DNA from: Thalassobaculaceae bacterium
GTDB taxonomy: Bacteria; Pseudomonadota; Alphaproteobacteria; Thalassobaculales; Thalassobaculaceae
Length of the DNA: 59,038 nt
Assembly: GCA_029212785.1 (NCBI GenBank)
Contig: JARGOG010000018.1
Coordinates: 7,560-66,597 of the forward strand
Direction: 5' to 3'
This document shows positions 1-59,038 of this stretch, piece by piece; the stretch's first letter is position 1; each line of letters begins with the position of its first letter. Below the pieces are notes generated by a model. The model did not search any database and had not been told where the DNA came from. It saw only the letters and a program-made list of their open reading frames with translations. A program made the translations under genes and the position numbers.

Positions 1-626
1 GCCATCTCGTCCATCCAGGCGAGGAACGGGTCGAGTTCGTCGGCGGTCGGCTCCTGACCGGTGAAGGTTTTCAGGTAATGGGCGGTCAGTTCCTTGCGCC
101 GCTCCAGGGTCTCGCCGAGGTCGAGGGCGTAGTAGCCGATCTGCATGAAATACAGCACCCGGGCCCGCACGAACGCCTCCACCTCGTCCCAGCCGTGGCG
201 GCCGAACAGGCCGGCGATGGCGGCGACGCGGGTCTCGTCGGCGCGGTCCAGCTCGCCCCGGACATGCGCCGACCGCCGCGCCCAGTCGCGGATGGCGAAA
301 TCGAGCCGCGGGTCGAACAGCCGCTCGTCGATCCAGCAGCGGAAGATATTGGTCACCCCGTGTACGATCGAGGTCGACGGCCGCGCCGCCTGGGCGGTGA
401 TGCCGCGGGTGTTGGTTTCCTGCCAATACGCCAGCAGGGCGTCCAGCAACTCCTCCCGGTTTTTGAAATACCAGTAGAAGCTGGAGCGCGAGACGGCGAG
501 ACGGTCGGCCAGGGTGAGCACCTTCACGCTGTCCACCCCGTCGGAGACAAGAATGTCCAGCGCGGCCCGGACCCAGTCCTCGCGGGTCGCCTTGGTATGG
601 GCCGGAGGTGGCGCGGCGTCGTTCAA
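1..626 (-). CDS. TetR-family transcriptional regulator (C-terminus beyond window)
   Basis: Likely repressor of the operon it closes. The reading frame is open from 626 to the window edge, so at least 208 residues are present and the C-terminus is missing. Residues about 15-60 form a TetR DNA-binding head. The helix-turn-helix (LADRLAVSRSSFYWYF) is at about 39-54 and is followed by the usual helix NREELLDALL. The rest is a helical ligand-binding domain. I chose TTG at 626 because AAGGTGG precedes it and no in-frame ATG lies upstream; it starts 10 bases after the stop of the FAD gene. Being last in a demethylation operon suggests it senses a betaine, dimethylglycine or a related intermediate. 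The ligand is inferred. The tandem palindromes at 5976-6007 are its likely operator. Confidence 0.8.
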   Translation of the reverse strand, partial: MNDAAPPPAHTKATREDWVRAALDILVSDGVDSVKVLTLADRLAVSRSSFYWYFKNREELLDALLAYWQETNTRGITAQAARPSTSIVHGVTNIFRCWIDERLFDPRLDFAIRDWARRSAHVRGELDRADETRVAAIAGLFGRHGWDEVEAFVRARVLYFMQIGYYALDLGETLERRKELTAHYLKTFTGQEPTADELDPFLAWMDEM

Positions 627-636
627 GCGACCACCT

Positions 637-1944
637 TCATCCGAGCACCGAGAAACTGCTCTGGCGGTTGATCTCCCGCTTGCGCGAATAGAAGCCGACA
701 TTGATATCGCGGCCGAGATAGGGCAGGCGGAACGAGAGCGGGGCGGTGTCGTGGTCGTTCCCCGCCGCGCAGTAATCGACCAGGGCCGCCATCATCTTGC
801 CGGCGATCGGCGCGTTCTTGAACTGGTTGCCGCTGGTCCCGCAGGCCATGTAGTAGCCGCCGAGCGAGGCCTTGTCGTAGATCGGGATCCAGTCCTCGGT
901 GACGTCGTAGAGATCGACCACGCCCTTCATCCGGCTCGGCACCCCGAGGGTCGGAAGACGCTGGGCGTAGCGGAGCGCCTGGGTGCGCCACTGCTCGGTG
1001 AAGTCGCGGTCGTAGTCGGTGTCGTCATCGACCCAGACATGGGCGTCGCAGGGCGGATCTTCGCTGCCGATCAGGATATTGTTGCCGTGCTCGGGGCGGC
1101 AGTAGACGGCGATGTCGCTGTCCGACAGCACCATCCCGTCGGTCTCGAAATTCAGGCCTTCGGGCGACGGGACGTGGACCACCTCCTGCCGCAGCGCGCG
1201 GGTGGAGATGGTCATCTCCCCGGTCACGCCGGCGAGCGCGTTGATCCGGGCCGAGGCGGGGCCGGCGACGTTGATCACCACCGGTGCGCGGATCTCCGAG
1301 CCGTCGGCGAGTTTCACGCCGGTGGTCTTGCCGCCTGCCTTGAGGATCTCCGTCACCGTGGCGCCGTAGAGGAACTCCGCACCCTTGGCTTTCGCGGCAT
1401 GGGCGAGGTTCTGCGCCGACAGGGCCGGGTCGGTGATGTAGCCGGCCTTCGGCCAGAATACGGCACCCCGCAGATGTCCGCCGGTCGGCTGCCCGAACGT
1501 CGGGTCGTCGCCGCTCTTCGCCGGGAAGAACCCTTCCATGGTGGTTCCGGGCAGACGGGCCTGGACCTGCTCGGGCGTCCATTCCTCGTAGGGACAGCCG
1601 AGAATGTCGGCATTTTCCATGTGGCGGGCCATGTGGTCGTTGGCTTCGGTCTTCATGACCAGCGCGCCGCATTCCTTGAACGTGGCCAGCCCGTTCGGAT
1701 CGAGCACTTCCAGGTAGTCCGCCCAGTCGCGCCAGTAGTGGTAGCCCTCCCAGGCGAAGGCAGTGCCGTCCAGGGTGGAGTAATAGGTGCGGATGATCGC
1801 GCAGGACCCGCTGGTCGACCCGTGGCCGGCCTGGGCGTTGCGGTCGAGGCTGAGCGTCTTCCAGCCCTTTTTGGCGAGTTCGAAGGCGATGGCGGTGCCG
1901 ATCACCCCGGCCCCGATGATGATGGCGTCTGCGGTTCTGGCCAT
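637..1944 (-). CDS. FAD-dependent oxidoreductase (DAO family, sarcosine-oxidase-like)
   Basis: A 435-residue flavoenzyme. It opens with a dinucleotide-binding motif (IIIGAGVIGTAIAFELAKKG, about residues 8-27), followed by the acidic position that binds the FAD ribose. The C-terminal part (GCGTSGNQFKNAP-like segment, about 375-390) is typical of DAO-type amine oxidases and dehydrogenases. The ATG at 1944 has a GAGGAG ribosome site 7 bases upstream. Longer in-frame extensions read into the mttB-like gene and have no such site. The gene sits 11 bases behind the MttB-family gene and 10 bases before the TetR gene, so the four genes form one transcript. It probably oxidises an N-methyl amine such as sarcosine, but the exact substrate cannot be read from the sequence. 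Confidence 0.85.
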   Translation of the reverse strand: MARTADAIIIGAGVIGTAIAFELAKKGWKTLSLDRNAQAGHGSTSGSCAIIRTYYSTLDGTAFAWEGYHYWRDWADYLEVLDPNGLATFKECGALVMKTEANDHMARHMENADILGCPYEEWTPEQVQARLPGTTMEGFFPAKSGDDPTFGQPTGGHLRGAVFWPKAGYITDPALSAQNLAHAAKAKGAEFLYGATVTEILKAGGKTTGVKLADGSEIRAPVVINVAGPASARINALAGVTGEMTISTRALRQEVVHVPSPEGLNFETDGMVLSDSDIAVYCRPEHGNNILIGSEDPPCDAHVWVDDDTDYDRDFTEQWRTQALRYAQRLPTLGVPSRMKGVVDLYDVTEDWIPIYDKASLGGYYMACGTSGNQFKNAPIAGKMMAALVDYCAAGNDHDTAPLSFRLPYLGRDINVGFYSRKREINRQSSFSVLG

Positions 1945-1955
1945 GGCGGATCTCC

Positions 1956-3497
1956 TCAGGACACGGGTGGGGCGCCGCCGGCTTCGCTGCGCCGGGCGAT
2001 GAAGGCGTCCAGGGCTTCGACCACCGACGGATCGACGGGCGGCGCGGTGAAGTCGGTCAGACGCTGCTTCCAGACGCCGTTGGCGCGCTTGGAGGCGACC
2101 TCCGCGCCCGACTCCGTCCATTGGCCGAAATTGCGCCAATCCGACAGCATCGGCTCGTAGAACGCGCTCTGATAGCGGCTCATCGTGTGCTCGGCGGCGA
2201 AGAAGTGACCGCCCGGAGCCACTTCGGCGATGGCGTCGAAGCCGATCGAATCATCGTCCGCCGCCAGCGGCACCAGGGTCTCGGCGAAAATCTGCAGCAT
2301 TTCGACGTCGAGGATGAACTTCTCCATCGACGCGGTCAGCCCGCCCTCGATCCAGCCGGCCGCATGCTGCCACCAATGCGCCCCGCCCAGCAGGTTGCCC
2401 CACATCGACATCAGTGTCTCGTAGGTGCTCTGCTCGTCCGGCGCGTTGGACGCGGTGCCGACTGAGCCGCGCCACGGCACGTCGATATGCCGGGCGAGCT
2501 GGCCGGCGCCGAGCGCCGCCTTGACGAATTCCGGCGTGCCGAAAGCGGGGGAGCCGGACTTCATGTCGACATTGGAGGTGAAGGAGCCGTAGAGCACCGG
2601 CGCGCCTGGCCGGGTGATCTGCGCGAGTGTGATCCCGGCCAGCGCCTCGGCATGGGCGAGTGTCAATGCCCCGGCCATGGTGACCGGCGCCATGGCGCCG
2701 GCGAGGGTGAACGGCGTGATCAGGCTCGGCTGGCCCGCCTCGGCGAAATCCATGATGCCCTGGCACATCGGGATGTCGAGCTGGCGCGGCGAGTTCGAGT
2801 TGATGACGGTGAAGCAATACGGGTTTGCGGCGAATTCCTCGGCGGAGAGTCCGCGCGCAATGCGGATCATCTCGAAACAGTCGAGCGCCTGGGGTCGGCC
2901 GCGGGCATAGACGAAAGGCGGCTTGGTCGCCAGCGTGAGCTGGGCGCGGGTCATCGCGTAGTGGCGGATATGGGTCTCCACATCCTGCGGCTCGACATTC
3001 GGCGCGAGGATGTGGATGACGTCGAAATCCTGGGCCAGCCGGATCAGGTTGGCCGCATCCGCCATGGTGCCCGGCCGCTTGCCGCCGTCGAGGTCGGAGA
3101 TGTGTGGTGCGCCGCCGACCCCGACAAAGGCGATGTCCGGCCCGCCGAGCCCGACCGCATCCTGCGGCCCCGCACCGTGCAGGGTGATGTGCGCCGGCGC
3201 GGTGCGGATCGACTCCGCGATCAGACCGCGATCGATCCGCACCATCCAGTCGTCGTCGACGCTGGCGCCCGCCGCCTTGAGCCGGCCCCGGGCCTCATCG
3301 TTCAGAACTTTGATGCCGAGTTCTTCCAGCACGCGCAGTGCCGTGTCGTGCATCGCCGCGACCCGGTCTTCGCTGAACGCGGCTTGTGGGGCGAAGGTAT
3401 TCTTCAGGTGCCGGTAGCTGGTGACACGCTTCGGGGTTTCGCCCGGGTCTCCAGCGCTCCGCCGTCCCCGTCTGCCCCGTCTTTCCCGTTCGGTCAT
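1956..3497 (-). CDS. Trimethylamine methyltransferase family protein (MttB superfamily, non-pyrrolysine)
   Basis: A 513-residue member of the MttB superfamily. In this family, corrinoid-dependent enzymes move a methyl group from trimethylamine (pyrrolysine types) or from glycine betaine and related quaternary amines (non-pyrrolysine types) to a corrinoid protein. The frame has no internal amber codon, so this is the non-pyrrolysine class. Family features are the HLKNTF/FSED start, the VGGAPHISDLDGGKRPGT segment (about 125-145) and the TIM-barrel core. The ATG at 3497 has GAGGAGC upstream, directly after the stop of the dehydrogenase gene. No corrinoid protein or reactivase gene is visible nearby, which is odd for a methyl-transfer role. 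Substrate is unproven; betaine-like is favoured by the dimethylglycine-dehydrogenase neighbour. Confidence 0.85.
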   Translation of the reverse strand: MTERERRGRRGRRSAGDPGETPKRVTSYRHLKNTFAPQAAFSEDRVAAMHDTALRVLEELGIKVLNDEARGRLKAAGASVDDDWMVRIDRGLIAESIRTAPAHITLHGAGPQDAVGLGGPDIAFVGVGGAPHISDLDGGKRPGTMADAANLIRLAQDFDVIHILAPNVEPQDVETHIRHYAMTRAQLTLATKPPFVYARGRPQALDCFEMIRIARGLSAEEFAANPYCFTVINSNSPRQLDIPMCQGIMDFAEAGQPSLITPFTLAGAMAPVTMAGALTLAHAEALAGITLAQITRPGAPVLYGSFTSNVDMKSGSPAFGTPEFVKAALGAGQLARHIDVPWRGSVGTASNAPDEQSTYETLMSMWGNLLGGAHWWQHAAGWIEGGLTASMEKFILDVEMLQIFAETLVPLAADDDSIGFDAIAEVAPGGHFFAAEHTMSRYQSAFYEPMLSDWRNFGQWTESGAEVASKRANGVWKQRLTDFTAPPVDPSVVEALDAFIARRSEAGGAPPVS

Positions 3498-3507
3498 GGT
3501 GCGCTCC

Positions 3508-5928
3508 TCAGATCCTGAGCCGTGTGCCGGCCGGATCGTAGGGGCTGTCGGCGATGATCCGGGCCGGGCGTTTCACCCCGACCACATGGACATCCACCGC
3601 ATTGCCCTCGACCGCCACGTCGGAATTGACCAGCGCCATCGCCAAGCTCATGCCGACCGAGTGACCAAAGCCGCCGGAGGTGACGAAGCCGACCCGCTTG
3701 CCGTCGATCCAGACCGGCTCGAAGCCGCCGGCATCGGCGCCGTCCGCATCGATGCTGAGGGTCACCAGCTTCTGCGGCGGCGATCCGGTCTCCTGCTCCT
3801 TCAGCGCCGCGTCGCGGCCGATGAAATCGCCCTTGTCGAAGGCGATCCAGCGGTCCATGCCGGTCATGCCCGGTGTGTAGGCCTGAGTGAACTCGCTCGA
3901 CCACACGCCGTAGCTCTTCTCCAGGCGCATGGCGTTGGCGGCGTATCCGCCGATACTGGCGAGGCCAAGGCCGTCGCTGGCTTTGACGAGGGCGTCGCGC
4001 AGCATGCGGTGCTCCGGCGCCGGTACGTTAATCTCGTAACCGAGTTCGCCCAGTACCGAGAGGCGGCCGACCCTGGCGCGGGTCAGCCCGACATCCACGT
4101 CGCGACAGGCCATGAATCGGAAATCCTCCGGCGCCACGCTGTCGTTGACGACCAGCCGTTCCATCACCTTTCGGGCGTTCGGCCCGGAGACCAGCCATCC
4201 GACCCAGGCGTCGGAGATGTCGCGCACGGTGACGTCGGCGCCGGCGTGGCTGTCGAACCAGCGCATGTGCCATTGCCGCAGGTAGTAGGACCCCATGAGC
4301 CAGAACGTCTCGCCGTCCCAGTTGAAGACGGTGAGATCGCCCCGCATCCGACCCTTGGGCGACAGCATCGGGGCGAGGCGGGCACGGCCCACCGCCGGCA
4401 GCTTGCAGGCGAGCAGGGTGTCGAGCCATTTCGCCGCCCCCGGCCCGCTGATCTCGTATCGCGAATAGCCCGAGGTATCGAGCAGGCCGACCCCCTCGCG
4501 GGTCGCCGTGGTCTCGGCGGCGACGATATCGAACGCGTTGGAGCGCTTCAGTGTCGGTGTCTCCTGGAAATCCTCGGACGGTGCAAAGAACAGAGGCACC
4601 TCCAGACCCCAACTCACCCCGAAGCGGGCCTCGGCGGCGACATGGGCGTCATGGCTCGGCGACACCCGGAGCGGCCGGCCGGCGGGGAGCTGCTCGTTCG
4701 GATAGGCCATGACGAAGCGGCGCGAGTAGAACTGGCCCGTCCGCTGGCGCAGATACTCGCGGTTCGACGCCCATTTGCCGAAGCGGGCGATGTCCATGCC
4801 GAAGACATCGGCCTCGGGCTCGCCGTGGATCATCCATTCCGCCAGCGACTTGCCGACGCCGCCGCCCTGGCTGAACCCGGCCATGACACCGCAGGCGAGC
4901 CAATAGTTCGGCACGCCCGGAACCGGGCCGACCAGCGGATTTCCGTCCGGCGCAAAGGTGAAGGCGCCGTTGACCCATTTGCGGATGCCGGTGTTGTTCA
5001 GCACCGGATAACGCTCGAAACCCTTCTGCAGCTCCGGCGCGATCCGGTCGATATCCTCCGGGATCAGCTCGATACCGTAGTCCCAGGGAGCGCCTTCCAT
5101 GTTCCAGTGCTTCGGCGTCATCTCGTAGACGCCCATCAGCAGGCCGCCGCGCTCCTGGCGCGAATAGGTGAAGCCCTCAAGGTCGGTGAGCATGCACATC
5201 TCGCGCTCCCGGCCCTCCAGTTCCTTGATCGGCTCGGTGACGAGGTAATGGTGCTCCATCGGCGTGACCGGCAGGTCGACGCCGGCCATCAGCCCGACCT
5301 GCTTGGCCCACAGACCGGCTGCGTTGACCACATGCTCGGCGACGATGGTGCCCTGCTCGGTCACCACGTCCCAGGCGCCGTCGGCGCGCGGGATCAGTTC
5401 GATCACCCGGTTGCGCAGGATGACGTCGGCGCCCCGCTTCTTCGCCGCACCGGCATAGGCATGGGTGGTGCCGTAGGGATCCAGATGACCCTCGTGCGGA
5501 TCGTAGAGCCCGCCGATCACGTCCGACAGGTCGGCGATCGGGTTCAACTCGCGGATCTCGTCGGGGGCGAGCAGGCGGGCTTCGTCGACGCCCATGGTCT
5601 GGAAGATCGCCCAGGCGGATTTCAGCCACTCCCAGCGTTCGGGCGTCGAGGCGATGCTCACGCCGCCCGTCATGTGGACGCCGACCGCCTGGCCGCTCTC
5701 CTCCTGGATCTCCTGGTAGAGCTTGATCGTGTAGGCCTGTAGGGCGGCGATGTTCGGGTCGGCGTTCAACGGGTGGAAGCCGGCGGCGGCGTGCCAGGTC
5801 GAGCCGGCGGTGAGCTCTGCGCGCTCGATCAGCGCGATGTCGGTCCAGCCGAATTTGGACAGGTGGTAGAGCACGCTGGCGCCGACCACGCCGCCGCCGA
5901 TGATCACCGCGCGATACTGGGACTTCAT
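3508..5928 (-). CDS. Dimethylglycine/sarcosine dehydrogenase-like FAD-GcvT fusion protein
   Basis: An 806-residue fusion. Residues 1 to about 390 are an FAD-binding DAO domain (IIGGGVVGASVLYHL at about 9-23; the conserved STWHAAAGFHPL region nearby is where relatives attach FAD covalently). Residues about 420-800 are a GcvT-type aminomethyl/folate domain (GYSRYEISGPGA..., then the C-terminal barrel with SGGFGHSVGMSLAMALV). The architecture is that of dimethylglycine and sarcosine dehydrogenases, which oxidise an N-methyl group and pass formaldehyde to tetrahydrofolate. Length matches the family. The ATG at 5928 has GGGAAGG upstream. It is the first gene of the operon, and the double palindrome 48-79 bases before its start should control it. 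Which N-methylglycine it prefers is not decidable here. Confidence 0.88.
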   Translation of the reverse strand: MKSQYRAVIIGGGVVGASVLYHLSKFGWTDIALIERAELTAGSTWHAAAGFHPLNADPNIAALQAYTIKLYQEIQEESGQAVGVHMTGGVSIASTPERWEWLKSAWAIFQTMGVDEARLLAPDEIRELNPIADLSDVIGGLYDPHEGHLDPYGTTHAYAGAAKKRGADVILRNRVIELIPRADGAWDVVTEQGTIVAEHVVNAAGLWAKQVGLMAGVDLPVTPMEHHYLVTEPIKELEGREREMCMLTDLEGFTYSRQERGGLLMGVYEMTPKHWNMEGAPWDYGIELIPEDIDRIAPELQKGFERYPVLNNTGIRKWVNGAFTFAPDGNPLVGPVPGVPNYWLACGVMAGFSQGGGVGKSLAEWMIHGEPEADVFGMDIARFGKWASNREYLRQRTGQFYSRRFVMAYPNEQLPAGRPLRVSPSHDAHVAAEARFGVSWGLEVPLFFAPSEDFQETPTLKRSNAFDIVAAETTATREGVGLLDTSGYSRYEISGPGAAKWLDTLLACKLPAVGRARLAPMLSPKGRMRGDLTVFNWDGETFWLMGSYYLRQWHMRWFDSHAGADVTVRDISDAWVGWLVSGPNARKVMERLVVNDSVAPEDFRFMACRDVDVGLTRARVGRLSVLGELGYEINVPAPEHRMLRDALVKASDGLGLASIGGYAANAMRLEKSYGVWSSEFTQAYTPGMTGMDRWIAFDKGDFIGRDAALKEQETGSPPQKLVTLSIDADGADAGGFEPVWIDGKRVGFVTSGGFGHSVGMSLAMALVNSDVAVEGNAVDVHVVGVKRPARIIADSPYDPAGTRLRI

Positions 5929-5975
5929 GGCTCGCCTTCCCGGACTGGTGGCAGTTCGAAGAAGGTTAATCGCGT

Positions 5976-6007
5976 CTGGACATCAGTGTCTAGACAGAAG
6001 TGTCCAG
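5976..6007. promoter_or_regulatory. Double palindrome, likely operator of the demethylation operon
   Basis: The sequence reads CTGGACA-TCAG-TGTCTAGACA-GAAG-TGTCCAG. It holds two overlapping 16-base imperfect palindromes of the form T-R-GACA-N4-TGTC-Y-A (5977-5992 and 5991-6006) whose centres are 14 bases apart. It lies 48-79 bases before the dehydrogenase start and overlaps the last codons of glk. On the minus strand TAGACA, 17 bases, TTAACC inside and just after it could be the promoter. Paired sites fit two dimers of the TetR protein encoded at the end of the operon; that link is inferred. Confidence 0.6.
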
Positions 6008-6949
6008 GATCATGTCTGCGGATCGGCTCAGGCCGAGAAGAGCTGGTTCCGGGTGGATGATCAGGCGTGTCGGGATCGGGTCCAGATATCCGGCGAGGCG
6101 GCCCTTGGCGGTGAAGCGGCGGCGGAACCGGTCGCCGTCGAACAGAGCGCCGAGTTTCGGCACGATGCCTCCGGCGACATAGACCCCGCCGCTGGCGCCG
6201 GCCGTCAGCGCGAGATCGCCGGCGACCGTGGCGAGGAAATCGGTGAATAAGTCGATCGCTTCCCGGCACACGGGGTCCTCGGCGGCGCGCGCGGCGATCG
6301 TGGCGGCATCGAGGCGGAGCCCCGGCTTGTCTTCGACGGCGCGCAGGGCATCGTGCAGATCGGCAAGCCCGGCGCCCGACAGCGCCCGCTCGGCCGAAAC
6401 ATGGCCGTGCAGGCCACGCAGATATCCGATCATCCTCTCCTCGCGACCGCTCTGGGCAGGAAGCGTGGAATGACCGCCCTCGCCGGGGATCACCCGAATG
6501 CCGGCGGTGTTGGGGACAACCAGACCGACACCGAGGCCGGTCCCGGGCCCGAGCACGACCATCGGACCAGGACGGGGATCCCGGTGCGCACCGATCGTCC
6601 GGAAGTCGGCGTCACGCAGATGCGGCAGCGCATAGGCGACGGCGGCGAAGTCGTTGAGGACGGCGATCTGGTCGAGCCTGAACCGCGCCCGCAGATCCGC
6701 CACGGCGGTGCTCCAGGCGCGGTTGGTGAAGACGATGGTGTCCGGGTCCGGCGGCCCGGCAACGGCGAACACGGCACGATCCGGCCGGTCGTCCACGCCG
6801 ATCGGCGCGAGATAGGCTTCAATCGCCGCTTCAAGGGTGGCGAAGCGGTTACCTTCCAGCGACGCTTCCCGCCGGGTGTCCGATCCGTCGGTGAGCGCGA
6901 AGCGCAGGTTGGTGCCGCCCAGATCGGCGATCAATATTGGTCCGGTCAC
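5990..6949 (-). CDS. glk: Glucokinase
   Basis: A 319-residue hexokinase-fold sugar kinase that phosphorylates glucose with ATP, giving glucose-6-phosphate in the cytosol. The phosphate-1 motif is ADLGGTNLRFAL (about residues 7-18). AVLNDFAAVAYAL is the catalytic-aspartate region (about 98-110), LGPGTGLGVGLV follows (about 132-143), and GEGGHSTLP is the bacterial Glk signature. The adenosine motif is YVAGGIVPK near residue 270. The GTG at 6949 starts just before the first motif; the frame is open to a TTG at 7096, but that extension is low-complexity and has no family match. The 3' end runs into the operator of the neighbouring operon, so repressor binding could also touch transcription leaving this gene. 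Confidence 0.88.
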   Translation of the reverse strand: MTGPILIADLGGTNLRFALTDGSDTRREASLEGNRFATLEAAIEAYLAPIGVDDRPDRAVFAVAGPPDPDTIVFTNRAWSTAVADLRARFRLDQIAVLNDFAAVAYALPHLRDADFRTIGAHRDPRPGPMVVLGPGTGLGVGLVVPNTAGIRVIPGEGGHSTLPAQSGREERMIGYLRGLHGHVSAERALSGAGLADLHDALRAVEDKPGLRLDAATIAARAAEDPVCREAIDLFTDFLATVAGDLALTAGASGGVYVAGGIVPKLGALFDGDRFRRRFTAKGRLAGYLDPIPTRLIIHPEPALLGLSRSADMILDTSV

Positions 6950-7395
6950 GCCATTGCCCCCCGCTTCGGGTGGAAGTGGCTCGGGCGGAAGTGGCTGTCG
7001 GCGAACGGCCCCGCTTCTGCGTGTGCAATCGACATGGTTGCCCTCTCTACACGGCGTCCGGTTGTCAGCCTGGATCGAAGCCGTGCCGAATATCAAGCCG
7101 TCTGCTAATCTGGTGTCGTGTAAATGGGCACGGATTGTGCGGGTTTCGCGAAATCACTTGCATTTCCAACAACAATGCCCATGTTGCGGTGCAAGAGACG
7201 GTGCCGCGCGTGGACTTGACGGAAACCCGCAACGGCGGCGCAGTCGGATGGACTCCCTCATTTTGAAGCGGAATGGCCATCACCTCGCTCCTTCGGTCTG
7301 AAGGCGCACCATCGGCCGGCTGTTCCGCGCATGCTTGCTCACTGAAGTATTACGTCGGACGGCATGGTCCGGACGGCGAACACGAAAGACTTAAT
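6950..7395. other. Intergenic region between divergent glk and the DEAD-box helicase gene
   Basis: About 446 bases with no convincing protein gene. Short open frames on both strands lack ribosome sites. The region is less GC-rich than its neighbours around 7110-7200 and should hold both divergent promoters. A small ATG frame (7364-7399, 11 codons) ends in a TGA that overlaps the TTG start of the helicase. The long leader would suit a cold-regulated helicase mRNA, but no defined RNA element was recognised. Confidence 0.5.
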
Positions 7396-8865
7396 TTGAC
7401 CGACTTCAAGAGTCTCGGCTTAGCCGAGAACATTCTTCGAGCCGTTGCGGCCGAGGGATACGACACTCCGACCCCCATCCAAGCTAAAGCCATCCCGCCG
7501 GTCCTCGAAGGCCGAGATGTTGTCGGCATCGCCCAGACGGGCACCGGCAAGACCGCTGCCTTTGTGCTGCCGCTGCTGAGCCGACTTGCCGAACTCGGCG
7601 GCACGGCGAAGCCGAAGGGCGCCCGCATCCTGGTGCTGTCGCCGACCCGTGAGTTGGCGGCGCAGATCCATGATGCCGTGCGCGTCTACGGCAAGAACGT
7701 GCGGCCGCGCTCGACCGTGGTCGTCGGCGGCGCCAAGCCGGGACCGCAGATCCGCGCCTGCGCGCAGGGTCTCGACGTCCTGGTGGCGACGCCCGGTCGA
7801 CTGCTCGACCACATCGGGACCGGCGCGATCAAGCTGACCGATACGGCGGTCGTCGTCCTGGACGAGGCCGATCAGATGCTCGACCTCGGTTTCATGCCGG
7901 CCGTGCGCCGCATCCTGGCGATGACGCCGAAGACGCGCCAGACGGTGCTGTTCTCGGCAACCATGCCGAACCAGATCCGGGCGTTGGCCGAAGATTTCCT
8001 GGCCGATCCGGTCGAGATCGCGGTGACTCCGGCCTCAACCCCGATCGAGCGCATCAAGCAGAGTGTGATCGCGGTGCCGCGCGCCGAGAAGCGCAATGTG
8101 CTGGCTAAGATCCTGTCCGACGAGGCGGTGGGTCGTGCGATCGTCTTCTGCCGCACCAAGCGGGGCGCCGACCGTGTCGCACGCCATCTCGCCAGCGCCG
8201 GCCTCGGCAGCGAGGCGATCCATGGCGACAAGAGCCAGGGTCAGCGCGAGCGTGCGCTCGACGCCTTCAAGACCGGCAAATCCAACATCCTCGTCGCCAC
8301 CGACATCGCCGCGCGCGGCATCGACGTGGACGGGGTCACCCATGTGGTGAACTACGAGTTGCCGAACGTGCCCGAGAGCTATGTCCACCGCATCGGCCGC
8401 ACCGCGCGCGCCGGCGCCGAGGGTGTGGCGGTTTCGCTGGTCGATCCGGAGGAGCATGAGCTGCTCGCCGATATCGAACGGCTGATCGGCCGGTCGCTGA
8501 CGACCGGCGAGCCGATCGATCGGGATGCGCCGAAGCCGCGGTCGAGCACGTCGGCCAAGTCGAAGGCGAAGCGCCGTAATCGCCGCAGTGGCGGCGGATC
8601 GCGTGACGGTCGCCCGCAGCAGGCAGGTGGCGGCGAAAACCGTCCGCCCCGCGCCACCGGCGAGGGCCGCCCGCAGCAGCAGCGGGCCAGCGGCGAAGGC
8701 CGCTCGCAGCCGGCCAGCGGCGACGCCCGGCCGAAGCGCAAGGATGATCAACGCCGCGACCGGGGCGAATCCCTGGATGCCGGCGTCGCCCGGATCGCAC
8801 GGGGAAAGCCCCGCAGCGACAAACCGAGCAAGGGATTCCGCTCTCCGGCGCCAGTACGCGCCTGA
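7396..8865 (+). CDS. DEAD-box ATP-dependent RNA helicase (RhlE-like)
   Basis: A 489-residue RNA helicase for unwinding structured RNA, typically in ribosome assembly or cold adaptation. All core motifs are present: the Q motif (TPTPIQ), AQTGTGKT (Walker A, near residue 48), PTRELA, TPGR, VLDEAD, FSATMP, ARGID and HRIGRTAR. From about residue 390 the tail is a basic, Arg/Gly/Gln-rich low-complexity extension of about 100 residues, as in RhlE-type helicases, probably for RNA binding. I favour the TTG at 7396, where family similarity (TDFKSLGL) begins; the frame also opens at 7273, but that extension looks non-coding. A cold-shock protein follows after 49 bases, so the two are probably co-regulated. 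Confidence 0.9.
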   Translation: MTDFKSLGLAENILRAVAAEGYDTPTPIQAKAIPPVLEGRDVVGIAQTGTGKTAAFVLPLLSRLAELGGTAKPKGARILVLSPTRELAAQIHDAVRVYGKNVRPRSTVVVGGAKPGPQIRACAQGLDVLVATPGRLLDHIGTGAIKLTDTAVVVLDEADQMLDLGFMPAVRRILAMTPKTRQTVLFSATMPNQIRALAEDFLADPVEIAVTPASTPIERIKQSVIAVPRAEKRNVLAKILSDEAVGRAIVFCRTKRGADRVARHLASAGLGSEAIHGDKSQGQRERALDAFKTGKSNILVATDIAARGIDVDGVTHVVNYELPNVPESYVHRIGRTARAGAEGVAVSLVDPEEHELLADIERLIGRSLTTGEPIDRDAPKPRSSTSAKSKAKRRNRRSGGGSRDGRPQQAGGGENRPPRATGEGRPQQQRASGEGRSQPASGDARPKRKDDQRRDRGESLDAGVARIARGKPRSDKPSKGFRSPAPVRA

Positions 8866-8914
8866 GTCAGCGGACGGAATACCAATCAACGTCAGTAATG
8901 AAAGGAGCGACGTT

Positions 8915-9124
8915 ATGGCCACCGGTACGGTGAAGTGGTTTAACACCACCAAGGGTTATGGGTTCATTCAGCCGGACGATGGCGGTGCGGACGTGTTCGT
9001 GCACATCAGCGCCGTCGAGCAGTCCGGCATGCATAGCTTGAACGAAGGTCAGAAGATCGAGTACGAGCTGCAGTCGGACCCGCGCCGCAACAAGGTTTTC
9101 GCCGGCAATCTGTCGGCTGCCTGA
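8915..9124 (+). CDS. Cold-shock protein (CspA family)
   Basis: A 69-residue single cold-shock domain, the standard length of the family. It binds single-stranded RNA/DNA and loosens RNA structure. RNP1 is KGYGFI (residues about 13-18) and RNP2 is VFVHIS (about 26-31). The start is fixed by AAAGGAG 7 bases before the ATG. It lies downstream of an RNA helicase gene and is followed by a strong terminator. The 49-base gap to the helicase could hold its own promoter, but I do not see a clear one. Confidence 0.95.
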   Translation: MATGTVKWFNTTKGYGFIQPDDGGADVFVHISAVEQSGMHSLNEGQKIEYELQSDPRRNKVFAGNLSAA

Positions 9125-9154
9125 GCTCTTTCGAGCCACGGCACAGAAATGATG

Positions 9155-9187
9155 AAGCCCCGCCGGGAAATCGGCGGGGCTTCTTTC
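9155..9187. terminator. Rho-independent terminator shared by cspA-like gene and pcaG
   Basis: An 11-base perfect stem (AAGCCCCGCCG / CGGCGGGGCTT) with a 6-base GGAAAT loop, followed by CTTTC on the plus strand. On the other strand the A-rich upstream part makes it usable for pcaG, which ends 19 bases away. This is the clearest intrinsic terminator in the window. Confidence 0.85.
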
Positions 9188-9205
9188 GTTCGTGCAGGCG
9201 GTGTC

Positions 9206-9787
9206 TCAGACGTCGAAGAAAACCGTCTCGTTGTCGCCCTGCATATGGATGTCGAGGCGGTAGGTATTGCCGGTGCGCGCGGCGATCAAGGTGCTGCGGC
9301 GATCCGTGGGTACCGACGAAAGCACCGGGTCGGCGGCATTGGCCGCTTCCTCGTCACCGAAATAGATTCGCGTGAAGACATGGGTCAGCAGGCCGCGCAT
9401 GAACACCACGACGTTCAGGTGCGGGGCCTCGCCTTCGGTGGCGGCACCCGGCTTGATCGTGTCGAAGATGAAGCGGTGCTTCGGGTCGGTTCCGGTGCCG
9501 GTGCGCCCGAAACCGGTGAATCCGGCGTTCGAGCCGCGGCCATCGGCCGGATGGGCATAGCGGCCCTGGGAATCCGCCTGCCAGATTTCAATCATCGCGT
9601 CGGGCACCGGATTGCCGTCGCCGTCGAACACCCGTCCCTCGACGCGGATCCGTTCGCCTTCGATGTCTTCACCGGCCATCGCGCCCTCGGCGATGGAGGT
9701 GTGCCGGTAGCCGTATTGCCTGGCCGTCAGCCCGTAGGCGAAATAGGGGCCGACGGTCTGCGAGGGGGTCTGTTTGAGGTCGCTCAC
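9206..9787 (-). CDS. pcaG: Protocatechuate 3,4-dioxygenase, alpha subunit
   Basis: A 193-residue alpha subunit. With PcaH it opens the ring of protocatechuate between the two hydroxyls to give 3-carboxy-cis,cis-muconate. It opens with QTPSQTVGPYF (about 6-16), the alpha-subunit hallmark. It then carries the intradiol dioxygenase core VPDAMIEIWQADSQGRYAHP (about 61-80) and the segment APHLNVVVFMRGLLTHVFTRIYF. As expected for alpha subunits, the iron-ligand set of PcaH is not conserved. The start overlaps the pcaH stop (ATGA-type overlap at 9784-9787), so translation is coupled. The order is pcaD-pcaH-pcaG, ending at the terminator. Confidence 0.95.
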   Translation of the reverse strand: MSDLKQTPSQTVGPYFAYGLTARQYGYRHTSIAEGAMAGEDIEGERIRVEGRVFDGDGNPVPDAMIEIWQADSQGRYAHPADGRGSNAGFTGFGRTGTGTDPKHRFIFDTIKPGAATEGEAPHLNVVVFMRGLLTHVFTRIYFGDEEAANAADPVLSSVPTDRRSTLIAARTGNTYRLDIHMQGDNETVFFDV

Positions 9788-10497
9788 CGCCCGGCCTCCA
9801 TCGGGGTCTCCTTCGGACCGCGCAGCACGATGTCGAAGACATAGCCGAGCGCGAACCCTTCCTCCGTCACGTCGATCGAGAAATCGCTGACCAGCCGATT
9901 GCGGGCGCCTTCAGGCGTCCCGAGGAAGATCGGGTCGAGGGCGAGCAACGGATCACCCGGGAAATACATCTGCGTGACCAGCCGGCTGGCAAAGGCCGGG
10001 CCGAACAGCGACAGGTGAATGTGGTTCGGACGCCAGGCATTGGCGTGATTCGGCCAGGGATAGGCGCCGGGCTTGATGGTGTAGAACGTGTAGCGGCCCT
10101 CGCCATCGGTGACCGCCCGACCGCCGCCGAAGAAGTTCGGATCGATCGGGGCGTTGTGCTGGTCGGCCTCGTGGATATAGCGGCCGGCGGCATTCGCCTG
10201 CCAGATCTCGATCAGCGCATTCGGCTGCGGTCGTCCGAGTTCGTCGAGCACCCGGCCGGTCACCACGATTCGCTCGCCGAGCGGATCGCCGTTCTTGGCG
10301 CCATTTTTGGTCAGGTCGTTATCCAGCGGCGCCAGGGCGTCATGGCCGTAGGCCGGTCCGGTCAGTTCCGACAGCGACTGCCTGATCGGCACCAGAGGTT
10401 TGGTCGGCCCGCGCTTCACCGTCGACTTGTAGTCGGGGTGGATCAGTGGCGGATGCGCCGTCCAGTCGCGCGGCGTCACACCGTTCGTATCACCCAT
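9784..10497 (-). CDS. pcaH: Protocatechuate 3,4-dioxygenase, beta subunit
   Basis: A 237-residue catalytic subunit carrying the ferric iron. The region TIKPGAYPWPNHANAWRPNH holds one ligand tyrosine in YPW, and the ligand histidine pair follows in HIHLSLFG. The other tyrosine is in the WQANAAGRYIHEAD segment. Length fits the family (about 235-240). The ATG at 10497 lies within the 3' end of pcaD (8-base overlap), and the 3' end overlaps pcaG by 4 bases, so the three genes are translationally coupled. No PcaQ-type regulator is next to the cluster. Confidence 0.95.
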   Translation of the reverse strand: MGDTNGVTPRDWTAHPPLIHPDYKSTVKRGPTKPLVPIRQSLSELTGPAYGHDALAPLDNDLTKNGAKNGDPLGERIVVTGRVLDELGRPQPNALIEIWQANAAGRYIHEADQHNAPIDPNFFGGGRAVTDGEGRYTFYTIKPGAYPWPNHANAWRPNHIHLSLFGPAFASRLVTQMYFPGDPLLALDPIFLGTPEGARNRLVSDFSIDVTEEGFALGYVFDIVLRGPKETPMEAGR

Positions 10498-11290
10498 GCG
10501 TCACCTCCATCAGCAGCGTCTTCAGGTGAGAGACGACCGCGTGCGGCGCCTCGATGCTGGGCAGATGGCCGACATTCGGCAGCTCGACATAACGCGCCGA
10601 CGGCAGCGATGCGGCGAATGCCGAGACCACTTCGGGCGTGGTCGCACCGTCATCGGCGCCGCAGATCACGACGCAGGGCACCTTGATTCGGGACGCCTGC
10701 GGGGCCAGATCGGCGTCGCGGATGGCAGCGCAGGCCGCCGCATACCCGTCCGCCGGCGTGCGGGTCAGCATCTGCCGGTATCCGGTGAGGTCGACCGGCC
10801 GATCTCGGTGGAAAGCCGGTGCGAACCAGCGTTCAAGGATGTTGTCGGCCATGGCGCCGAGGCCATCGGCTCCCACCATGTCGATGCGTTGCTGCCAAGT
10901 CTCGGCGGTGCCGATTCTGGCGGCCGTGTCGCACATCATCAGTCCGGCGAACAGTGTCGGTCGGGCGGCATAGGTCGCCTGGGTGATCAGGCCGCCGATC
11001 GACACGCCGATCATCGCCGCCCGCGTCACGCCCAGGCGATCGAGCACACCAAGCACGTCGGCGGCGAACCGTTCGATGGTCACCGGCGTTTTGCCGAGGG
11101 CGGACAGGCCGTGGCCGCGCTTGTCCATGCGGATGCAGCGCCAGTGTGTGCTCAACGGCTCGACGACGGCGTCCCAGATCCGCAGATCGGTCCCGAGCGA
11201 GTTGGAGAACATCAGGACCGGTCCGTCCTGCGGACCATCCTCGCGGACGTGCAGGACACAGTCGTCCACGTCGACAAACGTCGATCCCAT
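10490..11290 (-). CDS. pcaD: 3-oxoadipate enol-lactonase
   Basis: A 266-residue alpha/beta hydrolase that opens 3-oxoadipate enol-lactone to 3-oxoadipate in the beta-ketoadipate pathway. The oxyanion-hole region is FSNSLGTDLRIWD. The nucleophile elbow is GVSIGG (about residues 98-103), with the acid in ICGADDGATTPE and the catalytic histidine in NVGHLPSIE near the C-terminus. The ATG at 11290 has GGGAGG upstream; the open frame extends further but without a ribosome site. It lies 80 bases after the TRAP large permease on the same strand. pcaC and pcaB, needed between dioxygenase and lactonase, are not in the window. Confidence 0.9.
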   Translation of the reverse strand: MGSTFVDVDDCVLHVREDGPQDGPVLMFSNSLGTDLRIWDAVVEPLSTHWRCIRMDKRGHGLSALGKTPVTIERFAADVLGVLDRLGVTRAAMIGVSIGGLITQATYAARPTLFAGLMMCDTAARIGTAETWQQRIDMVGADGLGAMADNILERWFAPAFHRDRPVDLTGYRQMLTRTPADGYAAACAAIRDADLAPQASRIKVPCVVICGADDGATTPEVVSAFAASLPSARYVELPNVGHLPSIEAPHAVVSHLKTLLMEVTHG

Positions 11291-11370
11291 CGTTCCTCCC
11301 CTTGGTCGCGCGTTCTTGCGCTTATCTTGACTCCCGGGCCGGAGAACGTCGAGAGCGACGCCCTTCCGGC

Positions 11371-14043
<2,673 letters not shown>

Positions 14044-14120
14044 GACGCTTTGGCTTTCCTGAGTCCGGGCTTTCGGCGGCCGGGTCCGAGACCGCGGTCG
14101 GTCGGTTAGGAGTGTGTCGG

Positions 14121-15152
14121 TTAGGCGGCGGAACTCGGCTCGACTTCTCGGGCACCGGGCTCACCACGGTAATTGGCGATGCTTTCCAGGACGAAACTGC
14201 TGAACTGGATGCTCATGGTGAGCGCGAAGATCGCAAGGAATCCGGCCATCCAGTACTTCACATACATCCCGAAACCGGACTGCGAGACCTCGTAGGCGAG
14301 CAGGGCGCTGTTGATGATGCTGGACTGGTTCCACATGCCGAAGATCAGGATCGTCCAGCACAGGGTCAGGCCGAGGACGATAGATCCGACCGTGTTGATG
14401 AGGCCCTTAGTCCGCTCGTTGAAGCCGGCATACAGCACGTCGACCCGGACATGGCCGTCCTCGAACAGCGTGTAGGCGCTGGCGAACAGGAACAGCGCGC
14501 CGTACCAGAAACGGACAAGGTCGCCCTGGAACGCCTGCTCGTAGGAGAACACGAAGCGGCTGAGCACGATCGTCAGCTCGGCGATCACCACGAGCAGAGC
14601 GAGCCAATGGAAGCCGAGCGACTTGGTGCGCGCGGCGATCACCAGCGAGATCAACAGCATCGGCGCGTGAACGTAAGGGCCGCGGAACCGGGAGCGACCG
14701 AGCTCCGTTGCCAACTGATCGCCGAATAGCGGGCCGAGGAGCGCTTCGACCCGCAGGAACGAGATCGCGGCGTCGAGCAGACCGATCAGCAGCACGCTCC
14801 AGAAGGCGAAGCGGACGATGTAGTTGGTGACACTGGCCATGGTCATGGCGTCGGCGCGCAGATTGCGCGACAGCGAGCGCTGGACCCCCACGATGGCGAT
14901 GACGATGCCTGCCAGATAGATCCCGACCTGGAGCAGTGCCAGGACCAGGTTCATACCCTCCGGCAGCGGCGAGGTCGGCAACAGCACGAGAATGCCCGGC
15001 CAATCCTGCCAGAAGCAGAGGAAATTATTGATGATATAGGCGAAACTCAGGGCGACGGAGATCCACCCGAGCGTACGGATCGCCGCGGTCCCGGACCGGA
15101 AAGCGTCTCCGCCCATGGCGTCAGTGTAGGCGCCGTCAGTTGCCGTGCTCAT
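14121..15152 (-). CDS. TRAP transporter small permease (DctQ/TakQ-like), long form
   Basis: A 343-residue membrane protein that partners the large permease. The DctQ signature AYTLFEDGHVRVDVLY lies at about residue 220-235, and its four helices occupy the C-terminal half. The N-terminal half adds several extra hydrophobic segments (from about residue 28 on), making it twice the common 160-200 residue size; this long form goes with the TakP/FcbT-type TRAP systems. The ATG at 15152 has AAAGG upstream. It lies between the binding-protein gene (118 bases, with a stem-loop) and the large permease gene (77 bases). Confidence 0.85.
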   Translation of the reverse strand: MSTATDGAYTDAMGGDAFRSGTAAIRTLGWISVALSFAYIINNFLCFWQDWPGILVLLPTSPLPEGMNLVLALLQVGIYLAGIVIAIVGVQRSLSRNLRADAMTMASVTNYIVRFAFWSVLLIGLLDAAISFLRVEALLGPLFGDQLATELGRSRFRGPYVHAPMLLISLVIAARTKSLGFHWLALLVVIAELTIVLSRFVFSYEQAFQGDLVRFWYGALFLFASAYTLFEDGHVRVDVLYAGFNERTKGLINTVGSIVLGLTLCWTILIFGMWNQSSIINSALLAYEVSQSGFGMYVKYWMAGFLAIFALTMSIQFSSFVLESIANYRGEPGAREVEPSSAA

Positions 15153-15217
15153 TTTAAACCTTTGAGAAGGACCGTTCCGATCGCGCCGCCGGTCAGGTGC
15201 GGCGTCCTAAATAGGGT

Positions 15218-15247
15218 GGGCAGACGAGACTGGCGCCCCGTCTGCCC
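15218..15247. terminator. Stem-loop between TRAP binding-protein and permease genes
   Basis: A 9-base perfect inverted repeat (GGGCAGACG / CGTCTGCCC) with a 12-base loop lies in the 118-base gap between the binding-protein gene and the small permease gene. On the minus strand it is followed by ACCCTATTT. In TRAP and ABC operons such hairpins often stabilise or partly terminate the message, so that the binding protein is made in excess; that role is inferred here. Confidence 0.55.
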
Positions 15248-15270
15248 CGATGGTTTGCGGTGCGCCGGCC

Positions 15271-16368
15271 TTAGAGGCCGAGCACCCGGTTCCGCTGCTT
15301 GTAATAAGCGCCTTCCGACAGCTTCATCCAGGCACCGACATCGGCACGGGCCGCGGCGAAGCTCTCGTGAATGCGGTTGGCCAGGTCGCTGTGCGCGCGG
15401 GCTTCGGCGAAGACCTCTTCGGCCGCGTCGCCGAACGCGTCATAGACGTCGTCGTTGAACTCACGCAGCTCGACGCCATGCTCGTTGATGAGCTTGGCGA
15501 GGAAACGACCGTTGTTGGCGTTGTACTCCGCCATCATGATGTCGTTTTCCATCAGGCAGCAGGCCTGAATCATCACCTGGTCGGACTTGGTCAGGCCGTC
15601 CCACCAGGTCTTGTTCATGCCGAGGGCGTCGTATCCGCCCGGCTCGTGCATGCCCGGCCAGTAGTAGTACTTCGCCGCCTCGTAGAACTTCAGGAAGTAG
15701 TCGTTCCACGGACCGACCCACTCGGTGGCGTCGATGGCGCCGGAGACCAGGTTTTCGTAGATCTGGCCACCCGGCAGGGAGACCGGGGACGCGCCCAGCT
15801 TGGCCATGACGTCGCCGCCCAGACCCGGCATACGGATCTTCAGGCCCTTGAAGTCTTCGGCGGAGTTGATCTCCTTGTTGAACCAGCCGCCCATCTGCAC
15901 GCCGGTGTTGCCGGCGGCGATGGCCTTCAGGCCGAATTCGGCGGAGAGCTCATCCCACAGCGGCTGGCCGCCCATGAAGTTGATCCAGGCGCCCATTTCG
16001 TTCTCGGTCAGGCCAAACGGCACCGAGGTGAAGTATGCGAAGCCCGGATGCTTGCCCTTCCAGTAGTAATCGGCGGCGTGATAGGCCTGCGCGTTGCCCG
16101 AGGCGACCTCGTCGAACACGTCGAACGCACCAACGCGCTCACCGGCGGCGAAGTACTGCACCTGGAAGCGGCCGTCGGATGCGTCCTGGATGCGCTGTGC
16201 CAGACGCTGGGCGCCTGTGCCGAGACCCGGGAAGTCGCGCGGCCAGGTCGAGACCATGACCATATCGATGCGTTCCTGGGCGATTGCCGGCGCAGCCAGC
16301 GTCGTCGAAGCGGCAGCGCCGCCGACGGCGGCAACACCAGCACTTTTTATAAAGTCACGACGTTTCAT
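15271..16368 (-). CDS. TRAP transporter periplasmic solute-binding protein (DctP/TakP-like)
   Basis: A 365-residue binding protein that captures the solute in the periplasm and hands it to the membrane subunits. The N-terminus MKRRDFIKSAG is a twin-arginine motif, followed by a hydrophobic stretch and APAIAQ, the probable cleavage site near residue 30. The mature part has the family features MVSTWPRDFPGLGTGAQRLA, the conserved arginine in GLKIRMPGLGG (about residue 165) that contacts the carboxylate, and the VSGAIDATEWVGPWNDY segment of the TakP/FcbT1 branch. GGGAG precedes the ATG. It is the first gene of the cluster and is transcribed from the region with two palindromes at 16550-16576. Confidence 0.9.
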   Translation of the reverse strand: MKRRDFIKSAGVAAVGGAAASTTLAAPAIAQERIDMVMVSTWPRDFPGLGTGAQRLAQRIQDASDGRFQVQYFAAGERVGAFDVFDEVASGNAQAYHAADYYWKGKHPGFAYFTSVPFGLTENEMGAWINFMGGQPLWDELSAEFGLKAIAAGNTGVQMGGWFNKEINSAEDFKGLKIRMPGLGGDVMAKLGASPVSLPGGQIYENLVSGAIDATEWVGPWNDYFLKFYEAAKYYYWPGMHEPGGYDALGMNKTWWDGLTKSDQVMIQACCLMENDIMMAEYNANNGRFLAKLINEHGVELREFNDDVYDAFGDAAEEVFAEARAHSDLANRIHESFAAARADVGAWMKLSEGAYYKQRNRVLGL

Positions 16369-16934
16369 GGTTTCTACTCCCTGCTTAAGATCGTGCTTGG
16401 GACGGTTGGTTGGATTGAAAGCGTTTGCCCCACTTAAGCTTTCTAGGGGCGATCATACTCGGCGGCACTTGTAGGTAAAGCCCGAGTGTGCACTGCGCCA
16501 TGACAGGAATAGCGTCCACGCAAACCGCGTCCCCCGGCTTGGTGACTTCTTGTTAACAAAGTCTGTAACACAGACTCCACACAGGTTGCGACCTCCTGAA
16601 TTTCAGCGGGATTCCCACCGGGCCAGCGTGCCGTTCCCGGAATATCGCGGTCCGCGGCCGCGCTTAAAATTGGAAATCACCGATCTCAGAGTCGCGGAGA
16701 GGCTGTCCCGGTCCACCCCATTGACGATTCTCGGGCGACCTGCCGTCGAGTGAGTGCCTAAAATTCAAACTTCTATCGCCAATTGTGCACATTTTTCGAT
16801 CCGCGCGCTGTCGGTGTACCGGCCTGATGCGGTGCGGGAGGCATCTTTAGTTTCTCCTATGTTGTCTTGGAAAAATACGATATAAGCTATCAAAGCGTGT
16901 TTATCATAGTAATATTCAAAATCAGGAGGACCCT
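16369..16934. other. Intergenic region between divergent TRAP operon and orphan gene
   Basis: About 566 bases without a believable gene. It contains two adjacent perfect palindromes (described separately) about 180-210 bases before the TRAP binding-protein gene. Close to 16850-16930 the composition becomes AT-rich, which suggests the promoter of the plus-strand orphan gene, although no well-spaced -35/-10 pair stands out. The 67-codon open frame at 16550-16753 is judged non-coding. Confidence 0.5.
16550..16576. promoter_or_regulatory. Two adjacent perfect palindromes, probable operators
   Basis: TTGTTAACAA (16550-16559) is a perfect 10-base palindrome. It is followed immediately by AGTCTGT-AAC-ACAGACT (16560-16576), a perfect 7-3-7 inverted repeat. 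They lie about 180-210 bases upstream of the TRAP operon start and about 360 bases before the divergent orphan gene. Regulator-binding sites for the transport/aromatic operon are the simplest reading. No regulator gene is adjacent, so the protein that binds is unknown. Confidence 0.5.
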
Positions 16935-18488
16935 ATGGCGTCACGCTTTGCGACCGGACCCGCCGAAAAGTGCGGATTGACCGACGGTAGCGGATCGCGA
17001 CTGGCAGGCGCTCGACCGCATCCGTCCCCTACGTGTTCACCAACTCAGGCTTCAGTGGTTGCGACCGCACGTCGCAGGTTGGTCGATGCCCTGATGGATG
17101 CGGCCAGGCTGAGGTCGATCCTTTCGGCGGCGCAGCAAACATTGGGCGATCAGGCGGTCCCTATCCACAGTGTTGCCGGTGGTGGCCTCAGGCAGGAGTC
17201 GAGGACGGCCATTTCCGCACCTCTCGGGGCCGCCGATTTCATCGGGCTGGCGCTGACAGCCGTGGCCGGGCGTACTGTACCCGCGGCAGGCGGACGCGAG
17301 ACGAGCGCCGATTTGATGCCGGCGACGCCGGCGCTGGACTGCCTGACGGCCTGCTACGTAGCTCTGGGCAGTGGTTGGATTTCAGCCGCGCCGCCCCACC
17401 GGTACGCGCCCGGCGCGGTTAGACAGGAGATGGAGAGGCTCTGCCGCGTCGCGGCATTGCCCCGGGTCGGCGCGCGCGCGGTGGTCTCGACCGCTCCGGA
17501 AATCGCGGCGATCCTGACCGAACTGTCGGATGCGGCGGATGCGGGAGGCATCGGGCCCGGACGATTTGCGCGGATGCGGCCGACAGGGTCGTCGGCGCGG
17601 ACCGGTCTGACCCTTGGAGCGGCGGCACCGGAAGTGGGCATGTCCGGAACGACGGTCGGACCGAGGGGAGACAATCATCCCGACGCTGTTGTGCTGACAA
17701 GACTGTTTTTGAAGCGGCTTCCGGCCGGGCCGTCCCCGGTGGCGCGGTCTGGTCAGCCGCTGCCTCACGATGCGTTCTCCGAACGGTCCGGTGCGGTGGC
17801 TGACTTGGGGCGTCTGACGGCGCCGGCGTTTCCTGCGGTCGACGACGCCCTGTTTCGAGCAATCGGGCGCTGGCGTTCCGAACAGTTGCCTCCGGCTCTG
17901 CGGCGGGCGGCTGACGTCGAACTGCGGATGCCGGTCGCTCGCTGGAGCCCCGAATTGATCGTTCTGGCCACCTTGACCGTGGGCGCGCCGGACTGGACCA
18001 GTCTTCGCATTCAGGCGGGTTGCGCCGGCCTTCGTCTATGGGTGATGGCGGGCACGGCGATCGTCCTGGTCGACCGGAAACTCGGCGCGGTCCGCGATGC
18101 CGTGCGCGACGCAAGTTGGACGCTGGCCCGTCGACATGCGATGGGGCTGGCACCGTCGGCCTGCGATGCCCTCATGTCGGCGGCGATCGGGTTTTATGTG
18201 GCGACCGGGCAGATACTGGTGCCGCGCTGCTTGGAGGGGTGTGTCCTGCAGATGGCGCTCGATATCGACTGGTTCGAGCCGCATGGCGGCCGCCGGCACG
18301 ACCCGGAGGCGGTCGAAATGATCGCGGATACCGCCCCCCTGGCGGCCAAGCGTCTGCTTGACCTTGCGCGTGCCGCCCTGGCAGCCGACGCGCCGCCCTG
18401 GAAACTGATTGGCGGCCGCCGGACCGGCAGATGCCGGCGGCTCGCTGTCCGCTTGGATGAGGCCATGTTGGTCCCGGGCGGTGGATAG
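16935..18488 (+). CDS. Hypothetical protein of 517 residues, no family recognised
   Basis: I do not recognise this protein. Coding is supported by an AGGAGG ribosome site 5 bases before the ATG, an AT-rich upstream region, and an uninterrupted frame of 517 residues with protein-like composition. It is rich in Ala, Arg, Gly and Pro, with no signal peptide. The N-terminal 60 residues and the stretch about 200-270 look disordered. The last 200 residues are ordered-looking: SPELIVLATLTVGAPDW (about 336-352), then hydrophobic helices around the GLRLWVMAG and SAAIGFYVATGQ segments, which could be buried helices or weak membrane segments. It faces the zinc-ribbon methyltransferase gene (convergent, 73-base gap). 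No function is proposed. Confidence 0.6.
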   Translation: MASRFATGPAEKCGLTDGSGSRLAGARPHPSPTCSPTQASVVATARRRLVDALMDAARLRSILSAAQQTLGDQAVPIHSVAGGGLRQESRTAISAPLGAADFIGLALTAVAGRTVPAAGGRETSADLMPATPALDCLTACYVALGSGWISAAPPHRYAPGAVRQEMERLCRVAALPRVGARAVVSTAPEIAAILTELSDAADAGGIGPGRFARMRPTGSSARTGLTLGAAAPEVGMSGTTVGPRGDNHPDAVVLTRLFLKRLPAGPSPVARSGQPLPHDAFSERSGAVADLGRLTAPAFPAVDDALFRAIGRWRSEQLPPALRRAADVELRMPVARWSPELIVLATLTVGAPDWTSLRIQAGCAGLRLWVMAGTAIVLVDRKLGAVRDAVRDASWTLARRHAMGLAPSACDALMSAAIGFYVATGQILVPRCLEGCVLQMALDIDWFEPHGGRRHDPEAVEMIADTAPLAAKRLLDLARAALAADAPPWKLIGGRRTGRCRRLAVRLDEAMLVPGGG

Positions 18489-18561
18489 GCCCGACCGCAG
18501 AACCGCCGTCATCAGAACCGCCGCCAACAGGACGGCCGGAGACCGGATAAGCGAACGCGAG

Positions 18562-19926
18562 TCAGGGACGCTTGGCGATGACCACGAAATCGCCGGATCG
18601 GGCCGACCATAGCGGCACGCCTGTGAACGGATCGCGTTGGGCGATCGGGAACTGCGGATCCTCCAGACGCGAGGGGCCACGCAGTGTGGCGACCACCTTG
18701 AGGCCGCGGTTGCCGAGCTGCTGGTCCAGATATCTGGGGGTGAGTACCTGGAGCGTGCGGCCGCCGAGAATGGGGAGTGTTCCTCCCGATACCGTGTCGC
18801 TCTGGCCGAGCGTCTCGCCGTTCCGCGCGACGATCATGAGGTACCCGTTCTTTGCCACCATCCGGCACAGGCTCTCGATCACTCGACCCAATTCAGGGGT
18901 GCGATCCAGACCCAGATCGCAGGTGACGCAAGTGGCGCTTTCGGCAGGTGCCGCCTCCAATTCAGCGCGATCGCCGCTCACGGCATTGAGGCCGAAGACC
19001 TCGCGGGCATACGCGGCGCTGGAGGAGTCGTCCTCAAAGCCCTGCGCGCGCATGCCTGTCGCTGCATGATGGGCCAGAGACGCTCCGGAACCGCACCCGA
19101 ACTCGTAGACGGCGGCGCCGGTCCATAACTCGCTCCGGCTCCACGCGAGGTGGGGCAGGAGTACCTGTTCGAACGCCGACAGGAAGGTCATGCCGACGCC
19201 TCCTTCATAGCCCGCCCCGGCCGGACCGCTGCCGGGGCTGTCGAGAGCGTCCGGCTCTCTGAACCGATAGGCCACGAAGGTCAGCGCGCATTTCGAGCAG
19301 CGCGCGACGGGAACACTGAGGCCTTCGCGCGCCGCCAGCATCAGCATGATCTGCAGCGTCGTTCGGGTGTCCGCCGTGGTGTTTGAGATGTCGTTGTGCA
19401 GGGCATCGACCAGCGGCTTCGGATCGAGATAGCGGGTGAGGGCGCGGCATTTCTGGTCCTGCGACGACTGGCCATCATCCGGGTGCACCAGCTTGGCCCG
19501 GCCGATCTGCGCCGCGTCTTTCTCTCCGCAGCCAGGACAGACGGCGGCCCCGGTCGCCCGTTGGGCGATCTGGTGCCGGACCTCGTCGAGCATGGCCTTC
19601 TGGGTGTCGTGAAAAACCGTCGTCTCCGATCCGGGCGCATCGGACTGCGGCTGCGGCCTGGCCCAGATCCGGTCGATCGGGATCGTCGCGCCGAGCTCGC
19701 GCAGCCGCGCGTGAACCTGGATGGACTGCTGCAGAGCGGCGAGCGGCTTCTGGATCGGGTCGGTCAGCGATAAATTCTGCCGTCCGGTCGCGACGGTGGC
19801 ACGCGCCTGGACGAGGTTTCCGTCGATCGCCTCTCGGATCGCCTGGCCGAGCACGGCGACCGCCTCGCTCGGCATGCGTTTCACGATCTCGAGGAAGATC
19901 GGTTCTGCCTTTGCCGGATCGAACAC
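18562..19926 (-). CDS. Zinc-ribbon class I SAM-dependent methyltransferase-like protein
   Basis: A 454-residue protein in three parts. Residues 1 to about 110 are helical, with TPR-like spacing. Residues about 128-220 hold two cysteine pairs, CPGC and CSKC, about 80 residues apart, a possible zinc ribbon. Residues about 245-400 are a class I methyltransferase fold with the SAM loop VYEFGCGSGASLAHHA (about 270-285), then an acidic residue after strand 2 (FEDDSS) and the strand-4 region ATCVTCDLGLD. It probably methylates a sugar, protein or other small substrate; the acceptor is unknown. The start has GGAGCG upstream (GAAGGAGCGCCCCGTGTTC: GTG at 19926 in MFDPAKAEP). It stands alone, convergent with the orphan gene and divergent from aspS. 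Confidence 0.65.
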   Translation of the reverse strand: MFDPAKAEPIFLEIVKRMPSEAVAVLGQAIREAIDGNLVQARATVATGRQNLSLTDPIQKPLAALQQSIQVHARLRELGATIPIDRIWARPQPQSDAPGSETTVFHDTQKAMLDEVRHQIAQRATGAAVCPGCGEKDAAQIGRAKLVHPDDGQSSQDQKCRALTRYLDPKPLVDALHNDISNTTADTRTTLQIMLMLAAREGLSVPVARCSKCALTFVAYRFREPDALDSPGSGPAGAGYEGGVGMTFLSAFEQVLLPHLAWSRSELWTGAAVYEFGCGSGASLAHHAATGMRAQGFEDDSSSAAYAREVFGLNAVSGDRAELEAAPAESATCVTCDLGLDRTPELGRVIESLCRMVAKNGYLMIVARNGETLGQSDTVSGGTLPILGGRTLQVLTPRYLDQQLGNRGLKVVATLRGPSRLEDPQFPIAQRDPFTGVPLWSARSGDFVVIAKRP

Positions 19927-20139
19927 GGGGCGCTCCTTCTACCTGACTGCTTGCCGCCGGACAGGCGGCCGGACTCGGCGCCGCGGACCGGCGCAAAGCG
20001 ATAGGGTGCCTGATTAACGATGTCGCATCGCAAGTGCAATCGGCCTGGCCCGCAAGCGGGTCACGAACGGCCTTTCTCTTGACCTTCCTGACGCTGCGTG
20101 CAACGTGGCGGCCGTCCCCCGCTACGCACTGATGACGCC

Positions 20140-21924
20140 ATGCACCGCTATCGTACCCACACCTGTTCCGACCTCCGCGACACCCATGTCGGAGAGACCG
20201 TCCGCCTGTCCGGTTGGATCCATCGCCGCCGCGACCACGGTCAACTGGTGTTCCTGGATCTGCGCGACCACTACGGGATCACCCAGTGTGTGACCGATGT
20301 CGAGGACCCCGCGTTCCAGCAGGTCGAGAAGTATCGCCTGGAGAGCGTGGTCTGCATCACCGGCCGGGTGGTCAAGCGTAGCGACGAGACGATCAACACA
20401 AAACTGCCGACCGGCCAGATCGAGGTCCGGATCGACGATTTCGAGGTGCTGTCCGCCGCTGATCAGGTGCCGCTGCAGGTCAATTCCGAGGAGGATGCCG
20501 GCGAGGAGACCCGCCTACGCTATCGCTACCTCGACCTGCGCCGCGAGCGGGTGCACAACAACATCATCCTGCGCTCCAAGATCATCGCGTCGATCCGCCG
20601 CCGGATGATCGAGCAGGACTTCATGGAATTCCAGACGCCGATCCTGACCGCGTCCTCGCCGGAGGGGGCTCGCGACTTCCTGGTCCCGTCCCGCCTGCAT
20701 CCCGGCAAGTTCTACGCGCTGCCCCAGGCGCCGCAGCAGTTCAAGCAGCTGATCATGGTGTCCGGCTTCGACCGCTACTTCCAGATCGCCCCCTGCTTCC
20801 GCGACGAGGACAGCCGCGCCGATCGGAGCCCGGGCGAATTCTACCAGCTCGACCTGGAGATGAGCTTCGTCGAGCAGGAAGATGTGTTCGCCGCCGTCGA
20901 GCCCGTGCTGGCGGGTGTCTTCAAGGAATTCTCCGACTGGACCGTGCCGGACCCGTTCCCGCGCATCCCGTACCGGGAGTCGATGCTGAAATACGGCTCC
21001 GACAAGCCGGACCTGCGCATCCCGATCGAGATCGCCGACGTCAGCGAGATCTTCCGCGGCTCCGACTTCGCGATCTTCGCCAAGCTGGTGGATAGCGGCG
21101 GTGTTGTCCGTGCCGTGCCGGGGCCGAAATGCGGCAGCCGCGCGATCTGCGACCGCATGAACTCCTGGGCGCAGGGCCAGGGCGCACCGGGTCTCGGCTA
21201 TATGATCCTGGGCGACGGCGAGGCCCGCGGCCCGATCGCCAACCGCCTGCCGGCCGAGAAGATCGAGGAGTTGAAGGCGATCACCGGCATGGGCGATGGC
21301 GACGCCATCTTCTTCGCTGCCGGCAAGGAGCTGGAGGCCGCCAAGCTGGCTGGCCAGGCCCGCCTGAAGCTCGGCGCCGATCTCGACATCGTCGAGCAGG
21401 GCGTCTTCAAGCTGTGCTGGATCGTCGACTTCCCGATGTACGAGGCGGACGAGAAGACCGGCGAGATCGACTTCTCGCACAACCCGTTCTCGATGCCCCA
21501 GGGCGGTCTCGAGGCGTTGGAGACCATGGATCCGCTGGACATCATGGCCTATCAATACGACGTCGTGTGCAACGGCGTGGAACTGTCCTCGGGCGCGATC
21601 CGGAACCATCGCCCGGACATCATGTACAAGGCATTCGAGATCGCCGGCTACGGTCCGGAAGTCGTCGACGACAAATTCGCCGGCATGATCAACGCGTTCA
21701 AGTTCGGCGCCCCGCCGCATGGTGGCATCGCGCCGGGCATCGACCGCATCGTCATGCTGCTGGCGGGCGAACAGAACCTGCGCGAAGTCATCCTGTTCCC
21801 GATGAACCAGCGGGCCGAGGACCTGATGATGAACGCGCCGAGCGAGGTGCGTCCGGAGCAGCTTCGCGACCTGCATATCAAGCTCGCCCTGCCGCCGAAG
21901 GTCGCGCCCAAGGCCGACGGATAA
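20140..21924 (+). CDS. aspS: Aspartyl-tRNA synthetase
   Basis: A 594-residue class IIb synthetase charging tRNA-Asp, or both tRNA-Asp and tRNA-Asn if non-discriminating. The N-terminal OB anticodon-binding domain (about 15-110, [10 protein letters not shown]) comes first, then motif 2 in [15 protein letters not shown] (about residues 215-229) and the bacterial insertion domain (about 290-430). Motif 3 is [11 protein letters not shown] near residue 540. The start at 20140 begins the canonical MHRYRTHTC; an upstream in-frame start has no support. The MarR-type gene begins 6 bases after its stop. Confidence 0.95.
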
Positions 21925-21930
21925 AACGGG

Positions 21931-22356
21931 ATGGCGGCCGGCAGATCCTACGTCCTGCAGGATCAGATCGGCCACCTGCTGCGCCGTGCCCACCAGCGGA
22001 ACACGCAGATCTTCCTGGAGGCCTTCGAGGCGGCCGGCCTGACGCCGACCCAATGGGCGGCACTGGCAATGCTGTCGCAGGAAGGAGCCGCCAGCCAGAA
22101 CGCGCTCGGACGGATGACGGCGATGGACCCGGCAACGATCCAGGGCGTGATTCGCCGCCTGGAGGAGCGCGGCCTGATCACCCGGGAGGCCGATCCCGAC
22201 GACAAGCGGCGCACGATGCTGCGCCTGTCGCCCGACGGCGAGGCTATGACGGACGCGATGGCCGAGGCGGCGACGTCGGTGTCGGAGCGGCAATTGGACC
22301 AGCTCACCGCCAGCGAGCGCGAGCAGCTCCTGGCCTTGCTGCGGAAAGTTTCCTAG
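21931..22356 (+). CDS. MarR-family transcriptional regulator
   Basis: A 141-residue winged-helix regulator. The core helix-turn-helix is SQNALGRMTAMDPATIQGVIRRLEERGL (about 56-83), and the wing follows in READPDDKRRTMLRLSPDG, with the usual D-x-R wing tip (DDKRR). The C-terminal dimerisation helix is the last third. Length is typical. It begins 6 bases after aspS, so it is probably read from the aspS message. Its targets are unknown and no transporter or catabolic gene sits directly beside it. Confidence 0.85.
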   Translation: MAAGRSYVLQDQIGHLLRRAHQRNTQIFLEAFEAAGLTPTQWAALAMLSQEGAASQNALGRMTAMDPATIQGVIRRLEERGLITREADPDDKRRTMLRLSPDGEAMTDAMAEAATSVSERQLDQLTASEREQLLALLRKVS

Positions 22357-22441
22357 CCCCATCACGTTGACTGCAATCGCGAATCAACATGAGAGCGCTC
22401 CGTATCCAATTGTATTAAAATGAACTTTCCGGATCATTAAG

Positions 22442-22458
22442 AGACGCCTTTCGCGTCT
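22442..22458 (+). terminator. Weak stem-loop after the MarR gene
   Basis: AGACGC-CTTTC-GCGTCT forms a 6-base stem with a 5-base loop, 86 bases after the MarR stop. There is no T-tract directly behind it, so termination is only a suggestion. Confidence 0.3.
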
Positions 22459-22615
22459 GACGGGCGGGTCGCGTCGGTCATCGGGATGTATGGCGCTTCC
22501 ACGATGGACGGACCCGCTCTAGCCTTTCCGCAGTTTCCACCAGTCGGGGACGGCCTCGTGTGCGCCCCCGATCGTTCAGGCGTGGAGACCTGCGCCCATG
22601 GGGAAGGTGGCTACG

Positions 22616-24364
22616 ATGAGACTGTCCGATTATGCCTGCGGGCGCTGGCCGGCGTCGCTGCGCGGGGTCAGAGCCTCCGTTGCCGTGGCCATGATGAGCG
22701 GTGCCATCGCCCTTGCCGCCTCGCCGGGTGCGGCGGAGATAATCCGGGGACAGGTCTCGTCCACCTTCAAGAAGGACGGCAGCCAGCACACCGTCTGCCT
22801 CGCGGTCTCCGGCACGCCGTCCGACCACGCCGAGGTGATGGCGGTCGCGTGCGACCCCTTGGCCCCGGTCTGGTCGATCGAAGATTGGACCGCTGATGGC
22901 ACGTTCCGGATCGCCTACGGGCCGTACGGCCCCGGAACCGGCCTGGTCGCCGGGTATTGCCTCGATGTCGATACCGGCCACCCCTACAGCTACGAGAGCA
23001 CGGGGATCTATTTCTGCGCGCCAAGTCTTGACGCGAATACGGTCTGGCAGTGGAGCGCGCCGCCAACGTCCCAACACCCAATGGACGCAATCGTCCTGAA
23101 GTCCAATGGCAAGTGCCTGATCCCGGACGTGGTGGGCCAGGAACTGAAAGCCGGCCCCTGCGGCGCCGCCGCCCCGTGGAAGATGCTGGACGAGCCGCCG
23201 ACCGGGGTCGTCTTCGGCACGATCCAGCACACTCGCGCAGACGGCCGCACGGTGTGCCTCGGCACGGACGGCCCCCCCGTCGCCGGCGCAAAGATCATTG
23301 GCAAGGATTGCTTGGAAGGCGACGCCTGGCATCTGAAGCACTGGGCGCCGTCGTCTCCCTTCGGGCACATCGGGCACGGGCGCGGAGAGGATCTGACGGA
23401 CCTGTGTCTGTCTAACACCGGCAACACGGTCGAATTGCTGGCGTGCGAGGATGTGACCAACCAGAACGCGATGTTTCAATGGAACGCCGCCAACCCCGCC
23501 GCAGTCAAGCCGGACGGACCGATCATCCTGCTCATGCGCAGCCAATGCATCGCCGCCGCCAAGGAAGGTGAGCACCCTCTGCTGGCGGCGTGCGAGACTG
23601 GAGGGAACGACTGGACGCTGGGGCCGATCACAACCATCGATCCGGTGGACGCCGACATCTTCAGGATGTCCGGCACCTTCATCGCCGATCTCGACACGAC
23701 GTACCGGGTCTTCGCCGTTGGCGGTGGTGCCGGTGGCGGGGCGGATGAAGGAGGCGGAGGAGGCTCCGGCTTCGTGGCCTACTTCGAGGTCGACCTCTAC
23801 GCCGGCCAGGAGGTCGAGGTCATCGTCGGCACCGGCGGGCTGGGTGGACGGATGTCGCTGACCACGAACGGGTCGGGAGCTCCCGGCGGCGCCACCGAAT
23901 TCGGAGAGTTCGTCGCGGCGCCGGGTGGCGACGGCGGCGGGTTCAACAACCGCGACGGAGGCTACGGCGGGTCCGGCGGCGGTGCCGACGGCGCCGATGG
24001 CGGCACCGGCGGATCGGACGGTCACTCCCGGGGGGTCGTGAACGGCGGTAAAGGCCAGGGGCCAAGCGCGATCGCCGATCTGTGCAAAATCCTGACGTTC
24101 GAACTCACCGCCGGACCCGGCGGCACCGTGCCCGCCAAGAACGGCCTCGGTGGCGGCGGCGGTGGCGGAATCGTCGTCGGTTCCGAGACGGTCGCCGGTC
24201 AGCCCAACCCGGCCGGCACGGCCACCGGGGGGACGGGTTTCGGCGGCGGCGGCGCCGGAGGAGACGGCACCGTGCGGACCGGCTCGCAGCGCAATGGCGG
24301 CGCGGGCGCGTCCGGCGTGGTGATCGTCGAGCACGGAGGCAAACCACCGCACAGCTGCGAGTAG
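22616..24364 (+). CDS. Secreted protein with ricin-B-like repeats and glycine-rich C-terminal domain
   Basis: About 582 residues. The N-terminus (RLSDYACGRWPASLRGVRASVAV, then a hydrophobic stretch, ending AASPGAAE) is a signal peptide with cleavage near residue 40. Residues about 45-320 carry repeated Cys pairs and Q-x-W-like ends (VWQW, MFQW), resembling ricin-B/beta-trefoil lectin repeats. From about residue 345 the chain changes to a glycine-rich domain (YRVFAVGGGAGGGADEGG, EVIVGTGGLGG, GGGGGGGIVVG), similar in pattern to the Gly-rich domains of ALK-type receptors and tail fibres. The ATG at 22616 has GGAAGG with good spacing; another ATG at 22598 is possible. The function may be adhesion or glycan binding. 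It is monocistronic. Confidence 0.7.
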   Translation: MRLSDYACGRWPASLRGVRASVAVAMMSGAIALAASPGAAEIIRGQVSSTFKKDGSQHTVCLAVSGTPSDHAEVMAVACDPLAPVWSIEDWTADGTFRIAYGPYGPGTGLVAGYCLDVDTGHPYSYESTGIYFCAPSLDANTVWQWSAPPTSQHPMDAIVLKSNGKCLIPDVVGQELKAGPCGAAAPWKMLDEPPTGVVFGTIQHTRADGRTVCLGTDGPPVAGAKIIGKDCLEGDAWHLKHWAPSSPFGHIGHGRGEDLTDLCLSNTGNTVELLACEDVTNQNAMFQWNAANPAAVKPDGPIILLMRSQCIAAAKEGEHPLLAACETGGNDWTLGPITTIDPVDADIFRMSGTFIADLDTTYRVFAVGGGAGGGADEGGGGGSGFVAYFEVDLYAGQEVEVIVGTGGLGGRMSLTTNGSGAPGGATEFGEFVAAPGGDGGGFNNRDGGYGGSGGGADGADGGTGGSDGHSRGVVNGGKGQGPSAIADLCKILTFELTAGPGGTVPAKNGLGGGGGGGIVVGSETVAGQPNPAGTATGGTGFGGGGAGGDGTVRTGSQRNGGAGASGVVIVEHGGKPPHSCE

Positions 24365-24575
24365 CGTGCCCGCCGAGCCGGTAAGCGCACCGACGTCAGC
24401 TCGCGGTGGCGGGTTCCAGGCCCGTATGCCCGCCCCCGAGAAGACATCCATGGCGCTGGAATATAAAGCGAAATTACATGCCATAAATGAAGACGAACAA
24501 TTGCATTCGGAGTGAGTGTCCAGAGTATCCGACCGCATTGGCGACGCAGCCATGGCCGGACCGGCGTCGGATAAA

Positions 24576-24590
24576 CTGTCCAATGGACAG
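24576..24590. promoter_or_regulatory. Perfect palindrome upstream of lysK
   Basis: CTGTCCA-A-TGGACAG is a perfect 7-1-7 inverted repeat ending 17 bases before the putative -35 box of lysK. The spacing suits an operator or activator site. No factor can be assigned. Confidence 0.4.
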
Positions 24591-24607
24591 ATCCGGCGGT
24601 TCTCTGA

Positions 24608-24636
24608 TTGACGCTCTGCAAGGCCCGCACTAGCTT
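24608..24636 (+). promoter_or_regulatory. Putative sigma-70 promoter of lysK
   Basis: TTGACG (24608-24613) and TAGCTT (24631-24636) are separated by 17 bases and lie 40-68 bases before the lysK start. The -35 matches consensus at five of six positions; the -10 is weaker. Confidence 0.45.
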
Positions 24637-24675
24637 CCCCGCGCTTTCAACCCCACCCCATGAGGAGCCGATCCA

Positions 24676-26271
24676 ATGTCTGCCGACCCGATGCACGCCC
24701 TCGCCACGAACGCCCGCGCCTGGCCGTTCGAGGAGGCGCGCAAACTGGTCGAGCGGTACAAGGACGCGCCGCCGAAAAAGGGCTACGTGCTGCTGGAGAC
24801 CGGCTACGGCCCGTCCGGCCTGCCGCATATCGGCACGTTCGGCGAGGTCGCCCGCACCACCATGGTGCGCCGCGCCTTTGAGATGATGAGCGATATCCCG
24901 ACCAAGCTCGTTGCCTTCTCCGACGACATGGACGGCCTGCGCAAGGTGCCGACCAACATCCCCAATCAGGAGGCGATGGTCCCCTACCTGAACAAGCCGC
25001 TCACCCGCGTGCCGGATCCGTTCGGCACACATGAGAGCTTCGGTCATCACAACAACGCCCGCCTGCGCGGCTTCCTCGACAGCTTCGGCTTCGAGTACGA
25101 GTTCTATTCGGCCACCGAGTGCTATACCTCGGGCCGCTTCGACGCCGCATTGCTGCAGGTGCTGCGCAACTACGACGCCGTGACCAACGTCGTTCTGCCG
25201 ACCCTCGGACCCGACCGCCGGGCAACCTATTCGCCGTTCCTGCCGGTCTGCCCGCGTACCGGCAACGTCCTGCAGGTGCCGATCACCGGCCGCGACGTCG
25301 AGGCCGGGACCGTCTCCTATGACGATCCCGAGACCGGCGAGGCCATGACCGTCCCGGTCACCGGTGGTAACTGCAAACTGCAGTGGAAGTGCGATTGGGC
25401 GATGCGGTGGTATGCGCTCGGCGTCGACTACGAGATGGCCGGCAAGGACCTCATCGACTCGGTCAAGCTGTCCTCGCAGATCACCAGGATCCTCGGGGCA
25501 CCGGCGCCGGAGGGCTTCAATTACGAGCTGTTCCTCGACGCCGACGGGCAGAAGATCTCGAAGTCGAAGGGCAACGGCCTGTCGGTCGAGGAGTGGCTGA
25601 CCTACGGTCCGCCGGAGAGCCTGTCGCTGTTCATGTATCAGCAGCCGCGTCGGGCCAAGCGCCTGTATTTCGACGTGATCCCGAAGACCGTGGACGACTA
25701 TCTCACCTTCCTCGCCAAGTTTCCGGACGAGGACACCGAGAAGCGGATCGAGAACCCGGTCTGGCACATCCATCGCGGCCAGCCACCCGCCCCGGAAAGC
25801 TCGGGCCTGTCGTTCTCGTTGCTGCTGAATCTGGCCAGTGTGTGCCACGCCGAGGAGAAGAGCGTGGTCTGGGGCTATGTGAGCCGCTACGCGCCGGAGG
25901 CGAGCCCGCAAGCCAATCCGCTGCTCGACACCCTGGTCGGCTTTGCCGTGCGCTACTACCAGGACTTCGTGCGCCCGGAGAAGCAATACCGCGCGCCGAC
26001 CGAGATCGAGCGGGCGGCCCTTGTGGAACTGAAGGGCGTGCTGGAAGGCCTCGCTCCCAGCACCTCGGCCGAGGACATCCAGACCCAGGTCTACGAAGTC
26101 GGCAAGGCGCACCCGTTCGAGAATCTGCGCGACTGGTTCAAGGCGCTGTACGAGATCCTGCTCGGCCAGTCCCAAGGCCCGCGCTTCGGCTCGTTCATCG
26201 CGCTCTACGGCGTCGAGGAGACGGTGGCCCTGATGGACAAGGCGCTGAACGGCGAGGACATGGCGGCGTAG
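24676..26271 (+). CDS. lysK: Lysyl-tRNA synthetase, class I
   Basis: A 531-residue class I LysRS that charges tRNA-Lys. This is the archaeal-type enzyme that replaces the class II LysS in most alphaproteobacteria. The HIGH-type motif is [10 protein letters not shown] (about residues 48-57) and the KMSKS-type motif is KISKSKGN (about 294-301). The alpha-helical anticodon-binding part follows to the C-terminus. GAGGAG precedes the ATG at 24676. It is convergent with gcvP. Confidence 0.95.
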
Positions 26272-26329
26272 TCGCGCTTCGCTCTTGCTCGAGCCCAAAC
26301 GAACAATCCTGGGAGCGCGGGAGCGCTGC

Positions 26330-26375
26330 CCGGGACCCAGCCCCGTCGATCGAGTGAAACGGCGCTGGGTCCCGG
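26330..26375. terminator. Large inverted repeat between convergent lysK and gcvP
   Basis: CCGGGACCCAGC (26330-26341) and GCTGGGTCCCGG (26364-26375) form a perfect 12-base stem with a 22-base loop. A second GC-rich hairpin (GGTCCGGCCC...GGGCCGACC) follows directly. It sits in the 147-base gap between two convergent genes. It has no T-tract; it may end transcription in both directions or be a member of a dispersed palindromic repeat. Confidence 0.5.
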
Positions 26376-26418
26376 TCCGGCCCTGCGGGCCGACCGGGAC
26401 GGCAACGGGGTAGGGCGG

Positions 26419-29304
<2,886 letters not shown>

Positions 29305-29342
29305 GGGTTTCTCCACGCGGGATCGCGCTTTCTGGTCTCAGG

Positions 29343-29708
29343 TCAGCCGATGAGGTCTTTGTACGCCGCTTCGTCCATCAGGCCGTCGAGTTCGCCCATG
29401 TCGCTGAGCTTGATCTTGAAGAACCAGCCGGTGCCGGTCGGGTCGGTGTTCGCGGTGCCGGGCGCATCGGCCAGCGCCTCGTTGACCGCGACGATCTCGC
29501 CGGAGACGGGGGCGTAGATCTCGCTCGCCGCCTTGACCGATTCGACCACGCCGGCCTCGTCGCCCTTGACGACCGCCTTGCCGACATCCGGCAGTTCGAC
29601 GAAGACGATGTCGCCGAGCTGCTCCTGGGCGTGCTCGGTGATGCCGACGGTGCCGACATCGCCGTCGACAGCGACCCATTCGTGGTCCTCAGTGTACTTC
29701 ACAGCCAT
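29343..29708 (-). CDS. gcvH: Glycine cleavage system H protein
   Basis: A 121-residue lipoyl carrier shuttling the aminomethyl group between P, T and L proteins. The lipoylated lysine is K59 in [14 protein letters not shown]. The C-terminal [20 protein letters not shown] is typical. The start codon is preceded by AGGAGCGGGACC. It lies between gcvT (23 bases upstream) and gcvP. No L-protein (lpd) gene is in the operon; it is usually shared with other dehydrogenase complexes. Confidence 0.97.
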
Positions 29709-29731
29709 GGTCCCGCTCCTAAGCGATTGTT

Positions 29732-30829
29732 TCAGCGTTTATATCCGGGGGTGACGAAAGGCATTTTGACGACGGTGGCGGGCAGGGGCTTGCCACGGAC
29801 CATCAGGGACAGGGAGGTGCCGATCGCGGCATGGTCGCGCGCGACATAGCCCATGGCCACCGGGCCTTCGACGCTGGGGCCGAAGCCGCCGCTGGTGACC
29901 CGACCGACCGGCGTGCCGTCGGCATCGACGATCTCGGTCCCTTCGCGGGCCGGGGCGCGGCCCTCGGGACGCAGGCCGACGCGCTTGCGGGTCGTGCCCT
30001 CGGCGATCTCCTTCTGGATCCGCGCGGCGCCGGGGAAGCCGCCTTCCTCGCGCCGGCGCTTGCCGATCGACCAGGTCAGCGCCGCCTCGACCGGCGAGGT
30101 CGTGGTGTCGATGTCGTGCCCATAGAGGCAGAGACCGGCCTCCAGTCGCAGCGAATCGCGCGCGCCGAGGCCGATCGCCTCGACATCCGCGTGCTCCAGC
30201 AGTTTACGGGCGAGGGCGTCGGCGCCGTCGGCCGGGACCGAGATCTCATAGCCGTCCTCGCCGGTATAGCCGGAGCGGGTGACGAAGCAGGGCTGGCCGG
30301 CGACATCCATCGCAGCACCGGTCATGAAGGTGAGATCGGCGGCCTGCGGCGCCAGGGCCGCCAGGACATCCACCGCCATCGGCCCCTGGAGGGCAAGCAG
30401 GGCGCGGTCGGCAAGTTCGGTAAGCGTGTCGCCGAACGCCTCGCGCATCAGCGCGATGTCCTGACCCTTGCAGGCGGCATTGACGACGACGAACAGGTGG
30501 TCGCCGCCATGGGTGACCATCAGGTCGTCCAGGATGCCGCCGTCCGCGTCGGTGAACTGTGTGTAGCGCATACGGCCGGCCGTGAGCCCGGCGATGTCGC
30601 CCGGCACCAGCGTTTCCAGCATCCGGGCCGCCCGGTCTCCGTCGACCCGGACCTGGCCCATGTGCGAGACGTCGAACAGCCCGGCCTTGGCGCGGGTGTG
30701 TTTGTGCTCGCCGAGTACGCCGAGCGGAAACTGCACCGGCATGTCGTAGCCGGCGAACGGCACCATCTTGGCGCCGAGGTCGCGGTGCAATGCGTTGAGC
30801 GGGGTGGATTTCAGCGTGGCATCGGTCAT
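29732..30829 (-). CDS. gcvT: Aminomethyltransferase, glycine cleavage T protein
   Basis: A 365-residue T-protein that transfers the methylene group to tetrahydrofolate and releases ammonia. It shows [11 protein letters not shown] (about 24-34), SHMGQV (about 55-60), the folate-site aspartate region [19 protein letters not shown] (about 85-103), and the C-terminal [19 protein letters not shown]. The ATG at 30829 begins the canonical alignment and has CGGAG upstream; the frame is open farther into the leader. It is first in the operon, 50 bases after the second glycine aptamer. Confidence 0.95.
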
Positions 30830-30878
30830 CGAGACTCCGTACGAAGAGGTGCATGCAGCCGGGGCTCCGGCGCACACC

Positions 30879-31083
30879 CCCCTCTGTCCCGATACCTGAA
30901 AGATTGACCGCGGATCCGCCGCGGCTTTCCTCGTCGGTGGGGCGATTGCTCGCCCACTCTCCAGAGTTACCTCACCTCGGGGTGCGGGTGCCTGAGAGTT
31001 TCCGGGGGCGGTTGCTCCTTCGGCGGCGGCCGCGATCCGGGGAGTCTGAAACGGCCGGATCCGCCGCTCTCTCCCCCGAGGGT
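30879..31083 (-). ncRNA. Tandem glycine riboswitch
   Basis: Read on the minus strand, aptamer 1 starts near 31077 with GGGGGAGAGAGCGG. It contains CCGAAGGAGCAA (the conserved core, about 31025-31012) and closes with AACTCTCAGG. A short linker follows. Aptamer 2 starts with CTCTGGAGAGTGGG (about 30967-30954) and contains ACCGACGAGGAAAGCC. It ends TTTCAGGTA with GGGACAGAGGGG, typical of the 3' aptamer. Two aptamers in one leader 50 bases before gcvT match the known glycine riboswitch, which turns on the cleavage operon when glycine is abundant. I cannot see the expression platform with certainty. Confidence 0.9.
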
Positions 31084-31139
31084 CGTGGGTTATGTCGACT
31101 CAGAGGATAGCGGAGTTGCGCTCGCTTGCAAGTCCGCGG

Positions 31140-31670
31140 CTACTGACCCTTGGTCCGGCGGTTGAAGTCGACCTGCTCCGCTGTGATCTGCAGGCCGATC
31201 AGGATCCGTATCTCGGCGAAGTTCTTGTCGGCGGGCGTCGGGATCATGATGTCGACCTCCTCGACGATGCCGACCCGGCGGCGGTTGCCCTCGAACGGCA
31301 TGGAGACGTCATAAATCTTCTTCGCCGTGAAATTGCCGGAGCCGTTTTCGATCGCGACGAAATACTGGAGGTCGGCCTGTCGCGCGGTGTCGGCGGGGCC
31401 GCGCTCGGCGACGAGGCGGACATTCATCGCCACCTCGACCCCGTCATCGTCGTATTGGCAGACCGACTCGACCGAATCGACACGGGCGGTGAACTGCACC
31501 TCGGTCAGGTCCTCCCCGCCGCCCGGACGGAAGCTGGTCATCCGCTCGACGCCGGCGACGGCGCCGGCCGGCGGGCAGGCCTTCGGTTCCGGTTTGCTGG
31601 CGCAGGCGGAGACGGCAAGCGCGGCGGTCGCCGCCAGAACGAATTTTGCCAGAATGATTTTTGAACGCAT
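31140..31670 (-). CDS. Putative lipoprotein of unknown function
   Basis: A 176-residue protein with a lipoprotein signal: basic start (MRSKIILAKF), hydrophobic core and lipobox AVSAC, with the modified cysteine near residue 23. The mature part (VQFTARVDSVESVCQYDDDGVEVAMNVRLVAERGP) looks like a small beta-rich domain seen in uncharacterised alphaproteobacterial lipoproteins. Its ATG overlaps the TGA stop of the CDGSH gene by one base, so translation is coupled. Function is unknown. Confidence 0.75.
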   Translation of the reverse strand: MRSKIILAKFVLAATAALAVSACASKPEPKACPPAGAVAGVERMTSFRPGGGEDLTEVQFTARVDSVESVCQYDDDGVEVAMNVRLVAERGPADTARQADLQYFVAIENGSGNFTAKKIYDVSMPFEGNRRRVGIVEEVDIMIPTPADKNFAEIRILIGLQITAEQVDFNRRTKGQ

Positions 31671-31909
31671 CAGAGTCCGTTATGGGTTCCGTCGCACATC
31701 GGCGAGTCGCCGGTCCGTTTGCAGCCGCAGAAGAAGACCTGTTCGGCCCGCTCGGCGGAGTAACGGGTCGGGGTGATGCCCGTGCCCTTATGCGAGAAAT
31801 CGCAGAACGGCTGGGTTTTGGAAAGGCCGCAGGCGCACCAGAGATAGGTTTTACCCTTCTCGACATCGACCGCGAACGGCGCTTTTTGAGCTATGACGGA
31901 CTCTGCTAT
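31670..31909 (-). CDS. CDGSH iron-sulfur domain protein with two [2Fe-2S] motifs
   Basis: A small protein with two CDGSH-type binding motifs: CACGLSKTQPFCDFSH and CGCKRTGDSPMCDGTH, each giving three cysteines and one histidine for a [2Fe-2S] cluster. Family members act in redox or iron-sulfur traffic. Homology should begin at about AESVIAQKAPFAV. There the codon is ATA (31909-31907), preceded 5 bases upstream by a perfect GGGAGG ribosome site. No ATG, GTG or TTG lies between that point and a GTG at 31969, which has no ribosome site. I therefore give 79 residues from ATA, with 99 residues from GTG as the alternative. The downstream lipoprotein is coupled. Confidence 0.8.
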   Translation of the reverse strand: MAESVIAQKAPFAVDVEKGKTYLWCACGLSKTQPFCDFSHKGTGITPTRYSAERAEQVFFCGCKRTGDSPMCDGTHNGL

Positions 31910-32046
31910 GGCTGCCTCCCGGGTTCCGGTGATCCTGTAGCCCGACGATAGCCCGCGCCTCCGCCGCACGCAATTGGACCGGCGGTCGGGGCGGGCGATG
32001 CACCGACGATTGACGTCACCCCCGTATTCGTCGGAAAACGGGCGCC

Positions 32047-33006
32047 ATGACCGTCCAGCAGAAACAGCCCCTGACCATTGTGCTCGCGGCCCCGCGCGGG
32101 TTCTGCGCCGGTGTCGACCGCGCGATCCAGATCGTCGAGCAGGCGCTGGAGAAATGGGGCGCGCCCGTCTTTGTCCGCCACGAGATCGTGCACAACCGCT
32201 ATGTGGTCGAAAGCTTGGAGGCGAAGGGCGCGGTGTTCGTCGAGGAACTGGACGAGTGTCCGGTCGACCGGCCGGTGGTGTTCAGCGCCCATGGCGTTCC
32301 GAAATCTGTTCCGGCGGAAGCCGCCCGGCGCGAGATGATCTATGTCGATGCCACCTGCCCGCTGGTCAGCAAGGTGCATCTGGAGGCCGAACGGCATCAC
32401 CGTCAGGGGCGCCATATCGTCCTGATCGGTCATGCCGGCCATCCCGAGGTGATCGGGACCATGGGCCAGCTGCCCGACGGGGTGATCAGTCTGGTCGAGG
32501 ACGAGGCCCAGGCGGAGACCTTTGCGCCGCCGCCGAGCACCGGCGGCCTTGCCTTCGTCACCCAGACGACGCTCTCCGTCGATGACACCGCCCGCATCGT
32601 CGAGGTGTTGCGCCGACGCTTCCCCGAGGTGGCGGCGCCGAAAAAGGAAGACATCTGCTACGCCACCACCAACCGCCAGGAAGCGGTGAAGGCGATCGCA
32701 CCTCAGGTGGATGCCATGCTGGTGATCGGCGCGCCGAACTCGTCCAACTCCAAGCGGCTGGTCGAGGTCGGCAAGGTGGCGGGCTGTATCGATTCGCATT
32801 TGATCCAGAAGGCGGCCGATCTGGACATGGCCCGGCTGGCCGGCGTGCGTCGGCTTGGCATCACCGCCGGCGCCTCCGCCCCTGAGGTACTGGTCGAGCA
32901 GGTCATCCAAGCCTGCCGGATGCATTTCTCCGTGACGGTGGAGGAAGTGGAGGTTGCCCGCGAGGACGTCCGCTTCAAGCTGCCGCGCGCCGTCGCGCCT
33001 ACCTGA
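32047..33006 (+). CDS. ispH: 4-hydroxy-3-methylbut-2-enyl diphosphate reductase
   Basis: A 319-residue [4Fe-4S] enzyme, last step of the MEP isoprenoid pathway, giving IPP and DMAPP. The three cluster cysteines are in [11 protein letters not shown] (about residue 19), [10 protein letters not shown] (about 103) and [10 protein letters not shown] (about 204). Conserved histidines are present in VRHEIVHN and FSAHGVP. It is divergent from the CDGSH gene and starts a group with thrB and rnhA. Confidence 0.96.
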
Positions 33007-33024
33007 GGGAGAGGCGCGCACGCC

Positions 33025-33990
33025 ATGGCGGTCTACACACAGATCTCCGACGAGGAGATGGAAGCCTTTCTCGGCGAATACGACATCGGCGCGCTGGTCT
33101 CGTTCTCCGGCATCGCCGAGGGGGTCGAGAACTCCAACTTCCTGGTCCGCACGACCGCCGACACGTTCATCCTGACGATCTACGAGAAGCGGGTGAATCC
33201 GGACGATCTGCCGTTCTTCATCGAGCTGATGCGGCACCTCGCCAGGAAGGGCCTGAACGTGCCGAGTCCGGTGCCGGGCCGCGACGGCGGTACCTTGCGC
33301 GAGTTGAACGGCCGACCGGCGGCAATCGTTACCTTCGTCGAAGGGGTGTGGCGCCGGCGGATCCAGCCGTCCTGCTGCCGCGAACTCGGCGCCGGGATGG
33401 CGGCGATGCACGTCGCCGGGCTCGACTACGGCCGGGTGCGCGAGAACAACCTGTCCGTCGCCGGGTGGCGGCCGCTGTTCGACAGTTGCGAGCTGGCATC
33501 GCGCGAGATCTATCACGCGATGCACAACCAACTGAACATGGAGCTGCGTCACCTGGAGGCGCACTGGCCCCAGGGTCTGCCGGCCGGCACGATCCATGCC
33601 GATCTGTTTCCCGACAATGTGTTCTTCCTTGGCGACAAGTTGTCCGGTTTCATCGACTTCTATTTCGCCTGCACCGACCTGCTGGCCTACGACCTGGGAA
33701 TCTGCATCAACGCCTGGTGTTTCGAGAAGGACGGCAGCTTCAACGTGACCAAGGCCCAGAACCTGATCTCGGGCTACGAGAGCGTGCGCCCGCTGACCGC
33801 CGCCGAGCGCGGGGCCCTGCCGATCCTGGCGCGCGGGGCGGCGATCCGTTTCCTGCTGACCCGTCTCTATGACTGGCTCAACCACCCGGAAGGGGCGCTG
33901 GTGAAACCCAAGGACCCCATGGAGTACCATCAGAAGCTCCGCTTCCATCAGGCCGCGTCCGGCCCCGCGGCCTATGGCCTGTCGTCGTGA
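33025..33990 (+). CDS. thrB: Homoserine kinase, type II (ThrB, APH-like fold)
   Basis: A 321-residue homoserine kinase of the choline-kinase/aminoglycoside-phosphotransferase fold, for threonine synthesis. It shows [16 protein letters not shown] (about 30-45, nucleotide loop), the catalytic [12 protein letters not shown] (about 190-201) with Asp, and [20 protein letters not shown] (about 208-227) for the metal. The start is 18 bases after ispH and its end overlaps rnhA by 4 bases, so it forms one transcript. This enzyme type replaces the GHMP ThrB in alphaproteobacteria. Confidence 0.93.
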
Positions 33991-34445
33991 GCGTCGAGAC
34001 GGACGGCGAACGGGTGCAGGTCTTCACCGACGGGGCTTGCAGCGGTAATCCGGGTCCCGGCGGCTGGGGCGCGATCCTGCGCTGGCGCGGCAACGAGAAG
34101 GAACTCTCGGGCGGCGAGGCGGACACCACCAACAACCGCATGGAATTGATGGCGGCGATCTCGGCACTCGAGGCGCTGACCCGCCATATGCAGGTCGACC
34201 TGACCACCGACAGCACCTATGTGCGCGACGGCATCACCAAATGGGTGAAGGCCTGGAAAGCGCGCGACTGGCGCACCGCCGACAAGAAACCGGTGAAGAA
34301 CCGCGATCTCTGGGAGCGGCTCGACCAAGCGGTGCAGCGCCACGACGTCGACTGGCACTGGGTCAAGGGCCATGCCGGCCATGCCGAGAACGAACGCTGC
34401 GACGAACTGGCCCGCGAGGCGATCAAGGCGATGCGGGAGGGGTGA
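33987..34445 (+). CDS. rnhA: Ribonuclease HI
   Basis: A 152-residue nuclease that cuts the RNA strand of RNA-DNA hybrids. The acidic catalytic set is visible: Asp in [17 protein letters not shown], Glu in NNRMELMA, Asp in [10 protein letters not shown], and the last Asp in [10 protein letters not shown], with the loop histidine in [10 protein letters not shown]. It starts with GTG at 33987, overlapping the thrB stop. Length is standard. Confidence 0.96.
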
Positions 34446-34480
34446 GATCCCGTTTCCGTTCCTGAAACTTCCCCTTCTCA

Positions 34481-34507
34481 CATTCCCCGGAATAAATCCG
34501 GGGAATG
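34481..34507. terminator. Inverted repeat between convergent rnhA and LysE-type gene
   Basis: CATTCCCCGG-AATAAAT-CCGGGGAATG: a perfect 10-base stem with a 7-base loop in the 70-base gap between two convergent genes. There is a pyrimidine-rich stretch before it but no clear T-tract. It probably serves both directions. Confidence 0.6.
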
Positions 34508-34515
34508 AGGTGGAG

Positions 34516-35121
34516 TTACCCCCGCAGCAGCATGGGCGCCATCGAGAACACCAGCAGGACTGCCATCGCGACATTGAACACCGCGATCCGGTTGCCTTGG
34601 GCGAGCACGCCGCGCAGCGCCGTGCCGGAGATCGCCCACACACTGATGGACGGGATGTTCACCACCGCGAAGACCGCGATCATCGCCACCAGGCTGGCGA
34701 GATAATCCGCCTGCGAGGTGTAGGAGACGGTCAGGATCAGGGCCACCGCCCAGGCCTTGGGATTGAGGAGCTGAAGCAGGGCGGCCTGCACGAAGCACAC
34801 CGGCGTCTCGATCCGGTCCGAAGCGGAAGGGCCGAGTGCGCGGCTGCGGGCGATCTTCAGGGCGAGCCAGATCACGTAAGCCCCGCAGGCAAACTTCAGC
34901 GCGACGGTTACGACCGGGAAACGCTCCAGCACCTCGCCGAGGCCAATCCCGATCAGGAACACCATCGCGAGGAACCCCAGGCTGATGCCGAGCACCGTCG
35001 GCACGGTTCGCCGGAAGCCGAAATTGGCGCCCGAGGCCAGCAGCAGGAAATTGCCGGGGCCGGGCGAAATCGACATGACGAAGGCGAAGCCGATTAGGGC
35101 AAGGGCGGTTTCTGGCGTCAT
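34516..35121 (-). CDS. LysE/RhtB-family amino-acid exporter
   Basis: A 201-residue membrane protein with about six helices, exporting amino acids or homoserine-like compounds. The hallmark is the N-terminal MSISPGPGNFLLLASGANFGFR (family P-G-P motif), followed by GISLGFLAMVFLIGIG. GGAGG precedes the ATG at 35121. It is divergent from an AraC regulator gene across 103 bases, so the AraC protein probably controls it. The substrate is unknown. Confidence 0.88.
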   Translation of the reverse strand: MTPETALALIGFAFVMSISPGPGNFLLLASGANFGFRRTVPTVLGISLGFLAMVFLIGIGLGEVLERFPVVTVALKFACGAYVIWLALKIARSRALGPSASDRIETPVCFVQAALLQLLNPKAWAVALILTVSYTSQADYLASLVAMIAVFAVVNIPSISVWAISGTALRGVLAQGNRIAVFNVAMAVLLVFSMAPMLLRG

Positions 35122-35187
35122 CGGGATCCTCCATGGGTGACACCGCGAGCCTATCGGCATGCCTGGCGCAGAGAATGCCAGTTAGTC

Positions 35188-35222
35188 GATTGTTCTTATC
35201 CAATCGTCCAAATAGATTGTTC
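35188..35222. promoter_or_regulatory. Direct repeats in the LysE/AraC divergent promoter
   Basis: GATTGTTC occurs at 35188-35195 and again at 35215-35222, 27 bases apart. The related CCAAT also repeats close by (ATCCAATCG, TTCCAATGG). Direct repeats spaced by a few helical turns are what AraC-type dimers bind. The second repeat abuts the AraC start codon, suggesting autoregulation. Confidence 0.45.
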
Positions 35223-35224
35223 CA

Positions 35225-36175
35225 ATGGAACAGCCTGATATCCTGTCGGAGGTCTTTTCGACCCTACGTCTGAGCAGTGCGCTGTATTTCCGTGCGGCCC
35301 TGGCAGGGCGGTTCGCGGTCGAGGTGCCCGAGGAGGCGCGTCGGATCCGCTTCCATCTGGTGCGCCACGGAAGCTGCTGGGTGTCGGTGCCGGGGACCGC
35401 TCCGGTCCGGCTCGCGCCGGGCGATGTGGCGCTGATCCCCAACGGTGCACGTCAGACGCTCTCGGCCGACCCCGACCTGACGCCGGTGCCGCTGGCCGAA
35501 CTGATGGTGGCGGGTGCGGTGTCCGACGGCGTACTGCGTTATGGCGATGGGGCGGGTGGCGGCGGGGCGGGTGGCGCTGACCTGCTCTGCGGCTTCTGTG
35601 CCTTCGACGAGCACCTGGATCATCCGGTGCTGCGCGACCTGCCGGCACTGATCGTGCTGCGGCCGGGCGATCTTGGGGCGGAACCCTGGATGGCGGCCGG
35701 CCTGCGCCTGCTGCAGTTGGAAGCCGATCTGGCGGGACCCGGCGGTACGGCGATCCTGTCGCGGCTGATCGAGGTGATCGTGATCCAGGCGAGCCGGCGG
35801 GCGGCCGATGCGCTGCGCGATCGGACCCATGGATTTCTGGTAGCCCTCGCCGACCCCGCGCTCGCCAAGGTTCTGACGGCGATCCACGGCGCGCCGGAAC
35901 GGGACTGGCGGGTGGTCGATCTGGCGCGGATCGCCGCCCTGTCGCGGGCCGGCTTCGCGCGGCGCTTCGCCGATACGCTCGGCGTGACCCCGATCGACTA
36001 TCTGACCGACTGGCGTCTGGCCAAGGCGCGCGGCCTGCTCGCCGATACGCGGCTGTCCATGGACGACATCGCCGAGCGCTGCGGATATCGCTCGGTCCCT
36101 TCCTTCACCCGGCGCTTCAAGGCCCGGTTCGATGAAGGGCCGGGCCGGTTCCGCAGATCTCGGCTGGACGGCTGA
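35225..36175 (+). CDS. AraC-family transcriptional regulator with cupin sensor
   Basis: A 316-residue regulator. The N-terminal part (about 15-180) is a cupin-type ligand domain (FHLVRHGSCWVSVPG, LAPGDVALIPNGARQTL). The C-terminal part (about 215-310) holds two helix-turn-helix units: VVDLARIAALSRAGFARRFADTLG and MDDIAERCGYRSVPSFTRRFKA. The second with GYRSVPSFTRRFK is the AraC signature. It is divergent from the LysE-type exporter, its likely target. Ligand unknown. Confidence 0.9.
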   Translation: MEQPDILSEVFSTLRLSSALYFRAALAGRFAVEVPEEARRIRFHLVRHGSCWVSVPGTAPVRLAPGDVALIPNGARQTLSADPDLTPVPLAELMVAGAVSDGVLRYGDGAGGGGAGGADLLCGFCAFDEHLDHPVLRDLPALIVLRPGDLGAEPWMAAGLRLLQLEADLAGPGGTAILSRLIEVIVIQASRRAADALRDRTHGFLVALADPALAKVLTAIHGAPERDWRVVDLARIAALSRAGFARRFADTLGVTPIDYLTDWRLAKARGLLADTRLSMDDIAERCGYRSVPSFTRRFKARFDEGPGRFRRSRLDG

Positions 36176-36220
36176 TCGGTCGTTTGGGCTGACGGCCTTT
36201 TTCGTGTAGAACCGCGCCCC

Positions 36221-37228
36221 ATGACGACAACGCCCGCCCCTTTCGACCGACGCTTCAGCGTGGCACCGATGATGGATTGGACGGATCGGCATTGCCGCGT
36301 CCTGCATCGTCTGCTCACGCGCCGCGCCGTGCTCTATACCGAGATGGTGACGGCGGATGCGGTGCGGTTCGGCGACCGCAAGCGCCTGATCGGGTTTTCC
36401 CCGCAGGAGCATCCGCTCGCCTTGCAGCTCGGCGGCTCGGAGCCCGAGGCGATGGCCGAGGCGGCACGGATCGCCGAGGACTGGGGCTATGGTGAAGTGA
36501 ACATCAATGTCGGCTGCCCGTCCGACAGGGTGCAGTCGGGACGGTTCGGTGCCTGCCTGATGCGCGAGCCGGAGACCGTCGCCCGGGTGGTCGCGGCCAT
36601 GGGGGCTGCGGTGTCGATCCCGGTCACCGTCAAGTGCAGGATCGGCGTCGACGATCAGGATCCCGAGACCGCCCTCGACGGGCTCGTCGACCGGGTGGTC
36701 GAAGCCGGATGCACCACAGTGATCGTCCATGCCCGCAAGGCCTGGCTCCAAGGCCTGTCGCCGAAGGAAAACCGCGACGTGCCGCCGCTCGACTACGACC
36801 GGGTGCGCCGGCTGAAGGCCGCCCGACCGGAGCTTGAGATCCTGCTGAACGGCGGGCTCGGCGACCTGGACGGCGCCATCGTCGAGAGCGCCGGGCTTGA
36901 TGGGATGATGGTCGGCCGCGCCGCCTATCAGACGCCGTGGATGCTGTCGGAGGTGGATGCACGGGTCTATGGCGAGGCCACCGATGCGCTGGACCGCCAT
37001 GCGGTGGTCGGTGCCATGGCCGAGTATGCGGACCGGATGCGCGTCGAAGTCGGCACGCCGTTGAAGTCGATTGGCCGGCATATGCTCGGCCTGTTCCAGG
37101 GCCTGCCGGGTGCACGCGGATGGCGGCGCCGGCTGGCCGAAACCATGTATGCCGACGACGCCACCGGCGCCGAGCTGCGGGAGGCCGCGACCCTGGTCCC
37201 CACCGACAGCGCTCGTCGCGCCGCCTGA
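36221..37228 (+). CDS. dusA: tRNA-dihydrouridine synthase A
   Basis: A 335-residue flavoenzyme reducing U20/U20a in tRNA. It has the FMN barrel with FSVAPMMDWTDRHCRVLHRLL (about 8-28), the catalytic cysteine in NVGCPSDRVQSGRFGACLM (about 94-112; DusA-type spacing), HARKAWLQGLSPKENR (DusA signature) and GGLGDLDGA plus MVGRAAYQTPW near the C-terminal end of the barrel. yciB-like follows after 11 bases with its own AAGGAG. Confidence 0.95.
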   Translation: MTTTPAPFDRRFSVAPMMDWTDRHCRVLHRLLTRRAVLYTEMVTADAVRFGDRKRLIGFSPQEHPLALQLGGSEPEAMAEAARIAEDWGYGEVNINVGCPSDRVQSGRFGACLMREPETVARVVAAMGAAVSIPVTVKCRIGVDDQDPETALDGLVDRVVEAGCTTVIVHARKAWLQGLSPKENRDVPPLDYDRVRRLKAARPELEILLNGGLGDLDGAIVESAGLDGMMVGRAAYQTPWMLSEVDARVYGEATDALDRHAVVGAMAEYADRMRVEVGTPLKSIGRHMLGLFQGLPGARGWRRRLAETMYADDATGAELREAATLVPTDSARRAA

Positions 37229-37239
37229 AGGAGATTGCG

Positions 37240-37779
37240 ATGACCCGGACCCGGGCCCTTACCGAGTACGGCCCTCTTGTCGTGTTCTTCGTCAGCAACC
37301 TCGTCTGGGGGATCATGCCGGCGACGGCGGTACTGGTTGCCGCCACGGTCGTCGCCACCGTCTACACGGTCTATGCCGAGCGGCGGGTGCCGTGGATGCC
37401 GGTGATCGGCGCCGTGCTGGTGTCAATCTTCGGCGGGTTGGCGCTGGTGTTCGACGATGCCTTCTTCCTGAAGATCAAGCCGACGGTGGCCACTTTGCTG
37501 ATCGCGTCCGGCCTCGCCTTCGGCCTGCTGATCCGCCGCTACTTTCTGCGCACGGTCCTGTCCGGGATGCTGGAGCTGGACGATACCGGCTGGCGCAACC
37601 TGACGATCTACTGGATCTGCGTGTTCTGTGTCATGGCCGCGGCGAACGAGATCGCCTGGCGGTCGCTCTCCACGGACGGGTGGGTGACCTTCAAGACATT
37701 CGGGCTGACCGGGCTGTCGGTGTTGGGGGCGATCGGCGCGGCGCCGATCATGAAGTCGGCGCGGAGCCTGGACTCCTGA
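37240..37779 (+). CDS. Inner-membrane septation/IspZ family protein (YciB-like)
   Basis: A 179-residue, five-helix membrane protein. It starts with GPLVVFFVSNLVWGIMPATAVL and carries the conserved segments SIFGGLALVFDDAFFLKIKPT (about 62-82) and NEIAWRSLSTDGWVTFKTFG (about 140-160), the YciB/IspZ signature. The role is cell-envelope or septation related. AAGGAG precedes the ATG. It is likely cotranscribed with dusA and convergent with the MFS gene (18 bases apart). Confidence 0.88.
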   Translation: MTRTRALTEYGPLVVFFVSNLVWGIMPATAVLVAATVVATVYTVYAERRVPWMPVIGAVLVSIFGGLALVFDDAFFLKIKPTVATLLIASGLAFGLLIRRYFLRTVLSGMLELDDTGWRNLTIYWICVFCVMAAANEIAWRSLSTDGWVTFKTFGLTGLSVLGAIGAAPIMKSARSLDS

Positions 37780-37797
37780 CCCGCCTGGCAACGGTGG

Positions 37798-38943
37798 TCA
37801 GGCCTGGAGCATCTTCCTCAGGATAAGCGCGAAGCCGAGTCCGGTCGCACCGAGGCCGCCCATCGCGATATAGGCAAGCTGGCCGTAGCCCTCGTAGAAC
37901 ACGCCGGCGACCGGCATCGCCATGCCCATGATCACACCGGAAACCAGCGCGTAGTAGAAGGCCTGGGCGGTGGCCTCCAGGCCTTCGGGCGCGTTGTCCT
38001 GCAGATATCGCATGGCGCCGAGATGGGCGGCGCCGAAGGTGAGGCCGTGCAGCAACTGAAGACCGGCGACGAGGAACAGATCGTCGGTGACCGCGGTCAA
38101 CGGCCAGCGGATCAGGGCGCCGATCCCCGCCAGGGCCAGAAGCGCCGGGGCCGCGGCGAAGCGCCCGAGCCGGGCGGCCAGGGCGAAAACCACGATTTCC
38201 GCCACCACGCCGAGCGACCAGAGGATGCCGATCGCGCTGTCGCTGAACCCGTTGGCCCGCCAGGCGATGGTGCCGAATCCGTAGAACACGGCGTGGCTCG
38301 CCTGGGCGGAACCGGCGGCGGCGATGAAGACGAGATAGCGCCGGTTCGCCACCAGCCGCGCCGTGGCGGTCCAGGACCAGGGCCGGCGCACCGTGCCGCC
38401 GCGGGCCGGCAACCACAGGCAGCAGATCACCAGGGCAAGCGTGGCGGCGATGACGAGGGTGAGGATCACCGGGTTGCCGAAACGCTCCGCGGCCCATCCG
38501 GCGCTGAAGGCGGCGGCGATGAAGGACAGCGATCCCCAGATGCGGATCGGGCCGTAGTCGAGGCCACGCAGCTTGATCTCGCTGAGCGCAAGTGCCTCGC
38601 CCAACGGCATGATGCTCTGGAAGGTGAACCCCATCAGAAATGCCAGGGCGAGATAGCTCCAGAACGGATCGGCGACCGAGAAGGTGGCGAACACGGCGAG
38701 CGCGGCGAGAGCCAGCAGAACGGTGGTGCGTTTCAACGCCCCGGTCGCGTCGGCCACGGTCGCCAGCAGCGGGTGGGCGACCAGTTTCACCCAGAAACCA
38801 ACCGACAGCACAGCGCCGATCGCCACCGGCGACAGGCCCCGGCTCTCCAGCCAGGCCGGCCAGTAGGGCAGAGTGATCCCGATCACCGCGAAATAGGCGG
38901 CGTAGAACAGGGACAGGCGCACCGCGATCGGGTTCAGGGTCAT
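37798..38943 (-). CDS. MFS transporter (3-phenylpropionate permease-like)
   Basis: A 381-residue carrier with about 12 helices, of the MFS group that includes the phenylpropionate permease HcaT and nucleoside symporters. Helix 1 begins AVRLSLFYAAYFAVIGITLPYWPAWLESRGLSP. FQSIMPLGEALALSE and RIWGSLSFI are family segments. The ATG at 38943 has GAAGG upstream. The frame extends to 39414, but the extra part is not homologous. The substrate is not determined. It is divergent from a 58-codon gene. Confidence 0.85.
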   Translation of the reverse strand: MTLNPIAVRLSLFYAAYFAVIGITLPYWPAWLESRGLSPVAIGAVLSVGFWVKLVAHPLLATVADATGALKRTTVLLALAALAVFATFSVADPFWSYLALAFLMGFTFQSIMPLGEALALSEIKLRGLDYGPIRIWGSLSFIAAAFSAGWAAERFGNPVILTLVIAATLALVICCLWLPARGGTVRRPWSWTATARLVANRRYLVFIAAAGSAQASHAVFYGFGTIAWRANGFSDSAIGILWSLGVVAEIVVFALAARLGRFAAAPALLALAGIGALIRWPLTAVTDDLFLVAGLQLLHGLTFGAAHLGAMRYLQDNAPEGLEATAQAFYYALVSGVIMGMAMPVAGVFYEGYGQLAYIAMGGLGATGLGFALILRKMLQA

Positions 38944-39042
38944 CGGTCGGCCTTCGACGGACGTCTCTCGATTGAGGGGAGGTCGCCGGGACACTGGCGA
39001 CACCCGCAGACGAGGCCATATAGTGTCGCCAGGAGGTCGGCA

Positions 39043-39219
39043 ATGACCGAACGACATGACGACCAGGGCAGCACAAGCGACCGTCGCCTGACGGCGGTGT
39101 TCTATCTTACCTTCGCGGTGATGTTGACCGCGGCGCTGGCGGTTCTGCCCCTGGTCGCCGATACATACCGCCTGTCCGGTATGTGGATCACCTTCTGCGC
39201 GGCGATCGGCATCGACTGA
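39043..39219 (+). CDS. Small membrane protein (58 residues)
   Basis: A short protein with a strong ribosome site (AGGAGGT 5 bases before the ATG). The first 16 residues are polar and charged (TERHDDQGSTSDRR). Then come one or two hydrophobic segments: AVFYLTFAVMLTAALAVLPLVA (about 18-39) and MWITFCAAIGI near the end. It is divergent from the MFS carrier. I do not know a family; the ribosome site and composition support translation. Confidence 0.6.
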   Translation: MTERHDDQGSTSDRRLTAVFYLTFAVMLTAALAVLPLVADTYRLSGMWITFCAAIGID

Positions 39220-39300
39220 GGCACGGGCCCTCATTCTCTCGCGAGAAGCCATGGAGTTTTCACGCTTCCGTGAGGCTCCCTGTGGAAGCGGCCGCCTTTG

Positions 39301-39329
39301 TTGACAGTGCAATTCATTCTCATTAGTGA
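39301..39329 (+). promoter_or_regulatory. Promoter with Fur-type box upstream of fbpA
   Basis: TTGACA (39301-39306) is a perfect -35, and 17 bases later TTAGTG (39324-39329) is the weak -10. Between them, ATTCTCATT (39316-39324) matches one half of the 19-base Fur box AATGAGAATNATTCTCATT exactly; the other half (39306-39314) agrees at five of nine positions. Fur-iron bound here would block the promoter. This fits the iron-binding function of the gene. Confidence 0.65.
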
Positions 39330-39418
39330 AATCGGCGAGCGAAGCGCAGAGGCCACGGGTCGGTCCCGCTCGCGCTGCTCCGCGAGGCGGGGCCGAACCA
39401 TGAATGGAGAGCAATAAA

Positions 39419-40492
39419 ATGAACCGCTTGGGAGGATTGCGAGGCGTCCGGGTGTCCGGCCTTCTCGCCCGTATCGGTGCCGCCGCCCTGCTGATGGCCG
39501 CCGCAAATGGGTTTGCCGCGACAGGCGCGCAAGCCTCCGGCGAGCTGAACCTCTACTCCTCGCGTCACTACGATACCGACGAGCGGCTCTACTCCGAGTT
39601 CGAGGAGAAGACCGGCATCACCATCAACCGGATCGAGGGCAATGCCGACGAATTGATCCAGCGGATCAAGAGCGAAGGGGCCAACAGCCCCGCCGACGTG
39701 CTGCTGACCGTCGATGCCGGCCGGATCTGGCGAGCCCAGCAGATGGACATTTTCCAGCCGGTGCACACCGATTTCCTGGAGGCGCGCATCCCCTCCTATC
39801 TGCGCCATCCGGACGGTCTCTGGTACGGTTTCTCCCAGCGGGCGCGGATCATCTTCTACGACAAGGCGCGGATTTCCCCGACTCAGATCCAGACCTATGA
39901 CGCGCTGGCGGATCCGGCGCTCAAGGGCATGGTGTGCACGCGCTCCAGCTCGAACATCTACATGCTGTCGCTGATGGCCGCGCAGATCGAGCACAAGGGC
40001 GAGGAAGGGGCGAAGACCTGGGCTGCCGGCGTCTACGCCAACCGCGCCCGCGAGCCGCAGGGCGGCGACACCGACCAGTTGCGCGGCATCGCGTCCGGCG
40101 AGTGCGCCGTGGCGGTCGCCAACACCTATTACTTCGCGCGCACCCTGCGCAGCGAGGTCAAGGGGCTGGACGAGACCCAGGTTGCCAAGATCGGCTGGGT
40201 TTTCCCGAACCAGAGCACCACCGGGGCGCATGTGAACATCTCCGGCGCCGGCGTGATCAAGACCGCGCCGAACAAGGAGAACGCGATCAAGTTCCTGGAG
40301 TATCTGGCCTCCGACAGTGCGCAGGCCTATTTCTCCGCGGGCAACGACGAATACCCGGCAGTTCCCGGTGTCGAGCTCAGCGAGTCCGTGGCCAAGCTCG
40401 GCCTGTTCCGTCAGGACACCATGAACCTGGCCAAGCTCGGCGAGAATCAGCCGCTGGCGCAGAAAGTCTACGACGAGGTCGGCTACAAGTGA
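39419..40492 (+). CDS. fbpA: Iron(III) ABC transporter periplasmic binding protein
   Basis: A 357-residue ferric-iron binding protein (FbpA/AfuA type). A signal peptide is visible (hydrophobic stretch ending at AQASG near residue 40). The mature start GELNLYSSRHYDTDERLYSEFEEKTG is typical. The iron-binding tyrosine pair is in ANTYYFARTL (about 237-246), and VFPNQSTTGAHVNISGAGV follows. I chose the ATG at 39419 because GGAG precedes it; an ATG at 39404 is also in frame. A Fur-type box overlaps the promoter. The matching permease is 10 kb away (50297) and no ATPase gene is in the window. Confidence 0.93.
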   Translation: MNRLGGLRGVRVSGLLARIGAAALLMAAANGFAATGAQASGELNLYSSRHYDTDERLYSEFEEKTGITINRIEGNADELIQRIKSEGANSPADVLLTVDAGRIWRAQQMDIFQPVHTDFLEARIPSYLRHPDGLWYGFSQRARIIFYDKARISPTQIQTYDALADPALKGMVCTRSSSNIYMLSLMAAQIEHKGEEGAKTWAAGVYANRAREPQGGDTDQLRGIASGECAVAVANTYYFARTLRSEVKGLDETQVAKIGWVFPNQSTTGAHVNISGAGVIKTAPNKENAIKFLEYLASDSAQAYFSAGNDEYPAVPGVELSESVAKLGLFRQDTMNLAKLGENQPLAQKVYDEVGYK

Positions 40493-40691
40493 CGGCAAGC
40501 GCCGGCTTATCGTCATCCTGAACCCAATTCAGTATCCCCCTTCCGGTAACAGCGCCCGGCCGACCGTCGGGCGCTGATTCGGCTTCAGGGCGGTGTGCCG
40601 TGGGGGCGGGGCCTGACCCCGGTGCGGCACGCTCTTTATTCCCCGCCCGTCCCGGTGTAGGAACGTCAGCCTTCCTGTCCGGAGTTTCCCC

Positions 40692-41534
40692 ATGACCGAG
40701 TTCGGCGGCGATCTCGCCACCTATATTCCGTCCATTGTCGTCCTGATGTTCACCGGCGCGGTGGCCGGCCTGCTCGCCGGCTTGCTCGGTGTCGGGGGTG
40801 GCATCGTCATCGTGCCGGTGCTGTTCAACATGTTCGGCGTGCTGCACCTGCCGCAGGAGACGGCGATGCACATGGCGATCGGCACCTCGTTGGCGACCAT
40901 CATCCCGACCTCGATCTTCTCCATGCGGGCCCATTGGAAGAAGGGCAACGTGGATGTCGACCTGCTGAAGGTCTGGGCGGTATGGGCGCTGATCGGCGCG
41001 CTGATCGGCACTGCCATCGCCGGACAGTTCAAAGGCTGGGTGCTGACCGCGATCTTTGCCGTCATCGCCTCTCTGGTGGCGATCAACATGGCGACCCGGG
41101 ACGGCCTGAAGATTTCCGATACGCTGCCAGTCTCGCGGGCGAAGAACGCGGTCATGGCGTTCTTCATCGGCGGCTTCTCGGTGACCATGGGGATCGGTGG
41201 CGGAACACTGACCGTGCCGACCCTCTCGGCCTTCAACTATCCGATCCACCGGGCCGTCGGCTCGGCCGCCGCGCTCGGCCTGCCGATCGCCATCCCGGGC
41301 GTGATCGGCTTCGCCATTGCCGGCTGGGGACTGGAGAACCGGCCGCCGATGTCGATCGGCTACATCAACATCATCGGCTTCCTGCTGATCTTCCCACTTT
41401 CCTCGTTCATGGCGCCCTATGGCGCGGCCATTGCTCACAAGCTGAACCGAGTCTGGCTGCGGCGGGCATTCGCGCTATTCTTAGGGGTAACGGCGGTGCG
41501 CATGTTCCTGCGTCTATACGAGACGTTCAGCTAA
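40692..41534 (+). CDS. Sulfite/sulfonate exporter TauE/SafE family protein (TSUP)
   Basis: A 280-residue membrane protein with about eight helices in two repeats. The signature GLLAGLLGVGGGIVIVPVLF (about 22-41) and its internal copy GGFSVTMGIGGGTLTVPTLSAF (about 158-179) mark the TSUP family, which moves sulfite, sulfonates or related anions. The two repeats have the expected G-G-G-P spacing. The start follows a ribosome site at GGAG. It is followed by the dehydrogenase gene 29 bases later, so they may share a message. Confidence 0.9.
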   Translation: MTEFGGDLATYIPSIVVLMFTGAVAGLLAGLLGVGGGIVIVPVLFNMFGVLHLPQETAMHMAIGTSLATIIPTSIFSMRAHWKKGNVDVDLLKVWAVWALIGALIGTAIAGQFKGWVLTAIFAVIASLVAINMATRDGLKISDTLPVSRAKNAVMAFFIGGFSVTMGIGGGTLTVPTLSAFNYPIHRAVGSAAALGLPIAIPGVIGFAIAGWGLENRPPMSIGYINIIGFLLIFPLSSFMAPYGAAIAHKLNRVWLRRAFALFLGVTAVRMFLRLYETFS

Positions 41535-41563
41535 GACACACGCCGGGGGACAGGGAGACTGTA

Positions 41564-42475
41564 ATGACCGACAGCATCAGCGCCGGAGTGATCGGGCTCG
41601 GCTCCATGGGCATGGGCGTGGCGCGGTCGCTGCGCCGGGCCGGGATCGAGACCTGGGGCTGCGACGTGGTCGACACGCGCCGCGCCGAACTCGAGGAGAT
41701 CGGCGGACACTGGGCCACCAGCCCATGGGAACTCGGCAAGAAGGTCGACGTCGCCGTCGTCCTGGTGGTCAATGCCGAACAGACCCGCAGCGTGCTCTTC
41801 GCCGATGCCGGAGCCGCTGCGACCATGGCGGCGGACACCGTCGTCATCGCCAGCGCCACCGTCCCCGCCGCCGAGGCCATCGCCATCGGCCAGGACCTGG
41901 CGGATCGCGGCATCTACATGATCGACGGTCCGGTCTCGGGCGGCGCGGTCGGGGCCAATGCGGGCGAGTTGTCGATCATGGGCTCCGGTCCCGATGTCGC
42001 GTTCAATCTGGCTCAGCCGGTGCTCGACGCCATTGCCAAGAAGGTCTACCGGCTGGGCGATGCCCATGGTGTCGGCTCGTCGGTGAAGACCATCAATCAG
42101 TTGCTGGCCGGCGTGCATATCGCCGCCGCCTGTGAAGCGATGGCGCTTGGCGTGCGCGCCGGGGTGGATCCGAGCATGTTGTACGAGGTGATCTCGAATT
42201 CCGCCGGCGCGTCGTGGATGTTCAACAACCGGGTGCCGCACATTCTCGACGGCGACTACGCGCCGAAAAGTGCCGTCGACATCTTCGTCAAGGATCTCGG
42301 AATCGTGCTGGAGACCGGCAAGCGGCACACGTTCCCGCTGCCGCTGACCGCCGCCGCCCACCAGCAGTTTCTTGCTGCCGCCGCCGCCGGCCTCGGCCGC
42401 GAGGACGACAGCGCCGTGATCAAGGTGTTCCAGAAGCTGGCCGGGATCGAGCTGCCCGAGAGCAAGGACAACTGA
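41564..42475 (+). CDS. NAD-dependent 3-hydroxyacid dehydrogenase, L-threonate dehydrogenase-like
   Basis: A 303-residue enzyme of the 3-hydroxyisobutyrate/threonate dehydrogenase family. It has the NAD motif GVIGLGSMGMGVARSLRRAG (about 7-26), the substrate loop DGPVSGGAVGANAGELSIMGSG (about 126-147), the catalytic lysine in SSVKTINQLLAGVH (about 172-185), and the C-terminal KDLGIVLETG. The closest named type is LtnD (L-threonate 2-dehydrogenase). GGGAG precedes the ATG. LtnD usually goes with OtnK kinase and OtnC; OtnK is not here, but a class II aldolase (the OtnC family) lies next to it on the other strand. Confidence 0.82.
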   Translation: MTDSISAGVIGLGSMGMGVARSLRRAGIETWGCDVVDTRRAELEEIGGHWATSPWELGKKVDVAVVLVVNAEQTRSVLFADAGAAATMAADTVVIASATVPAAEAIAIGQDLADRGIYMIDGPVSGGAVGANAGELSIMGSGPDVAFNLAQPVLDAIAKKVYRLGDAHGVGSSVKTINQLLAGVHIAAACEAMALGVRAGVDPSMLYEVISNSAGASWMFNNRVPHILDGDYAPKSAVDIFVKDLGIVLETGKRHTFPLPLTAAAHQQFLAAAAAGLGREDDSAVIKVFQKLAGIELPESKDN

Positions 42476-42612
42476 GCCGCCTTGGCGCGGGCATAGCGGC
42501 CGTCGACGTCTGCAACCCGCACGAACACGCCGAAGCGGGCGCCCGACCACGGGCGGGGCGACGGTCAACCCGAAACCGGTGAGATCCCGTCCACCCGCGA
42601 ACCGAGCCGGTG

Positions 42613-43374
42613 CTACGCCCTATAGCCCGGCTCTTCTGTGTCCAGCATCCGACGGAGTGCGGTGAAGTGCCGGTCGGCCACCGCCTGGCGCTCCGTCTCC
42701 ATCTGCCCCTTTACCCTGGCGCGCACGTTGTCGCCGATCCGCCGCAGCGTTCCGCCGGTCGACCTGGCATGCACCTGAAACATGCAGGCACGTTCCAGGT
42801 AATAGAGATCGTTGAACGCGTCGCCGACGGTCGATCCGGTGACCATGATGCCGTGCGAGGCGAGCATCAGGATCGGCTTGCCGTCCATCTGCGCCGCCAT
42901 GCGGTCGCCTTCCTCCGTCGCCAGCGCCAGCCCCTCGTAATCGTCGTCATAGGCGATGCGGTCGTCGAACATCAGCGCGTTCTGCTCGACCATCTCCAGC
43001 CGCCCGCCTTCCAGCAGGGTCAGGGCCGTCGCATAGGGCTGGTGGGTGTGCAGCACCACGGCGGCGTTCGGGTGGTTGATATGAATGCGCGAGTGGATGC
43101 AGAACGCCGTCGCCTCCACCGTCTCGCTGCCTTCCAGCACGGTGCCGTCGACATCGCACAGCACCAGGGACGACGCGGTGACTTCCGACCAGTGCCAGCC
43201 GAACGGATTGATCAGGAATTTGTCGCCCTTGATGGTTCCGTCGGGTTCCGGCACGGCGGCGGAAAAGTGGTTGTCGACGCCCTCGTTCAGTCCCATCCGC
43301 GCGGCCCAGCGCAGGGCGCAGGCGAGATCGACGCGGAGTTGCTGGATCGCACTCTTCTGGCTCATCTCGTTCAT
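42613..43374 (-). CDS. Class II aldolase/adducin family protein
   Basis: A 253-residue zinc-dependent aldolase-type protein. Metal-binding histidines are in AVVLHTHQPYATAL (H-x-H, about residues 106-119) and in LASHGIMVTGST (about 170-180). GLNEGVDNHFSAAVPE (about 27-42) is the phosphate-loop region of the family. The ATG at 43374 follows GAGGAG. It is 13 bases behind the phytanoyl-CoA-dioxygenase-like gene on the same strand, so the two are cotranscribed. Specificity is unknown (fuculose-phosphate type, OtnC type and 3-oxo-acid decarboxylase types all exist). Confidence 0.85.
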   Translation of the reverse strand: MNEMSQKSAIQQLRVDLACALRWAARMGLNEGVDNHFSAAVPEPDGTIKGDKFLINPFGWHWSEVTASSLVLCDVDGTVLEGSETVEATAFCIHSRIHINHPNAAVVLHTHQPYATALTLLEGGRLEMVEQNALMFDDRIAYDDDYEGLALATEEGDRMAAQMDGKPILMLASHGIMVTGSTVGDAFNDLYYLERACMFQVHARSTGGTLRRIGDNVRARVKGQMETERQAVADRHFTALRRMLDTEEPGYRA

Positions 43375-43386
43375 GGTCGAGTCTCC

Positions 43387-44208
43387 TCAGCCGTGGCCTA
43401 TGCGGAAGTCGTTCCGACCGCAGACATCCGTGCCGCGCAGCAGCCACAGCGGTCGGGTGGTGAAATCGACCAGGTTGCCCTTGGCCTGAAGGTCGCGCCC
43501 GATCTCCCGGTCGAAATGCGAAGTGGTCGGCATGTAGCGGCAGACATAGCCGGCGCGCCGCTTGTCGGACACGTTCGGCTCGGAGCCGTGCACCAGATAA
43601 ACGTCGTGTAGCGAGACCTGACCGGCCTTGAGCACGAAGTCGACGGCCGCGGCCTCGTCGTATTCTTCCGGCGACAGCACCTGGTTCAACGCCAGCGCGT
43701 CGCTGTCGTCCTGGGCGTGGGCGCGCAGCCGCTGCTGCTTGTGCGAGCCGGGAATGACCCGCAGACATCCGTTCTCCGGCGTGGCGTCGTCCATGGCGAT
43801 CCAGGCGGAGCAGGTCGCGAGTGGTCGGATCGGCCAGTACTCACCGTCCTGATGCCAGGGCACGCGCTTGCCGGTGCCAGGCGGCTTGCCGAAGACGGTG
43901 GTGCCCCACAGGGCGATGTCGGAGCCGATCAATTGTCCGACCATGTCCAGAATCTCGGGGATGCGCGCGTAGTCGAGCCATACGCCGGAACCGTTGAGCC
44001 CCTGCACCCCGCCGGACGGCACATGCGGGCAGATCATGTTGTCGGAGCCGATGTCGGGGTTGGCGGCCTTCAGGGCCTCGAAATCGGATCGCATCCGCTC
44101 CAGCACCGCCGGCGGCAGGCGCCAGTTCGGAATGACATAGCCATGGTCATGGTAATGGGCGATCTCGGCATCGGACAGAAGATGCGAGGTCTCGGACTGT
44201 ACGTTCAT
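43387..44208 (-). CDS. Phytanoyl-CoA dioxygenase family protein
   Basis: A 273-residue Fe(II)/2-oxoglutarate-dependent oxygenase. The iron triad is HQD (in VPWHQDGEYWPI) and the distal His (in LHDVYLVHGSEPNVSDKRRAGYVCRY), with Arg in the same region for 2-oxoglutarate. PHVPSGGVQGLNGSGVWLD and GCLRVIPGSHKQQ are typical. The ATG at 44208 has GAGGAGG upstream. It is the first gene of a pair with the aldolase. The substrate is unknown; in marine bacteria these enzymes hydroxylate many small molecules, including ectoine. Confidence 0.86.
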   Translation of the reverse strand: MNVQSETSHLLSDAEIAHYHDHGYVIPNWRLPPAVLERMRSDFEALKAANPDIGSDNMICPHVPSGGVQGLNGSGVWLDYARIPEILDMVGQLIGSDIALWGTTVFGKPPGTGKRVPWHQDGEYWPIRPLATCSAWIAMDDATPENGCLRVIPGSHKQQRLRAHAQDDSDALALNQVLSPEEYDEAAAVDFVLKAGQVSLHDVYLVHGSEPNVSDKRRAGYVCRYMPTTSHFDREIGRDLQAKGNLVDFTTRPLWLLRGTDVCGRNDFRIGHG

Positions 44209-44304
44209 GATGGCGCCTCCTCTTTTTTTCCCCATGCTAGGCCGACTACCTCGCCGGGTGAAGAGGAGGACGTCGCCTCTGTTATCGGGCGCGCGCGATT
44301 GTCT

Positions 44305-46278
44305 TCACGGCTTGATCGGCATCAGCGGCTCGATTTCCTCGGGAATGGCGTAGAGCGTCGCCTCGGCGAACTGGCCGCTATAGTGGTGGAAGTAGAACCG
44401 GTAGCCGGTGCTTTCCGTCATCATGCGGTGCGGGATGTCGAAGAACTGTTGGATGGTGTGATAGATCGAGATCTCGATCTGCGGGCGGTGGGTCCGCATG
44501 ACTTCGATGACCTGATCGAGCAGAAAGCCCTCGCCGCCCTCAATGTCGAGCTTGATGTGATCGATACGGTCCAGCTTCTGCTCGGCGATCAGGGTGTCGA
44601 GCCGCTTCGAGGGAAGCACGGTCATCTGGTGTTCGGGACGTTTCGAGAGACGCGTATCCTCCCAGTGGCCGCCGGTCTGCATCCGGATCTCGCCGTCGAC
44701 GTCGCTCATTGCGAAGCGGTGGACATGAACCGCGCAGTCCGTCGCCTCGATCCAGGCCCGCGCCGGTTCGCCGAGCCGGTCATGGCCGTCGGGGTCGATG
44801 TTGTGCAGCGCGCCGCCGGGCGAGACGAGGGCCAGATAGGCGGGGATCTCGAACCCTTCGGCCACCCCCATGCTGAGGATCACGTCACCGGGCCGGTAGA
44901 CGGCGTAGTCGAAATACTGGGCGCGATGTCCCGCCTCGGTGAAGAACCGGCGCAGGAAGGTTGGCCGGTCGGCCGCCATCGTCTCCAGGTATCCCTCCCG
45001 GCTGGCCGCGTCGCCCATGCGCGCGGCGATCTCCCGACCGAGGCCCTCATGCTCCGCGATGTAGGCGCGCTCGCTGCCGTCGCCGGACCAGAAAGTGATG
45101 TTCTGGCCGGTGCGCAGGCCGAAGGTCCGGGCCCGCTCGAGGCTCGGCCGGCCGTCCACATCCAGAATGGCCGGCAGCACCGTCCACCAGATATGCGGAT
45201 GTCCCCACAGACAAGGCAAGTACCAGGCGCCCGCCTCGTCGCACGGTACCAGCGATAGAATGCGTGCGCCGTCGGCCGGCGCGTCCGTGGACAGGATCGT
45301 CGCCCGCGGATTGTAATGGCGCAGCACCCCTTCGGCGCGTTCGACCTGATCGGCGGGGCCGCGCAGGCGCCACACGCCGTCATCCGGCAGTTTTGGGTGG
45401 AGCAGAACGCGGGTGCCGAAGATCCGCGGCTTGAAATCGGTATCGAGGGTGAATGGCGCCAGGCCTTCGATCTCGGCCGCGAATGTTTCGAGCGCCACGC
45501 GGCTCTTGCGGGAGGCGCGGCCCTTGCCGGCGGCGGCGCTATGCAGGCGAGCCCAGTGGCCGACGGTCTTCAGCGCCTCCAGGTCGCCGGTGCGCCGGAA
45601 GGCGCCCTCCAGGGCCGGTCTCGCGGTGCCGAGATCGCCCTCCAGGAGCACCCAGCGCCGAAGGCTGTTTCGCAGCAGGGGGGAGACGGCGGCATCGTAG
45701 ATGACGTCGTCGAGCAGAACGCCGGCGAGTGCGCGGTGAGCGCCGGCGAGGTCGGGGCGCAGAACGGCCGCCCGGCGCGCCGGTCCTGTGGCGCTGGCCC
45801 TGTCGACATTGCTGTCGCGGTACAGGCTGACCGACAGCCGGATCGACGCGCCGGGGCGGTTGGGATCCAGCACCATCACCCGTCGCAGGCATCGCCGTTC
45901 TGCGGCCGGATCGTCGGTTTCGGCGCGGGCGGCCGCCTTCAGCAGCCAGAACTCGGGTCGGGCAGGGAACAGCCGGCAGATTCGGTCCAGGGCGATTGAC
46001 CGGCGGGGCGAAGCCGCGGCGGCGTTGAGCAGCCGAGCGGTGACGTCGGCGTTGTTCTCGACCAGGGTCCGGCCGACCGCACCGGCGCAGGACGCGGCGG
46101 CTGAGAACCAGGCGAGGGCGGGTCCCAGCGCATCATGCGAGATCTGCGGGCGTCGGGCCTTCTGCAGTCGCACCGACAGTCGCAGCAGCTCGAGCGCGTC
46201 GCTTGGTGCCTGAAGGACGGCCGCGATGCTGTCGCGCATCTCGGGGCCGGACTCTCGAAGGTGTGTCGGCGACGGCAT
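44305..46278 (-). CDS. FkbM-type methyltransferase with uncharacterised N-terminal half (copy 1)
   Basis: A 657-residue protein. The C-terminal third (about 455-640) is an FkbM-type SAM methyltransferase: VILSMGVAEGFEIPAYLAL (SAM loop), HNIDPDG, HIKLDIEGGEGFLLDQVIEVM (FkbM hallmark, near residue 570), and ISIYHTIQQFFDIP. Residues about 280-420 hold a conserved block shared with its neighbour (GTRVLLHPKLPDDGVW, WYLPCLWGHPHIWWTVLPAILD, GRPSLE). Residues 1-280 are helical and variable, TPR-like. FkbM enzymes O-methylate sugars or polyketides. The ATG at 46278 has AGAGGT upstream. It lies 74 bases behind its paralogue on the same strand. The acceptor is unknown; a role in surface polysaccharide is a guess. 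Confidence 0.8.
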   Translation of the reverse strand: MPSPTHLRESGPEMRDSIAAVLQAPSDALELLRLSVRLQKARRPQISHDALGPALAWFSAAASCAGAVGRTLVENNADVTARLLNAAAASPRRSIALDRICRLFPARPEFWLLKAAARAETDDPAAERRCLRRVMVLDPNRPGASIRLSVSLYRDSNVDRASATGPARRAAVLRPDLAGAHRALAGVLLDDVIYDAAVSPLLRNSLRRWVLLEGDLGTARPALEGAFRRTGDLEALKTVGHWARLHSAAAGKGRASRKSRVALETFAAEIEGLAPFTLDTDFKPRIFGTRVLLHPKLPDDGVWRLRGPADQVERAEGVLRHYNPRATILSTDAPADGARILSLVPCDEAGAWYLPCLWGHPHIWWTVLPAILDVDGRPSLERARTFGLRTGQNITFWSGDGSERAYIAEHEGLGREIAARMGDAASREGYLETMAADRPTFLRRFFTEAGHRAQYFDYAVYRPGDVILSMGVAEGFEIPAYLALVSPGGALHNIDPDGHDRLGEPARAWIEATDCAVHVHRFAMSDVDGEIRMQTGGHWEDTRLSKRPEHQMTVLPSKRLDTLIAEQKLDRIDHIKLDIEGGEGFLLDQVIEVMRTHRPQIEISIYHTIQQFFDIPHRMMTESTGYRFYFHHYSGQFAEATLYAIPEEIEPLMPIKP

Positions 46279-46352
46279 GGTGACCTCTTGGCGGCGCGGC
46301 AGCGACCGTCATCACTAGAGAGCGTCTCCGCGATTGTCGAGCTTCGGACGCC

Positions 46353-48311
46353 TCAGGGTTTGATCGGCAGCAGAGGCTCGATCTCCTCGGGAATTGCGTA
46401 CAGGGTGCCTTCGCCGAAATGCCCACAATAGTGGTGGAAGAAGAACCGATACCCTTTGGCTTCCCGCATCATCCTGTCCGGGATCTCGAAGAACTGCTCG
46501 ATGGTGTGATAGATCGAGATCTCGATCTGCGGGCGATGGCTGTGCATCACCGCGATGAGCTGATCGAGCAGAAAACCCTCGCCACCCTCGATGTCGAGCT
46601 TGATGTGATCGATCCGGTCGATCCGCTCTTCGGCGATGAAGGAATCCAGTCGCTTGGACGGTAATGTCTTGATCTGGCCAAGCTGACGTTTGGACACCCG
46701 CGCGTCCTCCCAGCAGCCGCCGGTCTCCATCTCGACGTCGCCGTCGACGTCGCTCAATGCCAGTTCGTGGAAATGGATCTGGCAGGAGGTTCCCTCGATC
46801 CATGCCCGAGCGGGCTCGCCGAGTGTCGAATGCCCCTCCGGGTCGATATTGTGCAGCACGCCGGACGGCGCGATCAGCGCAAGATAGGCCGGTACCTCGA
46901 AGCCCTCGGCGACGCCGAGATTCAGGATCACATCGCCCGGCCGGTAGACCGCGTAGTCGAAGTATTGAAGGCGATGGGCGGTCTCGGTGAAGAACCGCCT
47001 GATATAGGTTGGACGGTCCGCCGACAGGGTCTGAAGATAGCTTTCCCGGCTCGCCGCGTCGGACATCCGCTCGGCGATCGACGATCCGAGCGACCTGTGG
47101 GCGTCGATATAGGCCCGCTCGTGGCCCTTGGCGTACCAGAAGGTGACGAACTGCCGCGTCCGGACGCTATAGTTCAGGACCTGATCGAGGCTCGGGCGGC
47201 CATTCGCATCCAGCACGGCGGGCATCACCGACCACCAGACATGCCAGTGCCCCCACAAGCAGGGCAGGTACCAGCAGTCCGGAGCGTCGCTTGGCACCAA
47301 AGACAGCACGCGCGCCTCTTCCGCGCCGTCATCCGCCGGGCGCAGGATCGTAGCATCGGGGTTTGCGTAGCTGAGAACCCTAAAGGCCCGGTCGACATGC
47401 TCGTCCGGACCGTGAAGGACCCAAGGTCCTGCATCCGGAAGCCGGGGGTGTAGCAGAACGCGTGTTCCGAAGACCCGCGCTTCGAAATCGACGTCGATCG
47501 TGTAGGGGGCGAGGCTCCTGATCTCGTCGTCGAATCTGTCGATGGCGGCCCGTGATCCGCGCGCTGGACCGTCGTTTCCAGGTTGGGCGAGGAGAATATC
47601 GAACCAGTCGGAGACGGCGCGCATGCCATGCCAGTTACCGATCCGGCGGAAGGCGACCTTCACTTCCTTTGCCCACCGTTCTATCTGGGGATCTGTCAGG
47701 ATCCATCGCTTCAGCTTGTTGGCAAGTCGTTGGGATGCCTGCTTGTCGACGCTCAATTCGGAAAGATCCAGGCCGATCGATCTTCGATACGTATCTGTGC
47801 CCAGCGGGTCGAGAATGATGGCGCGATCGAAAAGGGCTGCGGTATCCATCTTATCAGTTGAACCGAGCTTCACTTGATTGTGGGCGTACCCCGACCATCT
47901 CCGGGCTCCACCACAATCCAGGATCAGAGCGCGGATCAAGCAGGTCGCCTCTTCGGTGTCATTGTCCTTTCGCCGCCAGATCCCTTCGAGGTCCCAGAAT
48001 GTCGCCGACGTCGGCGCGGCAACGCAGAGTCGACGCAAGGCCGTCGACGTGATCGCATCGGTGTCACAAGCTGCGAACAACCGGCTGATCAACCCGCTGT
48101 TCACGTCGAGAACCCGCGACGTCTGCGCGCCCATTTGCGGAGCCGCGACGGTGAACCAGGTGACGAGTTTTGCGAGGGTTTCCCGGCGCTTCACCTGATG
48201 GAGAGCGACGGCGGTCCGCAACAGCAAGAGCGGATCGGACGGGCTTCCCATCAACGTTATCAGGGTTCGCAGAAGGTCTTTGGGGTCTATGAGGGGAGCT
48301 TCCCGCGCCAC
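46353..48311 (-). CDS. FkbM-type methyltransferase with uncharacterised N-terminal half (copy 2)
   Basis: A 652-residue paralogue of the gene downstream. The C-terminal part is almost the same in motif order (VILNLGVAEGFEVPAYLAL, HIKLDIEGGEGFLLDQLIAVM, EISIYHTIEQFFEIP, ending GTLYAIPEEIEPLLPIKP). The middle block GTRVLLHPRLPDAGPW...WYLPCLWGHWHVWWSVMPAVLD is also shared. The N-terminal 250 residues have diverged. I chose GTG at 48311, which has GGAG 7 bases upstream; a TTG at 48353 and an ATG at 48251 are alternatives. It is divergent from lepA. It probably arose by tandem duplication. Its N-terminal part (about 120-300) resembles the helical repeat of copy 1. Confidence 0.78.
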   Translation of the reverse strand: MAREAPLIDPKDLLRTLITLMGSPSDPLLLLRTAVALHQVKRRETLAKLVTWFTVAAPQMGAQTSRVLDVNSGLISRLFAACDTDAITSTALRRLCVAAPTSATFWDLEGIWRRKDNDTEEATCLIRALILDCGGARRWSGYAHNQVKLGSTDKMDTAALFDRAIILDPLGTDTYRRSIGLDLSELSVDKQASQRLANKLKRWILTDPQIERWAKEVKVAFRRIGNWHGMRAVSDWFDILLAQPGNDGPARGSRAAIDRFDDEIRSLAPYTIDVDFEARVFGTRVLLHPRLPDAGPWVLHGPDEHVDRAFRVLSYANPDATILRPADDGAEEARVLSLVPSDAPDCWYLPCLWGHWHVWWSVMPAVLDANGRPSLDQVLNYSVRTRQFVTFWYAKGHERAYIDAHRSLGSSIAERMSDAASRESYLQTLSADRPTYIRRFFTETAHRLQYFDYAVYRPGDVILNLGVAEGFEVPAYLALIAPSGVLHNIDPEGHSTLGEPARAWIEGTSCQIHFHELALSDVDGDVEMETGGCWEDARVSKRQLGQIKTLPSKRLDSFIAEERIDRIDHIKLDIEGGEGFLLDQLIAVMHSHRPQIEISIYHTIEQFFEIPDRMMREAKGYRFFFHHYCGHFGEGTLYAIPEEIEPLLPIKP

Positions 48312-48430
48312 CTGCGATCTCCATGTTCGCTCGGACAATGATGGCCTATACAACTTTCTGGTATCCGTCGATGGTGCGAATGCTTCGACCTACTACCCAA
48401 CCCGCGCGATTTCGGGCATAACCCGACGCC

Positions 48431-50233
48431 ATGACGAGTGACCTTTCACATATCCGAAATTTCGCGATCATCGCCCATATCGACCACGGCAAGTCGACGC
48501 TTGCCGACCGGCTGATTCAGATGTGCGGTGGCCTCACCGATCGTGAGATGAAGCAGCAGGTTCTCGACTCGATGGATATCGAGCGCGAACGCGGCATCAC
48601 GATCAAGGCGCAGACCGTCCGGCTGATCTATGACGCCAAGGACGGTCGACGCTACACCCTCAACCTGATCGACACGCCGGGTCATGTTGACTTCGCCTAT
48701 GAGGTCAGCCGCTCTCTGGCGGCCTGCGAGGGATCGATCCTCGTGGTCGATGCCGCCCAGGGCGTGGAGGCGCAGACGCTGGCGAACGTCTACCAGGCGA
48801 TCGAGGTCAATCACGAGATCATTCCGGTCCTGAACAAGGTCGACCTGCCGGCGGCCGAGCCGGAGCGGGTGAAGGAACAGATCGAGGACGTGATCGGTCT
48901 CGACGCGTCCAACGCGATCATGATCTCGGCCAAGACCGGTCTTGGCGTCGACGAACTGCTGGAAGCGATCATCGAGCGCCTGCCGCCGCCGAAGGGCGAC
49001 CGGGAGGCGCCGCTGAAAGCCATGCTGGTCGACAGCTGGTACGACAGCTATCTCGGCGTGACCTGTCTGGTGCGTGTCCATGACGGCGCCCTGAAGAAGG
49101 GCCAGCGGATCAAGATGATGCAGGCCGGGGCCTTGCATCTGGTCGAGCGGGTCGGTGTGCTGACGCCCAAGGGGCTTGCCGTCGACGAACTCGGCCCCGG
49201 CGAGGTTGGCTTCATCAACGCCTCGATCAAGACCGTGGCCGATACCAATGTCGGCGACACCATCACCGAGGAAAAGCGGCCGACCGCCAAGGCGCTGCCC
49301 GGCTTCAAGCCGAGCGTGCCGGTGGTGTTCTGCGGCATGTATCCGGTCGACGCGGCCGATTTCGAGGACCTGCGCGACAGCTTGGAGAAGCTGCGGCTGA
49401 ACGACGCCAGCTTCCAGTTCGAGGCGGAGACCTCCGCCGCGTTGGGCTTCGGCTTCCGGTGCGGATTCCTCGGGCTGCTGCACCTGGAGATCATTCAGGA
49501 GCGGCTGGAGCGCGAGTTCGACCTCGACCTGATCACCACCGCGCCAAGCGTGATCTACAAGATCCACAAGACCGACCGCACGATGATCGAACTGCACAAC
49601 CCGGCCGACATGCCGGAGGTGATGAAGATCGATCACATTGAGGAGCCGTGGATCAAGGCGACGATCTTCGTCCCGGACGAGTATCTCGGCCCGATCCTGG
49701 CGCTGTGCACCGATCGGCGTGGCGAGCAGATCGAGCTGACCTATGCCGGCAATCGGGCGATGGTGGTCTACCGCCTGCCGCTGAACGAGGTGGTGTTCGA
49801 CTTCTATGACCGCCTGAAATCGATCAGCCGCGGCTATGCCAGTTTCGACTATCAGATGGACGGCTATGCCGAGAGCGATCTGGTGAAGCTGTCGATCATG
49901 GTGAATGCCGAGCCGGTGGACGCGCTGTCGATGATCGTGCACCGCGGCCAGGCGGACCCGCGTGGCCGGGCGATGTGCGCTCGGCTGAAGGAACTGATCC
50001 CACGGCAGCTCTTCAAGATCGCCATCCAGGCGGCGATCGGCGGCAAGGTGATCGCCCGCGAGACCGTCAGCGCGATGCGCAAGGACGTGACCGCGAAGTG
50101 CTACGGCGGTGACATCACCCGTAAGAAGAAGCTTTTGGAGAAGCAGAAGGAAGGCAAGAAGAAGATGCGGCAGTTCGGCCAGGTCGAAATCCCGCAATCC
50201 GCCTTCATCGCCGCCCTGAAGATGGACGCCTGA
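48431..50233 (+). CDS. lepA: Elongation factor 4 (back-translocating GTPase)
   Basis: A 600-residue translational GTPase. It has G1 AHIDHGKST (about 15-23), G2 with RGITIK, G3 DTPGHVDF (about 79-86) and G4 NKVDLP. The lepA-specific C-terminal domain is about 485-600. It acts on the ribosome in translation quality or initiation steps. The start [23 protein letters not shown] is standard. Unlike in many genomes there is no lepB directly behind; a palindrome follows, then the iron permease in the opposite direction. Confidence 0.97.
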
Positions 50234-50245
50234 AAACGTCCCCAT

Positions 50246-50275
50246 CCGTCATCCCGGTGGCCGCCGGGATGACGG
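50246..50275. terminator. Inverted repeat between convergent lepA and iron permease gene
   Basis: CCGTCATCCCGG-TGGCCG-CCGGGATGACGG: a perfect 12-base stem with a 6-base loop in the 63-base convergent gap. The GTCATCCCGG-type palindrome is a common dispersed repeat form in alphaproteobacteria. It can also stop transcription from both sides, although there is no T-tract. Confidence 0.6.
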
Positions 50276-50296
50276 GATTGGGGATCGCGGGACCGT

Positions 50297-51931
50297 CTAC
50301 CCCCGGTGCCCCGCGCGGGACTTCGCGATCTGCCGGCTCAGGATGATCACCGGCAGCAGGCCGACCGCGACGATGGTGAGCGCCGGCGTGGAGGCCTGGG
50401 TCAGCCGCTCGTCGGCCGCCAGGTTGTGCGCCTGCACCGCCAGCGTGTCGAAATTGAACGGCCGCAGGATCATCGTCGCCGGCAATTCCTTCATCACGTC
50501 GACGAACACGATCAGCCCCGCGGTCAGCAGGCTGCTGCGCAGCATCGGCAGGTGCACCCGTTTCAGGGTGGCGCGCGGCGGATGGCCGAGCACGCGGGCC
50601 GCCTGATCCATGCTCGGCGTGATCTTGGTCAGCCCCGCCTCGGCGGTCTGCAGCGACACCGCCAGGAAGCGGACGAGATAAGCATAGACCAATGCGACGA
50701 TCGTCCCGGTGACCAGCAGGCCAGTTGAATGACCGAACAGGCCGCGGGCCGCGTCATCCACCGTGCGGTCGACGATCGAGAACGGGATCAGGATACCGAT
50801 GGCGATGACCGAGCCCGGCACCGCGTAGCCGAGGGCCGCCAGGCGCGTTAGGATCCGGGTGCCCTGATCTTTGGATAGCCGGTTGGCATAGGCCAGCAGC
50901 AGCGAGACGGCGACCGCCAGCACTGCCGTGATCGCGGCGAGGGTCACGCTGTTCAGGGTCAGCATCAGATAGCGGGTGCCGAACAGCTTATGCCCGCCGG
51001 TCGCCGTCATCTGCATCAGCAGGATCGTCGGCAACAGAAATCCGACGATAACGGGCAGCACACAAGCCAGCACTGCGCCCCAGGCCTTCCAGCCGGTGAG
51101 CCGATAGCCGGGCAGGGCGCGATGGGTGTTGGTCGTATGGTCGAACCGCCGACGGCCGCGCGAGAACCGCTCCAGCGCCAGGATCAGAATGACGAAGGCG
51201 AGCAGGCCGGTGGCGAGTTGGGCGGCGGCCACCCGGTCGCCGAAGGAGAAGATCGCCCGATAGATGCCGGTGGTGAAGGTCTGCACCCCGAAATAGGAGA
51301 CCGTGCCGTAGTCGGCCAGCGTCTCCATCAGGGCCAACGCCACGCCGGCGGCGATCGCCGGGCGCGCCAGCGGCAGGGCCACCCGCAGGAAGGCGCGGGC
51401 GGGGCTGTGTCCAAGCGTCCGGCTGACCTCGATCACGCAGACCGACTGCTCGATGAAGGCGGCGCGGGCCAGCAGGTAGACATAGGGGAACAGGGTTGCC
51501 GTCAGCATGACGATCGCCCCGCCGAGCGAGCGCACCTCGGGAAACCAGTAGTCGCGCGGGCCGAGATCGAAGACCTGGCGCAGGAGTTCCTGGACCGGCC
51601 CCGCATGCTCCAGGAAGTTCGTATAGGTATAGGCCAGCACATAGGCTGGCGCGGCCAGCGGCAGGACCAGCGCCCATTCCAGGGCCCCGCGTCCCGGGAA
51701 GCGGCACATGGTCACCAGCCAGGCCGTACCGACACCGATCACCCCGGTGCCGATCATCACGCCCAGCGCCAGCAGGGCGGTGTTGGCGATGTAGTCCGGC
51801 AGGACGGTGTTCGCCAGGTGGGTGATCAGGTCGGTGCGGGCCAGACCGTGCAGTGCCACGGCCAGGATCGGCGTGGCGACGAGCGCGCAGATCACGGCGG
51901 GGGCAAGGAAGAATCGGTCGCGAAAGGGCAT
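50297..51931 (-). CDS. Iron(III) ABC transporter permease, fused two-domain (FbpB-like)
   Basis: A 544-residue membrane protein with about 12 helices in two homologous permease halves. Each half has a binding-protein-dependent transport loop (EAA-type: EVSRTLGHSPARAFLRVALPLARPAI, about 172-197, and MDQAARVLGHPPRATLKRVHLPMLRSS, about 449-475), which contact the ATPase. The pattern is that of the FbpB/SfuB iron permeases. AGGA precedes the ATG. It is divergent from the FAD oxidoreductase gene. The ATPase and the binding protein are not adjacent; a candidate binding protein is fbpA at 39419. A palindrome lies upstream. Confidence 0.88.
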   Translation of the reverse strand: MPFRDRFFLAPAVICALVATPILAVALHGLARTDLITHLANTVLPDYIANTALLALGVMIGTGVIGVGTAWLVTMCRFPGRGALEWALVLPLAAPAYVLAYTYTNFLEHAGPVQELLRQVFDLGPRDYWFPEVRSLGGAIVMLTATLFPYVYLLARAAFIEQSVCVIEVSRTLGHSPARAFLRVALPLARPAIAAGVALALMETLADYGTVSYFGVQTFTTGIYRAIFSFGDRVAAAQLATGLLAFVILILALERFSRGRRRFDHTTNTHRALPGYRLTGWKAWGAVLACVLPVIVGFLLPTILLMQMTATGGHKLFGTRYLMLTLNSVTLAAITAVLAVAVSLLLAYANRLSKDQGTRILTRLAALGYAVPGSVIAIGILIPFSIVDRTVDDAARGLFGHSTGLLVTGTIVALVYAYLVRFLAVSLQTAEAGLTKITPSMDQAARVLGHPPRATLKRVHLPMLRSSLLTAGLIVFVDVMKELPATMILRPFNFDTLAVQAHNLAADERLTQASTPALTIVAVGLLPVIILSRQIAKSRAGHRG

Positions 51932-51984
51932 GCGGTATCCTGGCGCGCGAACCTGTCTGGTAACCCCGATCGCGCGTGGGCTAT

Positions 51985-52001
51985 TTGCGAGGCGCTCGCA
52001 A
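51985..52001. promoter_or_regulatory. Perfect palindrome upstream of the iron permease
   Basis: TTGCGAG-GCG-CTCGCAA is a perfect 7-3-7 inverted repeat, 54-70 bases before the permease start and about 100 bases before the divergent oxidoreductase. Such TTGCGA/TCGCAA repeats resemble metal-regulator sites in alphaproteobacteria, but the resemblance is only approximate and the site differs from the Fur-type box of fbpA. Confidence 0.45.
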
Positions 52002-52100
52002 CAGTCAGTGGCGCGTTATGGCAACCGTCCCGAAAAGTGTCAACTTCTCGCGGTCATTGGAACCGCCTAGACTCCGCTCAAACAGCGACCGGAGATGGCG

Positions 52101-53414
52101 ATGACGCCGAACGATATCTTTGCCGAAGGGTTCAAGACCGAGCCGTACTGGTGGGAACTGGCCCCGCCGGATGACGAGGGCGACGCGCCGCCGCCGGACC
52201 AGGTCGACGTCGCCATCATCGGCAGCGGATACACCGGCATGTCGGCGGCCCTGGAACTCGCCCGCAACGGCGTCAACGTGGTGATCCTGGAGGCCGAGCG
52301 CTTCGGCGAGGGCGCCAGCACCCGCAGCGGCGGCATGGTCTCCGGCGGGGTGAATGTCGGCAAGGGCGGCGATATCGAGCAGCTCTACGGCCGGGCCCGC
52401 GTCGACGACATGCTGGCCGAGGCGCGCGACAGCTACGATCATCTCGAACACATCATCCAGCGCGAGAACATCGACTGTTTCTACAGCCGAACCGGTCGCT
52501 TCGTCGGCGCCCATACGCCGACGGCCTTCGGGGACATGGCGGCCAAGGTCGAGGATCTCAACAATCATGCGGATGCCGGGGCCGCCCTGGTCCCGCGGGA
52601 GCGCCAGACCGGCCACGTGAATACCCAGTATTATCACGGCGGCATGACCATCGACCGGTCCGGAGGCGTCCATCCGGCGCTGTATCACAAGGGGCTGCGC
52701 CAGGCCTGCCGCAACGCCGGGGTTAAGCTGTCCGCCCACACCCGGGTCCAGGGGATCGACGGGGTCGCGGGCGACCTCACCGTGCGCACCTCCCGCGGAC
52801 CGGTGCGGGCCAAGGAGGTCGTGCTCGGCACCAACGGCTATACCGGCAAGGCGACGCCCTGGCACCGGCGCCGGGTCATCCCGATCGCCAGCTACATCAT
52901 CGCCACCGAGCCGCTTGGCGAGCAGCGGGTGCGTGAACTGTTCCCGGACCTGCGAATGATCGCAGACACCAAGCGGGTCCTGTACTATTTCCGGCCGTCG
53001 CCGGACGGCACGCGGGTGATCTTCGGCGGGCGGGCGAGCTTCCGGTCGCGCACCGCGCTGGAAACCGCTCCGGTTCTGTACAACTACATGCTCGGGATCT
53101 TCCCGCAGCTTGCCGGCGTGAAGATCACCCACGCCTGGACTGGCAACGTCGCCTTCACCTTCGACCGGGTGCCGCATATGGGCGACGACAACGGCGTCCA
53201 TTACGCGATGGGCTGCAACGGCAGCGGCGTGGTCATGATGAGCCATCTCGGCCACCGGGTGGCACTGAAGATCCTGGGCAAGACCAACCGGGCAAGCGCG
53301 TTCGACGGCCTGCCGTTCGAGACCAGGCCGTTCTACACCGGCGTGCCCTGGTTCCTGCCCACGGTCGGCGCCTGGTACAAGTTCCGCGATTGGATCGACC
53401 GCCGGGCGGCGTAG
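52101..53414 (+). CDS. FAD-dependent oxidoreductase (gamma-glutamylputrescine oxidase/PuuB-like)
   Basis: A 437-residue DAO-family flavoenzyme. It starts with KTEPYWWELAPPDD (typical of PuuB), then the FAD-binding VDVAIIGSGYTGMSAALELARNG (about 34-56), ASTRSGGMVSGGVNVGKGG (about 75-93), and a C-terminal FAD segment with FDRVPHMGDDNGVHYAMGCNGSG. It probably oxidises a gamma-glutamylated or other secondary amine with release of hydrogen peroxide. I chose the ATG at 52101 because GGAG precedes it at the proper distance; an ATG at 52095 is too close to the ribosome site. No PuuA or PuuD neighbour is present; a gamma-glutamyltransferase lies 780 bases downstream. Confidence 0.85.
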   Translation: MTPNDIFAEGFKTEPYWWELAPPDDEGDAPPPDQVDVAIIGSGYTGMSAALELARNGVNVVILEAERFGEGASTRSGGMVSGGVNVGKGGDIEQLYGRARVDDMLAEARDSYDHLEHIIQRENIDCFYSRTGRFVGAHTPTAFGDMAAKVEDLNNHADAGAALVPRERQTGHVNTQYYHGGMTIDRSGGVHPALYHKGLRQACRNAGVKLSAHTRVQGIDGVAGDLTVRTSRGPVRAKEVVLGTNGYTGKATPWHRRRVIPIASYIIATEPLGEQRVRELFPDLRMIADTKRVLYYFRPSPDGTRVIFGGRASFRSRTALETAPVLYNYMLGIFPQLAGVKITHAWTGNVAFTFDRVPHMGDDNGVHYAMGCNGSGVVMMSHLGHRVALKILGKTNRASAFDGLPFETRPFYTGVPWFLPTVGAWYKFRDWIDRRAA

Positions 53415-53424
53415 CCCCCGCGCC

Positions 53425-54084
53425 CTACTCCTTGATGTCGCGGGTGTCCGGCGCTCCGGGGTCGAACGGATTGACCAGGGTGCGCTGGCGCTGCTGCTGG
53501 CCGGCATAGAGTGCGTCGCGCTTTTCCGAGAGTTTCTTCGCCAGATACTGCAGGTCTCCCTGCAGCATCTCGAATTCGCGGTTCAGCATTTCCTGCCACA
53601 GGTCGTGGATCTTGCGGATCGACTCGTCGCCGGGCTGCAGCTTGGCGATGTCCGCCTCGACCTTGGAGATCCAGTCGAGCGAGTCCTGCCGCGCACCCTT
53701 GGCGTCGCTGATCAAGGCGCTGAGCTTGGAGGCGATCTTGTCGGCGACATCGGCTTCGAAGGTTCCGCACTGCGGCCACAACTCCCGAAGATAGGAGATG
53801 TCGCTCGGGGTGAGGGCATAGAGCGGCATCTCGAAATAGGTCAGTTCGAGGTTGCGCACGGACATTCCGCCCTGCAGCCGGGCCATGCGCTGCAGCGGCG
53901 CGTTGCCGCCGGGAATCTTGGCACAGTCGGCATTGTCGGCCGTCGCCGGATTGGGCTTCTGCGCGGCCGGCTGCTGCGCCAGCGACGCCCCCGACAGGGT
54001 CACGGTCAGGGCCAGGGTCGCGGCGACGGCGCCGATTGGCCGCACCGCACCTCGAAGGCTGGACAATAGGATTCCGACCGCCAT
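53425..54084 (-). CDS. Hypothetical secreted protein
   Basis: A 219-residue protein with a long signal peptide (RGAVRPIGAVAATLALTV, cleavage after GASLAQ near residue 36). The mature part has an ordered middle: CAKIPGGNAPLQRMARLQGG, then NLELTYFEMPLYALTPSDISYLRELWPQC, with two cysteines that may bridge. The C-terminal half is helical and charged (KIHDLWQEMLNREFEMLQGDLQYLAKKLSEKRDALY), probably coiled-coil. AAAGGAG precedes the ATG. It is convergent with the flavoenzyme and divergent from the gamma-glutamyltransferase. Function unknown. Confidence 0.7.
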   Translation of the reverse strand: MAVGILLSSLRGAVRPIGAVAATLALTVTLSGASLAQQPAAQKPNPATADNADCAKIPGGNAPLQRMARLQGGMSVRNLELTYFEMPLYALTPSDISYLRELWPQCGTFEADVADKIASKLSALISDAKGARQDSLDWISKVEADIAKLQPGDESIRKIHDLWQEMLNREFEMLQGDLQYLAKKLSEKRDALYAGQQQRQRTLVNPFDPGAPDTRDIKE

Positions 54085-54193
54085 ACCGTATCCGCTCCTT
54101 TCGGTCCCGCCCGCCGTCTTACCATGTGCGCGTCGTTGCTTCGACGATCAAGCGCTGCCGGCGGCGGACACCGCACACAATCAGGAGGGCGGC

Positions 54194-55765
54194 ATGCCCG
54201 CGATCACGCTCCCGGAGACCTCGCCCATAGAAACCTGGACTCAGTCCAAGCCGCCCGTGCGCGGGACCAAGGGCGTTGTGGCGTCTCAGAACGTCCAGGC
54301 TTCCGAGGTCGGCGCGGCCGTGCTGGCGGCCGGTGGCAATGCCGCCGATGCGGCAGTGGCGACGGCGCTGGCGCTTAGCGTCGCCGAGCCATGGATGAGC
54401 GGGCTTGGCGGGGGCGGATACGCCATTGTCTACGACGCCAAGTCCGGCATGACGCGTTGCATCGATTTCGGCATGCAGGCCGGCGGTAAACTCGATCCGG
54501 CGGATTATCCGATCGACACCGGTCGGGTGGCGCCGCCGGACCTGTTCGGCTGGCCGGCGGTGGTCGAGGACCGCAATCTCCAGGGCTTCCACTCGATCTC
54601 GGTGCCGGGCTCCTGCGCCGGCTATGCCAAGCTGCTGTCGGCGTTCGGGTCATGGACTTGGGCCGATGCGATTTCCCCGGCGGTGACGATGGCCGAGCGT
54701 GGCCACCGCATGACATGGTGGACGACCCTGAACGTCGCCTCCGAGATTGCCTGGCTGCGCCAGTACCCGGGCTCGAGTGCCGTCTGGCTGCCGACCGGGG
54801 AAGTGCCGGTCATCTCCGACCACACCAACCGGGGCCTGCCGATGGGCGGGTTCGCGGACACGCTCAAGCGGTTGCGCGACGCCGGACCCGAAGATTTCTA
54901 CACCGGCGAGATCGCCAAGGCGCTGGTCGCCGACCTGCAGGCCGGCGGCTCGAAGATCACCCTGGAGGATCTGGCGGGCTATGAGGTCAAGATCGTGGAT
55001 CCGCTGACCCGGACCCGGGGCGATATCGAGATCAATCTGGCGCCCGGATACACCGCCGGGCCGACCTTCGCCGGCGCGCTGTCGCGCCTGCCGGACTTCA
55101 GCGGACCGATCGATGCGGCTGTCTACAAGGCGCATGCCGAGGCGATGATCGAAGCCTACAAGGTCCGCTTCGCGACCATGGGACATGCCGGCGATGTCGG
55201 TGACCGCAGCTGCACCACCCATCTCTCGGTGCTGGACGCAGAAGGCAACATGGTGGTCATGACCACCACGCTGCTGTCGCGCTTCGGTTCGCGCGTGGTG
55301 CTGCCCAAGACCGGCGTCCTGATGAATAACGGGATCAACTGGTTCGACCCGCGCCCGGGCCTCCCTAACTCGCTCGCCGCCGGTCAGAAGCCGCTGTCCA
55401 ACATGTGCCCGATGCTGGCAACCCGCGATGGCAAGGCGGTGTTCGGTCTGGGCGCGTCCGGCGGGCGCAAGATCATGCCGGCGATCTTCCAGCTCACCTC
55501 CTTCATCAATGATTTCGGCATGGATCTGGAGGCGGCGTTCCAGCAGCCGCGGATCGATATCAGCCTGGTCGAGAAGATCATCGCTGACGAGCGGGTCGGC
55601 GCCGACGTGGTGGCGGCCCTCGAGAGTCTGGTGCCGGTCGAGCAGGCGAGCCCGAGTGCGTTCCCCGGATCCTGGGCGATCCCCTGCGGCGTCATGGTGA
55701 CGCCGGACGGACCGATGGCGGCGGCCCATGTGTTCGGGCCGCTGAACGCCGCCGTTCCGGCCTGA
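54194..55765 (+). CDS. Gamma-glutamyltransferase family protein (cytoplasmic form)
   Basis: A 523-residue Ntn-hydrolase. It cleaves its own chain before the catalytic threonine, here in DRSCTTHLSVLDAEGN (about residue 340), and then hydrolyses gamma-glutamyl compounds such as glutathione. GVVASQNVQASEVGAAVLAAGGNAADAAVATALALSV (about 24-60) is the family start, with LPKTGVLMNNGINWFDPRPG and PLSNMCPM near the active site. There is no signal peptide, so it is probably cytosolic, as YwrD-type enzymes are. AGGAGG precedes the ATG. The nearby PuuB-like enzyme suggests gamma-glutamyl-amine metabolism, which is tentative. Confidence 0.86.
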   Translation: MPAITLPETSPIETWTQSKPPVRGTKGVVASQNVQASEVGAAVLAAGGNAADAAVATALALSVAEPWMSGLGGGGYAIVYDAKSGMTRCIDFGMQAGGKLDPADYPIDTGRVAPPDLFGWPAVVEDRNLQGFHSISVPGSCAGYAKLLSAFGSWTWADAISPAVTMAERGHRMTWWTTLNVASEIAWLRQYPGSSAVWLPTGEVPVISDHTNRGLPMGGFADTLKRLRDAGPEDFYTGEIAKALVADLQAGGSKITLEDLAGYEVKIVDPLTRTRGDIEINLAPGYTAGPTFAGALSRLPDFSGPIDAAVYKAHAEAMIEAYKVRFATMGHAGDVGDRSCTTHLSVLDAEGNMVVMTTTLLSRFGSRVVLPKTGVLMNNGINWFDPRPGLPNSLAAGQKPLSNMCPMLATRDGKAVFGLGASGGRKIMPAIFQLTSFINDFGMDLEAAFQQPRIDISLVEKIIADERVGADVVAALESLVPVEQASPSAFPGSWAIPCGVMVTPDGPMAAAHVFGPLNAAVPA

Positions 55766-55776
55766 CGATCCGGATC

Positions 55777-55801
55777 GCCGGCCCCGGGACCCGGGGTCGG
55801 C
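55777..55801. terminator. GC-rich inverted repeat between convergent genes
   Basis: GCCGGCCCCGG-GAC-CCGGGGTCGGC: an 11-base stem with one mismatch and a 3-base loop, in the 46-base gap between the gamma-glutamyltransferase and the PAS gene. GTTCT follows on the plus strand. Confidence 0.55.
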
Positions 55802-55811
55802 GTTCTCCAGG

Positions 55812-56357
55812 TCACCTCGTGGCGGGCGCCACATAGGTGAGCACCATGAGATGGTCGGTTTGACCCTGATCGTGTGACAGGGGCAGGGCGACCGCATCCC
55901 ACTTTGCGATGGTCCTGTCCGCCATCTCGGTCCGGCAATGCACCTCCGCCGGCGCCCGGGTCCGGACCACGCGGTCGTAGAGCAGAATGCGCGGGGCCGA
56001 CTGGGCCGGCGACAGGGCTTCGCTCAGGTACAGGCCACAGTAGTCGCCGCCTTCGACAGCCGAGGCGGCGGGGCCGATCGAGTGGTACCTGTAGCCGGGG
56101 CTCCCAAGCACCGTACGCTCGACGTTCAGGATGATCAGATTGTCGAGCCAGGCCCGGAGCTCCAGGCTGTCGAAGTGACCGAGGGCGGGCAGTCCGCGGC
56201 GTGTCGGCCGTTTGGCGATCCAGAGATCGATCAGCATTCGAAGATTTTCGGCCGCGAAGTCGACCGCTGACCCGTGACGCGCGCCCGGAGCCGGCGCGTA
56301 GCTGTGCGGCGTCGGCATCAGGATTTCGGCGTTGCTGTCCATCTCTGTCACAGGCAC
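55812..56357 (-). CDS. PAS-domain-like protein (PAS_5 type), function unknown
   Basis: A 181-residue protein. Residues about 35-175 match the pattern of the alphaproteobacterial PAS_5 group: MLIDLWIAKRPTRRGLPALGHFDSLELRAWLDNLIILNV, GYRYHSIGPAASAVEGGDYCGLYLSEALSP, then HDQGQTDHLMVLTYV at the end. These are single-domain PAS proteins of unknown function, perhaps stand-alone sensors. I list the GTG at 56357 (AAAGG 10 bases upstream); ATG at 56342 is the alternative. The gene follows the AmrB-AmrA fusion by 18 bases on the same strand, so the two are probably cotranscribed. Confidence 0.72.
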   Translation of the reverse strand: MPVTEMDSNAEILMPTPHSYAPAPGARHGSAVDFAAENLRMLIDLWIAKRPTRRGLPALGHFDSLELRAWLDNLIILNVERTVLGSPGYRYHSIGPAASAVEGGDYCGLYLSEALSPAQSAPRILLYDRVVRTRAPAEVHCRTEMADRTIAKWDAVALPLSHDQGQTDHLMVLTYVAPATR

Positions 56358-56375
56358 GCGACATGCACCTTTCGG

Positions 56376-57812
56376 TCAGGCAGCGACTTCTCGAAAGGAG
56401 CCGCCAAAGCTCTCTGTGGTGTAACGGTGAATGGTGAGGCCGGGCGACCAGTGGTCCATGCTCAGCCCCGACTTGTTCTTCAGCCGCCGCACGAAATCCT
56501 CCGCCTTCGGGATCCCCGACCACACACTGGGCAGGAAAATGCCCCGATGGTCGCGGCCGTCGATCCGGTCGCTCATGATCAGTCCGTCGATGTCCGGTCG
56601 GGTCTGGCGCACCAGATCGCCCTCATCGGCGAAGCTCATCGGCCGCGGCGTCGACAGCACGGAAACCGACACCTCCATCCGCTCCGCCTCTTCGGGCGTG
56701 AGTTGGGCGAAGCGGCGGTCGGCGAAGGCGGCCTTGAAGGCGTTGTCGGCGACGTCGGCGATCAGGGGGCGGTGGGCGATGACCGAGCCGATGCAGCCGC
56801 GCAGGTTGCCGTCCAGGGTCAGGGTGACGAAGGCGGCGCGCTGGGCCGACAGGGACGGCGACAGGCCGCTGCCGATGCCGACGCTGGGGGCGCGGCCGTG
56901 CTGCAGGCCGAAGGTCACGCCGAAGCAAGCGGCCTCGACCAGGCGGCGGCGGTCGTCATCGCCGATGCGGGCGGATTCCGCGTATTCGAGGCCGAAGGCG
57001 CCGTAGCCGACCACGCGCTCCCGGCCGCCGACCATGTCGCCGGAGTTGCGAACGTCCAGCGCGGTCGCCCGCAGGTCGCGCTTGCGGGCCTGGTCGAGCA
57101 CGCCGGCCAGGGCGCGGTGACCGCAGGCCCCCTGGCCGTCGATCCGATCGCCGCGCAGCAGCTCGATGCTGGCCGCGGTCGCGCCGTCCAGCTTGCGGGC
57201 GGTGTCGTAGTCGTGGAAATGCGACAGGTCGGAGGAGACGACGATCAGCGTCTCCGGACCGCCCCAGAGCGCCTCGACGACCTGCGAGACCAGGGCGGGC
57301 GGCGCATCGCCGACCAGCAGCGGCACGATGACGGCATTGTCGAACACCCGCTGGATGAAGGGCAGGTGGACCTCCAGGCTGTGCTCCTGGACGAAGGCAC
57401 TGTCCTCGACCGTCACGCCGGGGATGTGCAGCACCGTGCGCAGGGCGGCCCAGTCCACCGGCACGGTGCCGAGCGGCGTGGCCCAGGCATCGGCACTGGT
57501 GGTGGTGATGCCCTTGAACGCGACCCGGTGGGCCGGGCCGAGCAGGACGATGCGGGTGATGTCCTCAGAGCGGGCGCGCAGCCCAGCATAGGCGGTGCCG
57601 GCGATGTCGCCGGAGAAGCGGTAGCCCGCATGCGGTGCGACCAGAACCTTCGGCGTCACCCCACCGTCGGGCCGGGCAGCGGCGAGGCAGCGCTCCACCG
57701 TATCGGCGAGCGCATTATGCCCGTCCGGATAGAACATGCCTGCCACTTCGGGGGCGCGGACCCTGGCACCGGACCGGAAGGCGGAAGTCTGTGACGTGTC
57801 AGGTGCGGACAT
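56376..57812 (-). CDS. AmmeMemoRadiSam system: AmrB (MEMO) - AmrA (AMMECR1) fusion
   Basis: A 478-residue fusion. Residues about 20-285 are the MEMO part: APHAGYRF with H61, GPAHR with H94 and GACGH with C229 (the metal-ligand set of MEMO1), plus QEHSLEVHLPF and SSDLSHFHDY. Residues about 285-470 are AMMECR1, with LRGCIGS (near 323), the family hallmark, and FLPSVWSGIPKAEDFVRRLKNKSG. In many bacteria these two are separate. The system pairs with a radical-SAM enzyme, here divergent across a 108-base gap. The biochemical function is not established; a protein or RNA modification has been proposed. Confidence 0.92.
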   Translation of the reverse strand: MSAPDTSQTSAFRSGARVRAPEVAGMFYPDGHNALADTVERCLAAARPDGGVTPKVLVAPHAGYRFSGDIAGTAYAGLRARSEDITRIVLLGPAHRVAFKGITTTSADAWATPLGTVPVDWAALRTVLHIPGVTVEDSAFVQEHSLEVHLPFIQRVFDNAVIVPLLVGDAPPALVSQVVEALWGGPETLIVVSSDLSHFHDYDTARKLDGATAASIELLRGDRIDGQGACGHRALAGVLDQARKRDLRATALDVRNSGDMVGGRERVVGYGAFGLEYAESARIGDDDRRRLVEAACFGVTFGLQHGRAPSVGIGSGLSPSLSAQRAAFVTLTLDGNLRGCIGSVIAHRPLIADVADNAFKAAFADRRFAQLTPEEAERMEVSVSVLSTPRPMSFADEGDLVRQTRPDIDGLIMSDRIDGRDHRGIFLPSVWSGIPKAEDFVRRLKNKSGLSMDHWSPGLTIHRYTTESFGGSFREVAA

Positions 57813-57920
57813 AGCATTGCGTAGCTACCATATGAGGAGTGTGGGTTCCACTGCGGGTTGGTTAACACGGACGATTTGCGACACCCGCGATGCTGTTTGG
57901 GATATCCGGTAGACTTCGCC

Positions 57921-59038
57921 ATGACTGACGCCACCCCCACCCTCGCCGAGACCCGTCCGCCGCAGATATTCGGCAAGGGGCCGATCGTGCCGACCAGGCA
58001 CTGGCGCATGCTCGACGACGGCCGGGTTCAGTGCGAGATGTGCCCGCGCTACTGCAAGCTGAAGGAAGGGGCGCGCGGCCTCTGCTTCGTGCGGGCGCGA
58101 CAGGGTGACGCCATCGTGCTGACCACCTATGGCCGGTCCAGCGGGTTCTGCATCGATCCGATCGAGAAGAAGCCGCTCAACCACTTCCTGCCCGGCACGC
58201 CGGTGCTGTCCTTCGGCACGGCCGGCTGCAACCTCGCCTGCAACTTCTGTCAGAACCACGACATCTCCAAAAGCCGGGAGATGGACGCCATGCAGGCCGA
58301 AGCACAACCCGAGGCGCTGGCCGAGACTGCTGCGCGGCTCGGTTGCCGGTCGGTCGCCTTCACTTACAACGACCCGGTGATCTTCCACGAATATGCCGAC
58401 GACGTCGCCCAGGCCTGCCACGACCGCGGGATCAAGAACGTCGCGGTCACCGCCGGCTACATCACCGAACGGGCGCGCGAGGATTTCTTCCGCCATATCG
58501 ACGCCGCCAATGTCGACCTCAAGGCCTTCACCGAGCGGTTCTATCGCGACGTGACAAAGAGCGAGCTGCGGGTGGTGCTGGAAACCCTGGAATACCTGGT
58601 GCACGAGACCGATGTCTGGGTCGAGATCACCAACCTGATCATCCCCGGCGAGAATGACGGCGCGGCGGAGCTGGAGGCCATGACTGAGTGGGTGGTCGAG
58701 CATCTCGGTCCCGACGTGCCGATGCATTTCTCCGCCTTCCACCCCGACTACCGCATGCTCGACAAGCAGCGCACGCCGTTCGCGACCCTGGCCATGGCCC
58801 GACGCATCGCCCGCAAGAACGGGGTGCGCCACGCCTATACCGGCAACGTCCACGATATCGGCCGGCAGTCGAGCTACTGCCACACCTGTGGTGAGCGGGT
58901 GATCGAGCGCGACTGGTACGAGCTCGGCGCCTGGAAACTGGACGGGACGGGCGCCTGCCTGTCCTGCGGCACAAAGCTCCCCGGCGTGTTCGATGGCCCG
59001 CCGGGTGTGTGGGGGCGCAAGCGGATGCCGGTCGGGAT
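57921..59038 (+). CDS. AmmeMemoRadiSam system: radical SAM enzyme AmrS (C-terminus beyond window)
   Basis: At least 372 residues; the gene runs off the end of the window. The radical SAM cluster motif is CNLACNFC (C-x3-C-x2-C, about residues 97-104) in AGCNLACNFCQNHD. An N-terminal cysteine group CEMCPRYC...GLCFVR (about 38-60) and a C-terminal pair CHTCGE...CLSCG (about 321 and 352) suggest extra metal or cluster sites. FTYNDPVIFHEYADDVA and NLIIPGENDGAAEL are family features. The ATG at 57921 has no strong ribosome site; AGAC is the only candidate. It is divergent from the AmrB-AmrA fusion. Confidence 0.92.
   Translation, partial: MTDATPTLAETRPPQIFGKGPIVPTRHWRMLDDGRVQCEMCPRYCKLKEGARGLCFVRARQGDAIVLTTYGRSSGFCIDPIEKKPLNHFLPGTPVLSFGTAGCNLACNFCQNHDISKSREMDAMQAEAQPEALAETAARLGCRSVAFTYNDPVIFHEYADDVAQACHDRGIKNVAVTAGYITERAREDFFRHIDAANVDLKAFTERFYRDVTKSELRVVLETLEYLVHETDVWVEITNLIIPGENDGAAELEAMTEWVVEHLGPDVPMHFSAFHPDYRMLDKQRTPFATLAMARRIARKNGVRHAYTGNVHDIGRQSSYCHTCGERVIERDWYELGAWKLDGTGACLSCGTKLPGVFDGPPGVWGRKRMPVG

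Follow-up and report, generated by a model that had tools for sequence, protein, structure and literature searches.

The window, which is the whole stretch of 59,038 nucleotides analysed here, carried two long genes in tandem in one slot (44236..48430) between phyH (43387-44235, minus strand) and lepA (48431-50233, plus strand). Gene A (protein P0001) was located at 44305..46278 on the minus strand and encoded 657 amino acids from an ATG, with a TPR-like head, a middle block and an FkbM methyltransferase. Gene B (protein P0002; 46353..48311, minus strand) had the same domain order and encoded 652 amino acids from a GTG. The longest frame of gene B began at a TTG (46353-48353, minus strand, 666 amino acids), and an in-frame GTG with GGAG directly upstream was seen by eye at 48311; the true start is probably this GTG and not the TTG at 48353. 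Residues of gene B are counted here from the TTG. The two proteins were identical at 331 of 642 positions (52%, BLASTP), and by region the identity was 26% in the head, 56% in the middle, 74% in the lid and 73% in the methyltransferase. The paralogy of the two genes is far beyond chance. A tree of ten FkbM proteins did not settle the branching order among the four full-length members, so a duplication within this lineage is not proven. A promoter scan found none, and a terminator scan gave one terminator-like site, compared with 1.8 in shuffles. The preliminary description had reported tandem paralogues of about 650 residues with a divergent, fast-evolving helical head, a common middle block of unfamiliar family and an FkbM end; each of these features was recovered in the two open frames, and the head was refined to TPR-like.

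The C-terminal end, comprising lid helices and the methyltransferase, covered residues 416-657 in gene A (44308..45033, minus strand) and 425-666 in gene B (46356..47081, minus strand). Both ends scored above the cut-offs of PF05050 (30.1 bits for gene A and 35.2 for gene B, cut-off 22.7) and TIGR01444 (43.0 and 41.4, cut-off 37.7). The first AlphaFold2 model was poor beyond the head (mean pLDDT 50.6), and a better enzyme model was obtained when seven distant FkbM fragments were added to the alignment; alignments A7, A8 and A9 were kept out of folding because MAFFT had put motif I or the N-terminal domains in the wrong place. The top Foldseek match of the modelled gene B enzyme was 2py6 (E 6.6e-8), from Methylobacillus flagellatus, which in VIA-align matched catalytic domain and lid over 223 residues at 2.6 A with Z 18.7, while the next chain reached 11.8. 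However, the 409-residue chain of 2PY6 is too short to hold a head of the size seen in the window as well, and in the window proteins the middle block is without the glycine-rich loop and strongly divergent in sequence. It is thus well supported, by sequence families and by the predicted fold, that both proteins end in an FkbM-family SAM-dependent methyltransferase domain. No glycosyltransferase domain was matched by Pfam or NCBIfam in either protein up to E 1.

The head occupied residues 1-255 of gene A (45514..46278, minus strand) and residues 15-263 of gene B (47565..48311, minus strand). The head of gene A matched TPR_9 with E 0.0019 and 18.6 bits, under the Pfam cut-off of 35, and the gene B protein had no Pfam TPR match up to E 1; because the heads fell under the gathering cut-off, they are named TPR-like and not members of a TPR family. 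Profile A1, built from the four full-length members, matched consensus TPR proteins. AlphaFold2 modelled the gene B head as a superhelix of antiparallel helical hairpins, and between residues 21-250 its ten-residue blocks had pLDDT of 63-84. The TPRs of O-GlcNAc transferase (OGT) and SPINDLY both turned up in fold comparisons, and that of OGT was the closest (Z 14.6, 223 residues, 4.3 A, on a VIA-align scale where values below about 13 can be uninformative for helical repeats). A TPR-like superhelix is thus well supported for both heads, in gene A through its homology to the gene B head.

The middle block (residues 256-415 in gene A, 45034..45513, minus strand; residues 264-424 in gene B, 47082..47564, minus strand) carried the motifs GTRVLLHP..LPD and WYLPCLWGH..WW in both proteins. 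It had no Pfam family when the gene A stretch was scanned and when the gene B block was scanned alone, and its profile gave only chance-level matches in PDB (DbpA, E 0.099 and 0.17). A glycosyltransferase fold was rejected for the block, as neither the Pfam nor the PDB profile searches pointed there. In a MAFFT alignment with six distant FkbM proteins the block fell on their N-terminal domain, and hhalign of block plus enzyme covered 351 columns from the start of the FkbM N-terminal domain (E 6e-48, with the enzyme carrying most of the signal). Homology was tested by counting shuffled controls that scored at least as high as the real sequence (n=2004). With the model of the six domains the counts were 4 for P0002, 4 for L013, 0 for L014 and 1117 for P0001, and with the model of the canonical domain they were 394, 23, 165 and 2004, respectively. 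With the six-domain model three of the four full-length members therefore outscored almost all shuffles, whereas P0001 gave no signal; with the canonical model P0002, L014 and P0001 gave none. Reverse searches between the block and the FkbM N-terminal domains were weak. The canonical N-terminal domain of nine other FkbM proteins matched 3nkl (1.7e-8) and Rex, and its profile weakly matched residues 52-103 of 2py6 (E 0.065); the link between the six distant domains and these nine was also weak, and Pfam gave no match in the two members of the six-domain group that were examined.

Structure prediction of the block had been proposed in the preliminary description. The gene B model opened, at moderate confidence, with strand-helix-strand-strand ahead of the lid (strand 310-314, helix 317-330, strand 335-337, strand 348-351), with pLDDT of 67-87 per block at model residues 41-80 and 57 at 81-90, where strand 348-351 falls; but most of the middle block stayed under 60 and much of it under 50. 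A GxGxxG-type glycine-rich loop was found in none of the four full-length members, which have GPADQ, GPDEH, GPAEQ and GPEEH, so the block is called only Rossmann-like and nucleotide binding is not claimed. The modest homology statistics and the low pLDDT of the block count against this reading. On profiles and model together, the middle block is probably the Rossmann-like N-terminal domain of other FkbM proteins, diverged and without the glycine loop.

It might otherwise be a genuinely new small domain, in which an invariant C-x3-H-x-H motif with a tryptophan cluster could bind metal or sugar. Eight positions (W352, P355, C356, L357, G359, H360, H362 and W365, P0001 numbering) were invariant in 4/4 full-length members, and the set C356, H360, H362, W352 and W365 was not found in the six distant FkbM relatives. 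The missing Pfam family, the chance-level PDB matches, the weak profile scores and the poorly modelled residues are all consistent with such a domain, but the position of the block, its predicted strand-helix-strand start and its modest profile similarity fit the N-terminal domains of other FkbM proteins, and we consider a new domain rather unlikely. The architecture is probably an unusual combination of known parts, and a new protein fold is unlikely.

TPR domains attached to sugar-modifying enzymes are known from protein glycosylation. In FlmG, the TPR domain binds flagellins, and efficient glycosylation depends on it (PMC7591256). Flagellin glycosylation islands contain FkbM genes, and also GT41 enzymes bearing AdoMet-type methyltransferase domains (PMC4875605). 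FlmG, OGT and SPINDLY resemble the predicted window proteins in an N-terminal TPR or TPR-like head followed by a sugar-modifying enzyme, but the window enzyme is a methyltransferase and not a glycosyltransferase. Moreover, the window locus is not flagellar, and its head is a putative docking domain only, unlike the flagellin-binding head of FlmG. Thirteen regions were examined by eye for further chains of TPR and FkbM, 11 of them chosen for long frames among the matches listed and the remaining two from the window's genome. TPRs were seen in one, L132, the sole one scanned with Pfam, which comes from a genome of the same class (G031, listed with 7% contamination). L132 joins TPR repeats and an FkbM methyltransferase on one chain, but its TPRs are canonical, and a GT9-like region (21.6 bits, cut-off 22) stands at the position of the middle block. 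In L049 a short head looked TPR-like by eye, but no TPR was seen by Pfam. Five distant relatives (L006, L020, L022, L047 and L048; 24-30% identity to P0002 in the MAFFT alignment) have a Rossmann-like N-terminal domain at the middle-block position, then lid and FkbM, but are without the long TPR-like head, and their N-terminal domain is about 16 residues longer between the third and fourth strand. The papers found to name both FkbM and TPR described no such chain, judged by titles and the opening of abstracts, though the architecture may still be in print.

We tentatively propose, as a real possibility, that both proteins are sugar methyltransferases docked on a carrier, with heads specialised for different carriers and a diverged Rossmann-like domain in the middle. 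The head would bind a carrier, which could be a glycoprotein of the cytoplasm (flagellin, for example) or some other molecule that bears a glycan, and would present its sugar to the FkbM domain for O-methylation. The middle block, its glycine-rich nucleotide loop gone, may now act as a platform for the substrate or as a spacer. Once the gene had been duplicated in tandem, the heads would have diverged faster than the enzyme, and the copies might thus serve different carriers. The analogy with FlmG and the chain of TPR, GT9-like region and FkbM in L132 count for a carrier-docked methyltransferase, and the identity of 26% in the heads against 73% in the enzyme counts for specialisation of the copies, though fast head divergence could also reflect relaxed constraint.

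Linked glycan or flagellin genes, which the preliminary description had suggested to look for, did not turn up: no glycosyltransferase, sugar-nucleotide, flagellar, LPS or capsule family was found among the 53 scanned open reading frames of the window. This counts against a carrier-docked sugar methyltransferase. Action on a variable surface glycan or on different carriers, as earlier supposed, is plausible from the TPR-like head and L132 but gains nothing from the neighbours. Co-occurrence with flagellin was dropped as evidence, since flagellins occurred in 9/9 genomes searched whether the pair was present or not. Lipid-linked or LPS/capsule sugars might instead be the substrate, with the head binding a partner enzyme and not a carrier protein. 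The distant relative L006 weakly matched the RfbT family (E 0.0042, 16.9 bits, cut-off 27.9), and RfbT is reported to methylate O-antigen (PMC9929944). The same 53 frames argue against this substrate as well, while the other evidence fits it and a protein-bound glycan equally, and we regard it as rather unlikely.

The pair is not widely distributed. Full-length relatives were present in 3/36 genomes of the order, the window genome among them, and the same architecture was found in two genomes of other genera when two peptide patterns were searched. In samples of the class (385 genomes, at most 10 candidates scored per genome) and of the phylum (398 genomes, at most 4 per genome), the block was detected in the window genome alone. 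A new fold in many genomes, as the preliminary description had envisaged, is not what we found, and a diverged Rossmann-like domain is likelier. The search with A5 gave nine distant FkbM loci, and alignments A3 and A6 gave no viral relatives. An origin from plasmid or phage was rejected, as there was no plasmid match and the phage matches were two short ones to the enzyme part only.

In three genus-mates (G002, G003 and G004) the slot between phyH and lepA was without the pair and measured about 155, 155 and 250 bp. The G004 spacer keeps a C-terminal relic, which was significant in a test for the expected tail before the stop but not in general local alignment (6/200 shuffles scoring at least as high). 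Because phyH remains beside lepA without the pair in all three, it gives no functional link and was ruled out as a partner. A head fragment (L041) adjoins a transposase gene in a genome matching BAL199. Different relatives have retained, duplicated, lost or disrupted the locus, which is accessory. Decay of an accessory gene, duplicated without specialisation or a distinct second function and with heads drifting under relaxed constraint, would suit the absence or relic state of the pair in the genus-mates, the fragment beside the transposase gene and the low identity of the heads, but is quite unlikely, as both window copies are intact and the identity of block and enzyme points to function retained in both.

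If carrier docking is carried to its full extent, the pair would do for methylation what the TPR-guided O-glycosyltransferases do for glycosylation. It would belong to a small cytoplasmic family whose fast-evolving TPR-like head selects a particular glycoprotein and whose FkbM domain methylates the already attached glycan, with carrier-specialised tandem paralogues and a middle domain that has changed its function. Taken jointly, these points are a speculation that we think unlikely to hold as a whole. If the head does aim the enzyme, a modular docking domain would determine the specificity of a late step in sugar modification, comparable to FlmG in glycosylation, and the tandem pair would offer a natural case for testing how docking heads diverge. 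FkbM domains are very common (94/142 genomes of one class sample), and to our knowledge few have known substrates; a docking head may offer a handle for finding one.

Two adjacent minus-strand ORFs encode P0001 (44305-46278, 657 aa) and P0002 (46353-48353, 666 aa), each with a head, a middle block, lid helices and an FkbM methyltransferase end. The stretch named in the preliminary description runs to 48311; the ORF itself reaches 48353, and 48311 is, by eye, an in-frame GTG with GGAG directly upstream, which is probably the start. The proteins share 52% identity over 642 columns, distributed very unevenly (enzyme 73%, lid 74%, middle 56%, head 26%), which is matched with their earlier description as paralogues with divergent heads. 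Head G+C is also lower in P0002 (0.59) than in P0001 (0.73). The pair is real, and it combines known parts in an uncommon way. An FkbM enzyme with a TPR-like head and tandem copies with diverged heads are unusual, and so is a Rossmann-like domain that is probably worn down.

The FkbM end, already recognized from sequence, scored over the cut-offs of Pfam Methyltransf_21 and NCBIfam TIGR01444. A second AlphaFold2 model covered P0002 residues 267-666 (mean pLDDT 68); beginning at its residue 201, blocks of ten residues have pLDDT 61-94. The model is most like the solved FkbM methyltransferase 2PY6, the best match in Foldseek (E 6.6e-8) and in VIA-align (Z 18.7 over 223 residues; next chain Z 11.8).

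Pfam gave TPR_9 under its cut-off in the P0001 head and no match in the P0002 head. A profile of the four full-length members (the pair and the loci L013 and L014, from MAG bin.590 and Alpha proteobacterium BAL199) matched designed and natural TPR proteins, the best at 1.4e-18 to a designed repeat protein, a value summed across many repeats whose single stretches are weak (i-E at least 0.002 in the three proteins shown). In the full-length P0002 model the head, earlier described as helical, forms helical hairpins (residues 21-250, pLDDT 63-84 per block). Its best fold match was the TPR domain of O-GlcNAc transferase (OGT; Z 14.6, 223 residues, 4.3 A), and SPINDLY, OGT and designed TPR proteins topped the Foldseek list. 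We describe the head as TPR-like.

The middle block had no match in Pfam and only chance-level matches in a PDB profile search, in agreement with its earlier description as an unfamiliar domain. Aligned with six distant FkbM proteins, it falls on their N-terminal domain, which has about 16 residues between the third and fourth strand that the block lacks. The hhalign alignment of block plus enzyme begins at the start of that domain, and the block by itself kept this register with weak scores (1.5% probability, E 0.033; 5.1%, E 0.0076). In shuffle tests with a model of the six domains, controls reached the real score in 4/2004 cases for P0002, 4/2004 for L013 and 0/2004 for L014, and P0001 gave no signal (1117/2004). 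With a model of nine canonical FkbM N-terminal domains the counts were 394, 23, 165 and 2004 of 2004 for P0002, L013, L014 and P0001. In the reverse test, a model of the four blocks was equalled by 34 to 715 of 3006 controls against the six domains and by 86 to 4509 of 4509 against the nine. Because the six and the nine also recognize each other weakly (9 to 1376 of 4509; 7 to 1845 of 3006), the block is joined to the canonical Rossmann domain by two weak links. The nine-domain profile matched Rex repressors and 3nkl, a UDP-D-quinovosamine 4-dehydrogenase entry (1.7e-8); residues 52-103 of 2py6 were a weak match (E 0.065). One of five canonical domains scanned passed the PglD_N cut-off, and neither of the two scanned from the six distant proteins matched any Pfam family.

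Structure prediction, proposed in the preliminary description, was informative for part of the block: the AlphaFold2 models of P0002 show strand 310-314, helix 317-330 and strands 335-337 and 348-351, and much of the remainder is below pLDDT 50. Weighing the alignment, hhalign, shuffle tests, models and canonical-domain profile matches, we consider it reasonably likely that the block is a diverged Rossmann-like domain. None of the four members has a glycine-rich loop in the block, so we do not claim nucleotide binding. A C-x3-H-x-H motif with flanking tryptophans (window 45193-45213, P0001 residues 356-362) is invariant in the four aligned proteins, and is a possible metal site.

A pattern scan of species-representative genomes, a collection which may omit records very near the window's genome, found two loci, L013 and L014. 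In whole-genome searches, 3 of the 36 genomes covered from the order carried full-length relatives, the window's among them; of six from the genus, the window's alone did. The middle block occurred in the window genome only, among at most 10 candidates scored per genome in the class sample (385 genomes) and at most four in the phylum sample (398 genomes), where four other genomes matched in the enzyme part (E up to 1e-15). FkbM domains are common (94 genomes in a 142-genome sample of the class), with 16 matches in the window's genome.

MAG bin.590 carries one copy between lepA and phyH, the same place as the pair. Three genus-mates without the pair (G002, G003, G004) keep the order aldolase, phyH, lepA, permease gene and FAD-oxidoreductase gene, with phyH-lepA spacings of about 155 bp (G002, G003) and 250 bp (G004). 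The conserved neighbour phyH is not dependent on the pair, since it stands beside lepA without these genes in all three. On the expected strand and place, the G004 spacer holds a tail before a stop that matches 9/11 C-terminal residues of the window proteins; the best of 20,000 shuffles had 6 matches, reached once, and none of 1,085 other window stretches exceeded 4. General local alignment of this spacer was non-significant (6/200 shuffles). We infer an ancestral gene that was lost, at least in G004. Per 500 bp, gene G+C is 0.53-0.56 vs 0.57-0.69 in the flanks in bin.590, and 0.44-0.56 vs 0.59-0.73 in BAL199. In genome G007, which matches BAL199, a 105-aa ORF (locus L041, 1486-1803, minus) starts like the head and ends adjoining a transposase gene (DDE_Tnp_IS240) whose translation recurs at L014; this ORF is a surviving second copy of the head. 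The gene thus appears to be accessory, one that comes and goes. Two one-contig genomes of 1.5 Mb, G001 and G005, are filed in one genus with genomes of 4.7-5.6 Mb, which is odd.

Flagellin glycosylation islands of 307 enterobacterial strains contained FkbM methyltransferases in 67, and the GT41 enzymes of these islands (194 strains) mostly had AdoMet-type methyltransferase domains (PMC4875605); FkbM genes are present in Geobacillus islands too (PMC5109656). In the window's own genome, tandem TPR proteins (locus L073, contig C131:28000-36857; 3760-5679 and 5679-7637, minus; 639 and 652 aa) adjoin a flagellin gene identified by Pfam and, by eye, look like FlmG, a TPR-headed flagellin glycosyltransferase. 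The TPR domain of FlmG binds flagellins and is required to glycosylate them efficiently (PMC7591256). A 924-aa chain (locus L132, 2815-5589, minus) from genome G031, with listed contamination of 7%, unites TPR repeats, a GT9-like region just below the Pfam cut-off and an FkbM methyltransferase. Its neighbours look by eye like TPR-glycosyltransferase genes.

The linked glycan or flagellin genes which the preliminary description suggested looking for did not appear: Pfam found no glycosyltransferase, sugar-nucleotide or flagellar family in 53 window ORFs, a subset including some on the non-coding strand. The nearest to such genes, both more than 24 kb off, are a glucokinase (5990-7096) and a Methyltransf_23 protein (18562-19926, minus, 454 aa), whose domain covers only residues 271-413 in the C-terminal part; its first half had no Pfam match at E 1e-5. 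Elsewhere, Memo-like and AMMECR1 domains are fused in the 478-aa product of 56376-57812 (minus). Because the scanned ORFs lack these families, methylation of carrier sugars is what we infer rather than observe. TPR heads serve in protein binding; by analogy with the systems above, the heads of the pair may choose the carriers, and the two enzymes would then methylate sugars on the chosen carriers.
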